Source of the DNA: Hymenobacter sp. APR13
Lineage (GTDB): Bacteria > Bacteroidota > Bacteroidia > Cytophagales > Hymenobacteraceae
Direction: 5' to 3'
DNA: 64,000 nucleotides
Assembly (NCBI RefSeq): GCF_000737515.1
Contig: NZ_CP006587.1
Location: 3,901,001 to 3,965,000 of the forward strand
In this document: piece after piece, positions 1 to 64,000 of the stretch
How positions within the stretch are numbered: position 1 is the stretch's first letter
Layout of the letters: each line of letters starts with the position of its first letter
Position numbers and translations under genes: made by a program
Notes under the pieces: model-generated
What the model was told of the DNA's origin: nothing
Seen by the model: the letters and a program-made list of their open reading frames with translations, nothing else
Databases searched by the model: none

Positions 1-507
1 GCGCCCTACGTGCCGCTGCTGTGGGCCGCGCTGGTGGGAGCCGCCCGGCGCGGTGTGCCCCACACCGATATGGGCTGGGAAGTGTACCCGGAAAGCCTCT
101 ACCACATGCTGAAGCAGTTTGCGGCCTACCCCAACGCGCCCCGCCTGCTGGTGACAGAAAACGGCGCCGCCTTCCCCGACCAGCTCCGAGCCGGCCGCGT
201 GGCCGACCCGGCCCGGCAGGCGTATCTGCAGGCCAGCATCGGGCAGGTGCTGCGGGCCCGGCAGGAGGGTGTGCCGGTGGAAGGGTACTTCGCCTGGTCG
301 TTTACCGACAACTTCGAGTGGGCCGAGGGCTACGGGCCCCGCTTCGGGCTGGTGCACGTGGCCTACGAAACCCAGCGCCGCACCATCAAGGACTCGGGGC
401 ATTGGTACCGCCGTTTTCTGGCCGGCGAGGCCAGCCCGGCGGGGCCCGGAACGCAGGCCCTGCCGGCCTGCCAGGCTGGTATTGATGATTCCGTAACTAA
501 TTGGTAA
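1..507 (+). CDS. GH1 beta-glucosidase, C-terminal part (cut by window start)
   Basis: The reading frame is open from the first base, so this is the last 168 residues of a gene that starts outside the window. It shows the VTENGAAF motif, whose Glu is the catalytic nucleophile of glycoside hydrolase family 1. The typical GH1 ending follows: YFAWSFTDNFEWAEGY, GLVHV and DSGHWYRRF. Family members hydrolyse beta-glucosides and related disaccharides, usually in the cytoplasm. The last 30 or so residues after the GH1 fold are a short Ala/Gly/Pro-rich tail. An internal GTG near base 10 is not the real start. Substrate specificity cannot be judged from this fragment. Confidence 0.9.
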   Translation, partial: APYVPLLWAALVGAARRGVPHTDMGWEVYPESLYHMLKQFAAYPNAPRLLVTENGAAFPDQLRAGRVADPARQAYLQASIGQVLRARQEGVPVEGYFAWSFTDNFEWAEGYGPRFGLVHVAYETQRRTIKDSGHWYRRFLAGEASPAGPGTQALPACQAGIDDSVTNW

Positions 508-565
508 AGTTGCCATAACGGCCCTCCGGTAGCTTTGGCGCATCATTCACTTAGCCTGTTTAAGG

Positions 566-2812
566 ATGCGTCAAACTTTACTTTCGGGAGCTACCGCCGG
601 ACTGCTTTGCCTGGCACTGGCCGGCACGGCCGCCGCCCAGACCACCCCCGCGCTGCGCTTCACCGCCGTCACGGCGGTAGCCAATGAAAACGCGGGGACG
701 GTCAGCGTGCCGGTGTCCGTCACCAACCCCGGCACGGCGGCCAGCACCGTGGAGGTGGCGCTGGTGCCCGGCCTGGGCACGGCCACGGCCGGCACTGATT
801 TCACCTACGCCGCCCCCCAGACGCTGACCTTCCCGGCCGGCGCCACGGCCAACCAGATCCTGACCATTCCGCTCACCGATGATGTGCTGGCGGAAGGGGC
901 CGAGTATTTCACGCTGCGCCTGCAGAACCCCGCCAACGCCACCCTGACGGCTGGTTTCACCGAGGTGCTGGTGTATATCAAAGACAACGACACGCAGGCG
1001 CCCCCGCGTGCCGGCAACCTGCGCCTGAATCTGCTGGGCAGCTACCAGAACGGGGTGGCTTTCACGACGGCCACCCCGCCGGTGCAAATCAACTCCGCTG
1101 AAATTGTGGCCCACGACCCGAGCACGCAGCGCCTGTACGTGGCCAACTCCATCGGCGGCAAGCTCGACATTCTCAATTTCGCCACGCCGGGTACCATTAC
1201 CCCGCTGGCGTCCATCAGCATGGCTCCCTACGGCGGCATCAATTCCGTGGCCGTGCGCAACGGCCTGGTGGCCTGCGCGGTGGAAGATGCTGTGCTGCAG
1301 AACGCCGGGAAAATCGTGTTCTTCGACCAGAACGGCAACTTCCTGAAGCAGGTGACGGCGGGGGCTTTGCCCGATATGATAACCTTCTCGCCGGATGGCC
1401 GCTACCTACTGACGGCCAACGAAGGCGAGCCTAACGCAACCTACTCCAACGACCCGCTCGGCTCGGTGACGGTGGTGGACGTGAGCGGCCCCATTGCCAA
1501 CCTGACGCAAGCCAACGTGACGACCGTTGATTTCAGCAGCTTCAACGCCCAGGCGTCCGCACTGCGGGCGGCCGGCATCCGCATCTACGGCGGCCCGGCG
1601 GGTGGCCCGGCCAGCTCCGTAGCGCAGGATCTGGAGCCGGAATACGTGACCATATCGGCCGATTCGCGCACGGCCTACATTGGCCTGCAGGAAAACAACG
1701 CCGTGGCCACGCTGGATCTGGCTACGCTGCAGTTCACGGCCCTGCGGCCCATCGGCTACCAGGACCACAGCCAGCCCGGCTTCAGCTTCGACGCTTCCGA
1801 CCAGTCGGCCGACGTGCTTATGGCCAACTGGCCGGTACGCGGCATGCGCCAGCCCGACGCCATTGCTTCCTTCGAGCTGCCCGCCGCTTTGGGAGGGGGC
1901 CGCTACCTGCTGACCGCCAACGAGGGGGATGCCCGCGAATACTCCGGCACCGGCGGGCTGGTGGAGGCCGTGCGCCTCGGCAATGCCGCCTACCCGCTCG
2001 ACCCCACGGCTTTCCCGCAGGCCGCGCTGCTGAAAAACAATAGCGTGCTGGGCCGCCTGAATGTGACCAATAAGCTGGGCGACACCGACGGCGACGGCGA
2101 CTTCGACCAGATTTATGCGTTCGGGGGCCGCTCGTTCAGCATCCTCAACGCCACCACCGGGGCCCTCGTGCACGACAGCGGCGACCTGCTGGAGCGGCTC
2201 ACCAGTACCGACCCCACGTTCGGCGGCATCTTCAACGCCAGCAACGGCGCCAACGAAGCGCCCACCCGGAAAAACCGCTCCGACGACAAAGGCCCCGAGC
2301 CCGAAGGTGCCGCCATCGGTGTGATTCGCGACACCACCTACGCCTTCATCAGCCTGGAGCGCCAGGGCGGCGTGCTGGTGATGAACGTAAACGACCCCGC
2401 CAACCCGCGGCTGGTGCAGTACATCAACAACCGCAGCCTGACCGCCGGCACCGGCGACCAGGGCCCCGAGGGGCTGGTATTCGTGTCGGCCGCCAACAGC
2501 CCGACCGGCGCGCCGCTGCTGATTCTGGCCAACGAAATCAGCAGCACCGTGGCCGTGTACCAGATTGGCCTGCGCGGCCCGCTGAGCACGGCCACTGCCC
2601 GCACAGCCGCGCCGCTGTACCTGTACCCCAACCCGAGCCAGGGCGGGCAGGTGCAGCTGAGCCGGCCAGTGAGCGGCCTCCTCCACGACGTGCTGGGCCG
2701 CCCCGTCCGCACGCTGACCAAAGCCCTGCAGCTGGAAACCGCCGGCCTCGCGCCGGGCGTGTACGTGCTGCGCGCCGAAGACGGGGCCAGCTCGAAGCTG
2801 GTGGTGCGCTAA
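566..2812 (+). CDS. Secreted choice-of-anchor I family protein with Calx-beta domain and T9SS sorting domain
   Basis: This 748-residue protein has a Sec signal peptide ending near TAAAQ. A Calx-beta-like domain follows (about residues 30-145, with the typical AGTDFTYAAPQTLTFPAG stretch). Then comes a long beta-propeller-like region of about 450 residues with repeated YLLTANEG and DLEPEYVTIS motifs, as in the choice-of-anchor I / alkaline-phosphatase-like family. The end, LYLYPNPSQGG followed by PGVYVLRAEDG and a basic terminal KLVVR, is a type A sorting domain of the type IX secretion system. The protein is therefore probably exported through T9SS and attached to the cell surface or released. 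No enzymatic activity can be assigned with confidence. A strong terminator follows the stop codon. Confidence 0.85.
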   Translation: MRQTLLSGATAGLLCLALAGTAAAQTTPALRFTAVTAVANENAGTVSVPVSVTNPGTAASTVEVALVPGLGTATAGTDFTYAAPQTLTFPAGATANQILTIPLTDDVLAEGAEYFTLRLQNPANATLTAGFTEVLVYIKDNDTQAPPRAGNLRLNLLGSYQNGVAFTTATPPVQINSAEIVAHDPSTQRLYVANSIGGKLDILNFATPGTITPLASISMAPYGGINSVAVRNGLVACAVEDAVLQNAGKIVFFDQNGNFLKQVTAGALPDMITFSPDGRYLLTANEGEPNATYSNDPLGSVTVVDVSGPIANLTQANVTTVDFSSFNAQASALRAAGIRIYGGPAGGPASSVAQDLEPEYVTISADSRTAYIGLQENNAVATLDLATLQFTALRPIGYQDHSQPGFSFDASDQSADVLMANWPVRGMRQPDAIASFELPAALGGGRYLLTANEGDAREYSGTGGLVEAVRLGNAAYPLDPTAFPQAALLKNNSVLGRLNVTNKLGDTDGDGDFDQIYAFGGRSFSILNATTGALVHDSGDLLERLTSTDPTFGGIFNASNGANEAPTRKNRSDDKGPEPEGAAIGVIRDTTYAFISLERQGGVLVMNVNDPANPRLVQYINNRSLTAGTGDQGPEGLVFVSAANSPTGAPLLILANEISSTVAVYQIGLRGPLSTATARTAAPLYLYPNPSQGGQVQLSRPVSGLLHDVLGRPVRTLTKALQLETAGLAPGVYVLRAEDGASSKLVVR

Positions 2813-2833
2813 CTGCCGCCTCCGCCCCAAACG

Positions 2834-2866
2834 AAACGCCCCGGCCGGTTGTGGTCGGGGCGTTTT
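2834..2866 (+). terminator. Intrinsic terminator after the T9SS cargo gene
   Basis: A perfect 10-bp stem (AAACGCCCCG paired with CGGGGCGTTT) encloses a 12-base loop and is followed by T residues. It lies 21 bp after the stop codon at 2812. Confidence 0.85.
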
Positions 2867-2887
2867 GCGTTGAAAGCAGTTTCGATG

Positions 2888-2992
2888 GGGTAGAGCCGCA
2901 ATAGTTGGAGTCTCGTCGTTAGCTCCGCTGGGGTTGATCTGTTGAAGCCATTCGTGCAACGATGAGACGCAAGGTATTGCGTCTCTACACCG
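2888..2992. repeat. Palindromic repeat of family A (GTAGAGACGC type), one degenerate and one intact arm
   Basis: The right arm (2957-2992) reads CAACGATGAGACGC, then an AT-richer centre, then GCGTCTCTACACCG. The left arm (2888-2923) is a decayed inverted copy containing GTAGAGCCGC and GTCTCGTCGTT. The same element recurs at about 22627, 30420, 32207 and 32482. No coding sequence was found in the 445 bp between 2813 and 3257, which otherwise holds the terminator and another repeat. Confidence 0.7.
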
Positions 2993-3060
2993 TGCTGGCA
3001 GCTTAGGTAGTAGTGTGTCTTATTACCTGACTTGTGGAGAACAAGGTCTAGAGTTAAAAG

Positions 3061-3195
3061 CTAGTTCCCCTCCTTGGAAAGGAGGGGCTAGGGGTGGTTG
3101 ACCTTACGTTAGAACAATGCTAGAACTAGTTTCTAGTTGCTGTTCAACGATTGCCAACCACCCCTAGTCCCCTCCTTTCCAAGGAGGGGAATTAG
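3061..3195. repeat. Inverted repeat of the CCCCTCCTT...AAGGAGGGG type
   Basis: The arm at 3061-3100 and the arm at 3155-3195 are about 40 bp each and reverse-complementary with a one-base indel. Each arm is itself a hairpin (CCCCTCCTT...AAGGAGGGG) followed by CTAGGGGTGGTTG. It sits downstream of the minus-strand peroxidase gene and may act as a transcription barrier. No transposase is associated. Confidence 0.75.
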
Positions 3196-3257
3196 CTCTC
3201 TAGCTCTGGTTTTACTGTCCGCAATTTGGGTTACTTGATAACGATGGGCCTGACCAT

Positions 3258-5175
3258 TTAGTACCGGCCGCTTACGGGGCGCTGGTTGAGGTGGGCCAGC
3301 TTGGTGGGGAAGGCAGGGAGGCTGCGCGGGGTTTCGCGGCGGAGGCCGGTGGTATCGGTGAGGGAGTGGAGGAAGATTATCAGGTCCTGCTTCTCGCGGG
3401 GGGTGAGGTGGAGCGGGTCGGGCGGGAGGGTTTGGTTGGGCACCGTGAGGCCCCGGCCCGCGCCGCCGCCCTGGTCGTAGAACTCCACCACCTCGGCCAA
3501 GGTGCGGTAAGTGCCCTGGTGCATGTAGGGCGCGGTGAGGGCGATATTGCGCAGGGTGGGCGTTTTGAAGGCGTGCTGCTGCCACTGGATGCCGGTGGCC
3601 CCGGCCCGGCCGGGGTCGGCGTCGAGGCGGAGGCGGTTGGGGGCAGCCAGGGTGCCCAGGACTTCGTTTTCGCTGCGCTCGAAGCCGGGCGGTACGGTGC
3701 CGTTGAACAGCGGCAGAAAGTGGCAGGTGGCGCATTTGGCCTTGCCCAGAAACACGTTGGCCCCGCGTTGGGCCGCCGGCCCCAGCGCCGTGGTGTCGCC
3801 GCGCAGGTACTGGTCGAGGGGCGAATTCAGGCGCACCAGGGAGCGGAGGTAGGCCGCCAGGGCGGCCTTCAACTGCGCCTCCTGCACGGGCGCGGCGGGC
3901 GCGGCGGCGAAAGCCCGGGCAAAGGCGGCTCGGTAGGCGGGGCTGCGCGTGAGCAGCCGGGCCGCGGCGGCCATCGAGCCGTGCATTTCGGTAGGGTTGG
4001 CCAGCACGGTCGCGGCCTGGTCTTCCAGGAAGCTCACCCGGCCGTCGTGGAACTGGGTGCGCTGCAAGGCGGCGTTGAGCAGGGTGGGCGCGTTGCGGGC
4101 CACCGCCCCCGGCCCCGAAGGCCACGCTGCGGGCCTGCCCATCGGTGAAGGCGCGGGCGGGCTGGTGGCAGCTGGCGCAGCTGCGGCTGCCGTTGCCCGA
4201 CAGCACGGGGTCAAAGAATAGCTGGCGGCCCAGCGCCACCTGCGCCGGAACCGGCCGCGCGGTGGTGGAGGGGGCAAAGGCCGCCGGCTCAAATGCATCG
4301 GGGGCAAACAACGAGGGCGCATCGGGCCGCAGGGCGCGGGTTTCGGGGAAGGCCGGAATGCCCAGGGCCTGCTGGGTGGCCCACAGCTGCCGGCTGAGCG
4401 GCTCGGCGTAGCGGGCCAGAAACGTGAGCCAGTCGAAGCGGGCGGCGTCGGGGTGGCGGCGCAGGTAGCCCAGCGCCGCCCCGAAGCGGGCCGCGAGGCG
4501 GCGGGCGGCGGGGTCAGGCAGGCGGCGCTGGTAAGGAGCCACAGTAGCCTGCACGGTGGCCAGCGCGGCGGCGGCCTCGGCCACGGCCCCCGGTGAGGCG
4601 GGCGTGTCGAAGCCGGTCAGCCCCAGCGTCATCACCCGGAACACCTCCAGCCGGGCCGCGTCGAATACGTGGCGGTCGGTGAGGGTGAGGCCGTCGGCGG
4701 CGTGGCGCAGGCTTAGCAAGCTGCTGTGCACCAGGGTTAGCTGCTCCAGCACCTCGGGCCGGCGGGCCGGGGCGTAGAGGGCAGGGTAGAAGTACGTTTC
4801 CAGCACCTGCAAACCCTCGGGAGCCCGTACCCGCTGCTGCTGGTCGAACTCCTCCACCTCGCCCAGAGCGGGGCCGTTGAGAGCTTTGGCGGTGGAGGGG
4901 CTGTAGTACTCGGCCAGCAGCTCCACCCGTTTCCAGGCCAGCCGCGCCGCCAGAAACGCCCGCCGCTGCCGGGCCGCCGGCTGGCCCGTGGCCACCGCCC
5001 GCTGCAGCACTGCCACGGCCGAATCGAACTGCGCCACGTGGTGGTGGTACTGGCCCAGCACCAGCCCGGCCGGCGTCGGGGCCGGCTCCGAAGCGGCGGC
5101 CGACGGGCCGGTCCGCTGGCAGCTTGCCCATATCAGCACCAGGGCCGAGATGAGTAGAGGTAAAGTTCTGTTCAT
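3258..5175 (-). pseudogene. Di-haem cytochrome c peroxidase (MauG/CcpA type) lipoprotein, interrupted by a frameshift
   Basis: Two overlapping frames together encode one protein. The first part starts at 5175 with a lipoprotein signal (LIWASC) and a roughly 270-residue helical region resembling the imelysin-like N-terminus found in some Bacteroidota peroxidases. The peroxidase domain begins with the first haem site CASCH (about nt 4180). Just after [11 protein letters not shown] the frame is lost. The other frame continues correctly with [13 protein letters not shown], the second haem site CATCH (about nt 3727) and the usual [17 protein letters not shown] ending at 3258. Removing one base from the run of five C (plus strand 4106-4110) restores [11 protein letters not shown], so one extra base explains the break. 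It may be a sequencing error, a phase-variable tract or true inactivation. The family reduces hydrogen peroxide in the periplasm. Confidence 0.85.
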
Positions 5176-5265
5176 TGAAAATCAGAGAAATACCAAATGG
5201 TTAAATGTCAGATTTCTCATTTGGGTTAATTGAATAGGCGCGGGTGTCGGGCCCGGTGCCGGCAG

Positions 5266-5300
5266 CAAAACGCGCTGCTCCCGAGGCGGAAGCAGCGCGT
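5266..5300 (-). terminator. Intrinsic terminator after the PhoX-like gene
   Basis: A perfect 10-bp stem (ACGCGCTGCT and AGCAGCGCGT at 5270-5279 and 5291-5300) is followed by TTTT on the minus strand. It lies 74 bp beyond the stop codon at 5374, so the PhoX-like gene and the peroxidase are probably separate transcripts. Confidence 0.75.
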
Positions 5301-5373
5301 GGGTAGCGTAGTCGGATAAGTGTAGCGGCTAACGATAGTGGCCCTAATAATCGGGAGCTAGCAAGGGCAGAGC

Positions 5374-6855
5374 TTAGCGGGGCAGGCCGCTCAGGATGAC
5401 CACCTGGCTGGCCTGGTCGTTGCCGTTGTTGGGCTTGGCGCCGCCGTCTTTGTATTTCTGGGCGCGCCAGGAGTGGGGCTGGATGCAGAGGGCAAACGTG
5501 TTGGGCTGGCCCAGCACGTCCGACACGTCCATCAGCGCGCCGTACTCCCAGCTGCCTTTGGTGGAGGCGGCCGGCGTGTAGGCGGTGCCCGTCACGTTGT
5601 ACTTGTCCTTGTCGGCTTCGGTGCGGCGGTGGTCCAGCTCCAGCACCTTCTTCAGCTCGCCGGTGGCAATGTTGTACTGGTAGATGTAGGCATCGTGGGT
5701 TTCGGTGCCGTAGCCGTTCGAGTCCTCCTGCACATACACGTAGTTCTGGGTCACGCAGATGTTGTCGGGGTTCTGGAAGTCCTTCGCCTTGCCGGCGCGG
5801 TCGTCGCCGTCGAGAACCAGCTCCAGGGTGCCCAGCAGCGGGTTCTGCTCGTTGAGCACGAGGCGGTAGGTGCGGCCCCACTTGGTGCGGCTCTGGTCGG
5901 CATTCACACCCGTGAAGTCCTGGCCCGTTACGTTGAAGTACACCTCGCGGCCGTTGGCTCCGCTGCCCTTGCGGTAGTCGATGTCCTCCACCCGGCCAAA
6001 CTTGATGGCCTTCAGCGGGTCAACCTGGGCCTGTATCTGCGTGCCGGTGAGGTTCTTGTAGTCGGGGATGGCCACAAATTCCACGTCGTACCGCTGGCCC
6101 GTGGCCATGTCCTTTTCGCGCTGGTTCAGGTCGCGCCGGCGCAGCATGTACTGCTGGCCGCCGTCCAGGTCGCCGAGGGCGTTGCTCAGGTACAGGGCCA
6201 GCTGGCCGCCGGTGGCGTCGGAGGCGTCCTCGCCGGTGAGCACTACGGTTTTGCCGGGGTAGGCCGTTTTGGGCAGAGGCACGGCGTTTTCGGCGCTCCA
6301 GTAGCCCAGGCCCCGCACCCCTTTGGGCGTGCTTTGGGTGTTGTTGTCGGCGAAGGGCTGAATCAGGTGGGTCTGGGCGTCCACGGCGCTTTCGCCGGAG
6401 CTCAGGAAGTAGGGGCCGAAGCCGTGCTCCTCGGGCGTCACCATCGTGCCCGAGCACAGCCGCCACCGGCCGCCGTCGGAGTTGAGCAGGTACTCGCCCC
6501 CGACGGGGCGCAGGGTTTCATCGAAGCGCACCCGGGAAATGGCCAAGTTGTCTTCGTGGTTGACCAGCAGGGTGAAGCCCTTGCCGTCGGGGTTGCGCAG
6601 CAGGCCCGCGCCGTCGGCCGAGCCCCCGAACATGAAGTCGGGCGAGGCGGCCAGCTTGTCGTCGGAGCTGATCAGCGAGTACAGCTTCACGCTCTCGAAA
6701 CCGGGTAGGGTTTTGGCCAGCACCGGCGTCACGGAGTAGTTGTCGAGCTTGACGCTGTTGGTCGAGGCCTCGTCGTTGTCGTCGGAGCAGGCGGCCAGCG
6801 AAGCCGAGAGGGCCAGCGCCGCCAGCAGGCGGGCCGAAAGGGTAGGAGTGTGCAT
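5374..6855 (-). CDS. PhoX-like (DUF839) lipoprotein, putative phosphatase
   Basis: The chosen start (6855) gives MHTPTLSARLL... with a lipobox LAAC and a cysteine followed by SDDNDE, typical of a surface-exposed Bacteroidota lipoprotein. The upstream in-frame Met at 6906 would spoil this signal. The body carries PhoX/DUF839 hallmarks: TLLVNHEDN, TPEEHGFGPYFLSSGE, FGRVEDIDYRKG, FQNPDNICVTQ and a C-terminal LCIQPHSW. PhoX enzymes are calcium/iron-dependent alkaline phosphatases, so phosphate release from organic phosphates is the likely role. The metal ligands were not checked one by one. A di-haem peroxidase lipoprotein gene lies downstream in the same orientation. Confidence 0.75.
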   Translation of the reverse strand: MHTPTLSARLLAALALSASLAACSDDNDEASTNSVKLDNYSVTPVLAKTLPGFESVKLYSLISSDDKLAASPDFMFGGSADGAGLLRNPDGKGFTLLVNHEDNLAISRVRFDETLRPVGGEYLLNSDGGRWRLCSGTMVTPEEHGFGPYFLSSGESAVDAQTHLIQPFADNNTQSTPKGVRGLGYWSAENAVPLPKTAYPGKTVVLTGEDASDATGGQLALYLSNALGDLDGGQQYMLRRRDLNQREKDMATGQRYDVEFVAIPDYKNLTGTQIQAQVDPLKAIKFGRVEDIDYRKGSGANGREVYFNVTGQDFTGVNADQSRTKWGRTYRLVLNEQNPLLGTLELVLDGDDRAGKAKDFQNPDNICVTQNYVYVQEDSNGYGTETHDAYIYQYNIATGELKKVLELDHRRTEADKDKYNVTGTAYTPAASTKGSWEYGALMDVSDVLGQPNTFALCIQPHSWRAQKYKDGGAKPNNGNDQASQVVILSGLPR

Positions 6856-6903
6856 AGTGCAGGCAGGAAAATAAGCGGCGGCAGGGCGCCCTGGAAGGAT
6901 GCC

Positions 6904-6911
6904 CAAAAGTA
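6904..6911 (-). promoter_or_regulatory. Possible -7 box for the PhoX-like gene
   Basis: The minus strand reads TACTTTTG, a perfect match to the Bacteroidota -7 consensus TAnnTTTG, about 50 bp before the ATG at 6855. No clear TTG -33 element was found at the usual spacing, so this is tentative. Confidence 0.4.
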
Positions 6912-7106
6912 TCGGGGCCGTGTTACGGTATGATTGGCTATATATTATATAGTCGTTTACAAATAGTTAACCTGGTGTGAAGACACTGCCAGAGAAAGGC
7001 TGCGCGGCCCTGTGCGGAGGGTATCGGGCGGGCCGCCGGCTGCGTATCTTGCGCCCCGCCCGGCAATCATCCGCGGGGCCGTGTTCTATCGTTATCTGCC
7101 TGCCGT

Positions 7107-8510
7107 ATGCTGCTCACCATTACCACCACCCACCAGCCCGCCACCGACCTGGGCTACCTGCTGCACAAGAACCCCGCCCGCCTCCAGACGCTGGAGCTCA
7201 CCGCCGGGCAGGCCCACATCTTCTACCCCGAAGCCACGCCCGAGCGCTGCACCGTGGCCGTGCTGCTCGACATCGACCCCGTAGGGCTGGTGCGCAGCCA
7301 GAAAGGCGCCGCCACCGAGGGTTTCGCGCTGGCCCAGTACGTCAACGACCGGCCCTACGTGGCGTCGTCGTTTCTGAGTACGGCCCTGGCCAAAGCCTTC
7401 AACACGGCCATGAACGGCACCTGCCAGGACCGCCCCGAACTGCCCGATGCGCTGCTGCCGCTGGAAGTTTCCGTGGCCGTGGTGCCTGCTGCCGGCCCCG
7501 CGCAGCTGCACCGCCTGTTTGCGCCGCTGGGCTACGAAATCGAAACCGAAGCGCACCCGCTCGACTCCACCCGGCCGGAATGGGGCGACAGCCGCTACTA
7601 CACGCTGCGGCTGCGCCACCCCGCCCTGCGCCTGCGCGACCTGCTCACGCACCTCTACGTGCTGCTGCCGGTGCTCGACAACAACAAGCACTACTACATC
7701 GGGCCGGCCGAGGCCGAGAAGCTGCTGCTGCGCGGCGGCGAGTGGCTGCCGCGTCACCCCGAGCGGGAGTTTATCACGCGCCGCTACCTGCGCTTTGCCG
7801 AGTACGTGAACCCCACGCTGGCGCGCCTGCTGGCCGTGGAGAAAGATGCCGAGGACGACGAGCGCGCCGCTGAGCTGACGCCTGACAGCCCGCAGCCCGC
7901 AAATCCCGGCCAGAAGCTCCACGACCAGCGCCTGGACCGCGTGGCCGAGGTAATCCGGGAGCTGGGGGCGAAGCGCGTGCTGGATTTGGGCTGCGGCGAA
8001 GGCAAGCTGGTGCGCCGGCTGCTGCTGCAGCCCCAGGTGGAGCACGTGCTGGCCCTGGATGTGAGTTGGCGGGAACTGGAGCGGGCCGGGCAGCGCCTGC
8101 ACCTCTCGGAAATGCCCCCGCGCCAGCGCGAGCGGCTGACGCTAGCTCAGGGCTCGGTGCTCTACCACGATGCCCGCCTGGCCGGCTACGACGCGGCGGC
8201 CGTGGTGGAAGTCATCGAGCACCTCGACGAAAACCGGCTGGCGGCCTTCGAGCAGGTGGTATTTGCCCGGGCCTGCCCCGGCAGCGTGCTCATCACCACC
8301 CCCAACGCCGACTACAACCAGCGCTACGAAACCCTCTCGGCCGGCGACTTCCGCCACCACGACCACCGCTTCGAGTGGACGCGGGCTGAGTTTGCCGACT
8401 GGGCCGCCGGCGTGGCCGCGCGTCACGGCTACCGGGTGCGCCTGGAGCCGCTGGGCCCGGAAGCCGCCGAGGTAGGTGCGCCCTCGCAGCTGGCCGTGTT
8501 TGAGCGGTAG
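7107..8510 (+). CDS. hen1: Hen1, 3'-terminal RNA ribose 2'-O-methyltransferase
   Basis: This 467-residue protein matches the two-part architecture of bacterial Hen1. The N-terminal half (about 1-250) is the Hen1-specific domain that in characterised systems works with Pnkp during ligation. The C-terminal half is a methyltransferase with the SAM motif VLDLGCGEGKLVRRL (about residue 290). The metal-site segment VVEVIEHLDENR is followed by TTPNADYN and FRHHDHRFEW, supplying the Glu/His ligands of Hen1 enzymes. Bacterial Hen1 methylates the 2'-OH at the 3' end of a cleaved RNA before sealing, which protects the repaired site from renewed ribotoxin cleavage. The pnkp gene begins 53 bp downstream on the same strand, the usual operon order. 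Confidence 0.92.
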   Translation: MLLTITTTHQPATDLGYLLHKNPARLQTLELTAGQAHIFYPEATPERCTVAVLLDIDPVGLVRSQKGAATEGFALAQYVNDRPYVASSFLSTALAKAFNTAMNGTCQDRPELPDALLPLEVSVAVVPAAGPAQLHRLFAPLGYEIETEAHPLDSTRPEWGDSRYYTLRLRHPALRLRDLLTHLYVLLPVLDNNKHYYIGPAEAEKLLLRGGEWLPRHPEREFITRRYLRFAEYVNPTLARLLAVEKDAEDDERAAELTPDSPQPANPGQKLHDQRLDRVAEVIRELGAKRVLDLGCGEGKLVRRLLLQPQVEHVLALDVSWRELERAGQRLHLSEMPPRQRERLTLAQGSVLYHDARLAGYDAAAVVEVIEHLDENRLAAFEQVVFARACPGSVLITTPNADYNQRYETLSAGDFRHHDHRFEWTRAEFADWAAGVAARHGYRVRLEPLGPEAAEVGAPSQLAVFER

Positions 8511-8563
8511 AGGCCGCCGAACCACCGTTTACCGTCTAGTATCCTGCTTCGCTTTGAGTAGCT

Positions 8564-11203
8564 ATGCCCCAATCTACCACCTCCCTCAGGCTTCCCGAAC
8601 TCTCCCTCGTCCTGCTCATCGGCACGTCTGGGGCGGGCAAATCCACGTTTGCTCGGCGGCTGTTTCAGGCCACCGAAATTGTATCGTCAGACCAGTGCCG
8701 GGCGCTGGTGGCGGATGATGAGAACGACCAGTCGGCCACGCCGGAGGCCTTTGCGCTGCTGCACTACCTGGTAGGGCTGCGCCTGAAGCGCGGTTTGCTG
8801 ACGGTGGTGGACGCCACCAACGTGCAGCCCGAAGCCCGCAAGACCCTGATTCAGCTGGCCCGCGACTACCACGTGCTGCCCACCGCCGTCGTCCTCGACG
8901 TGCCCGACCGCGTGGCCGAGGACCGCAACCGCCAGCGCGCCGAGCGCCAGCACCTGGGCCGCCACGTCATCCCGAACCAGCGCCAGCAGCTGCGCCGCAG
9001 CCTCAAGAGCCTCAAGCAGGAGGGATTCCGCCACGTGTACCACCTGCGCGGCCCCGAAGAAATTGACGCCGTGCAGACCATCCAGCGCGACCCGCTCTAC
9101 AGCAACCGCCAGCAGGAAACCGGCCCCTTCGACATCATCGGCGACGTGCACGGCTGCTACGATGAGCTGCTGACGCTGCTCGCGCAGCTGGGCTACACCG
9201 TGGAAACCGAGCCCGTGACGGACGTGCGGGATTTGGGCGTACGCGTGACAGCGCCGGTGGGTCGTCGAGCTCTGTTCTTGGGTGATTTGGTGGACCGCGG
9301 GCCGGCCTCGCCCCAGGTGCTGCGGCTGGTGATGCGCATGGTGCAGGACGGCCTAGCGCTGTGCGTACCCGGCAACCACGACATCAAGCTGCTGCGCTAC
9401 CTCAACGGCAAGCAGGTGAATGAAAAGCACGGCTTTGCCGAAACCGTGCAGCAGCTGGCCCCGGAATCCAACGCGTTCAAGAGCCAGGTGCGGCAGTTTC
9501 TGGATGGGCTGGTGAGCCACTATGTGCTCGACGGCGGCCGGCTGGTGGTAGCCCACGCGGGTATGCGCGAAGAAATGCAGGGCCGCGGCTCGGGTGCCGT
9601 GCGGGCCTTTGCGCTGTTCGGCGAAACCACCGGCGAAATCGACGAATTCGGCCTGCCGGTGCGCTACAACTGGGCCTCGGAGTACCGCGGCCGGGCCACC
9701 GTAGTGTACGGCCACACCCCCGTACCCGACCCCGAATGGCTCAACAACACCCTTGACATCGACACGGGCTGCGTGTTCGGTGGCCGCCTCACCGCCCTGC
9801 GCTACCCCGAGCGGGAGCTGGTGTCGGTGCCCGCCCAGCAGGTGTACTGCGAGCCGGTCCGGCCGCTTCGGGCTGAGTTGTCAGCTTCTTCGCCAGCGGA
9901 ACAGGACGAACAGCCAACAACTAACAGCCAAGAGCTAACAGCTCAACAAAAAAACGATGAGCTGCTGGATTTGCAGGACGTGCTGGGCAAGCAGATTATC
10001 AAAACGCGGCTCTTGCCATCGGTGACGGTGCGGGAGGAAAACGCGGCGGCGGCGCTGGAGGTGATGAGTCGGTTTGCGCTGAATCCGAAGTGGCTGCTGT
10101 ACCTGCCGCCCACCATGAGCCCCTCCGAAACCTCGGCGCTGCCGGATCTGCTGGAGCACCCCGCTGAAACCTTCGACTACTTCCGCCGCCAGGGCCTGGA
10201 GCGGGTGGTGTGCGAGGAAAAGCACATGGGCAGCCGCGTGGTGGTGGTTTTGGCCCGCAGTGAGGACGCCGCCCGCCGCCGCTTCGGCGTAGTGGGCGAG
10301 GGGCCGGGCAAGGTGTACACCCGCACCGGCCGCAACTTCTTCACCGATGCCACGCTGGAAGCCGCTTTCCTCACCCGCCTGCAGGATGCTCTCACGGCCA
10401 GCAGCTTCTGGGAGCGGTTCAGCACCGACTGGGTGTGCATGGATGCCGAGCTGCTTCCGTGGTCGGCCAAGGCCCAGGAGCTGATCAAAAACCAGTACGC
10501 TGCCGTGGCCGCCGCCGCTACTGCCGCGTTGCCCGAAGCCGCCGCCGTCCTCACCCAGGCCGCCGCCCGCGGCCTCGATGGGGCGGAGGCGCTGCTGGCC
10601 CGCACCACTGCCCGCCAGTCGGCCGCCCAGCACTACGCCGAGGCCTACCGCCGCTACTGCTGGCCGGTGGACAGCCTTGCCGATTTGCGCCTGGCCCCGT
10701 TCCACCTGCTCGCCACCGAGGGCCGCACCTACTTCGACAAAGACCACGCCTGGCACATGGAAACCCTGCGCGCCATCTGCCTGGCCGACGAAGGCCTGCT
10801 CCGCGCCACGCCCTACCGCGTGGTGCACCTGCAGGATATTGCCGACGTGGAAGCCGCCACCCAGTGGTGGCTGGACCTCACGGCGGCCGGCGGCGAAGGC
10901 ATGGTGGTGAAGCCCTACGACTTCATCCCCGCGGGCCAGAAACAGCTGGTACAGCCGGCCCTCAAGTGCCGCGGCCGCGAGTACCTGCGCATCATCTACG
11001 GCCCCGACTACCTGCTGCCCGGCAACCTGGAGCGCCTGCGCGAGCGAAACGTGAAGAGCAAGCGCAACCTGGCCCTGCGCGAATTTGCCCTGGGCGTGGA
11101 AGGCTTGGAACGGTTCGTGGCCGGTGCCCCGCTGCGCGAAGTGCACCAGTGCGTATTCGGCGTGCTGGCCTTGGAAAGCGAAGCCGTGGACCCGCGGCTG
11201 TAG
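8564..11203 (+). CDS. pnkp: Pnkp, RNA polynucleotide kinase-phosphatase-ligase
   Basis: This 879-residue trifunctional RNA-repair enzyme has three domains in order. The N-terminal 5'-OH kinase has the P-loop GTSGAGKST (residues 20-28) and DATN. A calcineurin-like 2',3'-phosphatase follows, with DIIGDVHGCYDE (from about 190), GDLVDRGP, GNHD and VVYGHTP. The C-terminal ligase/adenylyltransferase domain has nucleotidyl-lysine motif EEKHMG (Lys553), EGMVVKPYDF and LKCRGREYLRIIYG. Bacterial Pnkp heals and seals broken RNA ends together with Hen1, whose gene is just upstream. A linker around nt 9,886-9,957 between the phosphatase and ligase is Gln/Ser/Thr/Asn-rich and visibly lower in GC than its surroundings. 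All catalytic signatures looked for are present, so the enzyme should be active. Confidence 0.93.
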   Translation: MPQSTTSLRLPELSLVLLIGTSGAGKSTFARRLFQATEIVSSDQCRALVADDENDQSATPEAFALLHYLVGLRLKRGLLTVVDATNVQPEARKTLIQLARDYHVLPTAVVLDVPDRVAEDRNRQRAERQHLGRHVIPNQRQQLRRSLKSLKQEGFRHVYHLRGPEEIDAVQTIQRDPLYSNRQQETGPFDIIGDVHGCYDELLTLLAQLGYTVETEPVTDVRDLGVRVTAPVGRRALFLGDLVDRGPASPQVLRLVMRMVQDGLALCVPGNHDIKLLRYLNGKQVNEKHGFAETVQQLAPESNAFKSQVRQFLDGLVSHYVLDGGRLVVAHAGMREEMQGRGSGAVRAFALFGETTGEIDEFGLPVRYNWASEYRGRATVVYGHTPVPDPEWLNNTLDIDTGCVFGGRLTALRYPERELVSVPAQQVYCEPVRPLRAELSASSPAEQDEQPTTNSQELTAQQKNDELLDLQDVLGKQIIKTRLLPSVTVREENAAAALEVMSRFALNPKWLLYLPPTMSPSETSALPDLLEHPAETFDYFRRQGLERVVCEEKHMGSRVVVVLARSEDAARRRFGVVGEGPGKVYTRTGRNFFTDATLEAAFLTRLQDALTASSFWERFSTDWVCMDAELLPWSAKAQELIKNQYAAVAAAATAALPEAAAVLTQAAARGLDGAEALLARTTARQSAAQHYAEAYRRYCWPVDSLADLRLAPFHLLATEGRTYFDKDHAWHMETLRAICLADEGLLRATPYRVVHLQDIADVEAATQWWLDLTAAGGEGMVVKPYDFIPAGQKQLVQPALKCRGREYLRIIYGPDYLLPGNLERLRERNVKSKRNLALREFALGVEGLERFVAGAPLREVHQCVFGVLALESEAVDPRL

Positions 11204-11225
11204 GGTGGAAAAGACGGTGGGCTCA

Positions 11226-11312
11226 GGCACGGCATGCTGAGCCTGCCGAAGCATCGCTACTGCTTCGTTGAACTTGTACAGGCAAAGTGGTAGCGGCGTT
11301 TCGGCAGGCTCC
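11226..11312. repeat. Remnant of intergenic repeat family B
   Basis: The segment contains CATGCTGAGCCTGCCGAAGC and an inverted AGCCTGCCGAA / TTCGGCAGGCT pair (11240-11250, 11300-11310). This is the same core as the CATGCTGAGC...GAAGC elements at 28030, 59404 and 60944. It lies just downstream of pnkp and may include its transcription stop. Confidence 0.45.
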
Positions 11313-11378
11313 GGCTGGTAAGCATGGTGCTTTTCTCAATTCCCATTACTTCTCAAGCAGCTTAGAACCTTATCGACT

Positions 11379-11825
11379 GTGGCCTCTTATAAGCTTCTGC
11401 TATACGTTGGGAGTACGCTCTTTTTAGCCTGCAATAAGGCGGCGGAGGTCCGGGAAATAGCGCCCCTCGGGTTAGTTGTCAATGGTGATAGTCTGATAGT
11501 AGGCGAATCAAGCCTGGAAAAAGTGCGTGCAACATTGCGTATTCGTGGGGCGAACTCCTTTGTCGAAACCTACTGCAGCGTTACCGATTCCAACAAGAAC
11601 CGCTTGCGGGACACGATGTGGTATAGTTGCGCTGTCCAGGTGCCATATACTGCGTACGAAATGTCATTTGCAGGCGGTAACAGGCGGCATATGCTATTGA
11701 CTTCTGTTACAAAGCGACAAGACGGGCGTGATGCTTGGGGAGAAGAACGACCTGCATTCGTCCTGGCCGAAAGTAGAAAGACTGAGTATCCATTGATCCG
11801 GTACTGTACCTGTCACCATGAATGA
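11379..11825 (+). CDS. Small hypothetical lipoprotein
   Basis: The 148-residue product starts at a GTG (MASYKLLLYVG...) with a short hydrophobic segment and lipobox LFLACN, so it is probably a lipoprotein. The body has several cysteines (two within YCTCHHE at the C-terminus) and no motif I recognise. Base composition is clearly lower in GC than the flanking genes, which may indicate a recently acquired or poorly conserved gene. It lies between pnkp and the metalloprotease gene. No function is proposed, and expression is not certain. Confidence 0.5.
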   Translation: MASYKLLLYVGSTLFLACNKAAEVREIAPLGLVVNGDSLIVGESSLEKVRATLRIRGANSFVETYCSVTDSNKNRLRDTMWYSCAVQVPYTAYEMSFAGGNRRHMLLTSVTKRQDGRDAWGEERPAFVLAESRKTEYPLIRYCTCHHE

Positions 11826-12150
11826 AATTCTTCCCGAATCCCTCCTGCACTTTTCCCAACGGCCAGACTACCGGCTTTCCTGCTTCTTCAACCACTTCAG
11901 CGCCGCTGCTACTTTAGCAACCTGGTGCCGGCCGGTGGAGTTGGCGCCGTGGGGGCAGTGGCGGCAGTTGTTTTGGTAGTGGCGGGCTTGGGATGTCAGT
12001 CGACCAAGGCCAGCAGCAGGAAGGCCAAAAGGCAGCGGCCCGGGCGATGAGCAGCAGCGGACACAAAGGCGCGGGGTGGGGCTGACGGCCGCCACGCCTG
12101 CAAAGGCAAGCGCGCGGCCGGAAATGCAAGGGTACTCGAGGCTTCTGCTT
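11826..12150. other. 325-bp stretch without a convincing gene
   Basis: Both strands contain only short GC-driven frames. A plus-strand frame after the stop at 11825 would encode a short Gly/Ala/Val-rich hydrophobic segment followed by a basic tail (about 11,925-12,050). It has no good start codon or ribosome-binding site, so it is not called. Confidence 0.4.
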
Positions 12151-13092
12151 CTATTGGGGGCGGAGTTTTTCGGCGTAGCCGCTCCGGGCCAGGAAGGCCG
12201 GGAAATCGTGGGTGGTGAGCATCGTGGCCAGGGCCTGCTTTTTGTCGGCAGATTTGGTGTAGTAGGCCTGGCAGATTTTGTAGCCCACATAGTAGCCCAG
12301 GTCGCAGGGCTTTTCGGTGGTTTCCTGCGTGCTGTTGGCCAGCCAGTTGTGGGTGTCGGTGCCGTGCATTTCCTGCTCAAAAGCGCGCCACAGTGCTGCC
12401 TCGTGGGCATTGCTGTAGGTGTGCAGCCGGGCGTTGTTGCCCAGCGTTCCGGTCACCAGCTCTGCCACAAAGTCGGCCATGCCTTCTCGAATGGCCGCGC
12501 CGAGGAGCGTGCCATCGTTAGGCTGCTGCACGTTGTGCACCATTTCGTGGGTTATCAGGCTGGGCAGATCCGTGATGGGGCCGCAGCGGTTGCGTTGCAC
12601 CAAGGTCAGCTCCGAGGTGTCCACGCCGGGGCCGTTGGCTGTTTGGTCGAGCCCGATAAGCAGGCCCGGCGGTTGGGCCGTGCTGCCCGCGAATCCGCCC
12701 ATCAGAAAATAGATGTGGCTAAAACGGGCCGGCGGATAAAGCGCCTGAAACTGCCGGAGGGCCGCTATAATCTGCGGTTTCTGGGCGGCTACCGCCAGCG
12801 TGGTTTGACGTATGGAGGCGTAGTAGCGGGGCCGTTGGGTGATGCGCCGGGCAAACCGCACCGGGTCGTTCTGGTACTTGCGGGCGTAATAATCGCGCAG
12901 GCCGGGCGAGGCCTTGGCGAAATACTGTTCCTGGAATATCCGGTATGCCTGGGCCGTGTCGCGCAGAGCCGCCGGATACGCGGCCCAGAAGTTGTCGAGG
13001 TCCTGCGTAATCAGTTGCACTTGCTCTACCCGCGTCAAGCGGTTGGTGCAACTGGTGGTCAGAAGCAGGACAACGAATACGAAACGGCGCAT
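12151..13092 (-). CDS. DUF2268-like zinc metalloprotease lipoprotein
   Basis: The start at 13092 gives MRRFVFVVLLLTTSC, a compact lipoprotein signal; an alternative Met lies three codons earlier at 13101. The longer upstream extension has no signal and is rejected. The mature protein of about 300 residues contains LITHEMVHNVQQ, the HExxH zinc-protease motif, with a downstream REGMADFVAEL helix that could supply the third ligand. DLGYYVGYKICQAYY resembles DUF2268/GldB-like proteins. It is probably anchored to the outer membrane or periplasmic face. It is oriented opposite to the flanking RNA-repair genes and shares no obvious operon with them. The substrate is unknown. Confidence 0.7.
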   Translation of the reverse strand: MRRFVFVVLLLTTSCTNRLTRVEQVQLITQDLDNFWAAYPAALRDTAQAYRIFQEQYFAKASPGLRDYYARKYQNDPVRFARRITQRPRYYASIRQTTLAVAAQKPQIIAALRQFQALYPPARFSHIYFLMGGFAGSTAQPPGLLIGLDQTANGPGVDTSELTLVQRNRCGPITDLPSLITHEMVHNVQQPNDGTLLGAAIREGMADFVAELVTGTLGNNARLHTYSNAHEAALWRAFEQEMHGTDTHNWLANSTQETTEKPCDLGYYVGYKICQAYYTKSADKKQALATMLTTHDFPAFLARSGYAEKLRPQ

Positions 13093-13259
13093 AAAAGGCA
13101 TAAGTAGGTAGACGAAGGCTGAAGCGGCAGAAGTACACGGCCACACCGCCTGCTGCCAGCGGACGATACGCGGCACAACATCGAAAAAAACAGATGGCTT
13201 CCCCAATATGGGCACTTGTTCCCTGATACCTTTAGGCCAGCCATTTTATTGACATTCCC

Positions 13260-14015
13260 GTGCACGCCCGCATCCAGACCGCCCTCACCCAGCTCGAAGC
13301 CACGCATAACATCCGCGTTTTGTACGCCTGCGAGTCGGGCAGCCGGGCCTGGGGTTTTCCCTCGCCCGATTCCGACTACGACGTGCGCTTCATCTACTGC
13401 CATGCGGCCGACTGGTACCTGACCCTCGACGACGGCCCCGACACGCTCAGCTTCCCCGTCGATGACGAGCTGGATTTGGGTGGCTGGGAGCTGCGCAAGA
13501 CGCTGAAGCTGCTGCGCGGCTCCAACGCGGCCCTGCTGGAGTGGCTTCAGTCGCCAGTGGTGTACCGGGAGGCGGCCGGGTTTCGGGCGGCGCTGCAGGC
13601 GCTGCTGCCCGCCTGCTGGAATCCCCGGGCCGGCCTGCACCACTACCTAGGCCAGTTGCGGCGCGGGGTGGAAGAGGACCTGACCGGCGAGCAGGTGCGC
13701 CTCAAGCGGCTGTTTTACGCCCTGCGCTCGGCCCTGGCCGCCCGCTGGATTCAGCGTTATCCTGACCAAGTGCCGCCCATGGAATTTGCCCAACTGCGCG
13801 CGCTGCTGCCGCCGGACCTGAACGACGCGGTAAACGCGCTGCTCGCCCGCAAAGCCACCGCCGACGAGAAAACCACCGTGCCCCAGCCGGCGGCGCTGGT
13901 GGCTTACCTGCAGCAGGAATACGATACGGCCCAGATTGCCCGCGCCACCCTGCCCGTCCCGCACCAGCCCAACCCCACGCCGGCGCTGGACAGCGTGTTC
14001 CGGGCCTGGCTGTAG
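13260..14015 (+). CDS. RlaP-type nucleotidyltransferase (polymerase beta superfamily), first copy
   Basis: The 251-residue protein begins at GTG 13260. Its N-terminus shows the nucleotidyltransferase signature ESGSRAWGFPSPDSDYDVRF, with the GS motif and the SDxD metal-binding aspartates of the polymerase-beta fold. A helical C-terminal region follows. This matches the RlaP family (B. subtilis YcgL type), described from comparative genomics as associated with RNA ligase and RNA-repair genes. That fits the nearby hen1-pnkp pair. The actual reaction, for instance nucleotide addition to an RNA end, is unproven. Its stop codon lies inside one arm of a perfect 28-bp inverted repeat shared with the convergent GNAT gene. 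Confidence 0.75.
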   Translation: MHARIQTALTQLEATHNIRVLYACESGSRAWGFPSPDSDYDVRFIYCHAADWYLTLDDGPDTLSFPVDDELDLGGWELRKTLKLLRGSNAALLEWLQSPVVYREAAGFRAALQALLPACWNPRAGLHHYLGQLRRGVEEDLTGEQVRLKRLFYALRSALAARWIQRYPDQVPPMEFAQLRALLPPDLNDAVNALLARKATADEKTTVPQPAALVAYLQQEYDTAQIARATLPVPHQPNPTPALDSVFRAWL

Positions 14016-14103
14016 CGCGAAGCCTTTGCTTCGCGTTTCGTTGCGAAATCAGTCGGTTTATTCGGCTGTTCAGGCAAACGCGAAGCAAAGGCTTCGCGCT
14101 ACA
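14011..14103. repeat. Perfect 28-bp inverted repeat spanning two convergent stop codons
   Basis: The arms at 14011-14038 and 14076-14103 are exact reverse complements, beginning TGTAGCGCGAAGCC, and are separated by 37 bp. Each arm also folds on itself (CGCGAAGC...GCTTCGCG). The TAG of the upstream nucleotidyltransferase (14013-14015) and the TAG of the GNAT gene (minus, 14099-14101) are both inside the arms. It could act as a bidirectional transcription stop. Confidence 0.9.
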
Positions 14104-14575
14104 GCTGGTAGATAACCTCTTCCACTTCCATCTGCCGGGCGGGGGCGAATCCTTTATCGGTACCGATTTGCACGAAGCCGCAGTTTTCCAGCACTTTTCG
14201 GGAGCCTAAATTGTCGAAGGCGACCCGGCCGTGCAGGGGGCGGGCTGGCTCCAGCTCCAGAAACTGCCGCAGCGCGGCGGTGGCCACACCCCGGCCCCAA
14301 AAGCTCCTGTCCAGCCAATACGTAATTTCGGCGTCGCCTTCGATTTCAGACTTGGAGATACTGCCTGCCAGCTCCCCGTCTACCAGAATGCTTTGCATGT
14401 GGATGGTGGGGTTGAGCAGAAAACGGCGGAATTTGGCGAGGTAGGCGGTTTGGTCAGCGTTTTCGGCGGGCACGAAGGCGGCCAGGCGGCAGGCTTCGGC
14501 ATCCAGCTGAAACGTGAAGAGGTGCGGTAAATCGGCCTCCTGTGTGGGCCGCAGTTGTACAAGGGTAGCCGACAT
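14099..14575 (-). CDS. GNAT family N-acetyltransferase
   Basis: The 158-residue product has the GNAT layout. It starts LVQLRPTQEADLPHLFTFQ, has a central strand with EITYWLDRSFWGRGVATAAL (acetyl-CoA-binding motif A, variant Q/RxxGxG/A) and the closing FDNLGSRKVLENCGFVQIG. This is close to the RimJ/RimL-like group that acetylates protein N-termini or small amines; the substrate cannot be inferred. It is divergent from the second RlaP-type gene with only 31 bp between the two start codons, so their promoters must overlap or lie within neighbouring coding sequence. Confidence 0.85.
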   Translation of the reverse strand: MSATLVQLRPTQEADLPHLFTFQLDAEACRLAAFVPAENADQTAYLAKFRRFLLNPTIHMQSILVDGELAGSISKSEIEGDAEITYWLDRSFWGRGVATAALRQFLELEPARPLHGRVAFDNLGSRKVLENCGFVQIGTDKGFAPARQMEVEEVIYQL

Positions 14576-14606
14576 CCTGAATCAATGGGGTTACATTAGT
14601 GGCAAT

Positions 14607-15689
14607 ATGCTGACTATCGACGACCTGCGCCAGCGGGGCCTGATTCTGTTTGAGGCCCTGAGCGGCAGCCGCGCCTACGGCACCGATTTGCCCCACTCCG
14701 ACGTGGATCTGAAGGGCGTGTTCATCCTGCCCGAAACCGAGTTCTACGGCCTCGACTACGTGCCCCAGGTGACTAACGCCACCAACGACGAGGTGTACTA
14801 CGAGCTGCGCCGCTTCGTGGAGCTGCTGCTCAAAAGTAACCCTACGGCTCTGGAGCTGCTGGCCTCGCCCGAGGATTGCGTGCGGCTGCGGCACCCGTTG
14901 TTTGAGGCGTTTCGGGTCGAGGATTTCCTCTCGCAGCTGTGCCGCCAGAGCTTCGCTGAGTACGCCGTGGCCCAGATCCGCAAAGCCAAGGGCCTCAACA
15001 AGAAAATCAACCACCCCGAGCCGCCCGCCCGTAAGTCGGTGCTGGATTTCTGCTACGTGACCGTGGGAGCCGGGGCACAGCCGGTAGCCACCTGGCTGGA
15101 ACGGCGCGGCTACTTGCCTACGCAGTGCGGCCTGGCCAACGTGAACCACCTCCACGACCTGTACGCCCTGTTCGTGGACGAAACGCCCGATGGCCGCCAC
15201 GGCTACCGGGGCCTGCTGCGTGACGCGGAAACCTCCCAGGACGTGCTGCTTTCGGCCGTGCCGAAGGGGGAGGTGCCCGTGGCGTACCTAAGCTTCAACC
15301 GCAACGGCTATAGCACCTACTGCCGCGTGTTTCGGGAGTACCAGGAGTGGGAGCAGAAGCGCAACCCTGAGCGGTACCAGAACACCGTGCAGCACGGCAA
15401 AAACTACGACGCCAAGAATATGCTGCACGTGTTCCGGCTGCTGGGCATGGCCGAGGAAATTGCCACTACCGGCCGCCTGCACGTGCGCCGCCCCAACCGG
15501 GAGTTCCTGCTGCAAATCCGCCGCGGCGAGTTCGAGTACGAGCAGCTGGTAGCCGAGGCCGAAGCTCTGGTAGCGCGCGTAGAAGCCGCGTTTGCCGCCT
15601 CTGCGCTGCCCGAAACCCCCGACCGGGCCGCCGCCGAAGCCCGGCTGGTGCAGGTGCGGCGGGCGTGGTACGCGGCGCAGGTGGCGTAG
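14607..15689 (+). CDS. RlaP-type nucleotidyltransferase, second copy (longer form)
   Basis: The start at 14607 (MLTIDDLRQRG) is preferred; the frame remains open upstream but runs into the divergent GNAT gene. The 360-residue product carries EALSGSRAYGTDLPHSDVDL, again the GS...SDxD nucleotidyltransferase signature. KNYDAKNMLHVFRLL and GEFEYEQLVAEAE follow, typical of the longer RlaP/YcgL-like proteins. It differs from the first copy in length and in most residues outside the active site, so the two are old paralogues or separate subfamilies rather than a recent duplication. Location in the hen1-pnkp neighbourhood supports a role in RNA-end processing, but this is inference. Confidence 0.75.
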   Translation: MLTIDDLRQRGLILFEALSGSRAYGTDLPHSDVDLKGVFILPETEFYGLDYVPQVTNATNDEVYYELRRFVELLLKSNPTALELLASPEDCVRLRHPLFEAFRVEDFLSQLCRQSFAEYAVAQIRKAKGLNKKINHPEPPARKSVLDFCYVTVGAGAQPVATWLERRGYLPTQCGLANVNHLHDLYALFVDETPDGRHGYRGLLRDAETSQDVLLSAVPKGEVPVAYLSFNRNGYSTYCRVFREYQEWEQKRNPERYQNTVQHGKNYDAKNMLHVFRLLGMAEEIATTGRLHVRRPNREFLLQIRRGEFEYEQLVAEAEALVARVEAAFAASALPETPDRAAAEARLVQVRRAWYAAQVA

Positions 15690-15766
15690 ACGGCGGTCAG
15701 GGCTCACATACTGAGTTGGTCGAAGAATATTCGGCGCTGAGTGCCGCAAAATTCACCTAATCGCTA

Positions 15767-15808
15767 GGCTCCCCCTCTCCACGGGAGAGGGGGCCGGGGG
15801 GTGAGGCG
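15767..15808. repeat. Intergenic repeat of the CCCCCTCTCC...GAGAGGGGGCCGG type
   Basis: The sequence GGCTCCCCCTCTCC, GGAGAGGGGGCCGG and GGGTGAGG recurs in inverted form near 61000-61041, within another repeat block. It resembles in design the element at 3061-3195. The role is unknown. Confidence 0.55.
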
Positions 15809-15839
15809 CTTTACCAGAACAAAGAGTAAACCGCACACG

Positions 15840-15880
15840 AAAAAGCCCGCCGCGCAGCTTGACTGCACGGCGGGCTTTTT
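15840..15880. terminator. Bidirectional intrinsic terminator
   Basis: A perfect 13-bp stem (AAAAAGCCCGCCG with CGGCGGGCTTTTT) and a 15-base loop lie between the convergent second RlaP-type gene and the small secreted protein gene. It has T-runs on both strands. Confidence 0.9.
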
Positions 15881-15900
15881 CGGTGGGGCGTCCGGCTGGC

Positions 15901-16137
15901 CTAGAGCCGGCCGGTGCGCTTGTTGGAATACTTGGCTTTGCTTCGGCCGCTCTGGCCGAAGCGGAAAAGCTTCTTCTTGTGGCTTTTGCGGCCCTTGTAG
16001 CTTTTGTAGAAGGGACGGTGCGTGAAGGTGCGGCCTTTCATTTTGGCGCGGGCGTAGGCGGTAGGCCGGGCGGCTTCGGAGGGCTCGGCGCCACTCACGA
16101 GCAGCAGGGCAAAAAACAGCAGCAGGATCCTGAACAT
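15901..16137 (-). CDS. Small secreted basic protein (HRP-YK type)
   Basis: The product is 78 residues. A clear signal peptide (MFRILLLFFALLLVSG) is followed by a very basic, Tyr/Phe-containing mature part with THRPFYKSYKGRKSHKKKLF and a Lys/Arg-rich end. It has no known domain to my eye. A second protein in this window (25809-26036) has the same size, signal and an HRPxFxxYK..KK motif, which supports both being real genes. A cationic periplasmic or surface role, for example binding nucleic acid, polysaccharide or cell wall, is conceivable but unproven. A bidirectional terminator follows. Confidence 0.6.
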   Translation of the reverse strand: MFRILLLFFALLLVSGAEPSEAARPTAYARAKMKGRTFTHRPFYKSYKGRKSHKKKLFRFGQSGRSKAKYSNKRTGRL

Positions 16138-16380
16138 AAGGCAAGCAGCGTTGGTGTGCCGTTAAAACTGAGCGTTTGTGCAGAAAATTGCATTGCGGGA
16201 CGAAATGGGGGCATATTCTTGCCATTGTGCTCGTTAGCTCTTCGAATGATGCCAAAAAAGTATTCTTTCTAAACGAGATTTTGCCGGTTTCGACCCCAAC
16301 AGCCGCCGCCGCCTACCGGCGCGGTGTGGAATGTGGGGCCGGGCGGCATCAGCAGGGAAACACTCTATCCGTCCCTGCTT

Positions 16381-19300
16381 ATGTTCCTACCGTTACGCGC
16401 CCTGTTCTGCCTGCTGCTGCTTGCGCTGCCGCTGCATCTGCCCGCCCAGCAGCGCCTAGCCACCGCCCGCCAGCGCAGCTACCTTACCAAAGTCTTCCGC
16501 CTCACCGACGCCCAGACCCGGCAGCTCTACGAAACCGACCTCAGCCGGGCCCGGCCCGAGTTCTTCACCCAGCCCGTCGACTCGTTTCCGACCGACAGCG
16601 CCGCCCTTGGCCGGCGCCGGCCGCTGCCGCCCGGCTACTACCTGGTGGCCCACACCGAAGGCGCCCAGCTGGTGTACTGGCTGCGTGCCGTCACGGACCG
16701 CCAGCTCACGCTGCTCGACAACCAGACCGACCTCACGCTACTGGTGCGCGACTCGCTGGGCCGGCTGCTCGAAGACGCCCGCGTGAGCTTGCCCAAAGGG
16801 CAGCTGGTGCCGTTTGATGCCGCCACGCGCAGCTACCGCCTGCCCGGCAAAGCCGGCCGCGCCGGGCTGCTGGCCGTGGAGCACGCCGGCCGCACCACGT
16901 TTCACGCGCTGGAACAGACGTTTCCGAGTGGGGAACGGCGGCGGCCGGTCTGGGGCTGGCGGCGGGTGGTGTATGGCTTTCCGCTGGGCTACCTCACCCG
17001 GCCGGTGCGCAGCCTGTATTTTCAGCTGCGACACCCCTCGTACAATACTACCGGGCTGGTGGGGCTGCTGCGCTCGGTGTTCAGCGAAGACGTGCGCGAC
17101 CAGCGCCAGAGCCGCCGCCAGGACGAATGGGTGAGCTACCTCGCCCTCAGCAAGCCCCTGTACCGCCCCACCCACGACACGCTGCGCCTCAAAGCCCGCA
17201 TCCTGCGCCAGCGCGACGGCCAGCCCTACAACCGTCCGCTGGAGCTGTGGCTCACCGGCGACCATCAGGCCAAAATCCGGCCGCTGGCGGTGCTGAAGCC
17301 CGTGCGCCCCGGCTCCTACGAGTACACGCTGCCCCTGAGCGATACGCTGAATCTGCGCGCCGACCAGACTGTGCGCGTCCGGCTGCTGGAACCCGGCGAC
17401 GCGGGCAAGCAGCTGGCTAGCGGCAGCTTCCGGCTGGAAGACTACGAGCTGAAGAACACCCGCTACACGCTGCGGGCTGCCGAAACGCCCCACCGGCGCG
17501 GCACGCCGCAGGCCCTGTTTCTGCGCGGCCAGGACGCCAACGACCTCAACCTGCTCGATGCGCGGGTGCGCCTGAGCGTGACGCCGGCCGGGGTAGGGGC
17601 CTTCCTTGGCCGCCAGGTGTTTGTGCCCGACACGCTCTGGACCCGCGCCCAACCCCTCGATGCCACCGGCGAAACCCGCCTCAACCTGCCCGAAACCGCG
17701 CTGCCCGCCGCCAACCTCACGTACTCGGTGCAGGCCACTTTCCTCAACTCCGACAACGAGCGCCGCACCCAGGCCCAGGCCGTCAGCTACACCCTCGACC
17801 CCGGCGAGCTGCTGCTGGAGCTGCGCCACGATTCGCTGCTGGCCCGCTACGCAGTGCGCGGCAGCAGCCAACCGGCCACGGCTACTCTCGAAACCGAGTC
17901 CCTCAACTACCTCCAGGTGCCCACGCTGCGCCGCGAAACCGTGGCGCTGCCGCTGGCCCGCCCGCTCGACGCCCGCGCCACCCGCTACCGCCTCTTCGAC
18001 GCCGCCGGCCACGAAACCCAGCTCACCCTGCACGAAGCCAACGCCGGCCTGCTGCTGCGCTCCGACCGCACCACCGACTCCATCCGGCTGGCTGTGGAAA
18101 ACCCGCGCCGGCTGCCGTTCTGGTACTACCTCTACCGCGGCAACACGCTGGTGCAGCGCGGTTACGGGCCGGATTTTGCTCTGCAAACGGCCGCCGCGGG
18201 CCCGGAGCCGTGGTACGTGTCGGTGCACTATTTCTGGGGCGGGCAGCTGCTGACGGCCGAGTACAACGTGCCGCTGCCCCAGCACCGCCTGCTGATCCAA
18301 GCCGACCAGCCCGAGGTGGTGTACCCGGGCCAGCGGGTGCGGCTGCAGTACACCGTCACGGATGGCGGCGGGCGGCCCGTGCCCCGCGCCGACCTCACGG
18401 CCTACGCCCACACCAGCAAGTTTGAAGTGGACGAAGCCCCGGAAATCCCCGATTTCGAACCGGCCGTGGCCGGGCGGCTGTCGTTGCGGCGGTTCCGGCT
18501 GGGGGCCGGCTTCGAAAATCAGGCCGAGCGGCCGGGGCAGCAGCCGCTAATCTGGGGCGCGTGGCGGCAGCGCCTCGGGCTGGACTCGCTGCGCTTCTAC
18601 CAGTTTCTGTATCCGGAATACGGCACGTTCCACGAGTACCAGCTTGCGCCGGGCGGCATCACCCAGATTTCGCCGTTCGTGGTGGACTCGGGGCGGGTGC
18701 AGACGGCGGTGGCCGTGTACGTGGATGGCGTGCCGGTGTACGTGGCTGGCGTCAACGGTGAGGAGCCGTTTGCGCTGGTGGCCGACAGCGGCCAGCACGC
18801 CGTGGCTGTCCGCACGCCCAACCGCCTCGTGACGCTGCGCGGGGTGCGGCTGCGCCACCTGCACAAACTCACGCTCAGCATCGACCCCAATCAACCCTGC
18901 CACGAGCTGACGGTGGAGAAGCGCGGCCCGCTCACCGAGGCCGAGCGCCAGCAGCTGCAACGCTTTCTGCTGCTGATCGATAAGCGCGACTACGACGAGC
19001 AGGTGCTGCTGCGCCAGGGCAACCGCCTGCAGCCCCTCGGCGCGGGCCGCCCGGTGCCGGTGGCCGGCGCTTCCACGCGCCGCTTCAGCTACAGCAGCTA
19101 CAACCGCTACGACCGCGCCGATTTCCACCTCGCCGGCCCCTTTCGGCCCGATTCGGTGCTGCTGCGCCGCTCCGACGGGCTGCGGCGCAAGTTCCTGCTG
19201 GAGCCCAACTACCGCTTCACTTTCGGGGCGGGGCTGCTGAAGATGCGCTGCGTGGCTGGCTCGGAGTTTGGCCGCCTGGGAGAGGCCACCAGCTTCGGGG

Positions 19301-22300
19301 TGCTGCCGTTCCAGGATTTCGCCTACACCGAAGCCGACCTCAAGCCCCAGCCCGCCACCGGCTACTATCGCAGCAGCTACAGCCCCGAGCCGGAGCTGAA
19401 CAACCCCGTAACCACGCCCGCCGGGCAGGGGCGGCTAACCGTGCGCCTGCCGGTGCCAGCCGCCGCCAACGCGGCCCGGCGCCAGCCTGCCACGCTGCCG
19501 CCGGTGCTCTACACGCTGCTCACCCAGCCCGCCAACCCCAAATTCGTGCGGCTGGAGCGCGGCCTGCCCCAGACCGTCCACGCGCTGCCCACCGGCCGCT
19601 ACCGCCTAGCGCTGCTGCTGGCCGACAGCACCGTGCTGGCCCCGGCCCCGGAAGTCAGCGTGCAGCCCAACGGCGCCACCTACGTGCAGCTGGATTCTGC
19701 GGACTTGCTCCCGGCCGGCTCGGTAGCCCGGGCGCTGCGCCGCCGCTTCCAACAGTTGGTGCGTGAGCGGCTGCCCCGCGCAACTGCCGTCAGCCCGGCC
19801 CGCGAGGAGCGCCGCGAAGTGCAGGTGAAAGTGCCCGTGGTGCCGCAGCCGGGCTGGCGCGTGCAGCGCGGCCGCATCGAAGACAAGCAATCCGGCGAGG
19901 GCCTGCCCGGCGTCACGGTGCTGCTCAAAGGCACCACCATCGGTGTCAGCACCAACGCCGACGGCAGCTTCGAGCTGAGCGTGCCGCCGGACGGCGGCCT
20001 ACTGGTGATTTCCTCCATCGGCTACGTATCAGCTGAGCACCGGCTGGATGGGCGTGACATGCTGGTGGGCTTAACTACAGATTCCAGACAACTAAGTGAA
20101 GTGGTAGTGGTAGGCTTCGGAGTGGAGCAGCGCCGCCGCAACCTGTCGGCCTCGGTTTCTACCATCGCCAGCGCCTCGCTGTCGGGCCGGGTGGCGGGTG
20201 TTTCCATTAACGGCCAGCCGGGCAGCAGTGTGGGCGTGCAGATCCGCGGGATCAGCACGCTCAGCGGGAGTGGGGCGCCGCTGCTGATTGTGGACGGGCT
20301 GCCGTTTTCGGGCAACCAGGCTGATATCAACCCCGACGATATTGCGGGGATGAAAGTGATGAAAGGAGCTGCCGCGGCAGCTACGTTTGGCTCGCGTGCC
20401 GCCAACGGCGTCATCGTCATCACCACCAAATCCGGCATTGGTGGCCGCAGGGCGCTGGGCTTCGATGCCGATCCGGCCGTGGCCATCGGCCCCGACGGCC
20501 AGCCCACCGCCGGCCGCGACCCGCGCCTCTCGCTGCGTCGCCGCTTCTCGGATTCCGGTTGGTGGCGACCCTCGCTCGTCACCGACGCCCAGGGCCGGGT
20601 TAGCACCGAAGTCATCGTGCCCGACGACATCACCGGCTGGGACACCTTCGTGCTGGCCTCCGACGACCACGCCCGCACCGGCACTTTCACGGCCCTGATG
20701 CGCTCCTTCAAGGCCGTGCTGGGCGAGCTGGCCGCGCCGCGCTTCCTCATCGAAGGCGACCGGGCGCAGCTGCTCGGCAAAACCCTCAACTACCTGCCCG
20801 ACACCGCCCAGGTCACGACCAGCTTCCGGGTGGGCGAGGGGCCGGCCCGCAGCCAGCGCCACCAGGTAGCCACCGCCACCCTCGACACGCTCACCATCAC
20901 GGCCCCCACCGGCGGCCCCGATTCGGTGGCGGTCAGCTTCCAGCTCACCCAGCCCAACGGCTACCAAGACGGCGAGCTGCGCTACCTGCCGGTGCTGCCG
21001 GCCGGCACCCGCGAGCGGGTAGGCACTTTCGCCGTACTCACCGCCACCGACACCACCCTCACGCTGCCCATCCGGCCCGAGCTGGGGCCCGTGACGGTGC
21101 GCCTGGAAAGCGACCCGCTGCCCACGCTCCTCGACGAAATCCGGCACGTGCAGCGCTACGCCTATCTGTGCAACGAGCAGGCCGCTTCCAAGCTGAAAAC
21201 CCTGCTGCTGGAGCAGCGCATCCGCGAGCAGCTCAAGCAGCCATTTGAGGGGGAGAAGGACGTGAACCGCCTGATCCGGCACCTGCTGCGCGGCCGCCAC
21301 CAGCCCGAAGGCCTGTGGGGCACTTGGCCCGGCGCGGCCGTCAGCCCCTGGGCCACGCTGCACGTGGTAGAAGCGCTGTTGGAAGCCACTCAGCAGGGCT
21401 ACGCCGTGAAGCTCGACCGGGACGCGTTGCGCAGCTACCTGCTGCGGCAGCTGGACGTGGCCTTTGCCGATGCCGCCGCCCGTGCCGCGCTGGCCGCCAC
21501 GCCCACCGGCCAGCGCTACGAGGCCCTGTATTTCCAGTCCGACGACGACCGAATCCGGCTGCTGCAGCTGCTGCACCGCCTCGGCGCCCAGCCCGATTTC
21601 CGCACCTACGTGCTGCGCCTGGAGCGCGAAGCCCCGGCGGGCAAAAAAGTCCGCCAGCCCCTCGACCGGTACCTGGCCCTGGCCAACCTGCGCCAGCAGC
21701 TGGGCCTGCCGTTTCAGCTGGACACGCTGCGCCGCTACCGCCTGCGCACCGAGCTGGGCGGCGTGTTCTATGCCGATACGCTGCGCGACGGCGCTTTCTA
21801 CCGCTACCTGCTGCCCGACCGCACCGCCAATACGCTGCTGGCTTACCGCCTGCTGCGCGCCCGCGGCGGCCAGGAAGCCGAGCTGACCCGCATCCGGACC
21901 TACCTGCTGCAGCAGCGCCGCAGCGCCAGCCACTGGGGCAGCACCTACGAAGCCGCCCTGATCTTGGAAACCATCGTGCCCGACCTGCTGGTGGCTGGTT
22001 CTCAGGGCCTGATGGCCCGCGCCCAGCTCAGCGGCGCGCTCAGCCAGCAGGTAAGCAAATTTCCGTTCGACACCATCGTGGCGGCCGGGGCCGGGCCGCT
22101 GGTGCTGCGCAAGGAAGGCGGCCTGCCGGTGTATGCCACGGCGTATCAGTCGTTTTGGAATGCCGCGCCGGTGGCGGTGGCCGCGCCGTTTGGGGTGCGC
22201 AGCACGCTGGCCGGACAGGAGGGCAGCCGCGTGCTGCTGAAGGCTGGCCAGCCCGCCGAGCTGCTTGTAACCGTGGACGTGAAGGCCGAAGCCCGCTACG

Positions 22301-22560
22301 TGCTGCTGGAAGTGCCCATCCCGGCTGGCTGCTCCTACGGCGAAAAAGCGCCCGGCAACTTCTTCGAGGTGCACCGCGAATACCTGCGCCACCAGGTCGG
22401 CATCTTCATCGACGTGCTGCCCATCGGCCGCCACACGTTCCGGGTGGCGCTGCAGCCGCGCTACCGCGGCCGCTACACCCTCAACCCCGCCAAAGCCGAG
22501 CTGATGTATTTCCCCACCCGGTTCGGCCGCTCGGCCAGCAAGCAGGCCGTGGTGGAGTAG
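16381..22560 (+). CDS. Alpha-2-macroglobulin-like protein with embedded SusC-type TonB plug
   Basis: The start at 16381 gives MFLPLRALFCLLLL... ending QLPAQ-like, a good signal peptide; the frame is open 19 codons upstream. The 2,059-residue protein begins with macroglobulin-like beta domains (about 90-1150). A carboxypeptidase-regulatory-like domain (about 1162-1235, GLPGVTVLLKGTTIGVSTNA) and a TonB-receptor plug of SusC type follow (about 1253-1352, with SVGVQIRGIS, LLIVDGLPF, IAGMKVMKGA and AANGVIVITTKSG). The A2M domain comes next (GWWRPSLVTDAQGRVSTE..., from about 1393), then a helical thioester domain with CNEQ at 1597-1600, and a C-terminal receptor-binding-like domain. No TonB barrel is present. 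Bacterial A2Ms trap proteases in the periplasm. The plug sits about where the bait region lies in other A2Ms. Its purpose is unknown. Confidence 0.85.
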   Translation: MFLPLRALFCLLLLALPLHLPAQQRLATARQRSYLTKVFRLTDAQTRQLYETDLSRARPEFFTQPVDSFPTDSAALGRRRPLPPGYYLVAHTEGAQLVYWLRAVTDRQLTLLDNQTDLTLLVRDSLGRLLEDARVSLPKGQLVPFDAATRSYRLPGKAGRAGLLAVEHAGRTTFHALEQTFPSGERRRPVWGWRRVVYGFPLGYLTRPVRSLYFQLRHPSYNTTGLVGLLRSVFSEDVRDQRQSRRQDEWVSYLALSKPLYRPTHDTLRLKARILRQRDGQPYNRPLELWLTGDHQAKIRPLAVLKPVRPGSYEYTLPLSDTLNLRADQTVRVRLLEPGDAGKQLASGSFRLEDYELKNTRYTLRAAETPHRRGTPQALFLRGQDANDLNLLDARVRLSVTPAGVGAFLGRQVFVPDTLWTRAQPLDATGETRLNLPETALPAANLTYSVQATFLNSDNERRTQAQAVSYTLDPGELLLELRHDSLLARYAVRGSSQPATATLETESLNYLQVPTLRRETVALPLARPLDARATRYRLFDAAGHETQLTLHEANAGLLLRSDRTTDSIRLAVENPRRLPFWYYLYRGNTLVQRGYGPDFALQTAAAGPEPWYVSVHYFWGGQLLTAEYNVPLPQHRLLIQADQPEVVYPGQRVRLQYTVTDGGGRPVPRADLTAYAHTSKFEVDEAPEIPDFEPAVAGRLSLRRFRLGAGFENQAERPGQQPLIWGAWRQRLGLDSLRFYQFLYPEYGTFHEYQLAPGGITQISPFVVDSGRVQTAVAVYVDGVPVYVAGVNGEEPFALVADSGQHAVAVRTPNRLVTLRGVRLRHLHKLTLSIDPNQPCHELTVEKRGPLTEAERQQLQRFLLLIDKRDYDEQVLLRQGNRLQPLGAGRPVPVAGASTRRFSYSSYNRYDRADFHLAGPFRPDSVLLRRSDGLRRKFLLEPNYRFTFGAGLLKMRCVAGSEFGRLGEATSFGVLPFQDFAYTEADLKPQPATGYYRSSYSPEPELNNPVTTPAGQGRLTVRLPVPAAANAARRQPATLPPVLYTLLTQPANPKFVRLERGLPQTVHALPTGRYRLALLLADSTVLAPAPEVSVQPNGATYVQLDSADLLPAGSVARALRRRFQQLVRERLPRATAVSPAREERREVQVKVPVVPQPGWRVQRGRIEDKQSGEGLPGVTVLLKGTTIGVSTNADGSFELSVPPDGGLLVISSIGYVSAEHRLDGRDMLVGLTTDSRQLSEVVVVGFGVEQRRRNLSASVSTIASASLSGRVAGVSINGQPGSSVGVQIRGISTLSGSGAPLLIVDGLPFSGNQADINPDDIAGMKVMKGAAAAATFGSRAANGVIVITTKSGIGGRRALGFDADPAVAIGPDGQPTAGRDPRLSLRRRFSDSGWWRPSLVTDAQGRVSTEVIVPDDITGWDTFVLASDDHARTGTFTALMRSFKAVLGELAAPRFLIEGDRAQLLGKTLNYLPDTAQVTTSFRVGEGPARSQRHQVATATLDTLTITAPTGGPDSVAVSFQLTQPNGYQDGELRYLPVLPAGTRERVGTFAVLTATDTTLTLPIRPELGPVTVRLESDPLPTLLDEIRHVQRYAYLCNEQAASKLKTLLLEQRIREQLKQPFEGEKDVNRLIRHLLRGRHQPEGLWGTWPGAAVSPWATLHVVEALLEATQQGYAVKLDRDALRSYLLRQLDVAFADAAARAALAATPTGQRYEALYFQSDDDRIRLLQLLHRLGAQPDFRTYVLRLEREAPAGKKVRQPLDRYLALANLRQQLGLPFQLDTLRRYRLRTELGGVFYADTLRDGAFYRYLLPDRTANTLLAYRLLRARGGQEAELTRIRTYLLQQRRSASHWGSTYEAALILETIVPDLLVAGSQGLMARAQLSGALSQQVSKFPFDTIVAAGAGPLVLRKEGGLPVYATAYQSFWNAAPVAVAAPFGVRSTLAGQEGSRVLLKAGQPAELLVTVDVKAEARYVLLEVPIPAGCSYGEKAPGNFFEVHREYLRHQVGIFIDVLPIGRHTFRVALQPRYRGRYTLNPAKAELMYFPTRFGRSASKQAVVE

Positions 22561-22582
22561 GGGCAGTTTGGCTGGTCCGGCG

Positions 22583-22784
22583 GCTTTTTGGAGCCGTCGG
22601 GCCGGTCGCCGCGTGCTGCCCCGGACCGGTGTAGAGACGCGTATTCGCGTCTCGTCGTTGAACGGCCGGAACCGCGCCAGCTAAACAACATCACCAACGA
22701 CGAGACGCGAATACGCGTCTCTACACCGTTCTGCCAGGCAGTACCTACATTCTGGCAACGACCGGCCCGACGGCTCCAAAAAGC
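22583..22784. repeat. Nested perfect inverted repeats (family A inside a 26-bp outer pair)
   Basis: Outer arms 22583-22608 and 22759-22784 (GCTTTTTGGAGCCG...) are exact 26-bp reverse complements. Inside, a perfect 34-bp pair (22627-22660 and 22695-22728) carries the family A core GTAGAGACGCGTATTCGCG. The whole 300-bp gap between the A2M gene and the neopullulanase gene is occupied by this structure and no gene is seen. The outer arm on the plus strand ends near GGCTCC-AAAAAGC and could stop transcription. Confidence 0.9.
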
Positions 22785-22867
22785 TGCCGGGCCGGCGGGC
22801 GTACCCGCCGAAACCAATAACTTCCGGCCTGCTAACGCCGTTGCCTGGTTTCTCACGCACTAGTCCC

Positions 22868-24751
22868 ATGAAAAAAATGCTCTATACGCTGCTGCTGGCG
22901 GCTTCTCTGCTGCCGCTGGGCGCCGCGGCCCAGTCCATCACCCGCCTGAACCCCACCAACTGGTGGGTGGGCATGAAGCACAACACCGTGCAGGTGCTGG
23001 TGTACGGCCCCCAGGCCGGCACGCTCACCTACACCGTGAACTACCCCGGCGTGAAGCTGGTGAAAACCAACACCGTTGAGAACCCCAACTACGCCTTCCT
23101 CGACCTAGTAATTGCGCCCACGGCCAAACCCGGGCAGGTGGCGCTGGTGGGCAAGAAGGGCACGAAAACCGCGACCCAGAACTGGGAGCTGAAGGCCCGC
23201 GACAACGCGGTGAAAGCCCAAGGCGTCACGCAGGCGGATTTCATCTACCTGGCCATGCCCGACCGTTTCGCCAACGGTGACCCCTCAAACGACAAGTTTG
23301 CCGATATGGCCGACCCCAGCTCCGACCGCGCCCAGCCCTTCCTGCGCCACGGCGGCGACCTGCAGGGGGCCGCGCAGCACCTCGATTACCTGAAGGAGCT
23401 GGGCGTGACGGCCGTGTGGTTTACGCCCGTCATCGAAAACAACCAGGGCCTCACCGACGAAGGCGGGGCCAAACGCTCGGCCTACCACGGCTACGGCTTC
23501 ACCGACCACTACACCGTGGACAAGCGCCTGGGCGGCAACGCCGCCTACAAGGCCTTCGTGCAGAAAGCCCACGGCATGGGCCTGAAAGTGGTGCAGGATG
23601 CCGTGTACAACCACATCGGCAACAACCACTGGTTTATCCAGGACTTGCCCATGAAAAGCTGGCTGCACCAGTGGCCCACCTACACCAACACCAGCTACCG
23701 CCAGCAGCCCATCACCGACCCCCACGCCGCCCAGATTGACAAGCGCGTGACCCTCGACGGCTGGTTTGTGCCCTTCCTGCCCGACCTCAACCAGCAGAAC
23801 CCCTACGTGGCCAACTTCCTGATCCAGCACGCCCTCTGGACGGTGGAGAACTTTGGGGTGGATGCCTGGCGCATCGACACCTATATGTACAACGACCAGC
23901 CCTTCATGAACCGCTGCAACGCGGCCCTGCTGCAGGAGTACCCCAAGATTCACATTTTCGGGGAGTCGTCGGTGACCAGCATCGTGGACCAGGCCTACTA
24001 CGTGCGCAACAAGATTGACTTTCCCTTTAAGTCCAACCAGCCCGGCGGCCTCGATTTCGTGCTGGAAAACGCCATGCTGGCCGGCCTGAAGGAAGTGGGC
24101 ACGCCCGGCGCCACCGGCTGGGACAACGGTGCCCAGCGCGTGTACCAGGCCCTGGCCCAGGACGCCGTGTACCAGGACCCCACCAAGCTCGTCACCTTCA
24201 TCGACAACCACGACCACAACCGCTTCCTCTCGGAAGTAGGCGAGGACGTTGCCAAATATAAGATGGGCCTGACCTGGTTGCTGACCACCCGCGGCATCCC
24301 GAGCATATATTACGGCACGGAAATCCTGATGAAGAACTTCAAGGACCCCTCCGACGCCGAAGTGCGCCGCGACTTCCCCGGCGGCTTTCCTGGCGACCAG
24401 CAGAACAAGTTCACGGCCGCCGGCCGCACCGAGGCCGAAAACGACGCCTTCCGCTTCGTGAGCACCCTGGCCAACTACCGCCGCACCCACCCGGTGCTCA
24501 GCTCCGGCCAGCTGATGCAGTACCTACCCGAAAACGGCCAGTACGTGTACTTCCGCTACGCTGACGCCGGCACCGTCATGGTAGCTTCCAACACCACCGA
24601 TAAAGCCGCCAGCCTGCCCACCGCCCGCTTCTCCGAGCGCATGACCGGCTTCACCAAAGCCCGCAACGTCCTCACCGGCGAAACCATTTCCGACCTGAAA
24701 ACCCTGCAGCTGCCCGCCAAAACGGCGCTGGTGCTGGAGCTGATGAAGTAG
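22868..24751 (+). CDS. GH13 neopullulanase / cyclomaltodextrinase (SusA-like)
   Basis: The chosen start 22868 gives MKKMLYTLLLAASLLPLGAAAQ, a signal peptide, so the enzyme is periplasmic or surface-exposed. An N-terminal cyclomaltodextrinase-type beta domain (about 25-110) precedes the GH13 barrel. Its signature segments are DAVYNH, VDAWRIDTYM (nucleophile Asp), IHIFGESS (acid/base Glu) and FIDNHDHNR (transition-state Asp). Length (627 residues) fits SusA-like neopullulanases that cleave alpha-1,4-glucans and cyclodextrins. It is the only plus-strand member of the glucan-use region; the amylase, GH97 and SusR-like genes lie further on in the other orientation. The ADP-ribosylglycohydrolase gene follows 12 bp later. 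Confidence 0.9.
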   Translation: MKKMLYTLLLAASLLPLGAAAQSITRLNPTNWWVGMKHNTVQVLVYGPQAGTLTYTVNYPGVKLVKTNTVENPNYAFLDLVIAPTAKPGQVALVGKKGTKTATQNWELKARDNAVKAQGVTQADFIYLAMPDRFANGDPSNDKFADMADPSSDRAQPFLRHGGDLQGAAQHLDYLKELGVTAVWFTPVIENNQGLTDEGGAKRSAYHGYGFTDHYTVDKRLGGNAAYKAFVQKAHGMGLKVVQDAVYNHIGNNHWFIQDLPMKSWLHQWPTYTNTSYRQQPITDPHAAQIDKRVTLDGWFVPFLPDLNQQNPYVANFLIQHALWTVENFGVDAWRIDTYMYNDQPFMNRCNAALLQEYPKIHIFGESSVTSIVDQAYYVRNKIDFPFKSNQPGGLDFVLENAMLAGLKEVGTPGATGWDNGAQRVYQALAQDAVYQDPTKLVTFIDNHDHNRFLSEVGEDVAKYKMGLTWLLTTRGIPSIYYGTEILMKNFKDPSDAEVRRDFPGGFPGDQQNKFTAAGRTEAENDAFRFVSTLANYRRTHPVLSSGQLMQYLPENGQYVYFRYADAGTVMVASNTTDKAASLPTARFSERMTGFTKARNVLTGETISDLKTLQLPAKTALVLELMK

Positions 24752-24762
24752 CCTTCACCCCT

Positions 24763-25713
24763 ATGACAAATACCCCCGAATCCCAGCTCCGGGCTGCCCT
24801 GTTGGGTTTGGCCGTGGGCGATGCGCTGGGTGTGCCGGTGGAGTTCCAGAGCCGCGCCGCCCGCCGCCACGACCCCGTGGTGCATATGCGCGCTTACGGC
24901 ACCCACCACCAGCCCGCCGGCACCTGGTCTGATGATGCCTCACTCACGTTCTGCCTCGCTGAAGCCATTGCTGATGGCTACACCGTGGGCAAGCTGGCCG
25001 AGAACTGCTGCCGCTGGTACTACAAAAACTTCTGGACGCCCCACGGCTCCGTGTTCGACATCGGCATCACCACCCGCGAGGCCCTGCAGAAGCTCAAAGC
25101 CGACCCTGACCTAATTCTGGCGGGCGGCACCGACGAGTTCAGCAATGGCAACGGCGCCCTGATGCGGATTCTGCCGCTGGCTTTCTACCAGGAGCAGGCC
25201 CCGCCGGCCGCCCGGTTTCAGCTGATCCGGGAGGCTTCGGCCGTCACGCACGGCCATATCCGCTCGGCGGTGGCGTGCTGGCTGTACCTGGAAATGGCCC
25301 GCCACCTGCGCGCCGGCCTGGCCCCGGCCGCGGCCTACGCCCAACTGTGCGCCGAAACCCCGGCCCAGCTGCGGGAGCTGCGCGTTCCAGAACCGGAAGT
25401 AGCCCAGTTCGACTACCTGCTCACCGGACAACTGGCTGATTTTCCGGAGCAGAAGATCCGCAGCGGCGGCTACGTCATGCACACGCTGGAAGCCAGCCTG
25501 TGGTGTTTGCTGCGCCACGAAACCTTTGCCGAAACCGTGCTGGCCGCCGTCAACCTCGGCGACGATACCGACACCACCGGGGCCGTAGCGGGCGGTTTGG
25601 CCGGCCTGTATTATGGCGAGGCCGCCATTCCAGCCGAGTGGCTGGCCGTGCTGGCCCGCCGCGCCGACATAGAGGAGCTAGCTCGCCGCATGTTGGCTGC
25701 CATGAGCCGCTGA
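24763..25713 (+). CDS. ADP-ribosylglycohydrolase family protein
   Basis: The 316-residue protein has the hallmarks of the DraG/ARH fold: ALLGLAVGDALGVPVEF at the N-terminus, GTWSDDASLTFCLAEA (metal-binding SDD), NGALMRILPLA, SAVTHGHIRS and the C-terminal NLGDDTDTTGAVAGGLAG. The aspartates of WSDD and GDDTDT bind two Mg ions in the family. These enzymes remove ADP-ribose from proteins, nucleic acids or small molecules. Only 12 bp separate it from the neopullulanase gene, so it is probably co-transcribed; the functional reason is not clear. A strong terminator ends the unit. Confidence 0.92.
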   Translation: MTNTPESQLRAALLGLAVGDALGVPVEFQSRAARRHDPVVHMRAYGTHHQPAGTWSDDASLTFCLAEAIADGYTVGKLAENCCRWYYKNFWTPHGSVFDIGITTREALQKLKADPDLILAGGTDEFSNGNGALMRILPLAFYQEQAPPAARFQLIREASAVTHGHIRSAVACWLYLEMARHLRAGLAPAAAYAQLCAETPAQLRELRVPEPEVAQFDYLLTGQLADFPEQKIRSGGYVMHTLEASLWCLLRHETFAETVLAAVNLGDDTDTTGAVAGGLAGLYYGEAAIPAEWLAVLARRADIEELARRMLAAMSR

Positions 25714-25743
25714 TGGCTGAAAAGGTATCAGGAGCAGGGCTCC

Positions 25744-25781
25744 ACAGAAAAGGCCCGGCGTATTAGCCGGGCCTTTTCTGT
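25744..25781 (+). terminator. Intrinsic terminator after the ADP-ribosylglycohydrolase gene
   Basis: A perfect 16-bp stem (ACAGAAAAGGCCCGGC) with a 6-base loop contains TTTT in its descending arm. It separates two convergent genes and may work in both directions. Confidence 0.85.
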
Positions 25782-25808
25782 GAAGGCAGGAAGTGCAAAA
25801 GGTGGACG

Positions 25809-26036
25809 CTACTTGCTGAAGGCAAGCATGCGCAACAGCCCTCTTTTCTTTTCTGGTTTGTAGTAAGTGAAATTGGGCCGGTGCAAAACGGGTTTGCGCC
25901 AGGTTCTTTTGAAAGCGGGGGGGAGCAACTCCGTACAAGTAGCAGTTACCCGGGTTGGAACAGCGGCAACGGCCTGCTCAGCCGCGAGCAGCATAGCAGT
26001 ACCTGCGCCCAGTAGGCGAAGTGCGAAATAGGTCAT
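25809..26036 (-). CDS. Small secreted basic protein (HRP-YK type), second copy
   Basis: The start at 26036 (MTYFALRLLGAGTAMLLAAE...) gives a 75-residue protein with a signal peptide ending near AVAA and a basic mature part containing LHRPNFTYYKPEKKRGLL. This echoes the HRP-F-YK-KK pattern of the protein at 15901-16137, although the rest differs. No domain is recognised. Upstream (about 26,065-26,150) is a very AT-rich stretch that probably contains its promoter. Gene reality is supported mainly by the paralogue and the signal peptide. Confidence 0.55.
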   Translation of the reverse strand: MTYFALRLLGAGTAMLLAAEQAVAAVPTRVTATCTELLPPAFKRTWRKPVLHRPNFTYYKPEKKRGLLRMLAFSK

Positions 26037-26203
26037 AGGTGTCTGATGATGAAGTGGAACAGCCACCGAATATAGAAAATCGAAATATAGTTTATATAAA
26101 ATAAGTTAAAAAATATAGATAAATTATACCAATTAGGTATAGTGCAGCGGAATCTTGCGCAGTGGCCACAAGGTACAGAGGGTAGTGCCCAGCCAAGCCC
26201 GGA

Positions 26204-26242
26204 AAAAGCAAAAGGCCCTTCAGATTTCTCTGAAGGGCCTTT
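26204..26242 (-). terminator. Terminator of the first tRNA-Asp gene
   Basis: A perfect 14-bp stem (AAAGGCCCTTCAGA with TCTGAAGGGCCTTT) and a 4-base loop lie immediately after the tRNA, followed on the minus strand by TTTT-G-C-TTTTT. The same structure follows the second tRNA-Asp. Confidence 0.9.
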
Positions 26243-26243
26243 G

Positions 26244-26317
26244 CGGTCCGGACGGGACTCGAACCCGCGACCTCCGCCGTGACAGGGCGGCATTCTAACC
26301 AACTGAACTACCGAACC
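26244..26317 (-). tRNA. tRNA-Asp (anticodon GTC), first copy
   Basis: The 74-nt cloverleaf on the minus strand begins GGTTCGGTAGTTCAGTTGG and has anticodon loop CCTGTCAC (GTC), T-loop GGTTCGAGTCC, a 7-bp acceptor stem with one G-U pair and discriminator G. CCA is not encoded. The unit, with promoter and terminator, is repeated with one mismatch in 164 bp at 32536-32699. Confidence 0.95.
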
Positions 26318-26363
26318 AGTTCATCTTGCCGGTCAGACCGTGTGTCCTTCCGTTTTGATGATG

Positions 26364-26395
26364 CAAATATAGAAGGCCGGTTCTGACTGTGCAAA
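26364..26395 (-). promoter_or_regulatory. Promoter of the first tRNA-Asp gene
   Basis: On the minus strand the -33 element TTTG (26392-26395) and the -7 element TATATTTG (26364-26371) are 20 bp apart. This fits the Bacteroidota sigma-A consensus and lies about 46 bp before the tRNA 5' end. Confidence 0.8.
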
Positions 26396-26463
26396 CAAAA
26401 AACTGCCTTGGTGGCGCATAGCAGGGGTTTTAGGGGAGGTATTACTCTGCTAGTAAAGGCAAT

Positions 26464-26500
26464 AGATTGAAAAAAATAAGCTGAAATATTTTTTCAATCT
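26464..26500 (-). terminator. Probable terminator of the alpha-amylase gene
   Basis: A 12-bp stem (AGATTGAAAAAA with TTTTTTCAATCT) encloses a 13-base loop, 44 bp after the amylase stop codon. The T-run lies inside the descending arm. Confidence 0.45.
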
Positions 26501-26544
26501 GTTCCGGACGCTGCGGCTGCCCTGGCCATAGCGCCCGGAATGCG

Positions 26545-27978
26545 CTATTTCTTCAGCACCAGATAGGCGTACGCGGGTAGTGCAAGCTGCGTGTCCAGCG
26601 TCACGGAGTTGCCGGTCAGGGCATCCGTCCAGGTGGTGTTGGCCAGGTTGGCGGGCAGGGTGTACACCTGAGGCGAGTTGCGGGTGTTGGCGACTACAAA
26701 CGCCTGCTCGGAGCCGGCCGTTTTGGTGAAGGCGCACACGTTGCGGGTGCTGAGTGGGGTGGGCGTGCCCACGCGCAAAGCGGCGCTGCCGGCGCGGGCG
26801 GCCAGCAGTTGCTTGTAGGCGCGCTTCACATCGGGGTTGCGGCCCCAGCGCACCTTCACGCTGGTGAACGGGAACGTAATGGCCTGGCTCATGCCGGTTT
26901 CCTGGCCGTTGTAAATCATGGGGACTCCTTTATAGAGGGCCGTCACAACAAAGGCCGACATGGCGCCTTCCTTGCCACCGAACAGCGTTACGGGCGTGCC
27001 ATCGGAGCCGTTTACGTCGTGGTTGGTGATATAGCGCACCACCTGCTGAGTGCCGGAGGCGCCATTATACTCACTGTTGTTGAGGGCGTCGAAATTGCTG
27101 ACCGCGCTGGCTCCGTTCTTATACACCTGGTAGATGCCGCCGTACCAGCCAAAGCCGAAGTTGTAGTCGAAGCCGGAGCTGAAGTTGGCGGCGCGGGTGC
27201 CCTCGGCCAGCAGCAGCAGCTTATGGCTCTTAATGTTACGCAGCGTATCGGTGGCCTGCTTCCAGAAATCGTTGGGCTGGAAGTCGGCGTAGTCGAAACG
27301 GAAGCCGTCTACGTTGGCCGTGTACACCCACGATTTCAGGGCCGAAATCATTTCCAGGCGCATGGCCGCGTTGGTGAAGTCCAGCTGGGCCACGTCGTTG
27401 TATGTGGTACCGTTGTTGGATACGGGCGTGATGGCGCCGGCGGCGTTTTTCTGGTACCAGTCGGGGTGCTGCGTAATCCAGGGGTTGTCCCAGCTGGTGT
27501 GGTTGGCCACCCAGTCGAGCATCACAGCCATGTTGCGCTGGTGCGCGCCGTCCACCAACGCCCGCAGGTCATCGAGGGAGCCAAACTCGGCGTTTACCGA
27601 CTTGTAGTCCTTCACGGCATAGGGCGAGTTCACCGATTTGCTGTCCGTACCAATCGGGTAAATCGGCATCAGATACAGCACGTTCACACCTAGGTCCCGG
27701 ATGGAATCAAGTCGGGCCGTGACACCGGCAAAGTTGCCGGTCTGGCTGAAGGCGCGCATGTTCACCTGGTACATCACCGCGTCCTGGCGGTTGGGTACGC
27801 CCGCGAAAGGCGTGCCGTACTGCGGAATTGGTGGCGGGCCCGGGTTGGTCGGGGGCGTGGGCGTGGTCGGGGTGGTAGGGGCGGGGTCGTCGGTGCCCGA
27901 CGATTTGCAGGCGCTCAGCAGCCCGGCAGCTACAAGTAGGGTCAGGCCGGTGCGGTGGATATTGGTAAACAGTGACAT
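26545..27978 (-). CDS. Alpha-amylase (GH13) lipoprotein
   Basis: The start at 27978 (MSLFTNIHRTGLTLL...) gives a lipoprotein signal with LLSACKSSG. A Pro/Thr-rich linker (about 30-55) tethers the catalytic domain. GH13 signatures follow: MLDWVANHTS, VDGFRFDYADF (nucleophile Asp), LLLAEGT (Glu) and YITNHDVN (Asp), then a C-terminal beta domain. The enzyme is probably exposed on the cell surface, like SusG, where it cuts starch into oligosaccharides. It is downstream of the GH97 gene in the same orientation (88-bp gap with a small GCTTCGACAAGC repeat) and so may be expressed with it under the SusR-like regulator. Confidence 0.9.
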   Translation of the reverse strand: MSLFTNIHRTGLTLLVAAGLLSACKSSGTDDPAPTTPTTPTPPTNPGPPPIPQYGTPFAGVPNRQDAVMYQVNMRAFSQTGNFAGVTARLDSIRDLGVNVLYLMPIYPIGTDSKSVNSPYAVKDYKSVNAEFGSLDDLRALVDGAHQRNMAVMLDWVANHTSWDNPWITQHPDWYQKNAAGAITPVSNNGTTYNDVAQLDFTNAAMRLEMISALKSWVYTANVDGFRFDYADFQPNDFWKQATDTLRNIKSHKLLLLAEGTRAANFSSGFDYNFGFGWYGGIYQVYKNGASAVSNFDALNNSEYNGASGTQQVVRYITNHDVNGSDGTPVTLFGGKEGAMSAFVVTALYKGVPMIYNGQETGMSQAITFPFTSVKVRWGRNPDVKRAYKQLLAARAGSAALRVGTPTPLSTRNVCAFTKTAGSEQAFVVANTRNSPQVYTLPANLANTTWTDALTGNSVTLDTQLALPAYAYLVLKK

Positions 27979-28066
27979 AGGGCAATGGGGAATGGTGGGA
28001 ATTGTGTTGGTAGGAAACTTCCAGAACGTCATGCTTCGACAAGCTCAGCATGACAGTTACCGGTTG

Positions 28067-30169
28067 CTACAGCGGCCGGAGGCTGATGGCCGCGCCGCCG
28101 CCGGGAGCCAGCTGCAGCTTGAGCGTGGATTTGCTGCTGACTTTCTGCCTGCGGATCTGGTAGGCCTCGGGGTTCTGGTCCCAGCTGGCGCCTTTGCCGT
28201 CGGCGTAGATAGTGGCCTCGTACTGCCGGCCGGGCGTCAGGAAATCGAGCTTGACGGTTTGCTGGCGCGGGTTTTCGTCGGTGATGCTGCCCACAAACCA
28301 GTCTTCGCGGCCCTTGGCTTTGCGGGCGGTGGTGATGTACTCGCCGGGCTCGGCGGCTAGGATGCGGGTGTCGTCCCAGTCCACGGCCACGTCCTTGATG
28401 AACTGGAAGGCGTCGGGGTGCTGCTCGTAGGCTTCGGGCAGGTCGGCGGCCATCTGCACGGGGCTGTACATGGTCACGTACAGGGCCAGCTGCTTGGCCA
28501 GGGTGGTGTGCACCTGCCGGCCCTTGTTCTGGGCGGGGTTCCAGGCTTCCAGCTTGATGCGGAAAATGCCGGGCGTGTAGTCCATGGGGCCGCCCATGAG
28601 GCGGGTGAAGGGCAGGATGGTTTCGTGCTCGGGCGGGTTGCCGCTGCTCCAGGCATTGAACTCGTTACCCCGGGCCGCTTCCGAAGCCAGCCAGTTGGGG
28701 TAGGTGCGGTGCAGGCCGGTGGGCCGTACGGCCTCGTGCATGTCCACCATCAGCTCGTTTTGGCCCAGCAGCGCGGCAGTGTGGTTGAAGTGGTTTACCA
28801 TCCACTGGCCGTCGTGGTGCTCCCCGCGCGGGATGATGCGGCCCACGTAGCCGGTTTTCACGGCGGCGTAGTTGTGCTTCTTCATGAAGCGGTAGGCGGC
28901 ATCCTGGCGCCGCTCGTAGTTGGTGACCGAGCCCGAGGTTTCGTGGTGCATCATCAGCTGCACGCCCTTGGCGGCGGCGTACTGCTGCAGCTCCGTCACG
29001 TTGAAATCGGGGTAAGGCGTCACGAAGTCGAATACTTCTTCCTTCCAGTTGCCGGCCCAATCTTCCCAGCCCACGTTCCAGCCCTCCACCAGCACGCTCT
29101 GCAGGCCGTTTTGGGCGGCAAAGTCAATGTAGCGCTTCACGTTGGCGGTGTTGGCCCCGTGGCGGCCGTTGGGCCGGAGGCGGCTCCAGTCGGTGCCGGC
29201 CAGCTTGATATTGCTGGTGTCGGCGTAGTTCCAGCTGGCCTTGTTCACGTGCATCTCCCACCACACGCCCACAAATTTCTGGGGCTTGATCCAGTCGGTG
29301 GTGGGGAATTGGGTGGGCTCGTTCAGGTTCAGAATCAGCTTACTGGCCAGCACCTCGGGGGCTTTGTCGCTCACCACGATGGTGCGCCAGGGCGTGTGCT
29401 CGGGGGCCTGCAGGTAGGCGGCTGCGCCGGTGGCCGAGGGCACCAGGTGGCTGCGCAGGCCGTAGGTGGCGGGGGCCACGTCCAGCATCATGGCCGGGTA
29501 GTTCACCAGCGCGGCCTCGTGGATGTTCACGTACAGCCCGTTGTCGGCCTTCAGCATCAGGGGCGTCTGCACGCGGTGGGGAGCGGCTTTCTGCTGGATG
29601 GCCTCGATGGGGGTGGTGTTCACCTCGCTCAGGCGGGAGGTGGTGTAGGCGTACTCGTTGGAGTCGTAGTCGCCCGGAATCCAGAAGGCCTTGTGGTTGG
29701 CGGGCAGGTTGAACTCGGTCAGCTCCTGCTGCACCGTGAAGTAGCTGAGGCCCACCTGTCGGGGCACCTCGTAGCGGAAGCCCACGCCGTCGGCAAACAC
29801 CCGGAACACCACGTCGAGGCGGCGGCCGGGCTGCTGGGGCTGGCGCAGGTGCACCGTGAGCTGGCGGTAGTGGTTACGGATGGTTTTCACCTCGCCCCAC
29901 ACCGGGTTCCAGGTTTCATCCACATCCTTGGTTTCGGAGCCGGTGATTTCCAGCGGCCCCTCGAAGCCCGGCCCGTCGGCCAGAGCCAAACCCAGCCGGG
30001 AGGGGTTGATGACGGGTTTCGAGCCGAATTGCACGGCGTAGGTGGGCTGGCCGGCGGCGTTGCGGGCCACCTGCAGGCGCACGTTAGCAAGCTGCACGGT
30101 AAGCGGGGCGGTGGCCTGCGCCGCCGCCGAACCCGCCGGCAACAGCAGCAGCCAGAAATACTGACGCAT
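28067..30169 (-). CDS. GH97 alpha-glucosidase (SusB-like)
   Basis: The start at 30169 (MRQYFWLLLLPAGSAAAQ) gives a signal peptide; the in-frame extension upstream lacks one. The 700-residue protein has the GH97 layout. An N-terminal beta-sandwich (about 20-270) is followed by a TIM barrel starting near KFVGVWWEMHV, with VLVEGWNVGWEDW, QLMMHHETSG, MVDMHEAVRPTGLHRTYPN and LPFTRLMGGPMDYTPG. A C-terminal beta domain follows. SusB-type GH97 enzymes remove glucose from malto-oligosaccharides in the periplasm with calcium. Together with the amylase lipoprotein and the SusR-like regulator it forms a partial starch-utilisation locus; SusC/SusD homologues are missing here. Confidence 0.92.
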   Translation of the reverse strand: MRQYFWLLLLPAGSAAAQATAPLTVQLANVRLQVARNAAGQPTYAVQFGSKPVINPSRLGLALADGPGFEGPLEITGSETKDVDETWNPVWGEVKTIRNHYRQLTVHLRQPQQPGRRLDVVFRVFADGVGFRYEVPRQVGLSYFTVQQELTEFNLPANHKAFWIPGDYDSNEYAYTTSRLSEVNTTPIEAIQQKAAPHRVQTPLMLKADNGLYVNIHEAALVNYPAMMLDVAPATYGLRSHLVPSATGAAAYLQAPEHTPWRTIVVSDKAPEVLASKLILNLNEPTQFPTTDWIKPQKFVGVWWEMHVNKASWNYADTSNIKLAGTDWSRLRPNGRHGANTANVKRYIDFAAQNGLQSVLVEGWNVGWEDWAGNWKEEVFDFVTPYPDFNVTELQQYAAAKGVQLMMHHETSGSVTNYERRQDAAYRFMKKHNYAAVKTGYVGRIIPRGEHHDGQWMVNHFNHTAALLGQNELMVDMHEAVRPTGLHRTYPNWLASEAARGNEFNAWSSGNPPEHETILPFTRLMGGPMDYTPGIFRIKLEAWNPAQNKGRQVHTTLAKQLALYVTMYSPVQMAADLPEAYEQHPDAFQFIKDVAVDWDDTRILAAEPGEYITTARKAKGREDWFVGSITDENPRQQTVKLDFLTPGRQYEATIYADGKGASWDQNPEAYQIRRQKVSSKSTLKLQLAPGGGAAISLRPL

Positions 30170-30419
30170 GGGAATTTGAAAAGGGGAGCGGAACGTAGCG
30201 GCCGGACCAACTGTCGGCCCGGAACACCACAAAGCAACCCATCCGTGCCCACCCGCGGAATTTATCAAGCCCGCGTCAAGAAAATATAATTGGGTATTGG
30301 GGTTAAAATATTGATTTGTAAGTTATTGTATTGAAAATAGTTGATGAAAATATAGACGAGATATTGCATGAGTTGAAGCCGATTTCAGCAATTGGGAAGA
30401 GTATTGGATTGAGGTGCAC

Positions 30420-30523
30420 GATGTAGAGACGCAATATTTTGCGTCTCATCGTTGCTGACGTTGTTCAAACAGCGTGGTGCCGGCCGTTCAACGACGAGAC
30501 GCAAAATATTGCGTCTCTACACC
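30420..30523. repeat. Family A inverted repeat overlapping the stop codon of the SusR-like gene
   Basis: The left core 30422-30447 (TGTAGAGACGCAATATTTTG...) and the right core 30496-30521 are exact 26-bp inverse copies. The right arm includes the TAG stop (30517-30519, minus strand) of the SusR-like gene. The rest of the 346-bp gap to the GH97 gene (30170-30420) is AT-rich and holds no gene; it should contain the GH97 promoter. Confidence 0.85.
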
Positions 30524-32142
30524 GCCTCAATGACCATAATCCGGGCTTCGAACTCCTCGTTCGGGACGATGGAGCGGTTCTTCACCCGGGTTTTGTAGGT
30601 GTAGATGGTGTTGATGGAATAGCCCAGCATCCGGCTGATTTGCTCGCTGTCCTGGATGCCCAGGCGGATGAGGGCGAAGATGCGTAGCTCGGTGCTCAGC
30701 AGCTGGTCGTCGGGGAGGTGGAACTGGTCTTCGGGCCGGAACAGGGCGTTGAACTGCGGGATGAACTGCGGGAACAGGCGCAGAAACACCGCGTCGAAGC
30801 CGCGCAGCAGCTCCTGCCGCTGCTGCCGGATGTTGAGGCCGCTCACTAGCTTCTGCACGGCCCCGTACTGCTTGCCGGCCAGCTGGGTGTCGAGAGCCTG
30901 CTTGAGGGTTTCGAGCCGGTCGAGCAGGCGGGAGTTGTTGTGGAAGTAGTAGCCGATATACTCCTGCTTGATCTGGCTGGCCTCGTGCAGGCCCGTGTTC
31001 AGCCGGGCCAGCTCCTCGTTGCGCTCCTGCAGGGCGTGGTTGGTGGCCGAAATCAGCTGGCCGGCCCGCTGCAGCTTGCGCAGCTGCCGCCAGATCACCC
31101 CAATAAACGCCGCCACCACCACCGCCAGCAGCGTCACGGCCCCGGCGTACAGCCGCAACGAGCGGCGCTGCTGCTCAATGATGCTGATCTTCTGCCCCTC
31201 GATGACGGAGGAAATGTGGCTGATTTCGAGCTGCCGCTGCCGGGCCTTGTAGAACGTGGCCTGGGCCCGCGCCTCCTTGATAAAGGCGTAGGCGTTTTCC
31301 AGGTCGCCGCGCCGGTAGCAGTACTCCGAGAGCTGAAACAGCGCCACCGTTTCCTTGGTGGCCGATTTCACGTCGGCCGCCGCCGACTCCAGCAGCAGCG
31401 CAAACGCCCGGTCTTCCTGCCCCTGCAGCGTGTAGATGTAGGCCGTGGTGCTGGCACTCACCGCCAGCTGGTGCAACGTGAGCCCGGGCAATTGCCGGAT
31501 GCGCCGGTACAACGCCGCGCCCTGCGCCAGCTGTCCGGTTTTCACGGCCCGGAACTGCTGCACCGAGAGCTGCTCGTAGGTGCCGGGTTGGCTGTAGCGT
31601 AGCGCCGAATCGGCGTAGGCAAGGGCCTGGGTGTGGTAGGCGGGGCGGTACACCTGGTCGTGGTTGAAGTCGCCCAGGTCGCTGTAGGCGCGGGCCTGCA
31701 GGAAGTAGAACTCCTGCCGGTCGGCCCGACTGAGGTCAGCCGGCCGGATGCGGTTCAGCTCCTCAAAGGTCTCCTTGAACATGCCCGAGGACAGCAGGAT
31801 AAATGCCAGCTTCAGCCGGGCCAGCTCGGTTTTCTCGGGGCTGCCTAGCTGCCGGGCCAGCCGGGTAAGCTGCTGGCTGTACACAAACGCCGAGTCGTAC
31901 TGAAACGCCTTGTACTCCTCGTAAATGCGCAGCCCCAGCCCGAAACGGGCCTCCGGATTAGCCGGCGAGGCCCGGAACGCCGCCGTGAGCACCGCAATGC
32001 GCTGCTGCCGCTGCTGGTCGTAGCGAGTTTTATGGGCTAGGGCCGTTTGCAGGTCGCGCAGCAGGGGAGAAGGCGCTGCCGGCTCCGCCCGGCCCACCAG
32101 AGCCGAACCCACCAGAACGCAGACGAGCAGCAGAATTTTCAC
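30517..32142 (-). CDS. SusR-like membrane-anchored transcription regulator (DUF6377)
   Basis: The 541-residue protein starts at GTG 32142 with an N-terminal hydrophobic signal. A TPR-rich sensor region follows (about 30-320). One transmembrane helix ([15 protein letters not shown], about residue 345) precedes a coiled segment, a conserved [18 protein letters not shown] stretch and a C-terminal helix-turn-helix ([20 protein letters not shown]). This is the architecture of B. thetaiotaomicron SusR, which senses maltose and activates starch genes. Here it stands upstream of the GH97 and amylase genes in the same direction, consistent with control of them. Its stop codon is inside a family A repeat. 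Confidence 0.85.
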
Positions 32143-32206
32143 AAGGGTAAAGATGCGCCGCGCACCGCAGCAAGCCTATCGCCAACCAAATAAAAACCGC
32201 CAACCA

Positions 32207-32294
32207 TGTAGAGACGCGTATTCGCGTCTCCTCGTTGAACGATTGACTCTGCGCCGCCAGCACGATGTAGAGACACGATACTCCCAGTTGAACG
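32207..32294. repeat. Family A repeat, one intact and one decayed copy
   Basis: The copy 32207-32230 (TGTAGAGACGCG, TATTCGCGTCTC) is followed by a decayed one at 32265-32294 (GATGTAGAGACACGATACTC) in direct rather than inverted arrangement. They lie in the 433-bp non-coding interval between the SusR-like gene and the second tRNA-Asp, which contains only repeats and the tRNA terminator. Confidence 0.65.
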
Positions 32295-32350
32295 GCCGGA
32301 ACCACGCCAGCTATACATCGGAATTGCTTCAATAGCACTTAAAAATCAAC

Positions 32351-32453
32351 AGCACGTCATGCAGAGCGTAGCGAAGCATCTCGCGTGTTAACGTCTGAAC
32401 AGCACTACAACCTCAGCACGCGAGATGCTTCGCTGCGCTCTGCATGACGTGCT
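32351..32453. repeat. Family B inverted repeat (GCACGTCATGCAGAGC type)
   Basis: Arms 32351-32387 and 32417-32453 are 37-bp reverse complements with one mismatch. Each contains GTCATGCAGAGC and GAAGCATCTCGCGTG. A related element follows accA at 33861-33960. Confidence 0.85.
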
Positions 32454-32481
32454 ACTGTTTCCTAAACAGCTTCAACGTCAG

Positions 32482-32520
32482 CAACGACGAGACGCGAGGT
32501 GTCGCGTCTCTACATCGTTC
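32482..32520. repeat. Family A repeat, single arm
   Basis: The sequence CAACGACGAGACGCG, a short centre and CGCGTCTCTACATCG form one palindromic arm. It adjoins the terminator of the second tRNA-Asp gene. Confidence 0.6.
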
Positions 32521-32542
32521 AAACTGAGCGGCTGGAAAAGCA

Positions 32543-32574
32543 AAAGGCCCTTCAGATTTCTCTGAAGGGCCTTT
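32543..32574 (-). terminator. Terminator of the second tRNA-Asp gene
   Basis: It is identical to the 14-bp stem-loop after the first tRNA-Asp and is followed by T residues on the minus strand. Confidence 0.9.
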
Positions 32575-32575
32575 G

Positions 32576-32649
32576 CGGTCCGGACGGGACTCGAACCCGC
32601 GACCTCCGCCGTGACAGGGCGGCATTCTAACCAACTGAACTACCGAACC
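32576..32649 (-). tRNA. tRNA-Asp (anticodon GTC), second copy
   Basis: The 74 nt are identical to the copy at 26244-26317, with the same orientation, terminator and promoter layout. The 164-bp unit 32536-32699 differs from 26204-26367 at one base (32660, between tRNA and promoter). Confidence 0.95.
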
Positions 32650-32695
32650 AGTTCATCTTTCCGGTCAGACCGTGTGTCCTTCCGTTTTGATGATG

Positions 32696-32726
32696 CAAAA
32701 GTAGAGGGCCGGATTGGACTGCACAA
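32696..32726 (-). promoter_or_regulatory. Promoter of the second tRNA-Asp gene
   Basis: On the minus strand TTG (32724-32726), a 20-bp spacer and TACTTTTG (32696-32703) match the Bacteroidota consensus. The -7 box differs from the first copy in its two free positions, and the sequence diverges completely upstream. Confidence 0.8.
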
Positions 32727-32847
32727 GGGGCCGGGGTAAAAAAGTGCGAAAAACTTCCGGACGCGGGTGTTGACGCCTGTTTATCAGGGAGAAAAAAAAT
32801 GCAAAAATCCGCGGCAGCTGGCAGTGCGCCGTGTGCATGGCTTCGCT

Positions 32848-32855
32848 TACCTTTG
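32848..32855 (+). promoter_or_regulatory. Possible -7 box for accA
   Basis: TACCTTTG matches TAnnTTTG and lies 44 bp before the accA ATG. There is no clear -33 TTG at the expected distance. Confidence 0.4.
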
Positions 32856-32899
32856 CTTTCTTCTCTCACTTTGCAAACCTGACGCATTCTGCCGTGGCA

Positions 32900-33847
32900 A
32901 TGCTCCTCGATTTTGAACAACCAATTGCCGTGCTCGAAGGCAAGCTCCGTGAAATGCAACAGCTGGCGCTCGATAGCCAGGTGGACGTATCGGATGCCGT
33001 AGCGGCCCTCGAAGCCAAAATCAAGACCCTTAAAAAGGAAACCTACGCCAACCTGACCCGCTGGCAGCGCGTGCAGCTCTCGCGCCACCCCGAACGGCCC
33101 TACACCCTCGACTACATTGAGGGCATGACCGAGAAGTTTGTGGAGCTACACGGCGACCGGACCGTGGGCGACGACAAGGCCATGGTGGGCGGCTTCGCCG
33201 AAATCGACGGCCGCTCGGTGATGTTCATTGGCCAGCAGAAGGGCCGCAACACCAAGCAGCGGCAGATGCGCAACTTCGGCATGCCCAACCCCGAAGGCTA
33301 CCGCAAGGCCCTGCGCCTGATGAAGCTGGCCGAGAAGTTCGGCAAGCCCATTGTGACGCTGATTGACACGCCCGGCGCGTTTCCGGGCCTCGAGGCCGAG
33401 GAGCGGGGGCAGGGCGAGGCCATTGCCCGCAACCTCAAGGAAATGTTCCTGCTGAAGGTGCCCGTTATCTGCATCATCATCGGCGAAGGCGCTTCGGGCG
33501 GGGCCCTGGGCATTGCCATCGGCGACCGGGTGCTGATGCTGGAAAACACCTGGTACTCGGTGATTTCGCCGGAGTCGTGCAGCAGCATTCTGTGGCGCAG
33601 CTGGGACTACAAGGAGCAGGCCGCCGAGGCCCTCAAGCTCACGGCTACAGATATGCTGGGCAACAAGCTCGTGGACGGCATCGTGAAGGAGCCCCTGGGC
33701 GGCGCCCACACCGACACGGCCACCATGATCAAAACCCTCAAGAAAACCATCCTCAAAACCCTCGACGAGCTGGAAGCCCTGCCCCACGAGGAGCGCATCA
33801 GCCAGCGCATCGACAAGTTCTCGGCGATGGGCGTGGTGCTGGAGTAA
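32900..33847 (+). CDS. accA: Acetyl-CoA carboxylase carboxyltransferase subunit alpha
   Basis: The start at 32900 ([16 protein letters not shown]) matches the family N-terminus; an upstream in-frame Met is not supported. The 315-residue product shows [55 protein letters not shown] and [21 protein letters not shown], all typical of AccA. With AccD it transfers carboxyl from biotin to acetyl-CoA, giving malonyl-CoA for fatty acid synthesis. It stands alone here, as is common in Bacteroidota, and is followed by a large inverted repeat that probably ends transcription. Confidence 0.97.
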
Positions 33848-33860
33848 AACACGAGCACCC

Positions 33861-33960
33861 AAAGCACGTCATGCAGAGCGGAGCGAAGCAGCTCGCCAGT
33901 GTAGTAACTGATTGTACCACACTGGCGAGCTGCTTCGCTCCGCTTTGCATGACGTGCTTT
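33861..33960. repeat. Family B inverted repeat downstream of accA
   Basis: Arms 33861-33902 and 33919-33960 are 42-bp reverse complements with one mismatch (AAAGCACGTCATGC...). The 3' arm ends in a T-run, so it could act as a terminator 14 bp after the accA stop. Confidence 0.88.
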
Positions 33961-34002
33961 TTTCATTTATTCGCCTACTGAATTCCTCCCAACCCAATTC
34001 CC

Positions 34003-34851
34003 ATGACCGTTCATACCCTCGATACCGGCCTGTTTAAACTCGATGGCGGCGCCATGTTTGGCGTGGTGCCCAAAAGCATGTGGCAGAAGCTGGTGCCCGC
34101 CGACACCAACAACATGTGCACCTGGGCCATGCGCTGCCTGCTGGTGGAAGACAACGGCCGGCTGCTGCTGATCGACAACGGCATCGGGGAGAAGCAGGAC
34201 GACAAGTTCCGGGGCCATTTCTACCTGCACGGCGACGACACGCTGGAAAAGTCGCTGCGCCGACTGGGCTACACCTCGGCGGATATCACCGACGTGCTGC
34301 TGACGCACCTGCACTTCGACCACTGCGGCGGCTCGGTGGTGCGCACCGCCGTCGGCCAGTTGGAGCTGGCCTTCCCGAACGCCACCTACTGGAGCAACCA
34401 AAGCCACTGGGACTGGGCCGTAACGCCCAACGCCCGCGAAAAAGCCAGCTTTCTGAAGGAAAACATCCTGCCCATCCAGGAAAGCGGCCACCTGCGCTTT
34501 ATTGAGTCGGCCGCCGATGTGCCGGCCGAGCTGGGCGCCGTGCGGGAAATCATCTTCGCCGACGGCCACACCGAGAAGATGATGGTGCCGCTGCTCGACT
34601 ACAAAGGCCGCAAACTGGCCTTCATGGCCGACCTGCTGCCCAGCGCCGCCCACATTCCGCTGCCCTACGTGATGGGCTACGACGTGCGCCCTCTGCAAAC
34701 CCTCACCGAAAAGGAGCAGGTGCTGCGCCGCGCCGCCGACGAAAACTGGGTGCTGGTGCTGGAGCACGATGCCGCCCACGAGTGCTGCACGGTGCAGCAC
34801 ACCGAAAAGGGCGTGCGCCTGGCCGATACGTTCAAGCTGTCGGAGCTGTAA
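34003..34851 (+). CDS. MBL-fold metallo-hydrolase
   Basis: The 282-residue cytoplasmic protein has the metallo-beta-lactamase motif THLHFDHCGG, which supplies four zinc ligands. LLLIDNGIGEK is upstream and FADGHTEKMMVPLL, AFMADLLPSAAHIP and VLEHDAAHE follow, giving further metal positions. It resembles the lactonase/hydrolase group with a long acidic lid rather than RNase Z or glyoxalase II. No signal peptide is present. The substrate is unknown. The patatin gene begins 62 bp downstream in the same direction. Confidence 0.85.
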   Translation: MTVHTLDTGLFKLDGGAMFGVVPKSMWQKLVPADTNNMCTWAMRCLLVEDNGRLLLIDNGIGEKQDDKFRGHFYLHGDDTLEKSLRRLGYTSADITDVLLTHLHFDHCGGSVVRTAVGQLELAFPNATYWSNQSHWDWAVTPNAREKASFLKENILPIQESGHLRFIESAADVPAELGAVREIIFADGHTEKMMVPLLDYKGRKLAFMADLLPSAAHIPLPYVMGYDVRPLQTLTEKEQVLRRAADENWVLVLEHDAAHECCTVQHTEKGVRLADTFKLSEL

Positions 34852-34913
34852 GGTCGTTTTCGCCTTTTGGCAGTGGTTTTTCGTTGTGAGTTGACACTAG
34901 CACCACCGGCCCC

Positions 34914-35732
34914 GTGACGCTGACCGAGAAGCCAACAAGCATCAGCCAACCTTCAGCAACGCCTCCCGGCCTGGCCCTGGCCTTGTCGGGGGGCGGGGCG
35001 CGGGGGCTGGCTCACCTGGGCGTGCTGGCCGCCCTCGACGAGCTGGGGCTGCCGGTGGCGGCGCTGGCCGGCGTGTCGTCGGGGGCTATTGTGGGGGCGT
35101 TTTACGCGGCCGGATTTGCGCCGCGTGAGATTCTGGAGCTGTTTATGGGTGTCAGCATCACGCGGCTTACCCGCATGGCTTTCAGCCGCTACGGGCTGCT
35201 GCAGCTGGGGGCGGTGGAGGCGCTGTTTGCCCGGCATCTGGGGGCCGGCTGCACCTTCGAGAGCTTGCGCCTGCCCCTGACGCTGGTGGCTACCGACCTG
35301 ACGGCCGGGGCGTCGGTGCATTTTTCGCAGGGCCTGCTGATTCCGCCGCTGCTAGGCTCGTCGGCGGTGCCGGTGCTGTACCGGCCCATCGAGTACCAGG
35401 GCCGGCAGCTGGCCGACGGGGGCCTGCTCAACAACCTGCCCGTGGATGCGCTGCTGGGCCGGGGCTGGCCGGTGGTGGCCGTCAACTGCATCCCTACCAA
35501 CACGGGTGGGCGGATAACGGGCTTCCGCAACCTCGTGGAACGCACCCTCAACCTGATCATCGGGGCCAACAGCACCCTCAGCAAGCAGCAGTGCCAGCTG
35601 CTGCTGGAGCCGCCGGAGCTGCGCGCCTACCGCCCGCTGGACTACCGGCGCGGGCAGGAGCTGTTCGATATCGGCTACCGCTACACGCTGGCGCAGGCCC
35701 CGGCGCTGCGGGCGCTGCTGGCCGCGCACTAG
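34914..35732 (+). CDS. Patatin-like phospholipase (RssA type)
   Basis: The protein starts at GTG 34914 and has 272 residues. ALSGGGARGLAHLGVLAAL forms the oxyanion hole. LAGVSSGAIVGAFYA carries the nucleophile Ser in GxSxG. RQLADGGLLNNLPVDAL holds the catalytic Asp in DGG. This is the Ser-Asp dyad of patatin lipases. It resembles the small NTE/RssA subgroup. No signal peptide or barrel is present, so it probably acts in the cytoplasm on lysophospholipids or phospholipids. Neighbouring genes (accA, an acyltransferase) also concern lipids. Confidence 0.88.
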   Translation: MTLTEKPTSISQPSATPPGLALALSGGGARGLAHLGVLAALDELGLPVAALAGVSSGAIVGAFYAAGFAPREILELFMGVSITRLTRMAFSRYGLLQLGAVEALFARHLGAGCTFESLRLPLTLVATDLTAGASVHFSQGLLIPPLLGSSAVPVLYRPIEYQGRQLADGGLLNNLPVDALLGRGWPVVAVNCIPTNTGGRITGFRNLVERTLNLIIGANSTLSKQQCQLLLEPPELRAYRPLDYRRGQELFDIGYRYTLAQAPALRALLAAH

Positions 35733-35836
35733 CTGGCGGCGGGGCGGGTAGCCGGGCTTACCTTACATTTTCCTAGTTTTGGCTTCCGGCAGCTTCCGCA
35801 CTATGCCGCTGCCTTTGTCTTTCCACTACTTCCTGC

Positions 35837-36409
35837 ATGGCCGCTCGCAAAACTTCTACGTTCTGGTACTACATTTCCAAAGCCATTTTCGCGGTAGCCG
35901 GCTGGCGGCTGGGCCCGCGGGTAGCGGCCGACATCAAGAAAAGCATGATGATTGCCGCGCCCCACACCAGCAACTGGGACTTCATCTTCGCGCGGGCAGC
36001 TTTTTTTCTCATGGACGTGGATGTGCGCCTGACCATCAAGAAGGAGTGGACCACCATTCCAGTGCTGGGCGCGCTGGTGCGTAGCCTAGGCGGCCTGGCT
36101 GTAGACCGCAGCCGCAACAACAGCCTCGTAGATGGCATGGTGCAGCTGTTCCAGGAGCACGATGAACTGGTGATTCTGATTACGCCCGAGGGTACCCGCT
36201 CGTACCAGCCCAAGTGGCGCAAAGGCTTCTACCACGCCGCAGTTGGGGCCGGTGTTCCCATCCAGCTTGGCTACCTCGATTACAAAAACAAGGAGGCCGG
36301 CGTGGGTCCCGCTTTCTGGCCTACCGGCGACTATGAGAAGGATCTAGAAGAAATCAAAGCCTTCTACCGCACCAAGCAAGGCCGTTTCCCGGAAAAGGGC
36401 GTACGCTAA
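35837..36409 (+). CDS. Lysophospholipid acyltransferase family protein
   Basis: The 190-residue protein carries the acyltransferase motif APHTSNWDFIFARAA (HX4D), RLTIKKEWTTIPVLG, GGLAVDRSRNNS and ILITPEGTRSYQPKWRKGFYHAA. These are the four conserved blocks of PlsC-like enzymes. It is shorter than PlsC itself and similar to the small acyltransferases common in Bacteroidota. It probably acylates a lysophospholipid or similar acceptor at the inner membrane. It is followed 75 bp later by a small membrane protein gene. Confidence 0.88.
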   Translation: MAARKTSTFWYYISKAIFAVAGWRLGPRVAADIKKSMMIAAPHTSNWDFIFARAAFFLMDVDVRLTIKKEWTTIPVLGALVRSLGGLAVDRSRNNSLVDGMVQLFQEHDELVILITPEGTRSYQPKWRKGFYHAAVGAGVPIQLGYLDYKNKEAGVGPAFWPTGDYEKDLEEIKAFYRTKQGRFPEKGVR

Positions 36410-36484
36410 GTGAGTAGTGAGTAGGGTGGGCGTTTGGCTCGGTCTTGCTTTTGCCTTTCTAAACCATTTGTTCGGTCTGTTATC

Positions 36485-37021
36485 ATGGAAAAGCTGCAGA
36501 CGTTGCTCTGGATAGTGCTGGGGCTGGGCGTGTTTATCTGGCGGATGGTGCAGAAGGCCCGGGCTACCACGGCCCGCGAGCAGCAGCAACGCCCACCTCG
36601 CTCACGGCAGGCACCGCCGTTGCCAGCCTCTTCCTTTGAGGAACTGCTCAAGCAGATGCAGGCCGGCAACCGCCCCGCTACTGCCACCCCGGCCGCGGCC
36701 GAGCAAACGACACCGGCCGGCCGGCCTTTGCCGCGCGAAACGGCCGTCCCGGCCCGCAGTCTAGAGCAGCGGGCCCCGGCCGCGGCCTCGCTGGAAACTA
36801 CGCCGGAAGCCCGGTCGCTGGAGGTGCCGCTGCATGAGGCGCGCCGGGCTGCCAGCCAGCCCCGCGCCAGCCGCCGCCCCCATGAGCCCGCCGACTACTG
36901 GACCCGCCAGCAGGCCCGCGCCCAGGAACCCGCCCGGGCCACCGTCACCGATCTGCTGCGAAATCCGGCCGACCTGCGCGCCGCTTTCGTGCTAAGTGAA
37001 ATCCTGCAGCGTCGGTTTTAG
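36485..37021 (+). CDS. Single-pass membrane protein with Pro/Ala/Arg-rich linker, function unknown
   Basis: The start at 36485 (MEKLQTLLWIVLGLGVFIW) places a transmembrane helix at residues 5-20. The middle (about 30-145) is Pro, Ala, Arg and Gln-rich and looks disordered, apart from a short conserved-looking SSFEELLKQMQAG. The C-terminus LRAAFVLSEILQRRF forms an amphipathic helix of a type I have seen at the ends of small uncharacterised Bacteroidota proteins. No enzymatic motif is visible. A cytoplasmic scaffold tethered to the inner membrane is one possibility. Confidence 0.65.
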   Translation: MEKLQTLLWIVLGLGVFIWRMVQKARATTAREQQQRPPRSRQAPPLPASSFEELLKQMQAGNRPATATPAAAEQTTPAGRPLPRETAVPARSLEQRAPAAASLETTPEARSLEVPLHEARRAASQPRASRRPHEPADYWTRQQARAQEPARATVTDLLRNPADLRAAFVLSEILQRRF

Positions 37022-37143
37022 TATAGCTGTATAATACGCTATAATGCAGCGTGTTATTTGTGAATTTACAGTTGGTTTTTCCGCATGATTTTCCCTCACA
37101 GGCGCTGAGGTTATTGGTGCGGTGAGACGGTAGGAGCAACAGG

Positions 37144-38388
37144 CTATGCCTGGCTGTCAATCCGCAGAAATAGCCGGAACGTAGTGCCACAGTCTTCCTG
37201 GCTTTCCACTTTAATGTGGCCACCAGGACCTTCCACCAGCCGATTGACTAGGAATAGCCCGACCCCGGTACCATCGGCCGTTTGCGGGTGAAAGCGCCGG
37301 AAAAGCTGAAATAGCTCGGAACCGTGGCGCTCCAGATTGAGGCCCAAGCCATTGTCCTGCACTTCCAGTACTGGTTGCCCGGCTTCCTGATAAGCGCGTA
37401 ACCGGATGTGTGGGCGGCGGTTAGGATGGTGGTATTTCAGCGCGTTGCCCAACAAATTGAGCAGGATGGTGCGCAGATTGATCCGGACGTACTGCAGCTG
37501 CGGCAGCGCCGAAAAGTCGGTGGTGATGCGCGCATGGGTGGCCACGATCTGAGGTCGAAGCGCCTGCACAACATCCGCCGTGAGTTCGGCCAGGTCGACC
37601 GGCTCGCTAACGGAGGGACTAGCTGGCCGCTGCTCCTGCACCACGGCTGCCAGGTCGTTGATGGTGGTGGAGAGACTATGCAGCGACTCTTCCAGCAGAC
37701 GCATAATGGTGGCCGTATCCGGCTCCTGCACCAAAGGGGTACGGCGCAGCTCCTCAAACAGGCCCTGCAGGTTGTTGACGGGCTGCTTGAGGTCGTGGCT
37801 GGCGGCGTACACGAAGTTGTCCAGGTCCTGGTTGCTGCGGGCCAGCTGCTGGTTGCGGGCCGTCACTTGTTCGTGGGCGGCCATCAGCTCGGCGTTTTTC
37901 TCGTGCAGGGCCTGGCGCGTGTGCGTCAGCTCGGCCAGCGAGTCGCGCAGCTGGCGGTTCATTGCCTGGATTTCGGAGTGGTAGCGGTTCTGGTACTGCC
38001 GCCATTCGTTCTTCTCGATGGCGTGGCGCACGGTACGGTCCAGCAAGTCGCGGTCGAACTGCCCTTTTACCAGGTAGTCGAGGGCGCCCGTATTGAGGGC
38101 CCGCACGGCCAATTGCTCGTTGCCGCCGCCAGTTATCATCACCACGCACAGTGTATCGGGCGGTGCCTCCTGGTGCATTTCCATAAGCATGCTCAGCCCG
38201 TCGGTGTCCGGCAGGTTGTAATCGAGCAGCACGCAGTCGGGCCGCAGCTCGGTAAAGCGGACCAGGCCTTCGGCGCCATCCGAAGCCTCTGTTATTTCGA
38301 AGCGTTCCTGCCCCTCCTGCGGCCGGAGCAGCCGCTGATACAGGAGGCGGTCGGCAGGGTTGTCATCAATAATCAGCAGCTTCTTCAC
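37144..38388 (-). CDS. Receiver-histidine kinase hybrid (phytochrome operon)
   Basis: The 414-residue protein begins with a receiver domain (LLIIDDNPADR; phospho-acceptor Asp56 in CVLLDYNLPDTDG; Lys in DYLVKGQ). A coiled-coil (about 130-188) and a HisKA helix with YAASHDLKQPVNNL (His198) follow. The HATPase domain has NLLGNALKYHHP, LEVQDNGLGLNLE and GTGVGLFLVNRLVEG. It has no transmembrane segment. Such proteins pass phosphate between receiver and kinase domains. The gene begins 9 bp after the single-domain response regulator and is the last gene of the phytochrome operon, so it is probably a second relay step. Confidence 0.88.
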   Translation of the reverse strand: MKKLLIIDDNPADRLLYQRLLRPQEGQERFEITEASDGAEGLVRFTELRPDCVLLDYNLPDTDGLSMLMEMHQEAPPDTLCVVMITGGGNEQLAVRALNTGALDYLVKGQFDRDLLDRTVRHAIEKNEWRQYQNRYHSEIQAMNRQLRDSLAELTHTRQALHEKNAELMAAHEQVTARNQQLARSNQDLDNFVYAASHDLKQPVNNLQGLFEELRRTPLVQEPDTATIMRLLEESLHSLSTTINDLAAVVQEQRPASPSVSEPVDLAELTADVVQALRPQIVATHARITTDFSALPQLQYVRINLRTILLNLLGNALKYHHPNRRPHIRLRAYQEAGQPVLEVQDNGLGLNLERHGSELFQLFRRFHPQTADGTGVGLFLVNRLVEGPGGHIKVESQEDCGTTFRLFLRIDSQA

Positions 38389-38397
38389 GCGGGCGGC

Positions 38398-38838
38398 TTA
38401 GTTGAGAGGGGGCAGTTCAGAACATTCCAGCCAATACTTCACAATCAGGCGCACCTTTTCTTCCAGGCTGGGGTAGTTTACCGGCTTGGTCATGTAGCTG
38501 TTGGCCCCCAGCCGGTAGCATTCCTCAATATCCTTGGTGTTAGACGACGTGGTGAAGATGATGACCGGAATGCTGGCCAGCTGCGGATCCTGCTTCAAGG
38601 TATCGAGCACGGTGCGGCCGTCGGTGCCGGGCATATTCAGGTCGAGCAGCACAATGGCCGGCAGGCTAAGTGGCCACTTCGGATGCTTACCGTAGCCCTG
38701 CAGGTAGTCCAGGGCCTGGTCGCCGTCTTCGCAGCGCAACACCGGGTGCTGCAGCGAGTGTTTGCGGAAGGCGCGGCCCAGGGCCATAAAGTCTTCGGCA
38801 CTGTCTTCAACGACGAGTACGGGTTTGAGCGTGGACAT
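38398..38838 (-). CDS. Single-domain response regulator (phytochrome operon)
   Basis: The 146-residue CheY-like receiver has acidic pair VVEDSAED, phospho-acceptor Asp66 in IVLLDLNMPGTDG, Thr in IIFTTSSNT and Lys in SYMTKPVNY. It belongs to the Rcp1-like subgroup that pairs with phytochrome kinases. Its ATG overlaps the TGA of the phytochrome gene by one base (TGATG), so translation is coupled. No output domain is present; it probably hands phosphate to another protein such as the downstream kinase. Confidence 0.92.
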   Translation of the reverse strand: MSTLKPVLVVEDSAEDFMALGRAFRKHSLQHPVLRCEDGDQALDYLQGYGKHPKWPLSLPAIVLLDLNMPGTDGRTVLDTLKQDPQLASIPVIIFTTSSNTKDIEECYRLGANSYMTKPVNYPSLEEKVRLIVKYWLECSELPPLN

Positions 38839-41159
38839 CAGAGAGAATTAGCCTTAGGAATGGTGAAATAGAAGGTGGCGCCTTCGCCAAGCTCCGACTC
38901 CACCCACAGCGTACCGCCGTGCTTCTCAATCATCTTTTTCACGATGGCCAGACCGGCACCGGTGCCGCCGCCGTACTTTTCCTGGCTGTGCAGCCGCTTG
39001 AAAATCCGGAAAATAGCCTCGTGGTGGCGAGGTGCAATGCCGATGCCGTTGTCGCGAACGTAGATGGTATGGAAGGCAGCGGGGTCGATGTGGGTTTTGG
39101 GCAGGGGAGAGCCGGGGCTGAGAAAGCCTACCTCTACGTGCTTTTCCGGCCGGTCGTTGTAGCGCATGGCGTTGGTGAGCAAATTAGCCAGAACCTCACG
39201 CAGGCGCACGGCATCGCCCAGCACCGTAGGCAGGGGCTCGGGCACGCGCACGGCAGTGGCAGTTTGCTCCAGGCGCGGGGCCAGCAGGTCGAGCACTTCG
39301 GCCAGAATCGTGTTCAGGTCCACGGGCACGCGGGCCAGCTCCTGGCGGCCCACGCGCGAAATCTGCAGCAGCGATTCAATCAGGGCTTCCATGCGCTGGC
39401 TCAGGCGCACCAGGGTCTGCAGCTTGTGCACGCCGTCTTCGTCGAGCTTGTCGGCGTAGTCTTCGAGCAGAAACAGCGAGTAGTTATGAATGCCGCGCAG
39501 CGGCTCTTTCAGGTCGTGCGAGGCCACGTAGGCGAAGGAGTCGAGCTCGTCGTTGCTGCGCTCGAGGTCTTCGTTGAGCGAAGCCAGCGCCCGGGCCTTG
39601 CTCACGGCCTCGTTGAACATCTTCAGCCGCAGGTCGGCGATGTAGAGGCGGATTTCGTGGGCCGCTTCCAGCTCCATGGGCAGCCAGGGCAGGGCCGAGT
39701 TTTCCACGGTTTCCTTCCAGGCCTCAAACGACTGCCGGGGCGAGAGAAATACCTCCCCATCGACGGTGGTGGGCACTTTGTCGTTGCGGCCGGCCCAGGT
39801 CACGGTCTGAATCACCTCGGGGCGGAACCACATGATGTAGTCGCCGGGGTTCTGGGCCAGGCGAATGGCCAGCAGGCCGCTGGCTGTGGCCCGCATGGCC
39901 AGGCCGGCCGGGTTAAGACGGGGGTAAGAATTGGTGTAGAACTCTTCGCTCTCCATATGCTTATTCAGCCAGACCATGAGGTCGGCAATCTGCTCGGGAG
40001 TAGGCGAGTTGCCCACGGTGAAAATCTCGTTTTCGATGCATACCGCCACCCCGCCGCTCTGAAACACGTCGCGCAGGTTGGGCGAGAAGCGGTGCAGGCC
40101 ATCCACAAAGTTGGGCTGGGTGCTCACCAGCTCAAACAGGTGCGTCTGGGTTTGGGTGATGTGCTGGCGGTAGGCCAACTCGTCGTATTGCTGCTTGGTT
40201 CGGAGCAGGGCCGACATGGTTTTGCCCAGGAACTGGCACAGGTCGCGCAGCTCGTAGCTGATCAGGCGGGGCGTTTGGTGGTGGCAGGTTATCATGCCCC
40301 AGAGCTTGCCGTCCTCGATAAGCGAAATGGTCATGGTGGCCGCCGAGCCGATGTTGTGCAGGTATTGGATGTGGATGGGCGACACGCTGCGCAGCACCGA
40401 GTAGGTCATGTCGGGCGGGCGGGTGCCCCCGGGGCGGATAGCGGGCACCAGCGGTACGGGTTCGTAGCCGGCGTCGGGGATAAACCGCAGCCAGTTTTTG
40501 AGGTACATGGCCCGGGCCTGCTTCGGAATATCGGTGGCCGGGTAGTGCATGCCCAGCCAGGGGGGCAGATCCTCGCGCACGGCTTCGGCCACCACTTCGC
40601 CGCTGTCGTCGGGCGCGAAGCGGTAGACGGCCACGCGGTCAAACCCCGTGATTTCGCGTACCTGCTGCACCACCACCTCGCACATTTGCTGGGTGGTGCT
40701 GGCGCTGAGCATGCTGCCCAGGTTCTGGTTGAGAGAGGGCAGGTCGAAGGCACTGACGGAGTTATCGGCCACGGGCTCACCCTCCACCCACAGCAGGCCG
40801 TCGAAGCGGTGCAGCACCAGCTTGAAGTGGGGGCGGTTGATGACGCGGTCCAGGCGCACGCCCAGCAGGCGGCTCTGCTCGGTAGCGATAGGCCAGGCCC
40901 GCTCCACCAACACCAGTTGCTCGGGCTCCATGAGTTGGCCCAGGCCGCCGCCCAGCAGGTGTTCGGGGGCAATGCCCAGCAGGCTCTTGGTGTTGGCGCT
41001 GGCCTGCACCACCTGCCGGGTCTGCTCATCGAGGCACAGCAAAAAACCATACGGCTGAATCAGGCCCGGAATATGAATGGGTTCCCGGTCGCAGTTGGTG
41101 AGCGTGACGGGCTGGCCCAGCAGGGCTTCGTCGGACAGGTTTACTCCGGTGTGAGGCAT
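38838..41159 (-). CDS. bphP: Bacteriophytochrome histidine kinase
   Basis: The start at 41159 (MPHTGVNLSDEALLG) fits the family; the frame is open upstream only inside the haem oxygenase gene. The 773-residue protein has the N-terminal cysteine at residue 23 in VTLTNCDREPIHIPG, the biliverdin attachment site of bacteriophytochromes. A PAS domain and a GAF domain with MHYPATDIPKQAR (PxSDIP variant) follow. Next come the PHY domain, HisKA with AYVASHDLKEPLRG (His548) and HATPase with YVRDNGIGIAP and GGTGAGLAIV. It senses red/far-red light through biliverdin made by the adjacent haem oxygenase. Signal output is through the two receiver genes downstream. Confidence 0.95.
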   Translation of the reverse strand: MPHTGVNLSDEALLGQPVTLTNCDREPIHIPGLIQPYGFLLCLDEQTRQVVQASANTKSLLGIAPEHLLGGGLGQLMEPEQLVLVERAWPIATEQSRLLGVRLDRVINRPHFKLVLHRFDGLLWVEGEPVADNSVSAFDLPSLNQNLGSMLSASTTQQMCEVVVQQVREITGFDRVAVYRFAPDDSGEVVAEAVREDLPPWLGMHYPATDIPKQARAMYLKNWLRFIPDAGYEPVPLVPAIRPGGTRPPDMTYSVLRSVSPIHIQYLHNIGSAATMTISLIEDGKLWGMITCHHQTPRLISYELRDLCQFLGKTMSALLRTKQQYDELAYRQHITQTQTHLFELVSTQPNFVDGLHRFSPNLRDVFQSGGVAVCIENEIFTVGNSPTPEQIADLMVWLNKHMESEEFYTNSYPRLNPAGLAMRATASGLLAIRLAQNPGDYIMWFRPEVIQTVTWAGRNDKVPTTVDGEVFLSPRQSFEAWKETVENSALPWLPMELEAAHEIRLYIADLRLKMFNEAVSKARALASLNEDLERSNDELDSFAYVASHDLKEPLRGIHNYSLFLLEDYADKLDEDGVHKLQTLVRLSQRMEALIESLLQISRVGRQELARVPVDLNTILAEVLDLLAPRLEQTATAVRVPEPLPTVLGDAVRLREVLANLLTNAMRYNDRPEKHVEVGFLSPGSPLPKTHIDPAAFHTIYVRDNGIGIAPRHHEAIFRIFKRLHSQEKYGGGTGAGLAIVKKMIEKHGGTLWVESELGEGATFYFTIPKANSL

Positions 41160-41719
41160 GCGGCAAGAGTTTGAAACGTGTGAACGGCCGACGCGGCAAT
41201 GGTATCGGCGGTTTCGGGCGTGGCGGCCGCTTCCAGCAGCTGGGTGAACTGCTTCCAGAGTGGACCGGTGCGCTCGGCGCGGCCGGCGAAGAAGGTGCGG
41301 CCGGCAATGCCGGCGGCGCCCAGCTGCCGCGCAATCACCTGCCCGCCCAGCGTCGAGCCTTCCAGCACATACATCGCGCCCAACAGCTGGGCGCGGGTTT
41401 CGAGTGGCGGCATGGCCGGGCACAGCGGCGGCGTGCCGGAGTAGCCCAGCCGGGCCAGGTCTTCCAGAATCAGATGGCCTCGGTAGCGTTGCTCCAGCTG
41501 CCACTCGGGGCCAAAAGCGGCGGCGTGCCGACGCAGAGCGGCCTCATAGGGCTGCACAAAACCATACATGCGGGCCAGAAACACCGCTGTATGGGCGGCC
41601 GTAACAGTGCCGGCTGTAAGGGCCTGGTTGAAGCGGTTGGTTTCGACGGCGTCGTGAAACGGCCTGGTTTCGAGGCGTAGGCGAGAGAGGATGGCCGGGC
41701 TTGCTGCCGAAGAGGCCAT
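41141..41719 (-). CDS. bphO: Biliverdin-producing haem oxygenase
   Basis: The start at 41719 gives MASSAASPAILSRLRLETRPFHDAVE, in which the His of FHDAVE is the proximal haem ligand; an upstream Met at 41803 adds an unlikely extension. The 192-residue length and the YVLEGSTLGGQVIAR segment (distal helix with GSTLGG) fit HmuO/BphO enzymes. The reaction opens haem to biliverdin, CO and Fe. Its 3' end overlaps the phytochrome start by 19 bp, so the two are translationally coupled and biliverdin supply is tied to the photoreceptor. Confidence 0.93.
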   Translation of the reverse strand: MASSAASPAILSRLRLETRPFHDAVETNRFNQALTAGTVTAAHTAVFLARMYGFVQPYEAALRRHAAAFGPEWQLEQRYRGHLILEDLARLGYSGTPPLCPAMPPLETRAQLLGAMYVLEGSTLGGQVIARQLGAAGIAGRTFFAGRAERTGPLWKQFTQLLEAAATPETADTIAASAVHTFQTLAACLTPE

Positions 41720-41783
41720 TACGTTTTGTGTGGAGTTCAAGCTACGAAAGTAGGGTGTTTGCCCCAGGAAGCACGCTTTTTTG

Positions 41784-42455
41784 TTAGTCCTGGGTGAGGG
41801 CATAGCTCACCAGATTGGCGCCCATCTTCAGGGCCGCCTCGTGGGTGGCGGGGGTGTCTTCGGGGTAGGTGCCCAGGTCTTCCCAGCCGTTGCCTAGGTC
41901 ACACTCGAAGCTGTAGAAGCACACCAGGCGGCCCTTGTAGAGCAGGCCGAAGCCCTGGGGGCGCTTGCTGTCGTGCTCGTGTACTTTGGGCAAGCCTCTG
42001 GGAAACTGAAACTTCTGGTGGTAGATGGGGTGGGAGAAGGGCAGCTCCACAAATTCCAGCTCGGGAAACGCCTTCTTCATCTCGGGCCGGATGAACTTGT
42101 CGAGGCCGTAGTTGTCGTCGATGTGCAGAAAGCCGCCGCCCATCAGGTAGCGGCGCAGATTCTTGGCCTCAGCATCGGAAAATAACACGTTGCCGTGGCC
42201 GGTCATGTGCACAAACGGGTAGCTGAGCAGTTCCGGCGAGTCCAGCTCCACGGTGGCCTCGTCGGGGGCTATGTTGGTGCTGAGTGTCTGGTTGCAGAAG
42301 CGGATGAGGTTGGGCAGGCTAGTTTTGTTGGCGTACCAGTCGCCACCGCCGCCGTAGTGCAGTTTGGCAATGCGGAAGCTGGGAGCCGCGGCGGGCGGCG
42401 CCGCGGCCGTGAGCAGCAGCAGAAACGTAATAGCCAGGCAGAGGGTCTTCAGCAT
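41784..42455 (-). CDS. DUF4159 domain secreted protein
   Basis: The 223-residue product has a signal peptide (LCLAITFLLLLTAAAP). Its DUF4159 body starts FRIAKLHYGGGGDWYANKTSLPNL and continues with YPFVHMTGHGNVLFSDAEAKNLRRYL, GGGFLHIDDNYG and FELPFSHPIYH-like sequence. The fold resembles class I glutamine-amidotransferase-like domains without a clear catalytic triad. Biological function is not established for the family; members are often encoded near MoxR/VWA gene clusters, which are not seen here. It lies 64 bp upstream of the haem oxygenase start in the same orientation and might be read through into the operon. Confidence 0.88.
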   Translation of the reverse strand: MLKTLCLAITFLLLLTAAAPPAAAPSFRIAKLHYGGGGDWYANKTSLPNLIRFCNQTLSTNIAPDEATVELDSPELLSYPFVHMTGHGNVLFSDAEAKNLRRYLMGGGFLHIDDNYGLDKFIRPEMKKAFPELEFVELPFSHPIYHQKFQFPRGLPKVHEHDSKRPQGFGLLYKGRLVCFYSFECDLGNGWEDLGTYPEDTPATHEAALKMGANLVSYALTQD

Positions 42456-42524
42456 ATGCGGGCGAGAAAAATGGGGGCAGCGGTGTTCAGAGAGAAACGC
42501 AGAAGAGAGCGGCAGGCGTTCAAC

Positions 42525-43241
42525 TTAGCGGTTTTCGGCCAACTCCCGCGCCACGTGCGCCGTGTGCACGGCGGCCAGGGCGGCCGTTTCGGTGCGCAGG
42601 CGGGAGGCGCCCAGCGTCACGGGTCGGACACCGCTGGCAAAGGCCGCCGCAATTTCCTGGGGCGTGAAGTCGCCTTCGGGCCCGATGAGCACGCAGCAGC
42701 TGGCTCCGGTTGCCGCCACGTGGGAAAGCGGCGTCCGGTCGCCTTCCTCGAGGTGGCCGATGAAGCTGGAGGCGCCGTCGATGGTGGGCAGGAAGTCGGC
42801 GAAGTCCGTCAGCTCGTCCAGCTGCGGCAGCCACGCCTGGCCCGACTGCTTAAGGGCGCTGACGGCGATTTTGTGCAGGCGCTCCAGCTTCAGCTCGCGC
42901 CGCTCGGAGCGGGCGCAGCGTAGAAACGTGAGACGGTCGACGCCGATTTCCACGGCTTTCTCCACCAGCCATTCCATCCGGTCGAGGCTTTTGGTGGGCG
43001 CCACGGCCACGTGCACGAAATAGGGGCGGCGCGGCACCTGCGCTTCGTGGGTGATGCGCAGCTGGCAGCGCTTGGGGTTGGCGTCGGCCACTTCGGCCTG
43101 AAACACGCCGCCGCGGCCGTCCACCAGCACCACGGGGTCGGGGGCGCTCAGGCGCAGCACCCGCACGGCGTGCTTGCTTTCGTCTTCGGGAAGCGTGTAG
43201 GTGAGGCCGGAGAGGTCGGGGGCGAAGAAAGTGTGCGGCAT
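42525..43241 (-). CDS. rsmE: 16S rRNA (uracil1498-N3)-methyltransferase
   Basis: The start at 43241 (MPHTFFAPDLSG) matches the family; the frame is open upstream without coding signs. The 238-residue protein shows the RsmE order: an N-terminal PUA-like part with HAVRVLRL, then PTKSLDRMEWLVEKAVEIGV, CARSERRELKLERL, ALKQSGQAWLP, and the SPOUT knot with LIGPEGDFTPQEI and TLGASRLRTETAAL. It methylates N3 of U1498 in 16S rRNA in the decoding region using SAM. Confidence 0.95.
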   Translation of the reverse strand: MPHTFFAPDLSGLTYTLPEDESKHAVRVLRLSAPDPVVLVDGRGGVFQAEVADANPKRCQLRITHEAQVPRRPYFVHVAVAPTKSLDRMEWLVEKAVEIGVDRLTFLRCARSERRELKLERLHKIAVSALKQSGQAWLPQLDELTDFADFLPTIDGASSFIGHLEEGDRTPLSHVAATGASCCVLIGPEGDFTPQEIAAAFASGVRPVTLGASRLRTETAALAAVHTAHVARELAENR

Positions 43242-43387
43242 GGGGCAAAGGTAAACCGGAAAAGCACGCGCCGCCGGCTGGGCCGCGCCAAGCTCAACAT
43301 AACGCCCGGCCGCCGGGCGCGTATGCCTAAGGGGGCTGGCCACGGGCCACCCGCTATGCTACACTTTCCACTTTGTCCACCCTCACT

Positions 43388-44410
43388 ATGTCTGTTAAAC
43401 TCAAAAAACTCTCCCAACAAACCATCGTCATCACCGGCGCCTCGTCCGGCATCGGCCTCGTAACGGCCCGCATGGCCGCCAAAGCCGGTGCCCGCCTGAT
43501 TCTGGCGGCCCGTAGCGAAGACGCCCTACGCCAGCTCACCAGCGAAATCCGGCAGGCCGGCGGCCAGGCCGACTACGTGGTGGCCGACGTGAGCAAGCCC
43601 GAAGACGTGCAGCGCCTGGCCCAGGAAGCCGCCAGCCTCTACGGCGGCTACGATACCTGGATTAACAACGCCGGCGTGAGCATCTACGGCAAGCTTGAGC
43701 AGGTGCCGGTAGAAGACATGCGCCGCCTGTTCGACGTGAACTTCTGGGGCCTGGTGAATGGCTCGCTGGAAGCGGCCAAGCACCTGAAAGGTAAGGGCGG
43801 CGCCATCATCAACGTGGGCAGTATTCTGTCGGAAGTCACGGCCATTCTGCAGACCATCTACTCGGCCAGCAAGCACGCCGTAAAGGGCTTCACCGACGGC
43901 CTGCGCATGGAGCTGGAGATGGACGAGGCCCCGATTTCGGTAACCCTGATTCAGCCCGCCGCCATCGATACGCCCTACCCGATTCACGCTAAGAACTTCA
44001 TGGAGCGCGAAGCCAAGCACGCCCCACCCGCCTACGCCCCCGAAACCGTGGCCCGCGCCATTCTGTACGCAGCTGCCCATCCTGAGCGCGACGTAGTAGT
44101 AGGCGGCGGCGGCCGGGCCTTCATCGGCATGAACCGCTGGACTCCGGCGCTGCTCGACCAGTTCATGGAGAAGTCCTTCGCCAAGCAGGAGAAAGCCGAC
44201 TACGCCCCGCGCCCGCTACAACAAAATGGCCTCGACCGGCCCATGGGCCAACTGGAGGAGCGCGGCAACTATCCCGGCAGCACCCGCGAAACCAGCTACT
44301 ACACCGAGGCCATCACCCGCGGCAACACCGGCCTGAAAGCGGCCCTGCTGGTGGGAGCCGGCGTGGCGGCAGCGGCTTGGCTGAACGGGAAGTCCAGCCA
44401 GAAAAAATAA
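43388..44410 (+). CDS. SDR family oxidoreductase
   Basis: The ATG at 43388 is used; the TTG five codons earlier is less likely. The 340-residue protein has the Rossmann motif VITGASSGIGLVTAR, NNAGVSIYG, a Ser in NVGSILSEV and the catalytic YSASKHAVK. About 70 residues beyond the SDR core end in a hydrophobic segment (ALLVGAGVAAAAWLNG) that may associate with the membrane. This form, with the C-terminal extension, is common in Bacteroidota and Proteobacteria and has no assigned substrate. A strong inverted repeat follows. Confidence 0.9.
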   Translation: MSVKLKKLSQQTIVITGASSGIGLVTARMAAKAGARLILAARSEDALRQLTSEIRQAGGQADYVVADVSKPEDVQRLAQEAASLYGGYDTWINNAGVSIYGKLEQVPVEDMRRLFDVNFWGLVNGSLEAAKHLKGKGGAIINVGSILSEVTAILQTIYSASKHAVKGFTDGLRMELEMDEAPISVTLIQPAAIDTPYPIHAKNFMEREAKHAPPAYAPETVARAILYAAAHPERDVVVGGGGRAFIGMNRWTPALLDQFMEKSFAKQEKADYAPRPLQQNGLDRPMGQLEERGNYPGSTRETSYYTEAITRGNTGLKAALLVGAGVAAAAWLNGKSSQKK

Positions 44411-44423
44411 GCTGACATTCGAT

Positions 44424-44472
44424 AAAAAACAGCCAACGGCCCCGCTGACACACGTCAGCGGGGCCGTTGGCT
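44424..44472 (-). terminator. Terminator between convergent genes
   Basis: A perfect 19-bp stem (AGCCAACGGCCCCGCTGAC, 44431-44449 with 44454-44472) and a 4-base loop are followed on the minus strand by a T-run. It ends the TPR-protein transcript and may also stop the SDR gene. Confidence 0.85.
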
Positions 44473-44486
44473 GCGTGCTGGATACG

Positions 44487-45305
44487 CTACTGTTGTTGTA
44501 AAAATCGGTCGATATCCGGGAGGGATATTTCGTCGGGCATGCTCATATATGGGTCGTTGAGGCGGTAGCCCTGCTGCCATAGTTGCCGGGCGCTCTGCAT
44601 GTGCGCCAGCGCCCCGGCCTGGTGTTGCTGCCGCAGTATAAGCGCAGTGTAGTAATCGGTTTCAGCCAGCTTCCCATTGACGGTGCGCTGCAGCTTAAAA
44701 TCGGCGAGAGCCCCGGCATAGTCGTGCAGCCGTAGCTTCGTGATGCCCCGATGCAGATAGTCGTAGAGGCCCACCCGGTCCTGGGTTTTATTGTCGGCTA
44801 TGCAGGCGTCGAAGGTCGTGAGGGCGGCACGCAGGTCACCCAGCTCGCGCTGGCACAGCGCCGCCAGGATGCGCAAATCGTAGCTGCCGTCGCCGGACTG
44901 CCCAGGTTGGTTGTGGGTGAGTTGCTGCAATCGAGTAATGTCGGCCAGCGCGCCGCGGTAGTCACGCAAAAACTTGAAGCGGCACCAGCCCCGGTCGGCC
45001 AGGTAGCGGTCCGGCTGCAGCCGCACGGCTTCGTCGATCAGCTTTTTCCACGTCAGAAAGTCGCCCCGTTTGAGAAACGGCACCGACTTCTCGTGGTAGG
45101 CTGGGGCAAACGTCGGGCACAGGGCTATTACCCGGTCGAAGTACACCTGCGACTGAATGGAGCCCTGCGGGAGCTCAAGCGCCTGCAGGTAAAGCTCACA
45201 CGCTGCCCGCTCCGGCGAGCCAGCCGGGTAGATCAGGCAGTTGGGCTGGGCAGCCACCGGGCGAAACAGCAGGCTCAGCAGCAGCACTAATGCGTAGCGT
45301 ATCAT
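44487..45305 (-). CDS. Secreted TPR-like protein
   Basis: The 272-residue product has a signal peptide (YALVLLLSLLFRPVAAQ) and helical repeats of TPR character. The units around CPTFAPAYHEKSVPFLKRGD, LQPDRYLADRGWCRFKFLRDY and LYDYLHRGITKLRLHDYAGAL show the W/LG/Y-A-P spacing. It probably acts as a periplasmic protein-protein interaction module. Its start overlaps the stop of the upstream gene (ATGA), so the two are translated together and may work together. No closer identification is possible. Confidence 0.75.
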   Translation of the reverse strand: MIRYALVLLLSLLFRPVAAQPNCLIYPAGSPERAACELYLQALELPQGSIQSQVYFDRVIALCPTFAPAYHEKSVPFLKRGDFLTWKKLIDEAVRLQPDRYLADRGWCRFKFLRDYRGALADITRLQQLTHNQPGQSGDGSYDLRILAALCQRELGDLRAALTTFDACIADNKTQDRVGLYDYLHRGITKLRLHDYAGALADFKLQRTVNGKLAETDYYTALILRQQHQAGALAHMQSARQLWQQGYRLNDPYMSMPDEISLPDIDRFLQQQ

Positions 45306-45844
45306 AGCAGAACATCCTGAATGGAACCCTCACGCACGATGAACGTGCAATAGAAATAGCTGTCCTGGGTTTCTCCATCAATGCGGCCCGGCTGCCAGCT
45401 GTGCAGGTCGCGGCAGGCGCGCAGCACCCACGCCACCAGAGGCGGCGCAAACGCCTGCTGCTGGTACGCAGAATCCAGCTCCTGTACCCGAAAACGGTCG
45501 GTTTCCCCACGGAAGTTCACCACGAAGCGCACCGTAAGGTAGCCGCTGCCGCTGGTGCCGGCCGGTGGCGTGCGCAGGGCTGCCTGCAGCTGCCGGCGCA
45601 GCTCAGGGCGCCCGCCGCTGTAGGTGGTGTTGAAATTGTAATACTGGTAAATGCGGCCGGACGGCCGCAGCGCAAAGTCTGCGCGGTCCTGTGCGGGGTC
45701 GAACAGGATATCACCTACTTGGTAGCGCCGGTTGTAAGGCAGCGGGATATCTGCCTTTGCCCAGGTTCCTGTAAACTGGGCCCGCGCCTGTGGCGCGCCC
45801 AGCAGCAGGCCGGCCGCCAGCATGAGCTTGTAGTAAAAACGCAT
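45302..45844 (-). CDS. Secreted protein of unknown function, weakly TonB-C-like
   Basis: The 180-residue product has a signal peptide (LMLAAGLLLGAPQARAQ). The C-terminal part (GYLTVRFVVNFRGETDRF...VLRACRDLHSWQPG) has the beta-alpha-beta look of TonB C-terminal or energy-transducer-like domains. There is no membrane anchor or Pro-rich linker as in TonB. It overlaps the TPR-like gene by 4 bp. It may bind a partner in the periplasm. The resemblance is a pattern impression only. Confidence 0.6.
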   Translation of the reverse strand: MRFYYKLMLAAGLLLGAPQARAQFTGTWAKADIPLPYNRRYQVGDILFDPAQDRADFALRPSGRIYQYYNFNTTYSGGRPELRRQLQAALRTPPAGTSGSGYLTVRFVVNFRGETDRFRVQELDSAYQQQAFAPPLVAWVLRACRDLHSWQPGRIDGETQDSYFYCTFIVREGSIQDVLL

Positions 45845-45932
45845 CGGATAAATCTAATAATAGGAACAGTAGACTACCGATGAGCAGCCCGGATAGCTTC
45901 CTCCAGGCTGCCCATGCTGGCCTAATGCCGGT

Positions 45933-46718
45933 CTAGCCCAGTACCTCGTTCAGCAAACCCGCCAGCCGTACGCCGGCTTGCTGGATGCGCTGCTTCATCA
46001 TTTCAGAGTGCGCCGGGTAGTAGTTGTAGTCTACGTCGCCGTTGGCTGGGGCGCTGCGGTACACCTGCTCACTGGCTTGGTACGACTCCCAGAACCAGCT
46101 TTCCGGCGACGACGCCTGCCACTCGCGCACCTGCCGGCGCCGGATGGGGCCATCGTACTTGGTGGCCATTTCCGTGTAGCTCAGCCCTTGGTAATCGATC
46201 AGGCCACTGTCCCAGAGGCTGTGCATGTTGGTGTCCTTGCCGCGGTATTTCACCTTGATGTCGTTGCCGCCCTTGTCGTCGGCGTGGCCGGCGTGCAGGG
46301 GCTGGTGGGCGTCGCCCACGAGGTGCACCACAAACTTGAGGGCCGCCACCTTCTCGGCCTGCGTCTTGCTGGAGTCGGTCAGCTCCCGAAGCTTGGCCTG
46401 CAGCATGTTGTAGGCGTTGGGGCTGGTCTGGCCTTTCAGGTCTTGCAGGTACTGCGTCTCGTTTAGGCCCGCGGGCGAGTTGACGTAGTGCCAGGGGGCG
46501 GTGTCCTTGAACTCCGGATAGTAGCGGATTTCGTCGGGCCATGTACTCACTAACGCCAGCGTTTCGGTGCCCAGCAGGCGCTGCACTTCGCGGCGGGCCT
46601 TGCGGGTGAGGTGGTTTTCGGCAATCTGGCCCACGGCGCGGTGGCCGTCAACGCCCCAGGCCCACAAGCTCAGCGGCGACAGAAACAACAGAAACAGCGG
46701 CAGCAAACGCTTGCGCAT
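45933..46718 (-). CDS. S1/P1 nuclease
   Basis: The 261-residue protein has a signal peptide ending before WGVDGHRAVGQIA. The mature N-terminal Trp is itself a zinc ligand in S1/P1 nucleases. Further ligands are in the His/Asp segments STWPDEIR, WHYVNSP, FVVHLVGDAHQPLHAGHADDKGGND and LWDSGLI. These three-zinc enzymes cut single-stranded DNA and RNA and remove 3'-phosphates. It is probably secreted for nucleic-acid scavenging. It stands alone, divergent from the next gene. Confidence 0.93.
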   Translation of the reverse strand: MRKRLLPLFLLFLSPLSLWAWGVDGHRAVGQIAENHLTRKARREVQRLLGTETLALVSTWPDEIRYYPEFKDTAPWHYVNSPAGLNETQYLQDLKGQTSPNAYNMLQAKLRELTDSSKTQAEKVAALKFVVHLVGDAHQPLHAGHADDKGGNDIKVKYRGKDTNMHSLWDSGLIDYQGLSYTEMATKYDGPIRRRQVREWQASSPESWFWESYQASEQVYRSAPANGDVDYNYYPAHSEMMKQRIQQAGVRLAGLLNEVLG

Positions 46719-46854
46719 AATCAGAAAGAGAAGGTGGAAGGGTTGGAAAAGCTGGGCAAATTACTGGCATTTCAAGGATTTGCGGCAATCTTCCTCTTAA
46801 ACTTGTTGCCCGCGGAAGAGCTACGCCGCGGCACATGCCGCGTCCTGCCGAGCC

Positions 46855-47403
46855 ATGAAAACCACTGCCGACTATATCGCCACACTGTCATTCGACTATC
46901 TGACCACGTATTCGCTGCTGCGCGGGCCAAAATGGGAGCAACTGCAGCAGGCTGCGCAGGTGGAGGCGCAACGAGCCCGTAAGCGTCTGCTGACCTGTGC
47001 CGCCCCGGATCTGCCTGCTCTGCGCGACTATCTGAACCGACTGCGAAATACCAACGACTTGGCCACCTCCACTCTGATGGAAGTGCCCGGCGCGTACAAT
47101 CTCACGGCCACGCCCATAGCTTCTCTGCCCGGTTTCGACTCACGGATTCAGGTGTTGCTGGAGCTGTTGAGTCTGCCCGCGGCCAATATTATTTACTGGA
47201 TGTGCGCGCCGGTTTACCGGGATGCCATTGTCTTCTACAGCGCGGATGATGAGGTGGTGGGAATGCTCAACATCTGCCTGGGGTGCGACACCATCCTGAC
47301 GCAGGAGGGAGAAGAGCTGGCCGCCGATGCCGCCACCTACGCGGGCCTGCACCACTGGCTGACATCACTGGGCCACGCCATAGAAAGCCCCCGGTTGTCG
47401 TAA
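46855..47403 (+). CDS. Hypothetical protein
   Basis: The 182-residue product has no signal peptide or transmembrane helix. The N-terminal part is helical and rich in Leu/Arg/Gln. The C-terminal part contains SRIQVLLELLSLPAANIIYWMC, ADDEVVGMLNICLGCDTI and alternating hydrophobics suggesting a mixed alpha/beta domain. I do not recognise a family. It is followed by a bidirectional terminator shared with pckA. Confidence 0.65.
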   Translation: MKTTADYIATLSFDYLTTYSLLRGPKWEQLQQAAQVEAQRARKRLLTCAAPDLPALRDYLNRLRNTNDLATSTLMEVPGAYNLTATPIASLPGFDSRIQVLLELLSLPAANIIYWMCAPVYRDAIVFYSADDEVVGMLNICLGCDTILTQEGEELAADAATYAGLHHWLTSLGHAIESPRLS

Positions 47404-47405
47404 AA

Positions 47406-47442
47406 AAAAGAGCCCCGCCGGCAACGCCAGCGGGGCTCTTTT
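47406..47442. terminator. Bidirectional terminator
   Basis: A perfect 13-bp stem (AAAAGAGCCCCGC with GCGGGGCTCTTTT) with T-runs on both strands lies between the hypothetical gene and pckA. Confidence 0.9.
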
Positions 47443-47456
47443 CTATGCATCAAGCG

Positions 47457-49070
<1,614 letters not shown>

Positions 49071-49119
49071 ATCAGAAGCCGAAAACTGGGTTGGGTGGGA
49101 AAATGGGGGAACGGTAAGA

Positions 49120-49148
49120 CAAAAATAGGCAAAACGCCGGGCTGGCAA
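49120..49148 (-). promoter_or_regulatory. Promoter of pckA
   Basis: The minus strand shows TTG (49146-49148), an 18-bp spacer and TATTTTTG (49120-49127), a perfect TAnnTTTG -7 box, about 50 bp before the ATG. Confidence 0.7.
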
Positions 49149-49323
49149 CGTTGCCGGCAGAAATTTTGCGAAAATTCGCTGGCGCCAGGCAGTCGGTGCA
49201 AGGCCCAAGGCCGGCAAACGGGGGATGCTATTCGGGGGTTGGGAAACTTTTGTAGCTTTACCAACCTCCGTGCGGTTGCAGCCGGCGGCTTTTTCTTCCT
49301 TTCTACCACTTCATTTCTATTTC

Positions 49324-51057
49324 ATGCAAACGACCTCCGCTGTGCGGGAGCAGCCCCAGATGGCCGCTTCCACCGGCCATCCGAAGGGCCTTTATGTGCT
49401 CTTTGCCACCGAGATGTGGGAGCGGTTCAGCTACTACGGTATGCGGGCCCTGTTGTCTTTGTACATGCTCAAGGCACTCCTTATGAACAAGGAGATGTCG
49501 TCATTGATTTACGGCAACTATACCTCGCTCGTGTACCTGACGCCATTGTTGGGCGGCTACATGGCCGACCGGTACTGGGGCAACCGCCGTTCTATCCTGG
49601 TGGGTGGTTTGCTGATGGCCGCCGGGCAGTTTGCCTTGTTCTTTTCGGCCTCGATGTACAGCGCCGGCCAGACGGAAGTGCCTTCCGCCCAGCTGCTGCT
49701 GTTCTTTGTCGGCCTCGGCTGCCTGATTTTCGGCAATGGCTTCTTCAAGCCCAATATTTCCTCGATGGTAGGCTCGCTCTACCCCAAAGGCGACTCCCGC
49801 ATCGACGCGGCCTATACCATCTTCTACATGGGCATCAACCTGGGCGCGTTTTTCTCGCCTCTGGTGTGCGGCACGCTCGGTGACACCGGCAACCCGTCCG
49901 ACTTCAAGTGGGGCTTCCTGGCCGCCGGTATCGGCATGCTGGTTGGCAGCCTCACGTTTGAGCTGCTGAAAAACAAGTATGTAGTGACGGCCGAAGGCGC
50001 TCCGCTGGGTGCCAAGCCCGAGCGCACCGTAGAGCACTCCCCGGTAGTGCCCGTGCAGACCGACGGCCCGGTTCGTTCCGAGACGATTGCCCAGCCTGCC
50101 AAGAGCTTCGCCAGCAAGCTCCCGATGCTCATCGGTCTGTTTGCGGTGGTGTACGCTGCAGTTGCCTGGCTGATGGACCGCGACTGGATTGGTGCGCTGG
50201 TGTTCTCGGCGATGATTGTAGCCCCGGTTACCATCCTGACCGACCCCACGCTCACGGCCCGCGAGAAGCAGAAGATCTACGTTATTTTCATCCTGAGCTT
50301 CTTCGTAATCTTCTTCTGGGGCACGTTCGAGCAGGCCGGCGCCTCGCTGACGTTCTTCGCCGACGAGCAGACCGACCGTACTCTGGGCTCGTCCGTGGTA
50401 CCGGCTTCGTATTTCCAGTCGGCCAACGCGCTGTTCATCATCATCTTTGCTCCGATTTTCGCGGTCCTCTGGACCTGGATGGGCAAGCGTGGCACCGAGC
50501 CTTCGTCGCCGCTGAAAATGTCTATCAGCCTGATGCTGATGGCGGTAGGCTACCTCATCATTGCATTCGGCGTGAAGGGCGTAGACGCTAATACTAAAGT
50601 GAGCATGTTCTGGCTGATCACCATGTACTTGGTGCACACCTTCGCCGAGCTGTGCTTGTCGCCGATTGGTCTGGCGCTGGTGAACAAGCTGGCTCCGGCC
50701 CGTTTCGCCTCGCTGCTGATGGCGGTGTGGTTTCTGGCCACGGCTGCCGGCAACAAGCTGGCGGGCGTGCTGTCGGGGCTGTATCCTCCCGGCCCCGGCG
50801 AGTTTGCCAAGGCTTCCAAGGAAGGCATCAACCTGCCCGGCATTCTGAACGGCACCTCGCAGGTTACCGCCGACGTAACGGCCAAACTGTCGGAACTGGG
50901 ACTGGCTGCTAACTGGCCCTCGTTCCTGGGCTTCCAGATCACCAGCCTCTACGACTTCTTCATGATCTTCGTGGGGCTGTCGGCCGTTGCCTCGCTCATT
51001 CTGTTCGTGCTTTACAAGCGCCTCAACACCATGATGGCTGAGCCGGTAACGGCTTAG
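49324..51057 (+). CDS. POT family proton-dependent oligopeptide transporter
   Basis: The ATG at 49324 (MQTTSAVREQPQ) is chosen; the upstream frame overlaps the pckA promoter. The 577-residue protein has the POT N-terminal motif LFATEMWERFSYYGMRALL with the ExxER proton-coupling residues. GNYTSLVYLTPLLGGYMADR and a FxxFYxxINxG-type segment (TIFYMGINLGAFFSP) follow. About 14 transmembrane helices are evident, including LCLSPIGLALVNKLAP. It imports di- and tripeptides with protons. Confidence 0.93.
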   Translation: MQTTSAVREQPQMAASTGHPKGLYVLFATEMWERFSYYGMRALLSLYMLKALLMNKEMSSLIYGNYTSLVYLTPLLGGYMADRYWGNRRSILVGGLLMAAGQFALFFSASMYSAGQTEVPSAQLLLFFVGLGCLIFGNGFFKPNISSMVGSLYPKGDSRIDAAYTIFYMGINLGAFFSPLVCGTLGDTGNPSDFKWGFLAAGIGMLVGSLTFELLKNKYVVTAEGAPLGAKPERTVEHSPVVPVQTDGPVRSETIAQPAKSFASKLPMLIGLFAVVYAAVAWLMDRDWIGALVFSAMIVAPVTILTDPTLTAREKQKIYVIFILSFFVIFFWGTFEQAGASLTFFADEQTDRTLGSSVVPASYFQSANALFIIIFAPIFAVLWTWMGKRGTEPSSPLKMSISLMLMAVGYLIIAFGVKGVDANTKVSMFWLITMYLVHTFAELCLSPIGLALVNKLAPARFASLLMAVWFLATAAGNKLAGVLSGLYPPGPGEFAKASKEGINLPGILNGTSQVTADVTAKLSELGLAANWPSFLGFQITSLYDFFMIFVGLSAVASLILFVLYKRLNTMMAEPVTA

Positions 51058-51075
51058 GATTGTAGTATTTCAGTG

Positions 51076-51112
51076 AAAAGCCCCTCCGGACTGCGTGTCC
51101 GGAGGGGCTTTT
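51076..51112 (+). terminator. Terminator of the peptide transporter gene
   Basis: A perfect 15-bp stem (AAAAGCCCCTCCGGA with TCCGGAGGGGCTTTT), a 7-base loop and a T-run lie 18 bp after the stop. Confidence 0.9.
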
Positions 51113-51126
51113 TCGTGTCTGCCGGT

Positions 51127-51246
51127 GTGGTGCCACGAATTGCCCAGAGGGCTTCGTGGTACCACTATCGGTGGTGCGGTAATAGTCCAGCGTCTCGTTC
51201 TACGATAGTGGTGCCACGAAGCCCTCCGGGCAATTCGTGGCACCAC
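51127..51246. repeat. Nested inverted repeat (GTGGTGCCACGAA type)
   Basis: Arms 51127-51170 and 51203-51246 are 44-bp reverse complements with a few mismatches. Each arm is itself framed by GTGGTGCCACGAA and TTCGTGG-ACCAC, so it folds locally as well. It lies between two terminators and is non-coding. Confidence 0.8.
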
Positions 51247-51266
51247 ATCCGCTATTTGTACAACCA

Positions 51267-51304
51267 AAAAAGCCCCGCCGGACCGAAGTCCAGCGGGGCT
51301 TTTT
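51267..51304 (-). terminator. Terminator of groESL
   Basis: A 12-bp stem (AAAAAGCCCCGC with GCGGGGCTTTTT) is followed by T residues on the minus strand, 30 bp after the groEL stop. Confidence 0.9.
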
Positions 51305-51333
51305 GTCTAAGCGGTTGGCTTAGCGGCTGATGC

Positions 51334-52977
<1,644 letters not shown>

Positions 52978-53018
52978 TTATTCGGGTATGGGGAATTCAG
53001 AAAGAGAGAAAGGGAGGC

Positions 53019-53309
53019 CTACAGTACGGCGAAGATGTCCGACTCCTTCATAATGAGGTAGTCCTGGCCATCCACCGTAATTTCGGTGCCGGCGTATTTG
53101 CCGTACAGCACCTGGTCACCTGCTTTTACCTGGGGCTTGATGGTGGTGCCGTTGTCGGCCACTTTACCTTCGCCCACGGCTACTACTTCGCCACGCTGGG
53201 GTTTCTCCTTGGCCGTGTCGGGAATGATGATGCCCGATTTGGTTTTTTCCTCGGCAGCGGCCGGCGCGACAATCACGCGGTCAGCCAGCGGTTTGATGCT
53301 AAGCGACAT
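53019..53309 (-). CDS. groS: Co-chaperonin GroES
   Basis: The start at 53309 gives [14 protein letters not shown] and a 96-residue protein, the normal length. [27 protein letters not shown] is the mobile loop region and the C-terminus carries [13 protein letters not shown]. It caps the GroEL ring. No CIRCE element was found upstream; instead two 24-bp direct repeats lie there. Confidence 0.97.
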
Positions 53310-53374
53310 ATTGTACGTTTTGGTTGAAAGGTTTACTTGAAACAAGGTGGTGCCGAGCGTTCCGCACTTCCCGT

Positions 53375-53460
53375 GCCAGCCCGCCAAACCTGACAGAATG
53401 AACGCCAGAATGGCCTTAAATCGGTCAGCTTGCTACGCCAGCCTGCCAAAGCTGACAGAA
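53375..53460 (-). promoter_or_regulatory. Two 24-bp direct repeats upstream of groES (candidate operator)
   Basis: Copies at 53375-53398 and 53437-53460 match at 22 of 24 bases, 62 bp apart. On the minus strand each reads TTCTGTCAG-TTTGGC(A/G)GG with an imperfect palindromic core CTGTCA-N4-TGGCAG. They lie 66-150 bp upstream of the groES start, the position of a heat-shock regulatory region. The binding factor is unknown. No gene was found in the 340 bp between groES and secG. Confidence 0.5.
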
Positions 53461-53590
53461 AATACGGCTCCGCCACCACCCGCCACGGCAGTTGGCGGCC
53501 CGAAGGTAGCAGAACGCAGGGCTGACGAAAGTGCAGCATTCGGGCCGTGGCAGCCTGCTGCCCACTATGGCAGTCCACCAACCAACACAG

Positions 53591-53624
53591 AAAACGGCGG
53601 CTCCCAATGAAGGAAGCCGCCGTT
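53591..53624 (-). terminator. Terminator of secG
   Basis: A perfect 10-bp stem (AACGGCGGCT with AGCCGCCGTT) and a 12-base loop are followed on the minus strand by TTTT, 26 bp after the secG stop. Confidence 0.85.
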
Positions 53625-53649
53625 GCAGACTGTGGAAAGCCGGAACTGA

Positions 53650-54051
53650 TTACTGGGCCGGAGCGGGTGCGGGGGCCTGGGCTGGTGCCTGAGTGGGGGC
53701 AGTAGCCGGAGCAGCTGCGCCGCCGGGGGCCGGAGCGCCGGGCACTGCTGGAGCCGGAGCGGCGGGCAGGCGGGTTTCGAGGGCTTTCTGCTGGTTGATG
53801 CTGCGGCCGGGGCCGGCATCGGTGGTGCCGTTGAGCACGTGGGTGCCCAGCGTGAGCACCATCAGGGCAATGGCGAAACCCCAGGTGAGCTTTTCCAGCA
53901 GGTCGCCGGTGCGCTTCACGCCCATCAGGTTGGCGGCGCCGCCCGAGCCGAACTGGCTGGAAAGCCCACCCCCTTTGGGGTTCTGGGCCAGCACCACCAG
54001 GGCCAGCAGGAAACACACGAGAAGGATTACAATAATGAGCGCAGTGTACAT
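53650..54051 (-). CDS. secG: Preprotein translocase subunit SecG
   Basis: The 133-residue protein has two transmembrane helices (IIVILLVCFLLALVVLAQ and LTWGFAIALMVLTLG). Between them is the conserved loop QNPKGGGLSSQFGSGGAANLMG, typical of SecG. A 45-residue Ala/Pro/Gln tail follows the second helix, a common Bacteroidota feature with unknown role. SecG assists SecYEA-driven export. It starts immediately after the stop of the upstream TPR-type gene, which implies co-translation. Confidence 0.95.
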   Translation of the reverse strand: MYTALIIVILLVCFLLALVVLAQNPKGGGLSSQFGSGGAANLMGVKRTGDLLEKLTWGFAIALMVLTLGTHVLNGTTDAGPGRSINQQKALETRLPAAPAPAVPGAPAPGGAAAPATAPTQAPAQAPAPAPAQ

Positions 54052-55611
54052 CTACTCCGGAGTTTGCAGTTGGTGAATTTGGTCGGTAAAGTACGCGCTT
54101 TTTTCCGGCTGGCGCACCATTAGCCGTTCATATATTTCAATGGCTTTATCGATTTTGCCCTGTTTGACCATGATTTTGGCCAGGCTTTCAGAGGCCAGCT
54201 GCGGCACCACGCTGGTGCTGCGCACCGACAGATCGTCCTGCTCCTCGGCCGGGGCCGGGCGCTTGGCCGCCGATTTCAGCCGCGGCTGATTCTGCAGAAA
54301 CTGGTCGATGAGGGCCAGGGAGGAGCGGGCCGGGCGGCGCTTGGGCTGATGCGCGGCAGCGTGCGCTTGCAGCAGGGCATCGGGCGCGAAGAACTCGTCG
54401 GTGGGCAGGCCGGTGGTCAGCTCGCCGTCCTGCATCTGCAGGGCGTAGCCGAGGCGGCTGCCACCGCCCATCAAGGCGTATGCCAGCGCCGCATCCGAGT
54501 GGAAAGCCGGCACTACCGGCTTGGGCGCGGGCGGGAGCAGCAGTGCCAGGTCGTCGTCGGAATCGGCACCGGTGAGCTGGTAGGAGGACGGCGCCGGCAG
54601 GGCATCCGGCACGGCCAGCCCAAACTCGAAGCGGGAAATACCGGCTTCTGCCGGCGGCCGGATGGGCGGCGCCACCGGGGGTAGTAGCTCTTCCTCCGCC
54701 GGAACGAGCTCCGTAGTGGCTTCCAGCGAGCTGTCGGCCGGCGCTTCTTCTGCTAATGCTACTGCGGGTTCTGCGCTGGCAGCTGGGCTGTCGGTTTCGT
54801 TTGGGGCGGCTACTAGTTCCGGTTCTTCAGAAACGGCCGAAGTAGCAGCCTCACCTACGGAAACTGCCGTTTCGGCCGGCGCGTCCATTTCCGAGGTGGT
54901 TGGAACGGCTGGCTCCGGCGCAGCTTCGGTGGCTGCTGAGGCCTCAGCAGTGGCTTCAGGGCCGGCCGTTTCGGCATACACGGTGGTATCTGAAGCAACT
55001 GTGGCTTCATTGCCAACAGCTTCAATGGGCTCCACTTGCTCCGGAGAAACTGCAGCTTCAGTGCTGGTCGCTTCGGTGGGCTCTACGGCATCTGCTGCGG
55101 CTGTGGTATTAGCGCTGGCCGCTACGGCGGGCGTGGCCAGCGGGGCGCCCGCCGCAGCGGCCAGAATGGTGGCGGCAGGCGCGGGGGCTTCTTCTTCTAC
55201 CAGCGTGGCGCTGCTGCCGTCGGTGTCTTCCGGCGTGTTGTCCAGCGGCAGCACGTCTTCGGGCTCCAGCGTCTGCAGGAAAGCGGCGGTGTTGCCGGCG
55301 GGCTGGGCGGGCGCTGCCTGCGGCGCGGCAGCCGTGCCCACCAGATGCTGCGGCGCGGGGGCGGCCAGGCGCTCCTGCACCGGCTGCTCCAGCAAGTGGC
55401 GCAGCAGCTGGCGGTCGGCGGCGTAGGTGGCGGCCCGGCGCAGGCGCTGGCTGGCCAGCATGCTGCCCCGGTCGTGGTCGGCTTTGGCCAGCAGCAGGTG
55501 GGCCGTCTGGCAATACGGGAAAGCCGCGGCCAGCTGCTCCAGCTCCCGGATTTCCGCTTCCGAAATCCCGCCTACGTGGTCCAGAATGTGTAACAGCGAC
55601 GCGCGGGTCAT
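54052..55611 (-). CDS. Bacteroidota TPR-type protein with long Ala/Glu/Thr-rich linker
   Basis: The 519-residue protein has a conserved-looking N-terminal helical part (residues 1-90, GISEAEIRELEQLAAAFPYCQTAHLLLAKAD). About 200 residues of low-complexity Ala/Glu/Thr/Val/Pro sequence follow. The C-terminal part has ALIDQFLQNQPRL and a TPR-like KIMVKQGKIDKAIEIYERLMVRQPEKSAYF. It has no signal peptide. Proteins of this type are regularly encoded next to secG and lptE in Bacteroidota, but I know of no assigned function. A scaffold for envelope assembly is a guess. Confidence 0.75.
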   Translation of the reverse strand: MTRASLLHILDHVGGISEAEIRELEQLAAAFPYCQTAHLLLAKADHDRGSMLASQRLRRAATYAADRQLLRHLLEQPVQERLAAPAPQHLVGTAAAPQAAPAQPAGNTAAFLQTLEPEDVLPLDNTPEDTDGSSATLVEEEAPAPAATILAAAAGAPLATPAVAASANTTAAADAVEPTEATSTEAAVSPEQVEPIEAVGNEATVASDTTVYAETAGPEATAEASAATEAAPEPAVPTTSEMDAPAETAVSVGEAATSAVSEEPELVAAPNETDSPAASAEPAVALAEEAPADSSLEATTELVPAEEELLPPVAPPIRPPAEAGISRFEFGLAVPDALPAPSSYQLTGADSDDDLALLLPPAPKPVVPAFHSDAALAYALMGGGSRLGYALQMQDGELTTGLPTDEFFAPDALLQAHAAAHQPKRRPARSSLALIDQFLQNQPRLKSAAKRPAPAEEQDDLSVRSTSVVPQLASESLAKIMVKQGKIDKAIEIYERLMVRQPEKSAYFTDQIHQLQTPE

Positions 55612-55751
55612 TTTACGTTAAATGGTTAAGTGGCTGAACGGTTAGCCGGATTCAGCCCAAGCGAAACTACCTGGCAACAGGCGTGGCAGTGCCCTGCGGG
55701 GCCGCAACAATACAGCAATTTGCCCACTTGCCCATACGGCCGCCCCGCCCG

Positions 55752-56273
55752 CTACCAGTTCGCCACCGACTTGTTGAACGTATCGGTGATGATGTTCTGG
55801 GTGATGCGGCGCGTGGCGGTGGGGTCGTTGTTGATGCGCGTAATGTCCTGGTCGGCCGGAAAGTCGCCGTTGCTCTGGAGCGTCTGCTCGAAGTCCTGCT
55901 TGGGGTCCTTGGTGTTGGAGTAGCGCACGCGCACCTGAATGGTGAGGCGGTTGACGCCGGCCTGGTCAATGCCATCCTGGTTCTGAATGGCGGCCGGCGC
56001 GTAGTCGTAGGCCGTAATGGCGCCTTCAAACTGCAGGTCGCCGTCGCGCGGCACCAGCTTGAGCGTGGTGTTGCGCTGGAAGTAGTCCTTGAAGTCCTCG
56101 GTGAAGCGCTGGGCCAGGAAAGACGGGCCGTTGCTGGAGTTGTTCTGGAAGGTGCTGATGGAAATGGTTTTCACCTCCGGGTCGATGTTGGTGCCCGAAA
56201 ACGAGTAAACCGAGCAGCCACTCAGGAAGAAGCTACAAGCTACAAGCGGCAAGATGCACGCCAGCCACAACAT
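55752..56273 (-). CDS. lptE: LptE-like LPS-assembly lipoprotein
   Basis: The start at 56273 gives MLWLACILPLVACSFFLSGC, a lipoprotein signal with lipobox LSGC; the frame is open to 56348, overlapping the sigma-54 activator gene. The 173-residue product reads YSFSGTNIDPEVKTISISTFQNN, QRFTEDFKDYFQRNT, LQFEGAITAYDYAP and VNRLTIQVRVRYSNTKD, matching the LptE/RlpB-like family of Bacteroidota. It should plug the LptD barrel in the outer membrane for LPS delivery. Confidence 0.88.
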   Translation of the reverse strand: MLWLACILPLVACSFFLSGCSVYSFSGTNIDPEVKTISISTFQNNSSNGPSFLAQRFTEDFKDYFQRNTTLKLVPRDGDLQFEGAITAYDYAPAAIQNQDGIDQAGVNRLTIQVRVRYSNTKDPKQDFEQTLQSNGDFPADQDITRINNDPTATRRITQNIITDTFNKSVANW

Positions 56274-56328
56274 ATACGACTTATAGTTAAGGGCTTGCAG
56301 CTTGCGGCTGACAACTCGCCGGTCCAGA

Positions 56329-57642
56329 CTACGCGTTTTCCAGATCATACTGCTTGAGTTTGCGGTAGAGAGTGCGCTCCGAGATGCCCAGGTCGTGGGC
56401 GGCGTATTTGCGCTTGTTGTGGTGCTTTTTCAGGGCCTTGAGAATCATTTCCTTCTCCTTGGCTTCCAGCGAGAGGGTTTCCTCCTCTGTTTCGTGCGGA
56501 ATGTCTTCCACGCGCTGCACCTCGTCCTCGTAGTCGGTGGCGTCGTCGAGGGGGCCGGGGGTGAGGATGTACTCCGTGGCACCGCCATCGGGCGAGGGCT
56601 GGCGCAGGGGGCGGGCGCCGCCGTCGTAGGGCGCGGCGTTGAGGTTGGTGAACAGGTGGCTGTTCTGGCGCAGCAGCTCCTGCGAGTCCTGCGGGCGCTG
56701 GCCGGCGGCCATTTCCAGCACCAGCTTTTTGAGGTCGGTCATGTCGCGGCGCATGTCGAAGAGCACCTTGTAGAGCAGGTCGCGCTCCGAGTAGCCGCTG
56801 CCGGCCGCGTCGGGGCCGGCGGCGTGCAGCAGCATGGGCAGCTGGCTGGCCTGCTCGGCTGGCAGGTACTGGCGCAGGCGGCGGCTGTCAATCTCGCGGT
56901 CCGTCTCCAGCACCGACAACTGCTCGGCCACGTTCTTGAGCTGGCGGATGTTGCCGGGGAAGCGGAACCGCTGCAATTCCTGCACCGCATCGGGCGTCAG
57001 CGTAATCGGCTTGACGCGGTAGCGGTCAGAAAAATCAGTGGTGAACTTTCTGAATAACAGGTAAATATCATCGCCACGCTCACGCAGTGGTGGAACCGTA
57101 ATCGGCACCGTGTTCAGGCGGTAGTAAAGGTCTTCGCGGAAGCGCCCTTCGCGCACGGCGTCGAGCAGATTCACGTTGGTGGCGGCCACTACGCGCACGT
57201 CAGTCTTCTGCACCTTGCTGCTGCCGACGCGGATAAACTCGCCGTTTTCGAGCACACGCAGCAGGCGGGCCTGGGTGCCGAGCGGCATTTCGCCAATCTC
57301 ATCGAGGAAGATGGTGCCGCCGTTGGTCACCTCAAAGTAGCCTTTGCGGGCTTCCTGGGCGCCGGTAAACGAGCCCTTTTCGTGCCCGAACAGCTCCGAG
57401 TCGATGGTGCCTTCCGGGATGGCGCCGCAGTTGATGGCAATGAACTGCCCGTGCTTGCGCGGCGACAGGGCATGGATAATCTTGGAAAACGACTCCTTAC
57501 CGGAGCCGCTTTCGCCCGTTATCAGCACCGTCATGTCGGTGGGCGCTACCTGCGTGGCCACCTGAATGGCGTAGTTCAGCGACGGCGCATTGCCGATGAT
57601 GCCGAACCGCTGTTTGATGCTCTGAATCTCTGATGGTGTCAA
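56329..57642 (-). CDS. Sigma-54-interacting transcription activator
   Basis: A TTG at 57642 (MTPSEIQSIKQRFGIIG) is taken as the start because this is where the usual sequence of close family members begins; no ATG is available and another TTG lies at 57702. The 437-residue protein has an AAA+ domain with Walker A GESGSGKE, the sigma-54 contact GHEKGSFTGA, Walker B GTIFLDEIGEMP and RFPGNIRQLKN. A linker follows, then a Fis-type HTH (KYAAHDLGISERTLYRKLKQYDL). There is no receiver domain. It sits between miaB and lptE, as often in Bacteroidota. It would drive RpoN-dependent promoters; its targets are not visible here. Confidence 0.9.
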   Translation of the reverse strand: MTPSEIQSIKQRFGIIGNAPSLNYAIQVATQVAPTDMTVLITGESGSGKESFSKIIHALSPRKHGQFIAINCGAIPEGTIDSELFGHEKGSFTGAQEARKGYFEVTNGGTIFLDEIGEMPLGTQARLLRVLENGEFIRVGSSKVQKTDVRVVAATNVNLLDAVREGRFREDLYYRLNTVPITVPPLRERGDDIYLLFRKFTTDFSDRYRVKPITLTPDAVQELQRFRFPGNIRQLKNVAEQLSVLETDREIDSRRLRQYLPAEQASQLPMLLHAAGPDAAGSGYSERDLLYKVLFDMRRDMTDLKKLVLEMAAGQRPQDSQELLRQNSHLFTNLNAAPYDGGARPLRQPSPDGGATEYILTPGPLDDATDYEDEVQRVEDIPHETEEETLSLEAKEKEMILKALKKHHNKRKYAAHDLGISERTLYRKLKQYDLENA

Positions 57643-57712
57643 GTCGGAAGGGTTTTCGTAGGGTAGACGAAAAGCGGGGCGGTTTATTTTCAGGCAGACC
57701 AAAGAAAATCCG

Positions 57713-57802
57713 TCATCCTGAGCTGGTGAATGCTCCAGTCAGGAGTTACTGCCGAACGATGTCGGTCCAGCGTGACAGGTTTCTTTGCAAGCTCAGGATG
57801 AC
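57713..57802. repeat. Inverted repeat GTCATCCTGAGC...GCTCAGGATGAC
   Basis: Short arms (about 12-14 bp) frame about 60 bp of non-coding sequence between miaB and the sigma-54 activator gene. The arms are related to family B. The 167-bp gap holds no gene. Confidence 0.6.
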
Positions 57803-57809
57803 AGACGGC

Positions 57810-59273
<1,464 letters not shown>

Positions 59274-59403
59274 GGAAAAAGGCCTCGGCGGCGTCAGCTT
59301 CACGGTTCGGTGGAGGGCAAAGGTAGGCTTTTCGGGGCGAAAATGACAGAATGGCAGAAGCCGGATTAGTGGGTTTGTGGCTTGGTGGAATGGTGGGGTG
59401 TGG

Positions 59404-59536
59404 CGGTCATGCAGAGGCGCAGCCGAAGCATCTCGCGTGCTGACAGCTGAATAGTATTACAACATCAGCACGCGAGATACTTCGCTTCGCTCAGCATGAC
59501 GTTCTTTTCACCTCATCACCTCATCACCTCATCACC
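59404..59536. repeat. Family B inverted repeat followed by a short tandem repeat
   Basis: Arms near 59405-59442 (GTCATGCAGAGGCGCAGCC...) and 59465-59503 (...TTCGCTCAGCATGACGTTC) are imperfect reverse complements. Three to four copies of the 8-mer CACCTCAT (about 59509-59536) follow and run into the stop codon of the HAD gene. The 258-bp gap has no gene. Confidence 0.75.
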
Positions 59537-60227
59537 CCAGATAATCTAGCACCTCGCGGACGTCCTGCACGGTGTGGAACGCCAGGCCGGCCAGCTGCTC
59601 CGGCTCCACGTGCTCGAAAATCCAGTTGGCGTGGTAGGGAACGTGCACGGCCCGCAGGCCCAGTCGGGCCACGGGCAGGATGTCGGATTTTAGGGAGTTG
59701 CCGATCATCACGAAGTCGGCAGCGGAGGCGTTGTAGCGGGTTAGCAGGCGCTGGTAGGTGGCTTCGTTTTTCTCGCTGACCACTTCCACGTGGTCGAACA
59801 GGTCGCCGAGGCCGGAGCGGGCAATCTTGCTTTCCTGGTCGAACAGGTCGCCTTTGGTGAGCACCAGCAGGCGGTGGCCGCGTTGGCGCAGCTCCGTCAC
59901 CACCTCCACCACGCCGGGCAGAGGCTCGATGGGGTAGCGCAGCAGGTCCTTGCCCATGTCGAGGATTTCCTGAATATCGGAGCCGCGCACGTTGCCGTTG
60001 GTGAGCTGGATGGCGGTTTCAATCATGGACAGCATAAACGACTTAGCGCCGTAGCCAAACAGCTGCATGTTGCGGCGCTGTACGTCGTTGAGGTGCCGGC
60101 TGATGTGGGCGGCGTCGCCGCAGTGGGCCATGATTTCGAACAGGCGGGCTTCCACCTGGTCGAAGTGGGGCTGGTTGGGCCAGAGCGTGTCGTCGGCGTC
60201 GAAGGCAATGAGCAGGGGAGCGGCCAT
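59532..60227 (-). CDS. HAD family hydrolase
   Basis: The start at 60227 (MAAPLLIAFDADDTLWPNQ) places the nucleophile motif DADDT at residues 10-14. A helical cap, VLTKGDLFDQESKI (motif II Thr, Lys) and FVMIGNSLKSDILPVARLG (motif IV, with GNSxxSD) follow. The 231-residue size and the GNSLKSD motif suggest a small-molecule phosphatase of the phosphoglycolate-phosphatase-like type. The substrate is not clear. It is divergent from the acetyltransferase gene, with 69 bp between the starts. Confidence 0.88.
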   Translation of the reverse strand: MAAPLLIAFDADDTLWPNQPHFDQVEARLFEIMAHCGDAAHISRHLNDVQRRNMQLFGYGAKSFMLSMIETAIQLTNGNVRGSDIQEILDMGKDLLRYPIEPLPGVVEVVTELRQRGHRLLVLTKGDLFDQESKIARSGLGDLFDHVEVVSEKNEATYQRLLTRYNASAADFVMIGNSLKSDILPVARLGLRAVHVPYHANWIFEHVEPEQLAGLAFHTVQDVREVLDYLG

Positions 60228-60296
60228 GGGCAGGAAAGGGCTTTCAACCCGCGCCAACGGCCCGGAGAGCCAGCAAAGTTACCGAACTTGCCGGCC

Positions 60297-60941
60297 ATGA
60301 AACAGCAAATCAACCAGGCCACCTGGAACCGCCGCGAGCATTTTGCCTTCTTCTCCCAGTTCGAGGAGCCGTTTTTCGGGCTGGTGGCCCCCGTGAACTG
60401 CACCTGGGCCCAGGCGGAAGCCAAGCGGCTGGGCGTGTCGTTTTTCCTGTACTATCTGCACCACGCCGCGCAGGCCGCCAACGCCGTGCCCGAGTTCCGC
60501 ACCCGCATCGAAGACGGGCAGGTGTACCAGTATGAGCAGGTGCACGTTTCGGCCACGCTGGGCCGCCCCGACCATACGTTTTCCTTTTCCTTTATCGAGC
60601 AGAACCACGATCTGGCCACGTTTGTGGCTTCAGCCGAGGCGGAAATAGCCGCCGTGCAGGCCAGCGCCGGCCTGCGCCTGAGCGGCACCACCGCCCGCGT
60701 GGATGTGCTGCACTGCTCGGCCATTCCGTGGGTGCGCTTCAGCGGCCTCACCCACGCCCGCAGCTTCTCGCACCCCGACAGCTGCCCCAAAATCTCCTTT
60801 GGCCAGCTCTACGAGGAAAACGGCGCCACCTACATGCCCGTGTCGGTGAACGTACACCACGCCCTGGCCGATGGCTACCACGTCGGGCTGTTCCTGCAGG
60901 AGTTCGAGCGGCGGTTGGGTGGTGGGTTGGTGATGGGGTAA
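60297..60941 (+). CDS. Chloramphenicol acetyltransferase-like acyltransferase
   Basis: The start at 60297 (MKQQINQATWNRREHFAFF) and the 214-residue length fit the CAT family. The catalytic motif VNVHHALADGYHVG supplies the general-base His in HHxxxDG. NRREHFAFF, PEFRTRI and FGQLYEENG are family segments. The family includes true CAT resistance enzymes and chromosomal relatives of unknown substrate. Nothing around the gene suggests a mobile resistance cassette, so resistance should not be inferred from sequence alone. Confidence 0.85.
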   Translation: MKQQINQATWNRREHFAFFSQFEEPFFGLVAPVNCTWAQAEAKRLGVSFFLYYLHHAAQAANAVPEFRTRIEDGQVYQYEQVHVSATLGRPDHTFSFSFIEQNHDLATFVASAEAEIAAVQASAGLRLSGTTARVDVLHCSAIPWVRFSGLTHARSFSHPDSCPKISFGQLYEENGATYMPVSVNVHHALADGYHVGLFLQEFERRLGGGLVMG

Positions 60942-60943
60942 AA

Positions 60944-61103
60944 AGAACGTCATGCTGAGCTTGTCGAAGCATCTCTACCGCTTCGTTCCGGCGAGTTGCC
61001 TCACCCCCGGCCCCCTCTCCTTCAGAGAGGGGGAGCCTGACGATTGGAGTTAGTTTGGCGGGCGAGATGCTTCGCTTCGCTCAGCATGACGTTCTTTTCA
61101 CCA
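60944..61103. repeat. Family B inverted repeat with an inserted CCCCCTCTCC-type element
   Basis: The left arm begins directly after the CAT-like stop codon (AAAGAACGTCATGCTGAGC). The right arm (about 61061-61103) ends CGCTCAGCATGACGTTC, identical to the end of the 59404 element. Between them a CCCCCTCTCC...GAGAGGGGG element (61000-61041) matches, inverted, the copy at 15767. It looks like a composite of two repeat families. Confidence 0.75.
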
Positions 61104-61116
61104 GCCCACCAACCCG

Positions 61117-62391
61117 CTACTCCGCCACCACTGCGCCCAGCACGTCCAGGATGGCGCGGGCTTTGAGTAGGCACTCCGCGTACTCGCGTTCCGGGTTGGA
61201 GTCGTAGGTGATGGCCGAGCCGACTTGGAAGCTAAGGTAGCCGGTGTCGGGGCGGTACTGCAGGCTGCGGATGACCACGTTGAACTCGAACGCGCCGTCG
61301 GGCCAGGCGTAGCCGATGCTGCCGCTGTAAAGGCCGCGCCGGGCGGTTTCGTAGTGCTCGATGAGCTGCATGGCCCGGATTTTTGGCGCGCCGGTCATCG
61401 AGCCCATCGGGAAGGTGGCGCGCAGCACGTCCGGGAGGTCCACGCCTGGGCGCAGCTCGGCGGTAACCGTCGAAATCATCTGCCAAACATGGCGGAATGG
61501 GTAGAGGCCGAACAGCTCGGGCACCTGCACGGTGCCAGTCCGGGCCACGCGGGCTAGGTCGTTGCGCACCAGATCCACGATCATCAGGTTTTCGGCGCGC
61601 TCCTTTTCGTCGTGGAGAAGTGCTAGGCGCTGCTGCTCGTCTTCGGCGGGCGTGCTGCCGCGCCGGATAGTGCCTTTGATGGGCTGGGAGACGATAACCG
61701 GCGCGGAGTGGGCCAGGAACCGCTCGGGCGAGGCGCACAGCAGAAAGTGGCTTTCGTGCCGGAAGAAGCCCGCAAACGGCGCCGGCGAGGCCGCGTTTAG
61801 GCGCAAAAACACATCCACCGGGTCCAGCTGCACGCCTTCGGCGTAGAACTCCTGGCACAGGTTCAGTTCATACACCTCGCCGTTGAGGATGTCCTCGCGC
61901 ACGGCTTCCACGGCCCGCAGGTAGTCGGCTTTGGGCATGCGGGGCGTGAAGGCGGGCACGGCGGGTGCGGGCCAGTCCGGGAGCTCCGTTGCCAGAATGG
62001 CGGCCAGCACGCCGTCGGTGTGGCCGTGCAGTTCCAGCGTATCCGGCCGCCAGAGCAGCCAGGTCTGCGGGTGGAAGAAGTGCAGCGTAGGCCAGTCGAG
62101 GCCTGATGGGTTGTCGCTGTGCAGGTCTTCGATTTCGTTTTTGAGGTCGTAGGTGAGGAAGCCCAGACGCGGGGCGCCATCTTGGGCGCGCGGCAGCCAC
62201 TGGCGCAGCTCGTCCAGGGTGCGGGGTGCATCGGGGGCGGCGGGCGCTACGCCCAGCAGTTGGTCGAAGGGGCCTTCGGGGTAGGCCTGGCCGTTGGGCT
62301 CGAAGTAAGCACAGTGCGGAAACTGCGCGGCCCAGCGCAGGGCGCGGGCCCGGAAATCAGTTGGAAGCTCAGCAAGGGGAATAGACAGCAC
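61117..62391 (-). CDS. pabB: Aminodeoxychorismate synthase component I
   Basis: The 424-residue protein has the chorismate-binding fold. Its signatures are FLLCASPERFL, the PIKGTIRRG segment typical of PabB-like enzymes (with the Lys used in aminodeoxychorismate synthase), IVDLVRNDLARVARTGTVQVP, FPMGSMTGAPKIRAMQLIE and VGSAITYDSNPEREY. It aminates chorismate towards 4-aminobenzoate for folate. The partner glutaminase PabA and the lyase PabC are not in this window. An anthranilate synthase role is less likely, given the PIKGT motif and the absence of trp genes. Confidence 0.9.
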   Translation of the reverse strand: MLSIPLAELPTDFRARALRWAAQFPHCAYFEPNGQAYPEGPFDQLLGVAPAAPDAPRTLDELRQWLPRAQDGAPRLGFLTYDLKNEIEDLHSDNPSGLDWPTLHFFHPQTWLLWRPDTLELHGHTDGVLAAILATELPDWPAPAVPAFTPRMPKADYLRAVEAVREDILNGEVYELNLCQEFYAEGVQLDPVDVFLRLNAASPAPFAGFFRHESHFLLCASPERFLAHSAPVIVSQPIKGTIRRGSTPAEDEQQRLALLHDEKERAENLMIVDLVRNDLARVARTGTVQVPELFGLYPFRHVWQMISTVTAELRPGVDLPDVLRATFPMGSMTGAPKIRAMQLIEHYETARRGLYSGSIGYAWPDGAFEFNVVIRSLQYRPDTGYLSFQVGSAITYDSNPEREYAECLLKARAILDVLGAVVAE

Positions 62392-62578
62392 GCCGCAAAG
62401 ATACGGGGCCGGCGGCGTGGGTGTGCCCGCTGGGTTTGCGCGGTTCCGGATGGCCGTTGCGCGTCCTCCGGTCGGAGACCGGGGCGGTTTGGCGGCCGCC
62501 GGTCTTGCCGACTGCGTCGGCGCAGACCGGGGCCAGTTTTTCGGCCGGGGCCAGCTTCTCCCTTTTCTTGGGGCCGTG

Positions 62579-64000
62579 TTATTCCAGCTCTTTTAGCGCC
62601 AGCTTGGCTTTGGTGTCGGTGCTGTTTTTGTACTCGTGCTTCGGGTAGCTCAGGGCCTTGCGGAAATACACGCGGGCCGTATTGCGCTGGCCTTCCAGCT
62701 GATACAGGTAGCCGAGCTGCAGCGCGGCCTGGGGCGCGAAGTAGTAGGGCGCGTTGCCGGCCAGCGCAATGGTGCGGGCATAGAGCAGCCGGGCCGAGTC
62801 GGGGCGGCCGAGCAGGTGCCAGGCGCGGGCGCGGCGGTAGGGGTCTTCCAGTTGGTCGCGCAGGGGCGTGGCGGCGGTGCTCCGGAACCCGGCCAGCGTG
62901 GCCAGGGCCTCGCGGTAGTAGCCGCCGTCAATCTGCAGGCGGGCTCGGGTGAGCAGTGGGTTGAGCGGCAGCCGGCTTTCCACGAAGCGCTGGGCGTAGG
63001 TGTCTTCCTCCACCACAGTGCGGCCGCCCGCGGCAATCTGCCGGCGGTAGCGCTCGGCAGCCGGTGCGTCGCCACTCAGCCAGGCGGCCAGGTAGAGCTT
63101 GAACCAGGCGTCTTTGCGGTAGTGCTGGCCTTTGTATTGCTGCAGAAACAGCTCGTTTTCGCGGCGGGAAGCCGCATACTCGCCCTGGTAGAGCAGTAGG
63201 TCGGCGGCCATGTGGCGCAGGTAGGGCAGGGCCACGTAGCCCGGGCCGGTGGGGCGGGCGCGGTAGGCGGCCAGTGCGGCCTCGGTGTGGTGCTGCTTTT
63301 TGTGCAGACTGACGAGCAGGTAGGCGTAGAGCAGGTTGTCGGGCTGCTGCTGGTGCAGCTGCCGGATGAGCTGCAGGCCTTCGTCGGGCTTCTTGTAGTA
63401 GGTTTCTTCCACCAACGCCAGCAGAATCCGGGCTTCGGGCTGGAAGTCGTTGGGCTGGCGGGCGGCGGCGCGCAGGTTGCGCAGGCCGCCTTCCACGCTG
63501 CCGGGCAGCCCCAGCAGCTTCAGAAACCAGCGGTAGCCTTCCGGCAGCGAGCCGATAAAAAACTGCATCAGCCCCAGCGTTTTGCGGGCCGGCAGGTAGG
63601 TGGGGTAGCGCTGCACTACGGCCGCCATCTGCTGGTAGGCCTGCCGCAAGCTCCAGGCGCCCTGCACCTCATGCCCGAACACCACCTGCGCCGCCGCCTG
63701 GTGCAGCCGAATTTCGGCGCGGGCATACTCGGGCAGGGCACCGCGTTCCGGCGTTTTTTCCAGCTGCGCGAGGCGCCGGTTCTGGCCCGCCACGGTGGCC
63801 TCATACAGGCCGGCATCCTGCGTGACGAGCAGCTCCGTAATGGCCGCCGCATCCAGCACCAGCAGCGTGCCGGCCGAGGCGTCTTTCAGCTGGGACCGGG
63901 CGTCGTCGGGGCGCAGCTTCAGCACCTCGGCGTAGGCGCGGGCCTGGGCCGCCGTGAGGCTGCTGGCTTCGGGCGGGCGCGCGGTTTCCCGCTGGGGGGT
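62579..64000 (-). CDS. TPR-like protein, N-terminus cut by window end
   Basis: The frame is open to the last base, so the gene begins beyond 64000; the visible part is about 474 residues. It is made of helical repeats with tetratricopeptide character. Examples are YQQMAAVVQRYPTYLPARKTLGLM, GYRWFLKLLGLPGSVEGGLRNL, PDNLLYAYLLVSLHKKQHHTEAAL, RARAWHLLGRPDSARLLYART and LGYLYQLEGQRNTARVYFRKAL. The middle (GSVEGGLRNLRAA) recalls the Iml2/TTC39-type repeat proteins. It may be a secreted protein, but its signal is not in view. The 187 bp to pabB contain no gene. Confidence 0.75.
   Translation of the reverse strand, partial: TPQRETARPPEASSLTAAQARAYAEVLKLRPDDARSQLKDASAGTLLVLDAAAITELLVTQDAGLYEATVAGQNRRLAQLEKTPERGALPEYARAEIRLHQAAAQVVFGHEVQGAWSLRQAYQQMAAVVQRYPTYLPARKTLGLMQFFIGSLPEGYRWFLKLLGLPGSVEGGLRNLRAAARQPNDFQPEARILLALVEETYYKKPDEGLQLIRQLHQQQPDNLLYAYLLVSLHKKQHHTEAALAAYRARPTGPGYVALPYLRHMAADLLLYQGEYAASRRENELFLQQYKGQHYRKDAWFKLYLAAWLSGDAPAAERYRRQIAAGGRTVVEEDTYAQRFVESRLPLNPLLTRARLQIDGGYYREALATLAGFRSTAATPLRDQLEDPYRRARAWHLLGRPDSARLLYARTIALAGNAPYYFAPQAALQLGYLYQLEGQRNTARVYFRKALSYPKHEYKNSTDTKAKLALKELE

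What the first reader, a model, noticed from the sequence alone, without database searches (positions are those of the whole stretch)
7107..15689. RNA-repair island: Hen1, Pnkp and two RlaP-type nucleotidyltransferases
Hen1 and Pnkp are encoded as a tight pair. Two separate proteins with the GS...SDxD signature of the RlaP polymerase-beta family lie within the next 4.5 kb. Hen1/Pnkp is an established pathway that repairs ribotoxin-cleaved RNA with a protective 2'-O-methyl mark. RlaP has been predicted from gene neighbourhoods to join RNA repair. Two RlaP forms in one neighbourhood suggest an extended pathway, for example end addition or nucleotidylation before ligation. It is inference that the genes act together, since three unrelated-looking genes sit among them and the strands alternate.
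Basis: partly seen in the sequence, partly recalled or inferred. Interest (0 to 1): 0.7.

Follow-up and report, generated by a model that had tools for sequence, protein, structure and literature searches.

The report
Paired nucleotide-adders beside RNA-repair genes
A Hymenobacter-like chromosome carries a known RNA-repair enzyme pair next to two different nucleotide-adding enzymes that travel together and accompany several different RNA-repair systems in related bacteria, so the untested idea that lost nucleotides are put back before broken RNA is rejoined can now be tested on a defined pair.

Summary
Hen1 (7107-8510) and Pnkp (8564-11203) match curated models full length. Two RlaP-family (PF10127) proteins follow: RlaP-A (13260-14015, full length) and RlaP-B (14607-15689, only the catalytic N-terminal part matches). 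They are this genome's only PF10127 matches. In 120 genomes of the bacterial family, all 52 with RlaP-A also have RlaP-B, same strand, order A then B. RlaP and Pnkp co-occur (both 49, RlaP only 3, Pnkp only 2, neither 66); in 44 of the 49 they lie within 16 kb on one strand. The three genes between them in the window recur in 0, 0 and 3 of 32 Hymenobacter loci. So the island is real. But the pair is not private to Hen1-Pnkp: elsewhere it sits with RtcB and Ro60, with Pnkp1-Rnl-Hen1, or with a T4-RnlA-type ligase, and 20 of 23 RlaP-bearing genomes in a phylum sample lack this Pnkp. Both proteins keep an invariant acidic triad; their models resemble nucleotidyltransferases, including Hailong HalB and the kanamycin enzyme. 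Best reading: a two-enzyme module that adds nucleotides to damaged RNA ends before ligation, shared among ligases. Association is shown; chemistry is inferred. Whether the tandem pair is already in print could not be checked in the key 2016 paper.

The parts
7107..8510 (+). Hen1, 3'-terminal RNA ribose 2'-O-methyltransferase with the ligase-activating N-terminal domain
   Evidence: TIGR04074 665 bits, Hen1_L 2.7e-105; phmmer to solved Hen1 domains 4dqz and 3jwi; EVIEH at residues 368-372 and HHDHR at 417-421 present
8564..11203 (+). Pnkp, 5' kinase + 2',3' phosphatase + ATP-dependent RNA ligase
   Evidence: TIGR04075 1384 bits; solved homologues of kinase 4gp6, phosphatase 4j6o and ligase 4drf domains; P-loop at 20, GDVHG at 193, GDLVDRG at 240, GNHD at 270
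13260..14015 (+). RlaP-A, Pol-beta-superfamily nucleotidyltransferase, 251 aa, full-length PF10127
   Evidence: PF10127 257 bits, 1-248 of 249; G27 S28, D39, D41, D72 invariant in 31 of 31 aligned sequences; model pLDDT 95.0
14607..15689 (+). RlaP-B, Pol-beta-superfamily nucleotidyltransferase, 360 aa, PF10127 core plus a distinct conserved C-terminal helical part
   Evidence: PF10127 78 bits, 20-139; G20 S21, D32, D34, D61, E66 and C-terminal W248, R252, N253, D268, K270, N271, H274, R277 invariant in 35 of 35 aligned sequences; model pLDDT 88.3
11379..11825 (+). intervening ORF, lipoprotein-like, judged not part of the system
   Evidence: no Pfam or NCBIfam hit; found in 0 of 32 Hymenobacter loci
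12151..13092 (-). intervening GldB/DUF2268-like predicted Zn-protease lipoprotein, judged not part of the system
   Evidence: GldB_lipo 6.9e-13, DUF2268 6.5e-10; found in 0 of 32 Hymenobacter loci
14099..14575 (-). intervening GNAT acetyltransferase, judged not part of the system
   Evidence: Acetyltransf_3 4.1e-17; found in 3 of 32 Hymenobacter loci

Best explanation
The locus is an RNA-repair island. Hen1 and Pnkp are the end-healing, methylating and sealing machine for ribotoxin-cut RNA (established for homologues). RlaP-A and RlaP-B form a conserved two-enzyme nucleotidyltransferase module that most likely adds nucleotides, without a template, to the 3' ends of damaged RNA (probably tRNA halves trimmed by exonucleases) so that the ends can be joined in register; two enzymes would mean two end or nucleotide specificities, or a heteromer. 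The module is shared: in relatives it serves RtcB/Ro60, Pnkp1-Rnl-Hen1 and T4-RnlA-type ligases. Shown: identities, conserved tandem pairing, co-occurrence, linkage, intact triads, nucleotidyltransferase-like models. Inferred: that the proteins act together, the substrate, the reaction, and why there are two.
For: A and B together in 52 of 52 family genomes with RlaP-A, one strand, one order, matched regions 41-4901 bp apart. Co-occurrence with Pnkp 49/3/2/66; 44 of 49 linked within 16 kb, all 44 on the same strand although the order is Pnkp-first in 36 and RlaP-first in 8. Intervening window genes not conserved: 0, 0, 3 of 32. Other genera show WYL - RlaP-A - RlaP-B - RtcB - (helicase) - Ro60 - Hen1 - Pnkp (L032; also L035 and L033/L034 with parts of it). 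A genome of another family of the order: Hen1 - Pnkp - 294 aa - A - B with a divergent WYL gene (L140). Other ligases with A and B: L147 RtcB, L148 Pnkp1-Rnl-Hen1, L149 T4-RnlA type. Outside Hymenobacter, of loci with at least 5 kb on both sides, 13 of 22 with A+B have a repair gene by my HMMs against 0 of 12 with B alone (Fisher p 6e-4). A and B distance matrices correlate, r 0.95 over 54 loci. Acidic triad invariant in both. Models closest to nucleotidyltransferases. In jumbo phages RlaP was reported to follow RNA ligases (PMC7824862, passages).
Against: No activity, expression or interaction data. In this window opposite-strand genes separate the repair genes. RlaP without full Pnkp in G003, G057 and G076; Pnkp without RlaP in G035 and G100; pair and Pnkp more than 1 Mb apart in G059 and G090 and on different contigs in G045, G053 and G084. 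Four A-only loci (L143-L146) show no repair gene by my HMMs, and 23 of 48 non-Hymenobacter loci have B without A; one of these (L117) has a Ro60-like gene but was outside the flank rule. Co-occurrence p-values ignore relatedness of the genomes. Foldseek gives RlaP-B no hit at E 0.001 or better and ranks kanamycin nucleotidyltransferase first; aminoglycoside enzymes tie with HalB for RlaP-A, so the fold does not point to RNA.
Confidence: 0.55

Rival explanations
1. RlaP-A and RlaP-B are protein-modifying nucleotidyltransferases (AMPylators), acting like MntA on HepT or as switches on the repair enzymes or on a co-encoded toxin, not RNA-end builders.
Confidence: 0.15
2. Hitchhiking in a shared defence island: RlaP genes and hen1-pnkp are separate anti-conflict genes that gather at the same sites without acting together.
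For: Defence genes lie between RlaP-A and RlaP-B in some Flavobacteriaceae: Hachiman HamA+HamB in L123 and L135, a HamB-like helicase with a NERD-like partner in L138, SIR2 in L097, an AAA_21 ATPase in L148. Strands alternate in the window.
Against: Co-occurrence persists when unlinked (5 of 49); all 44 linked cases are on one strand in two different gene orders; in the window's genus RlaP tracks Pnkp but not Ro60 or RtcB.
Confidence: 0.15
3. RlaP-A and RlaP-B make an oligonucleotide signal (as HalB makes oligo-dA) that reports RNA damage, for example to the divergent WYL regulator, and do not touch the broken RNA.
Against: No WYL gene found in 32 Hymenobacter loci within 10 kb; aminoglycoside enzymes tie for RlaP-A; the signal would need two enzymes.
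Confidence: 0.08

Closest known systems
Bacterial Pnkp-Hen1 RNA repair complex (described in PMC4411300, passages seen)
   Same: Both genes adjacent and full length, domains and motifs present
   Different: Two additional RlaP nucleotidyltransferases in the neighbourhood, which that complex does not include
[quoted passage not shown] prediction summarised in PMC7824862 (passages seen); original paper Burroughs and Aravind 2016 not held
   Same: Both proteins match the family and sit near ligase genes; proposed role is restoring nucleotides before ligation
   Different: Two subfamilies as an ordered tandem pair; RlaP-B has a distinct C-terminal part. Whether the pair was described in 2016 could not be checked
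Phage T4 Pnkp-Rnl1 tRNA repair and T4 NrdC.11
   Same: NrdC.11, annotated nucleotidyltransferase, aligns to the RlaP-B core (31% over 84 aa, E 2e-9)
   Different: No Hen1, no RlaP-A counterpart seen; only the core aligns
Hailong HalB nucleotidyltransferase (9dbh, 9dbi, 9dbj)
   Same: Best or tied structural match for both models
   Different: 12-15% identity over the aligned part; HalB acts in anti-phage signalling with DNA oligomers (PMC12657230, passages); different neighbours
rsr-yrl-rtcBA operons (Ro60, Y RNA, RtcB; PMC7790460, passages seen)
   Same: This genome has Ro60, three YrlA-like RNAs and RtcB in one locus about 220 kb away; some relatives place such genes beside the RlaP pair
   Different: Not linked to the island in this genome

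Membership tests
Hen1 (bacterial, TIGR04074) | full-length curated model above cut-off | tested here: met
   665 bits against 340
Hen1 (bacterial, TIGR04074) | metal and SAM motifs of the methyltransferase | tested here: met
   GCGEG 295, EVIEH 368, HHDHR 417; that these are the metal ligands is recalled
Pnkp (bacterial, TIGR04075) | kinase, phosphatase and ligase domains in one protein | tested here: met
   1384 bits; AAA_33, Metallophos, PNKP_ligase
RlaP (PF10127) | family profile above gathering score | tested here: met
   RlaP-A 257 bits and RlaP-B 78 bits against 23
RlaP (PF10127) | full-length match including C-terminal region | tested here: not met
   met by RlaP-A (1-248 of 249); not met by RlaP-B, which matches 20-139 only; so RlaP-B is filed as a divergent subfamily sharing the core
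RlaP (PF10127) | Pol-beta catalytic GS...SDxD and third acid | tested here: met
   D39, D41, D72 in 31 of 31; D32, D34, D61 in 35 of 35; third-acid assignment from the profile alignment D61 to D72
RlaP (PF10127) | gene association with RNA ligases | tested here: met
RlaP (PF10127) | nucleotidyl transfer to RNA ends | not testable with these tools
   needs biochemistry
Hailong HalB | similar fold | tested here: inconclusive
   best or tied structural match but low identity and no Foldseek E of 0.001 or better for RlaP-B
Hailong HalB | partner effector HalA encoded beside it | not tested
   PADLOC scan of the 7 window proteins gave no Hailong model, but the neighbourhood was not searched for HalA by name
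MNT antitoxin (MntA) | adjacent HEPN toxin gene | tested here: inconclusive
   no HEPN hit among the window proteins scanned; not every ORF was scanned

The most novel reading that the evidence does not exclude
RlaP-A and RlaP-B are an obligate two-subunit terminal transferase, a general 'end-rebuilding' cassette onto which four unrelated ligation chemistries have been plugged, and the space between the two genes is also used as a docking site for anti-phage modules; in some lineages their short oligonucleotide products may report RNA damage to the divergent WYL regulator.
Probability: 0.12. Interest if true: 0.8.

Novelty: new variant of a known kind. Interest (0 to 1): 0.5.

Why it matters
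RlaP was proposed from gene neighbourhoods to rebuild RNA ends, and I found no experimental test of it in the searches made (the 2016 source paper was not held). The data here define which two proteins to test together, show that pairing, not either protein alone, goes with repair genes in the sample examined, and offer a family of genomes where the module is present or absent together with Hen1-Pnkp. If the pair does rebuild ends, it explains how cells repair RNA that has lost nucleotides, a step that ligases alone cannot do.

Tried and rejected
Chance placement was rejected: two PF10127 matches in the whole genome, both here. General conserved synteny was rejected as the reason for linkage: intervening genes are found in 0, 0 and 3 of 32 loci, and upstream gene 5374-6843 in 0 of 32, though the downstream alpha-2-macroglobulin-like gene is in 8 of 32. 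A dead paralogue was rejected: the acidic triad is invariant in both. Exclusive dedication to Hen1-Pnkp was rejected. Sequence search against solved structures gave nothing for RlaP-A and only two marginal, unrelated hits (E 0.087 and 0.095, NADH dehydrogenase subunits) for RlaP-B. Rfam at gathering thresholds gave only two tRNA-Asp in the window and nothing in six relative loci. The folds of the YrlA-like stretches were no more stable than shuffles (z -0.09, -0.54, -0.39). A possible RNase motif in the RlaP-B C-terminal part was considered and not pursued: the histidine is missing in the Lak phage relative. Families not seen in the structure lists are not excluded.

Limits of counts: Pnkp in 51 of 120 counts G110, which is in pieces and below the cut-off, and G056, which is broken by a stop and frame changes; the tool's own tally over the cut-off is 50. 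RlaP-A in 52 counts G036, whose gene is in pieces. Two further genomes had only a fragment of A (G103) or only B (G115). G003 has an RlaP-B gene with a stop. Genus and family labels of G genomes are the tool's numbers, not names; 'Hymenobacter' for the window rests on 94% RlaP-B identity to a named record. The neighbourhood HMMs were built from Hymenobacteraceae proteins and miss distant ligases, so those counts are lower bounds. Pnkp (21) and Hen1 (10) of 32 Hymenobacter loci are limited by the 10 kb flank.

Full report
1. What is there. Hen1 (7107-8510 +) and Pnkp (8564-11203 +) are full-length members of their curated families (665 bits against 340; 1384 against 750), 53 bp apart. RlaP-A (13260-14015 +) matches PF10127 over 248 of 249 positions (257 bits). 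RlaP-B (14607-15689 +) matches PF10127 only at positions 20-139 (78 bits) and carries a longer C-terminal part of its own. A 5.01 Mb genome with exactly two PF10127 matches has both here. The three genes between (11379-11825 +, 12151-13092 -, 14099-14575 -) show no tie to RNA repair.

2. The two RlaPs are different subfamilies. A profile comparison aligns them only over 77 columns of the catalytic core (probability 96.7). Within 31 RlaP-A and 35 RlaP-B sequences the glycine-serine and three acidic positions are invariant, so both look catalytically able; the third acid is assigned through the profile alignment. RlaP-B also has an invariant C-terminal set (W248, R252, N253, R256, D268, K270, N271, H274, R277).

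3. They travel as a pair. In 120 genomes of the family, 54 have a PF10127 match; 52 have RlaP-A and all 52 have RlaP-B, on the same contig and strand, in the order A then B, with 41 to 4901 bp between matched regions; one genome has B alone and one only a fragment of A. In a phylum sample of 296 genomes, 23 have PF10127: 17 both, 4 A only, 2 B only; in 16 of the 17 the two are on one contig and strand, in one they are on different contigs. Distance matrices of A and B correlate (r 0.95 over 54 loci; 0.76 within 29 Hymenobacter, 0.84 within 25 others; 0 of 2000 permutations reach these), as do A and Pnkp (0.89, 19 loci); vertical descent alone would also give correlation.

4. They go with Hen1-Pnkp in this family. 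Both 49, RlaP only 3, Pnkp only 2, neither 66 of 120 (Fisher p 2e-27, not corrected for relatedness). Split by genus: in the window's genus 35, 1, 1, 6 (p 8e-6); in the other genera 14, 2, 1, 60 (p 2e-12). In the window's genus RlaP does not track Ro60 (29, 7, 5, 2; p 0.62) or RtcB (36, 0, 6, 1; p 0.16). Of 49 with both, 44 are linked within 16 kb, all on one strand, Pnkp first in 36 and RlaP first in 8; three are on other contigs and two are over 1 Mb apart. In 32 named Hymenobacter loci centred on RlaP-B, RlaP-A is present in 32 and Pnkp in 21 within 10 kb, but the window's intervening genes are in 0, 0 and 3.

5. They also go with other ligases. In other genera of the family the cluster reads WYL (opposite strand) - RlaP-A - RlaP-B - RtcB - helicase - Ro60 - Hen1 - Pnkp (L032), with variants L035 (no Ro60) and L033/L034 (two RtcB, TPR proteins). 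G264, of another family of the order, has Hen1 - Pnkp - 294 aa - A - B with a divergent WYL gene (L140). In the same class: RtcB with A, B and WYL (L147); Hen1_N-type Hen1, a stand-alone PNKP-ligase-like Rnl and a kinase-HAD phosphatase with A and B (L148), i.e. the make-up of the Pnkp1-Rnl-Hen1 system of PMC4411300; and a T4-RnlA-type ligase with a kinase-phosphatase, A and B (L149). In the phylum sample 20 of 23 PF10127 genomes lack a TIGR04075 Pnkp, and 2 of 5 Pnkp genomes lack PF10127.

6. Pairing, not RlaP-B alone, goes with repair. Among 48 loci outside Hymenobacter, 25 have A beside B, all same strand; 23 have B without A. With at least 5 kb on both sides, 13 of 22 A+B loci have Pnkp, Hen1, RtcB or Ro60 by my HMMs against 0 of 12 B-only loci (p 6e-4). 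L117, B-only with a Ro60-like gene, fell outside the flank rule. Four A-only loci show no repair gene by the same HMMs. These HMMs miss distant ligases.

8. Phages. tblastn finds RlaP-B-like proteins in 241 phage records and RlaP-A-like in 80. Of three annotated RlaP-B neighbourhoods opened, two have a CCA-adding-type enzyme nearby (L053, L054) and one has none annotated (L052); the one RlaP-A neighbourhood opened has an RNA ligase RnlA (L055). T4 NrdC.11 aligns to the RlaP-B core.

9. Repair context in the same genome. About 220 kb away lie Ro60, three YrlA-like RNAs (30.6, 42.5, 42.4 bits, below the Rfam gathering score of 69) and RtcB in a row, the layout known from rsr-yrl-rtc operons (PMC7790460, passages).

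10. Mechanism. Shown for homologues by others: Pnkp heals and seals ribotoxin-cut ends, Hen1 methylates the 2'-OH so that the repaired RNA resists the same toxin (PMC4411300, passages). Inferred: RlaP-A and RlaP-B add nucleotides to trimmed ends first, as predicted for RlaP in general (PMC7824862, passages). Two enzymes may serve two ends, two nucleotides or one complex; nothing here decides this.

11. Novelty. The kind (RNA-repair cluster with RlaP) is known. The conserved A-B pair with interchangeable ligases was not found in the papers searched, but the 2016 source paper was not held, so priority is open.

Noticed in passing
L139:7694-11688 (same genome, about 220 kb from the island): Ro60 gene, three tandem YrlA-like RNAs and RtcB in a row; YrlA scores are below the Rfam gathering score.
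   Followed up: partly
L123:5804-9987, L135:6378-9979: Hachiman HamA and HamB genes lie between RlaP-A and RlaP-B in two Flavobacteriaceae.
   Followed up: partly
L138:6662-9995; L097:9165-10004; L148:7877-9862: Other inserts between RlaP-A and RlaP-B: a HamB-like helicase with a NERD-like partner, a SIR2 protein, and an AAA_21 ATPase.
   Followed up: no
L032:1861-3618: WYL regulator fused to a phytanoyl-CoA dioxygenase-like domain, divergent from the RlaP pair; WYL genes are on the opposite strand in 10 of 10 non-Hymenobacter loci that have one.
   Followed up: no
L046:12372-12681: Two YrlA-like RNAs between Ro60 and Hen1 in a related genus (45.2 and 48.3 bits).
   Followed up: no
window 3133-5175 (-): MauG-like cytochrome peroxidase gene whose reading frame appears broken, with its C-terminal half in another frame (3258-4322); a related 647 aa frame is intact in L038.
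   Followed up: partly
window 16324-22560 (+): 2078 aa protein combining alpha-2-macroglobulin domains with a carboxypeptidase-regulatory-like and a TonB plug domain.
   Followed up: no
window 26243-26317 and 32575-32649 (-): Two tRNA-Asp genes with equal Rfam scores.
   Followed up: no
L106 and L112 (Neisseria): RlaP-A, a 180 aa protein without Pfam hit and RlaP-B beside a histidinol dehydrogenase gene; no repair gene seen by my HMMs within 10 kb.
   Followed up: no
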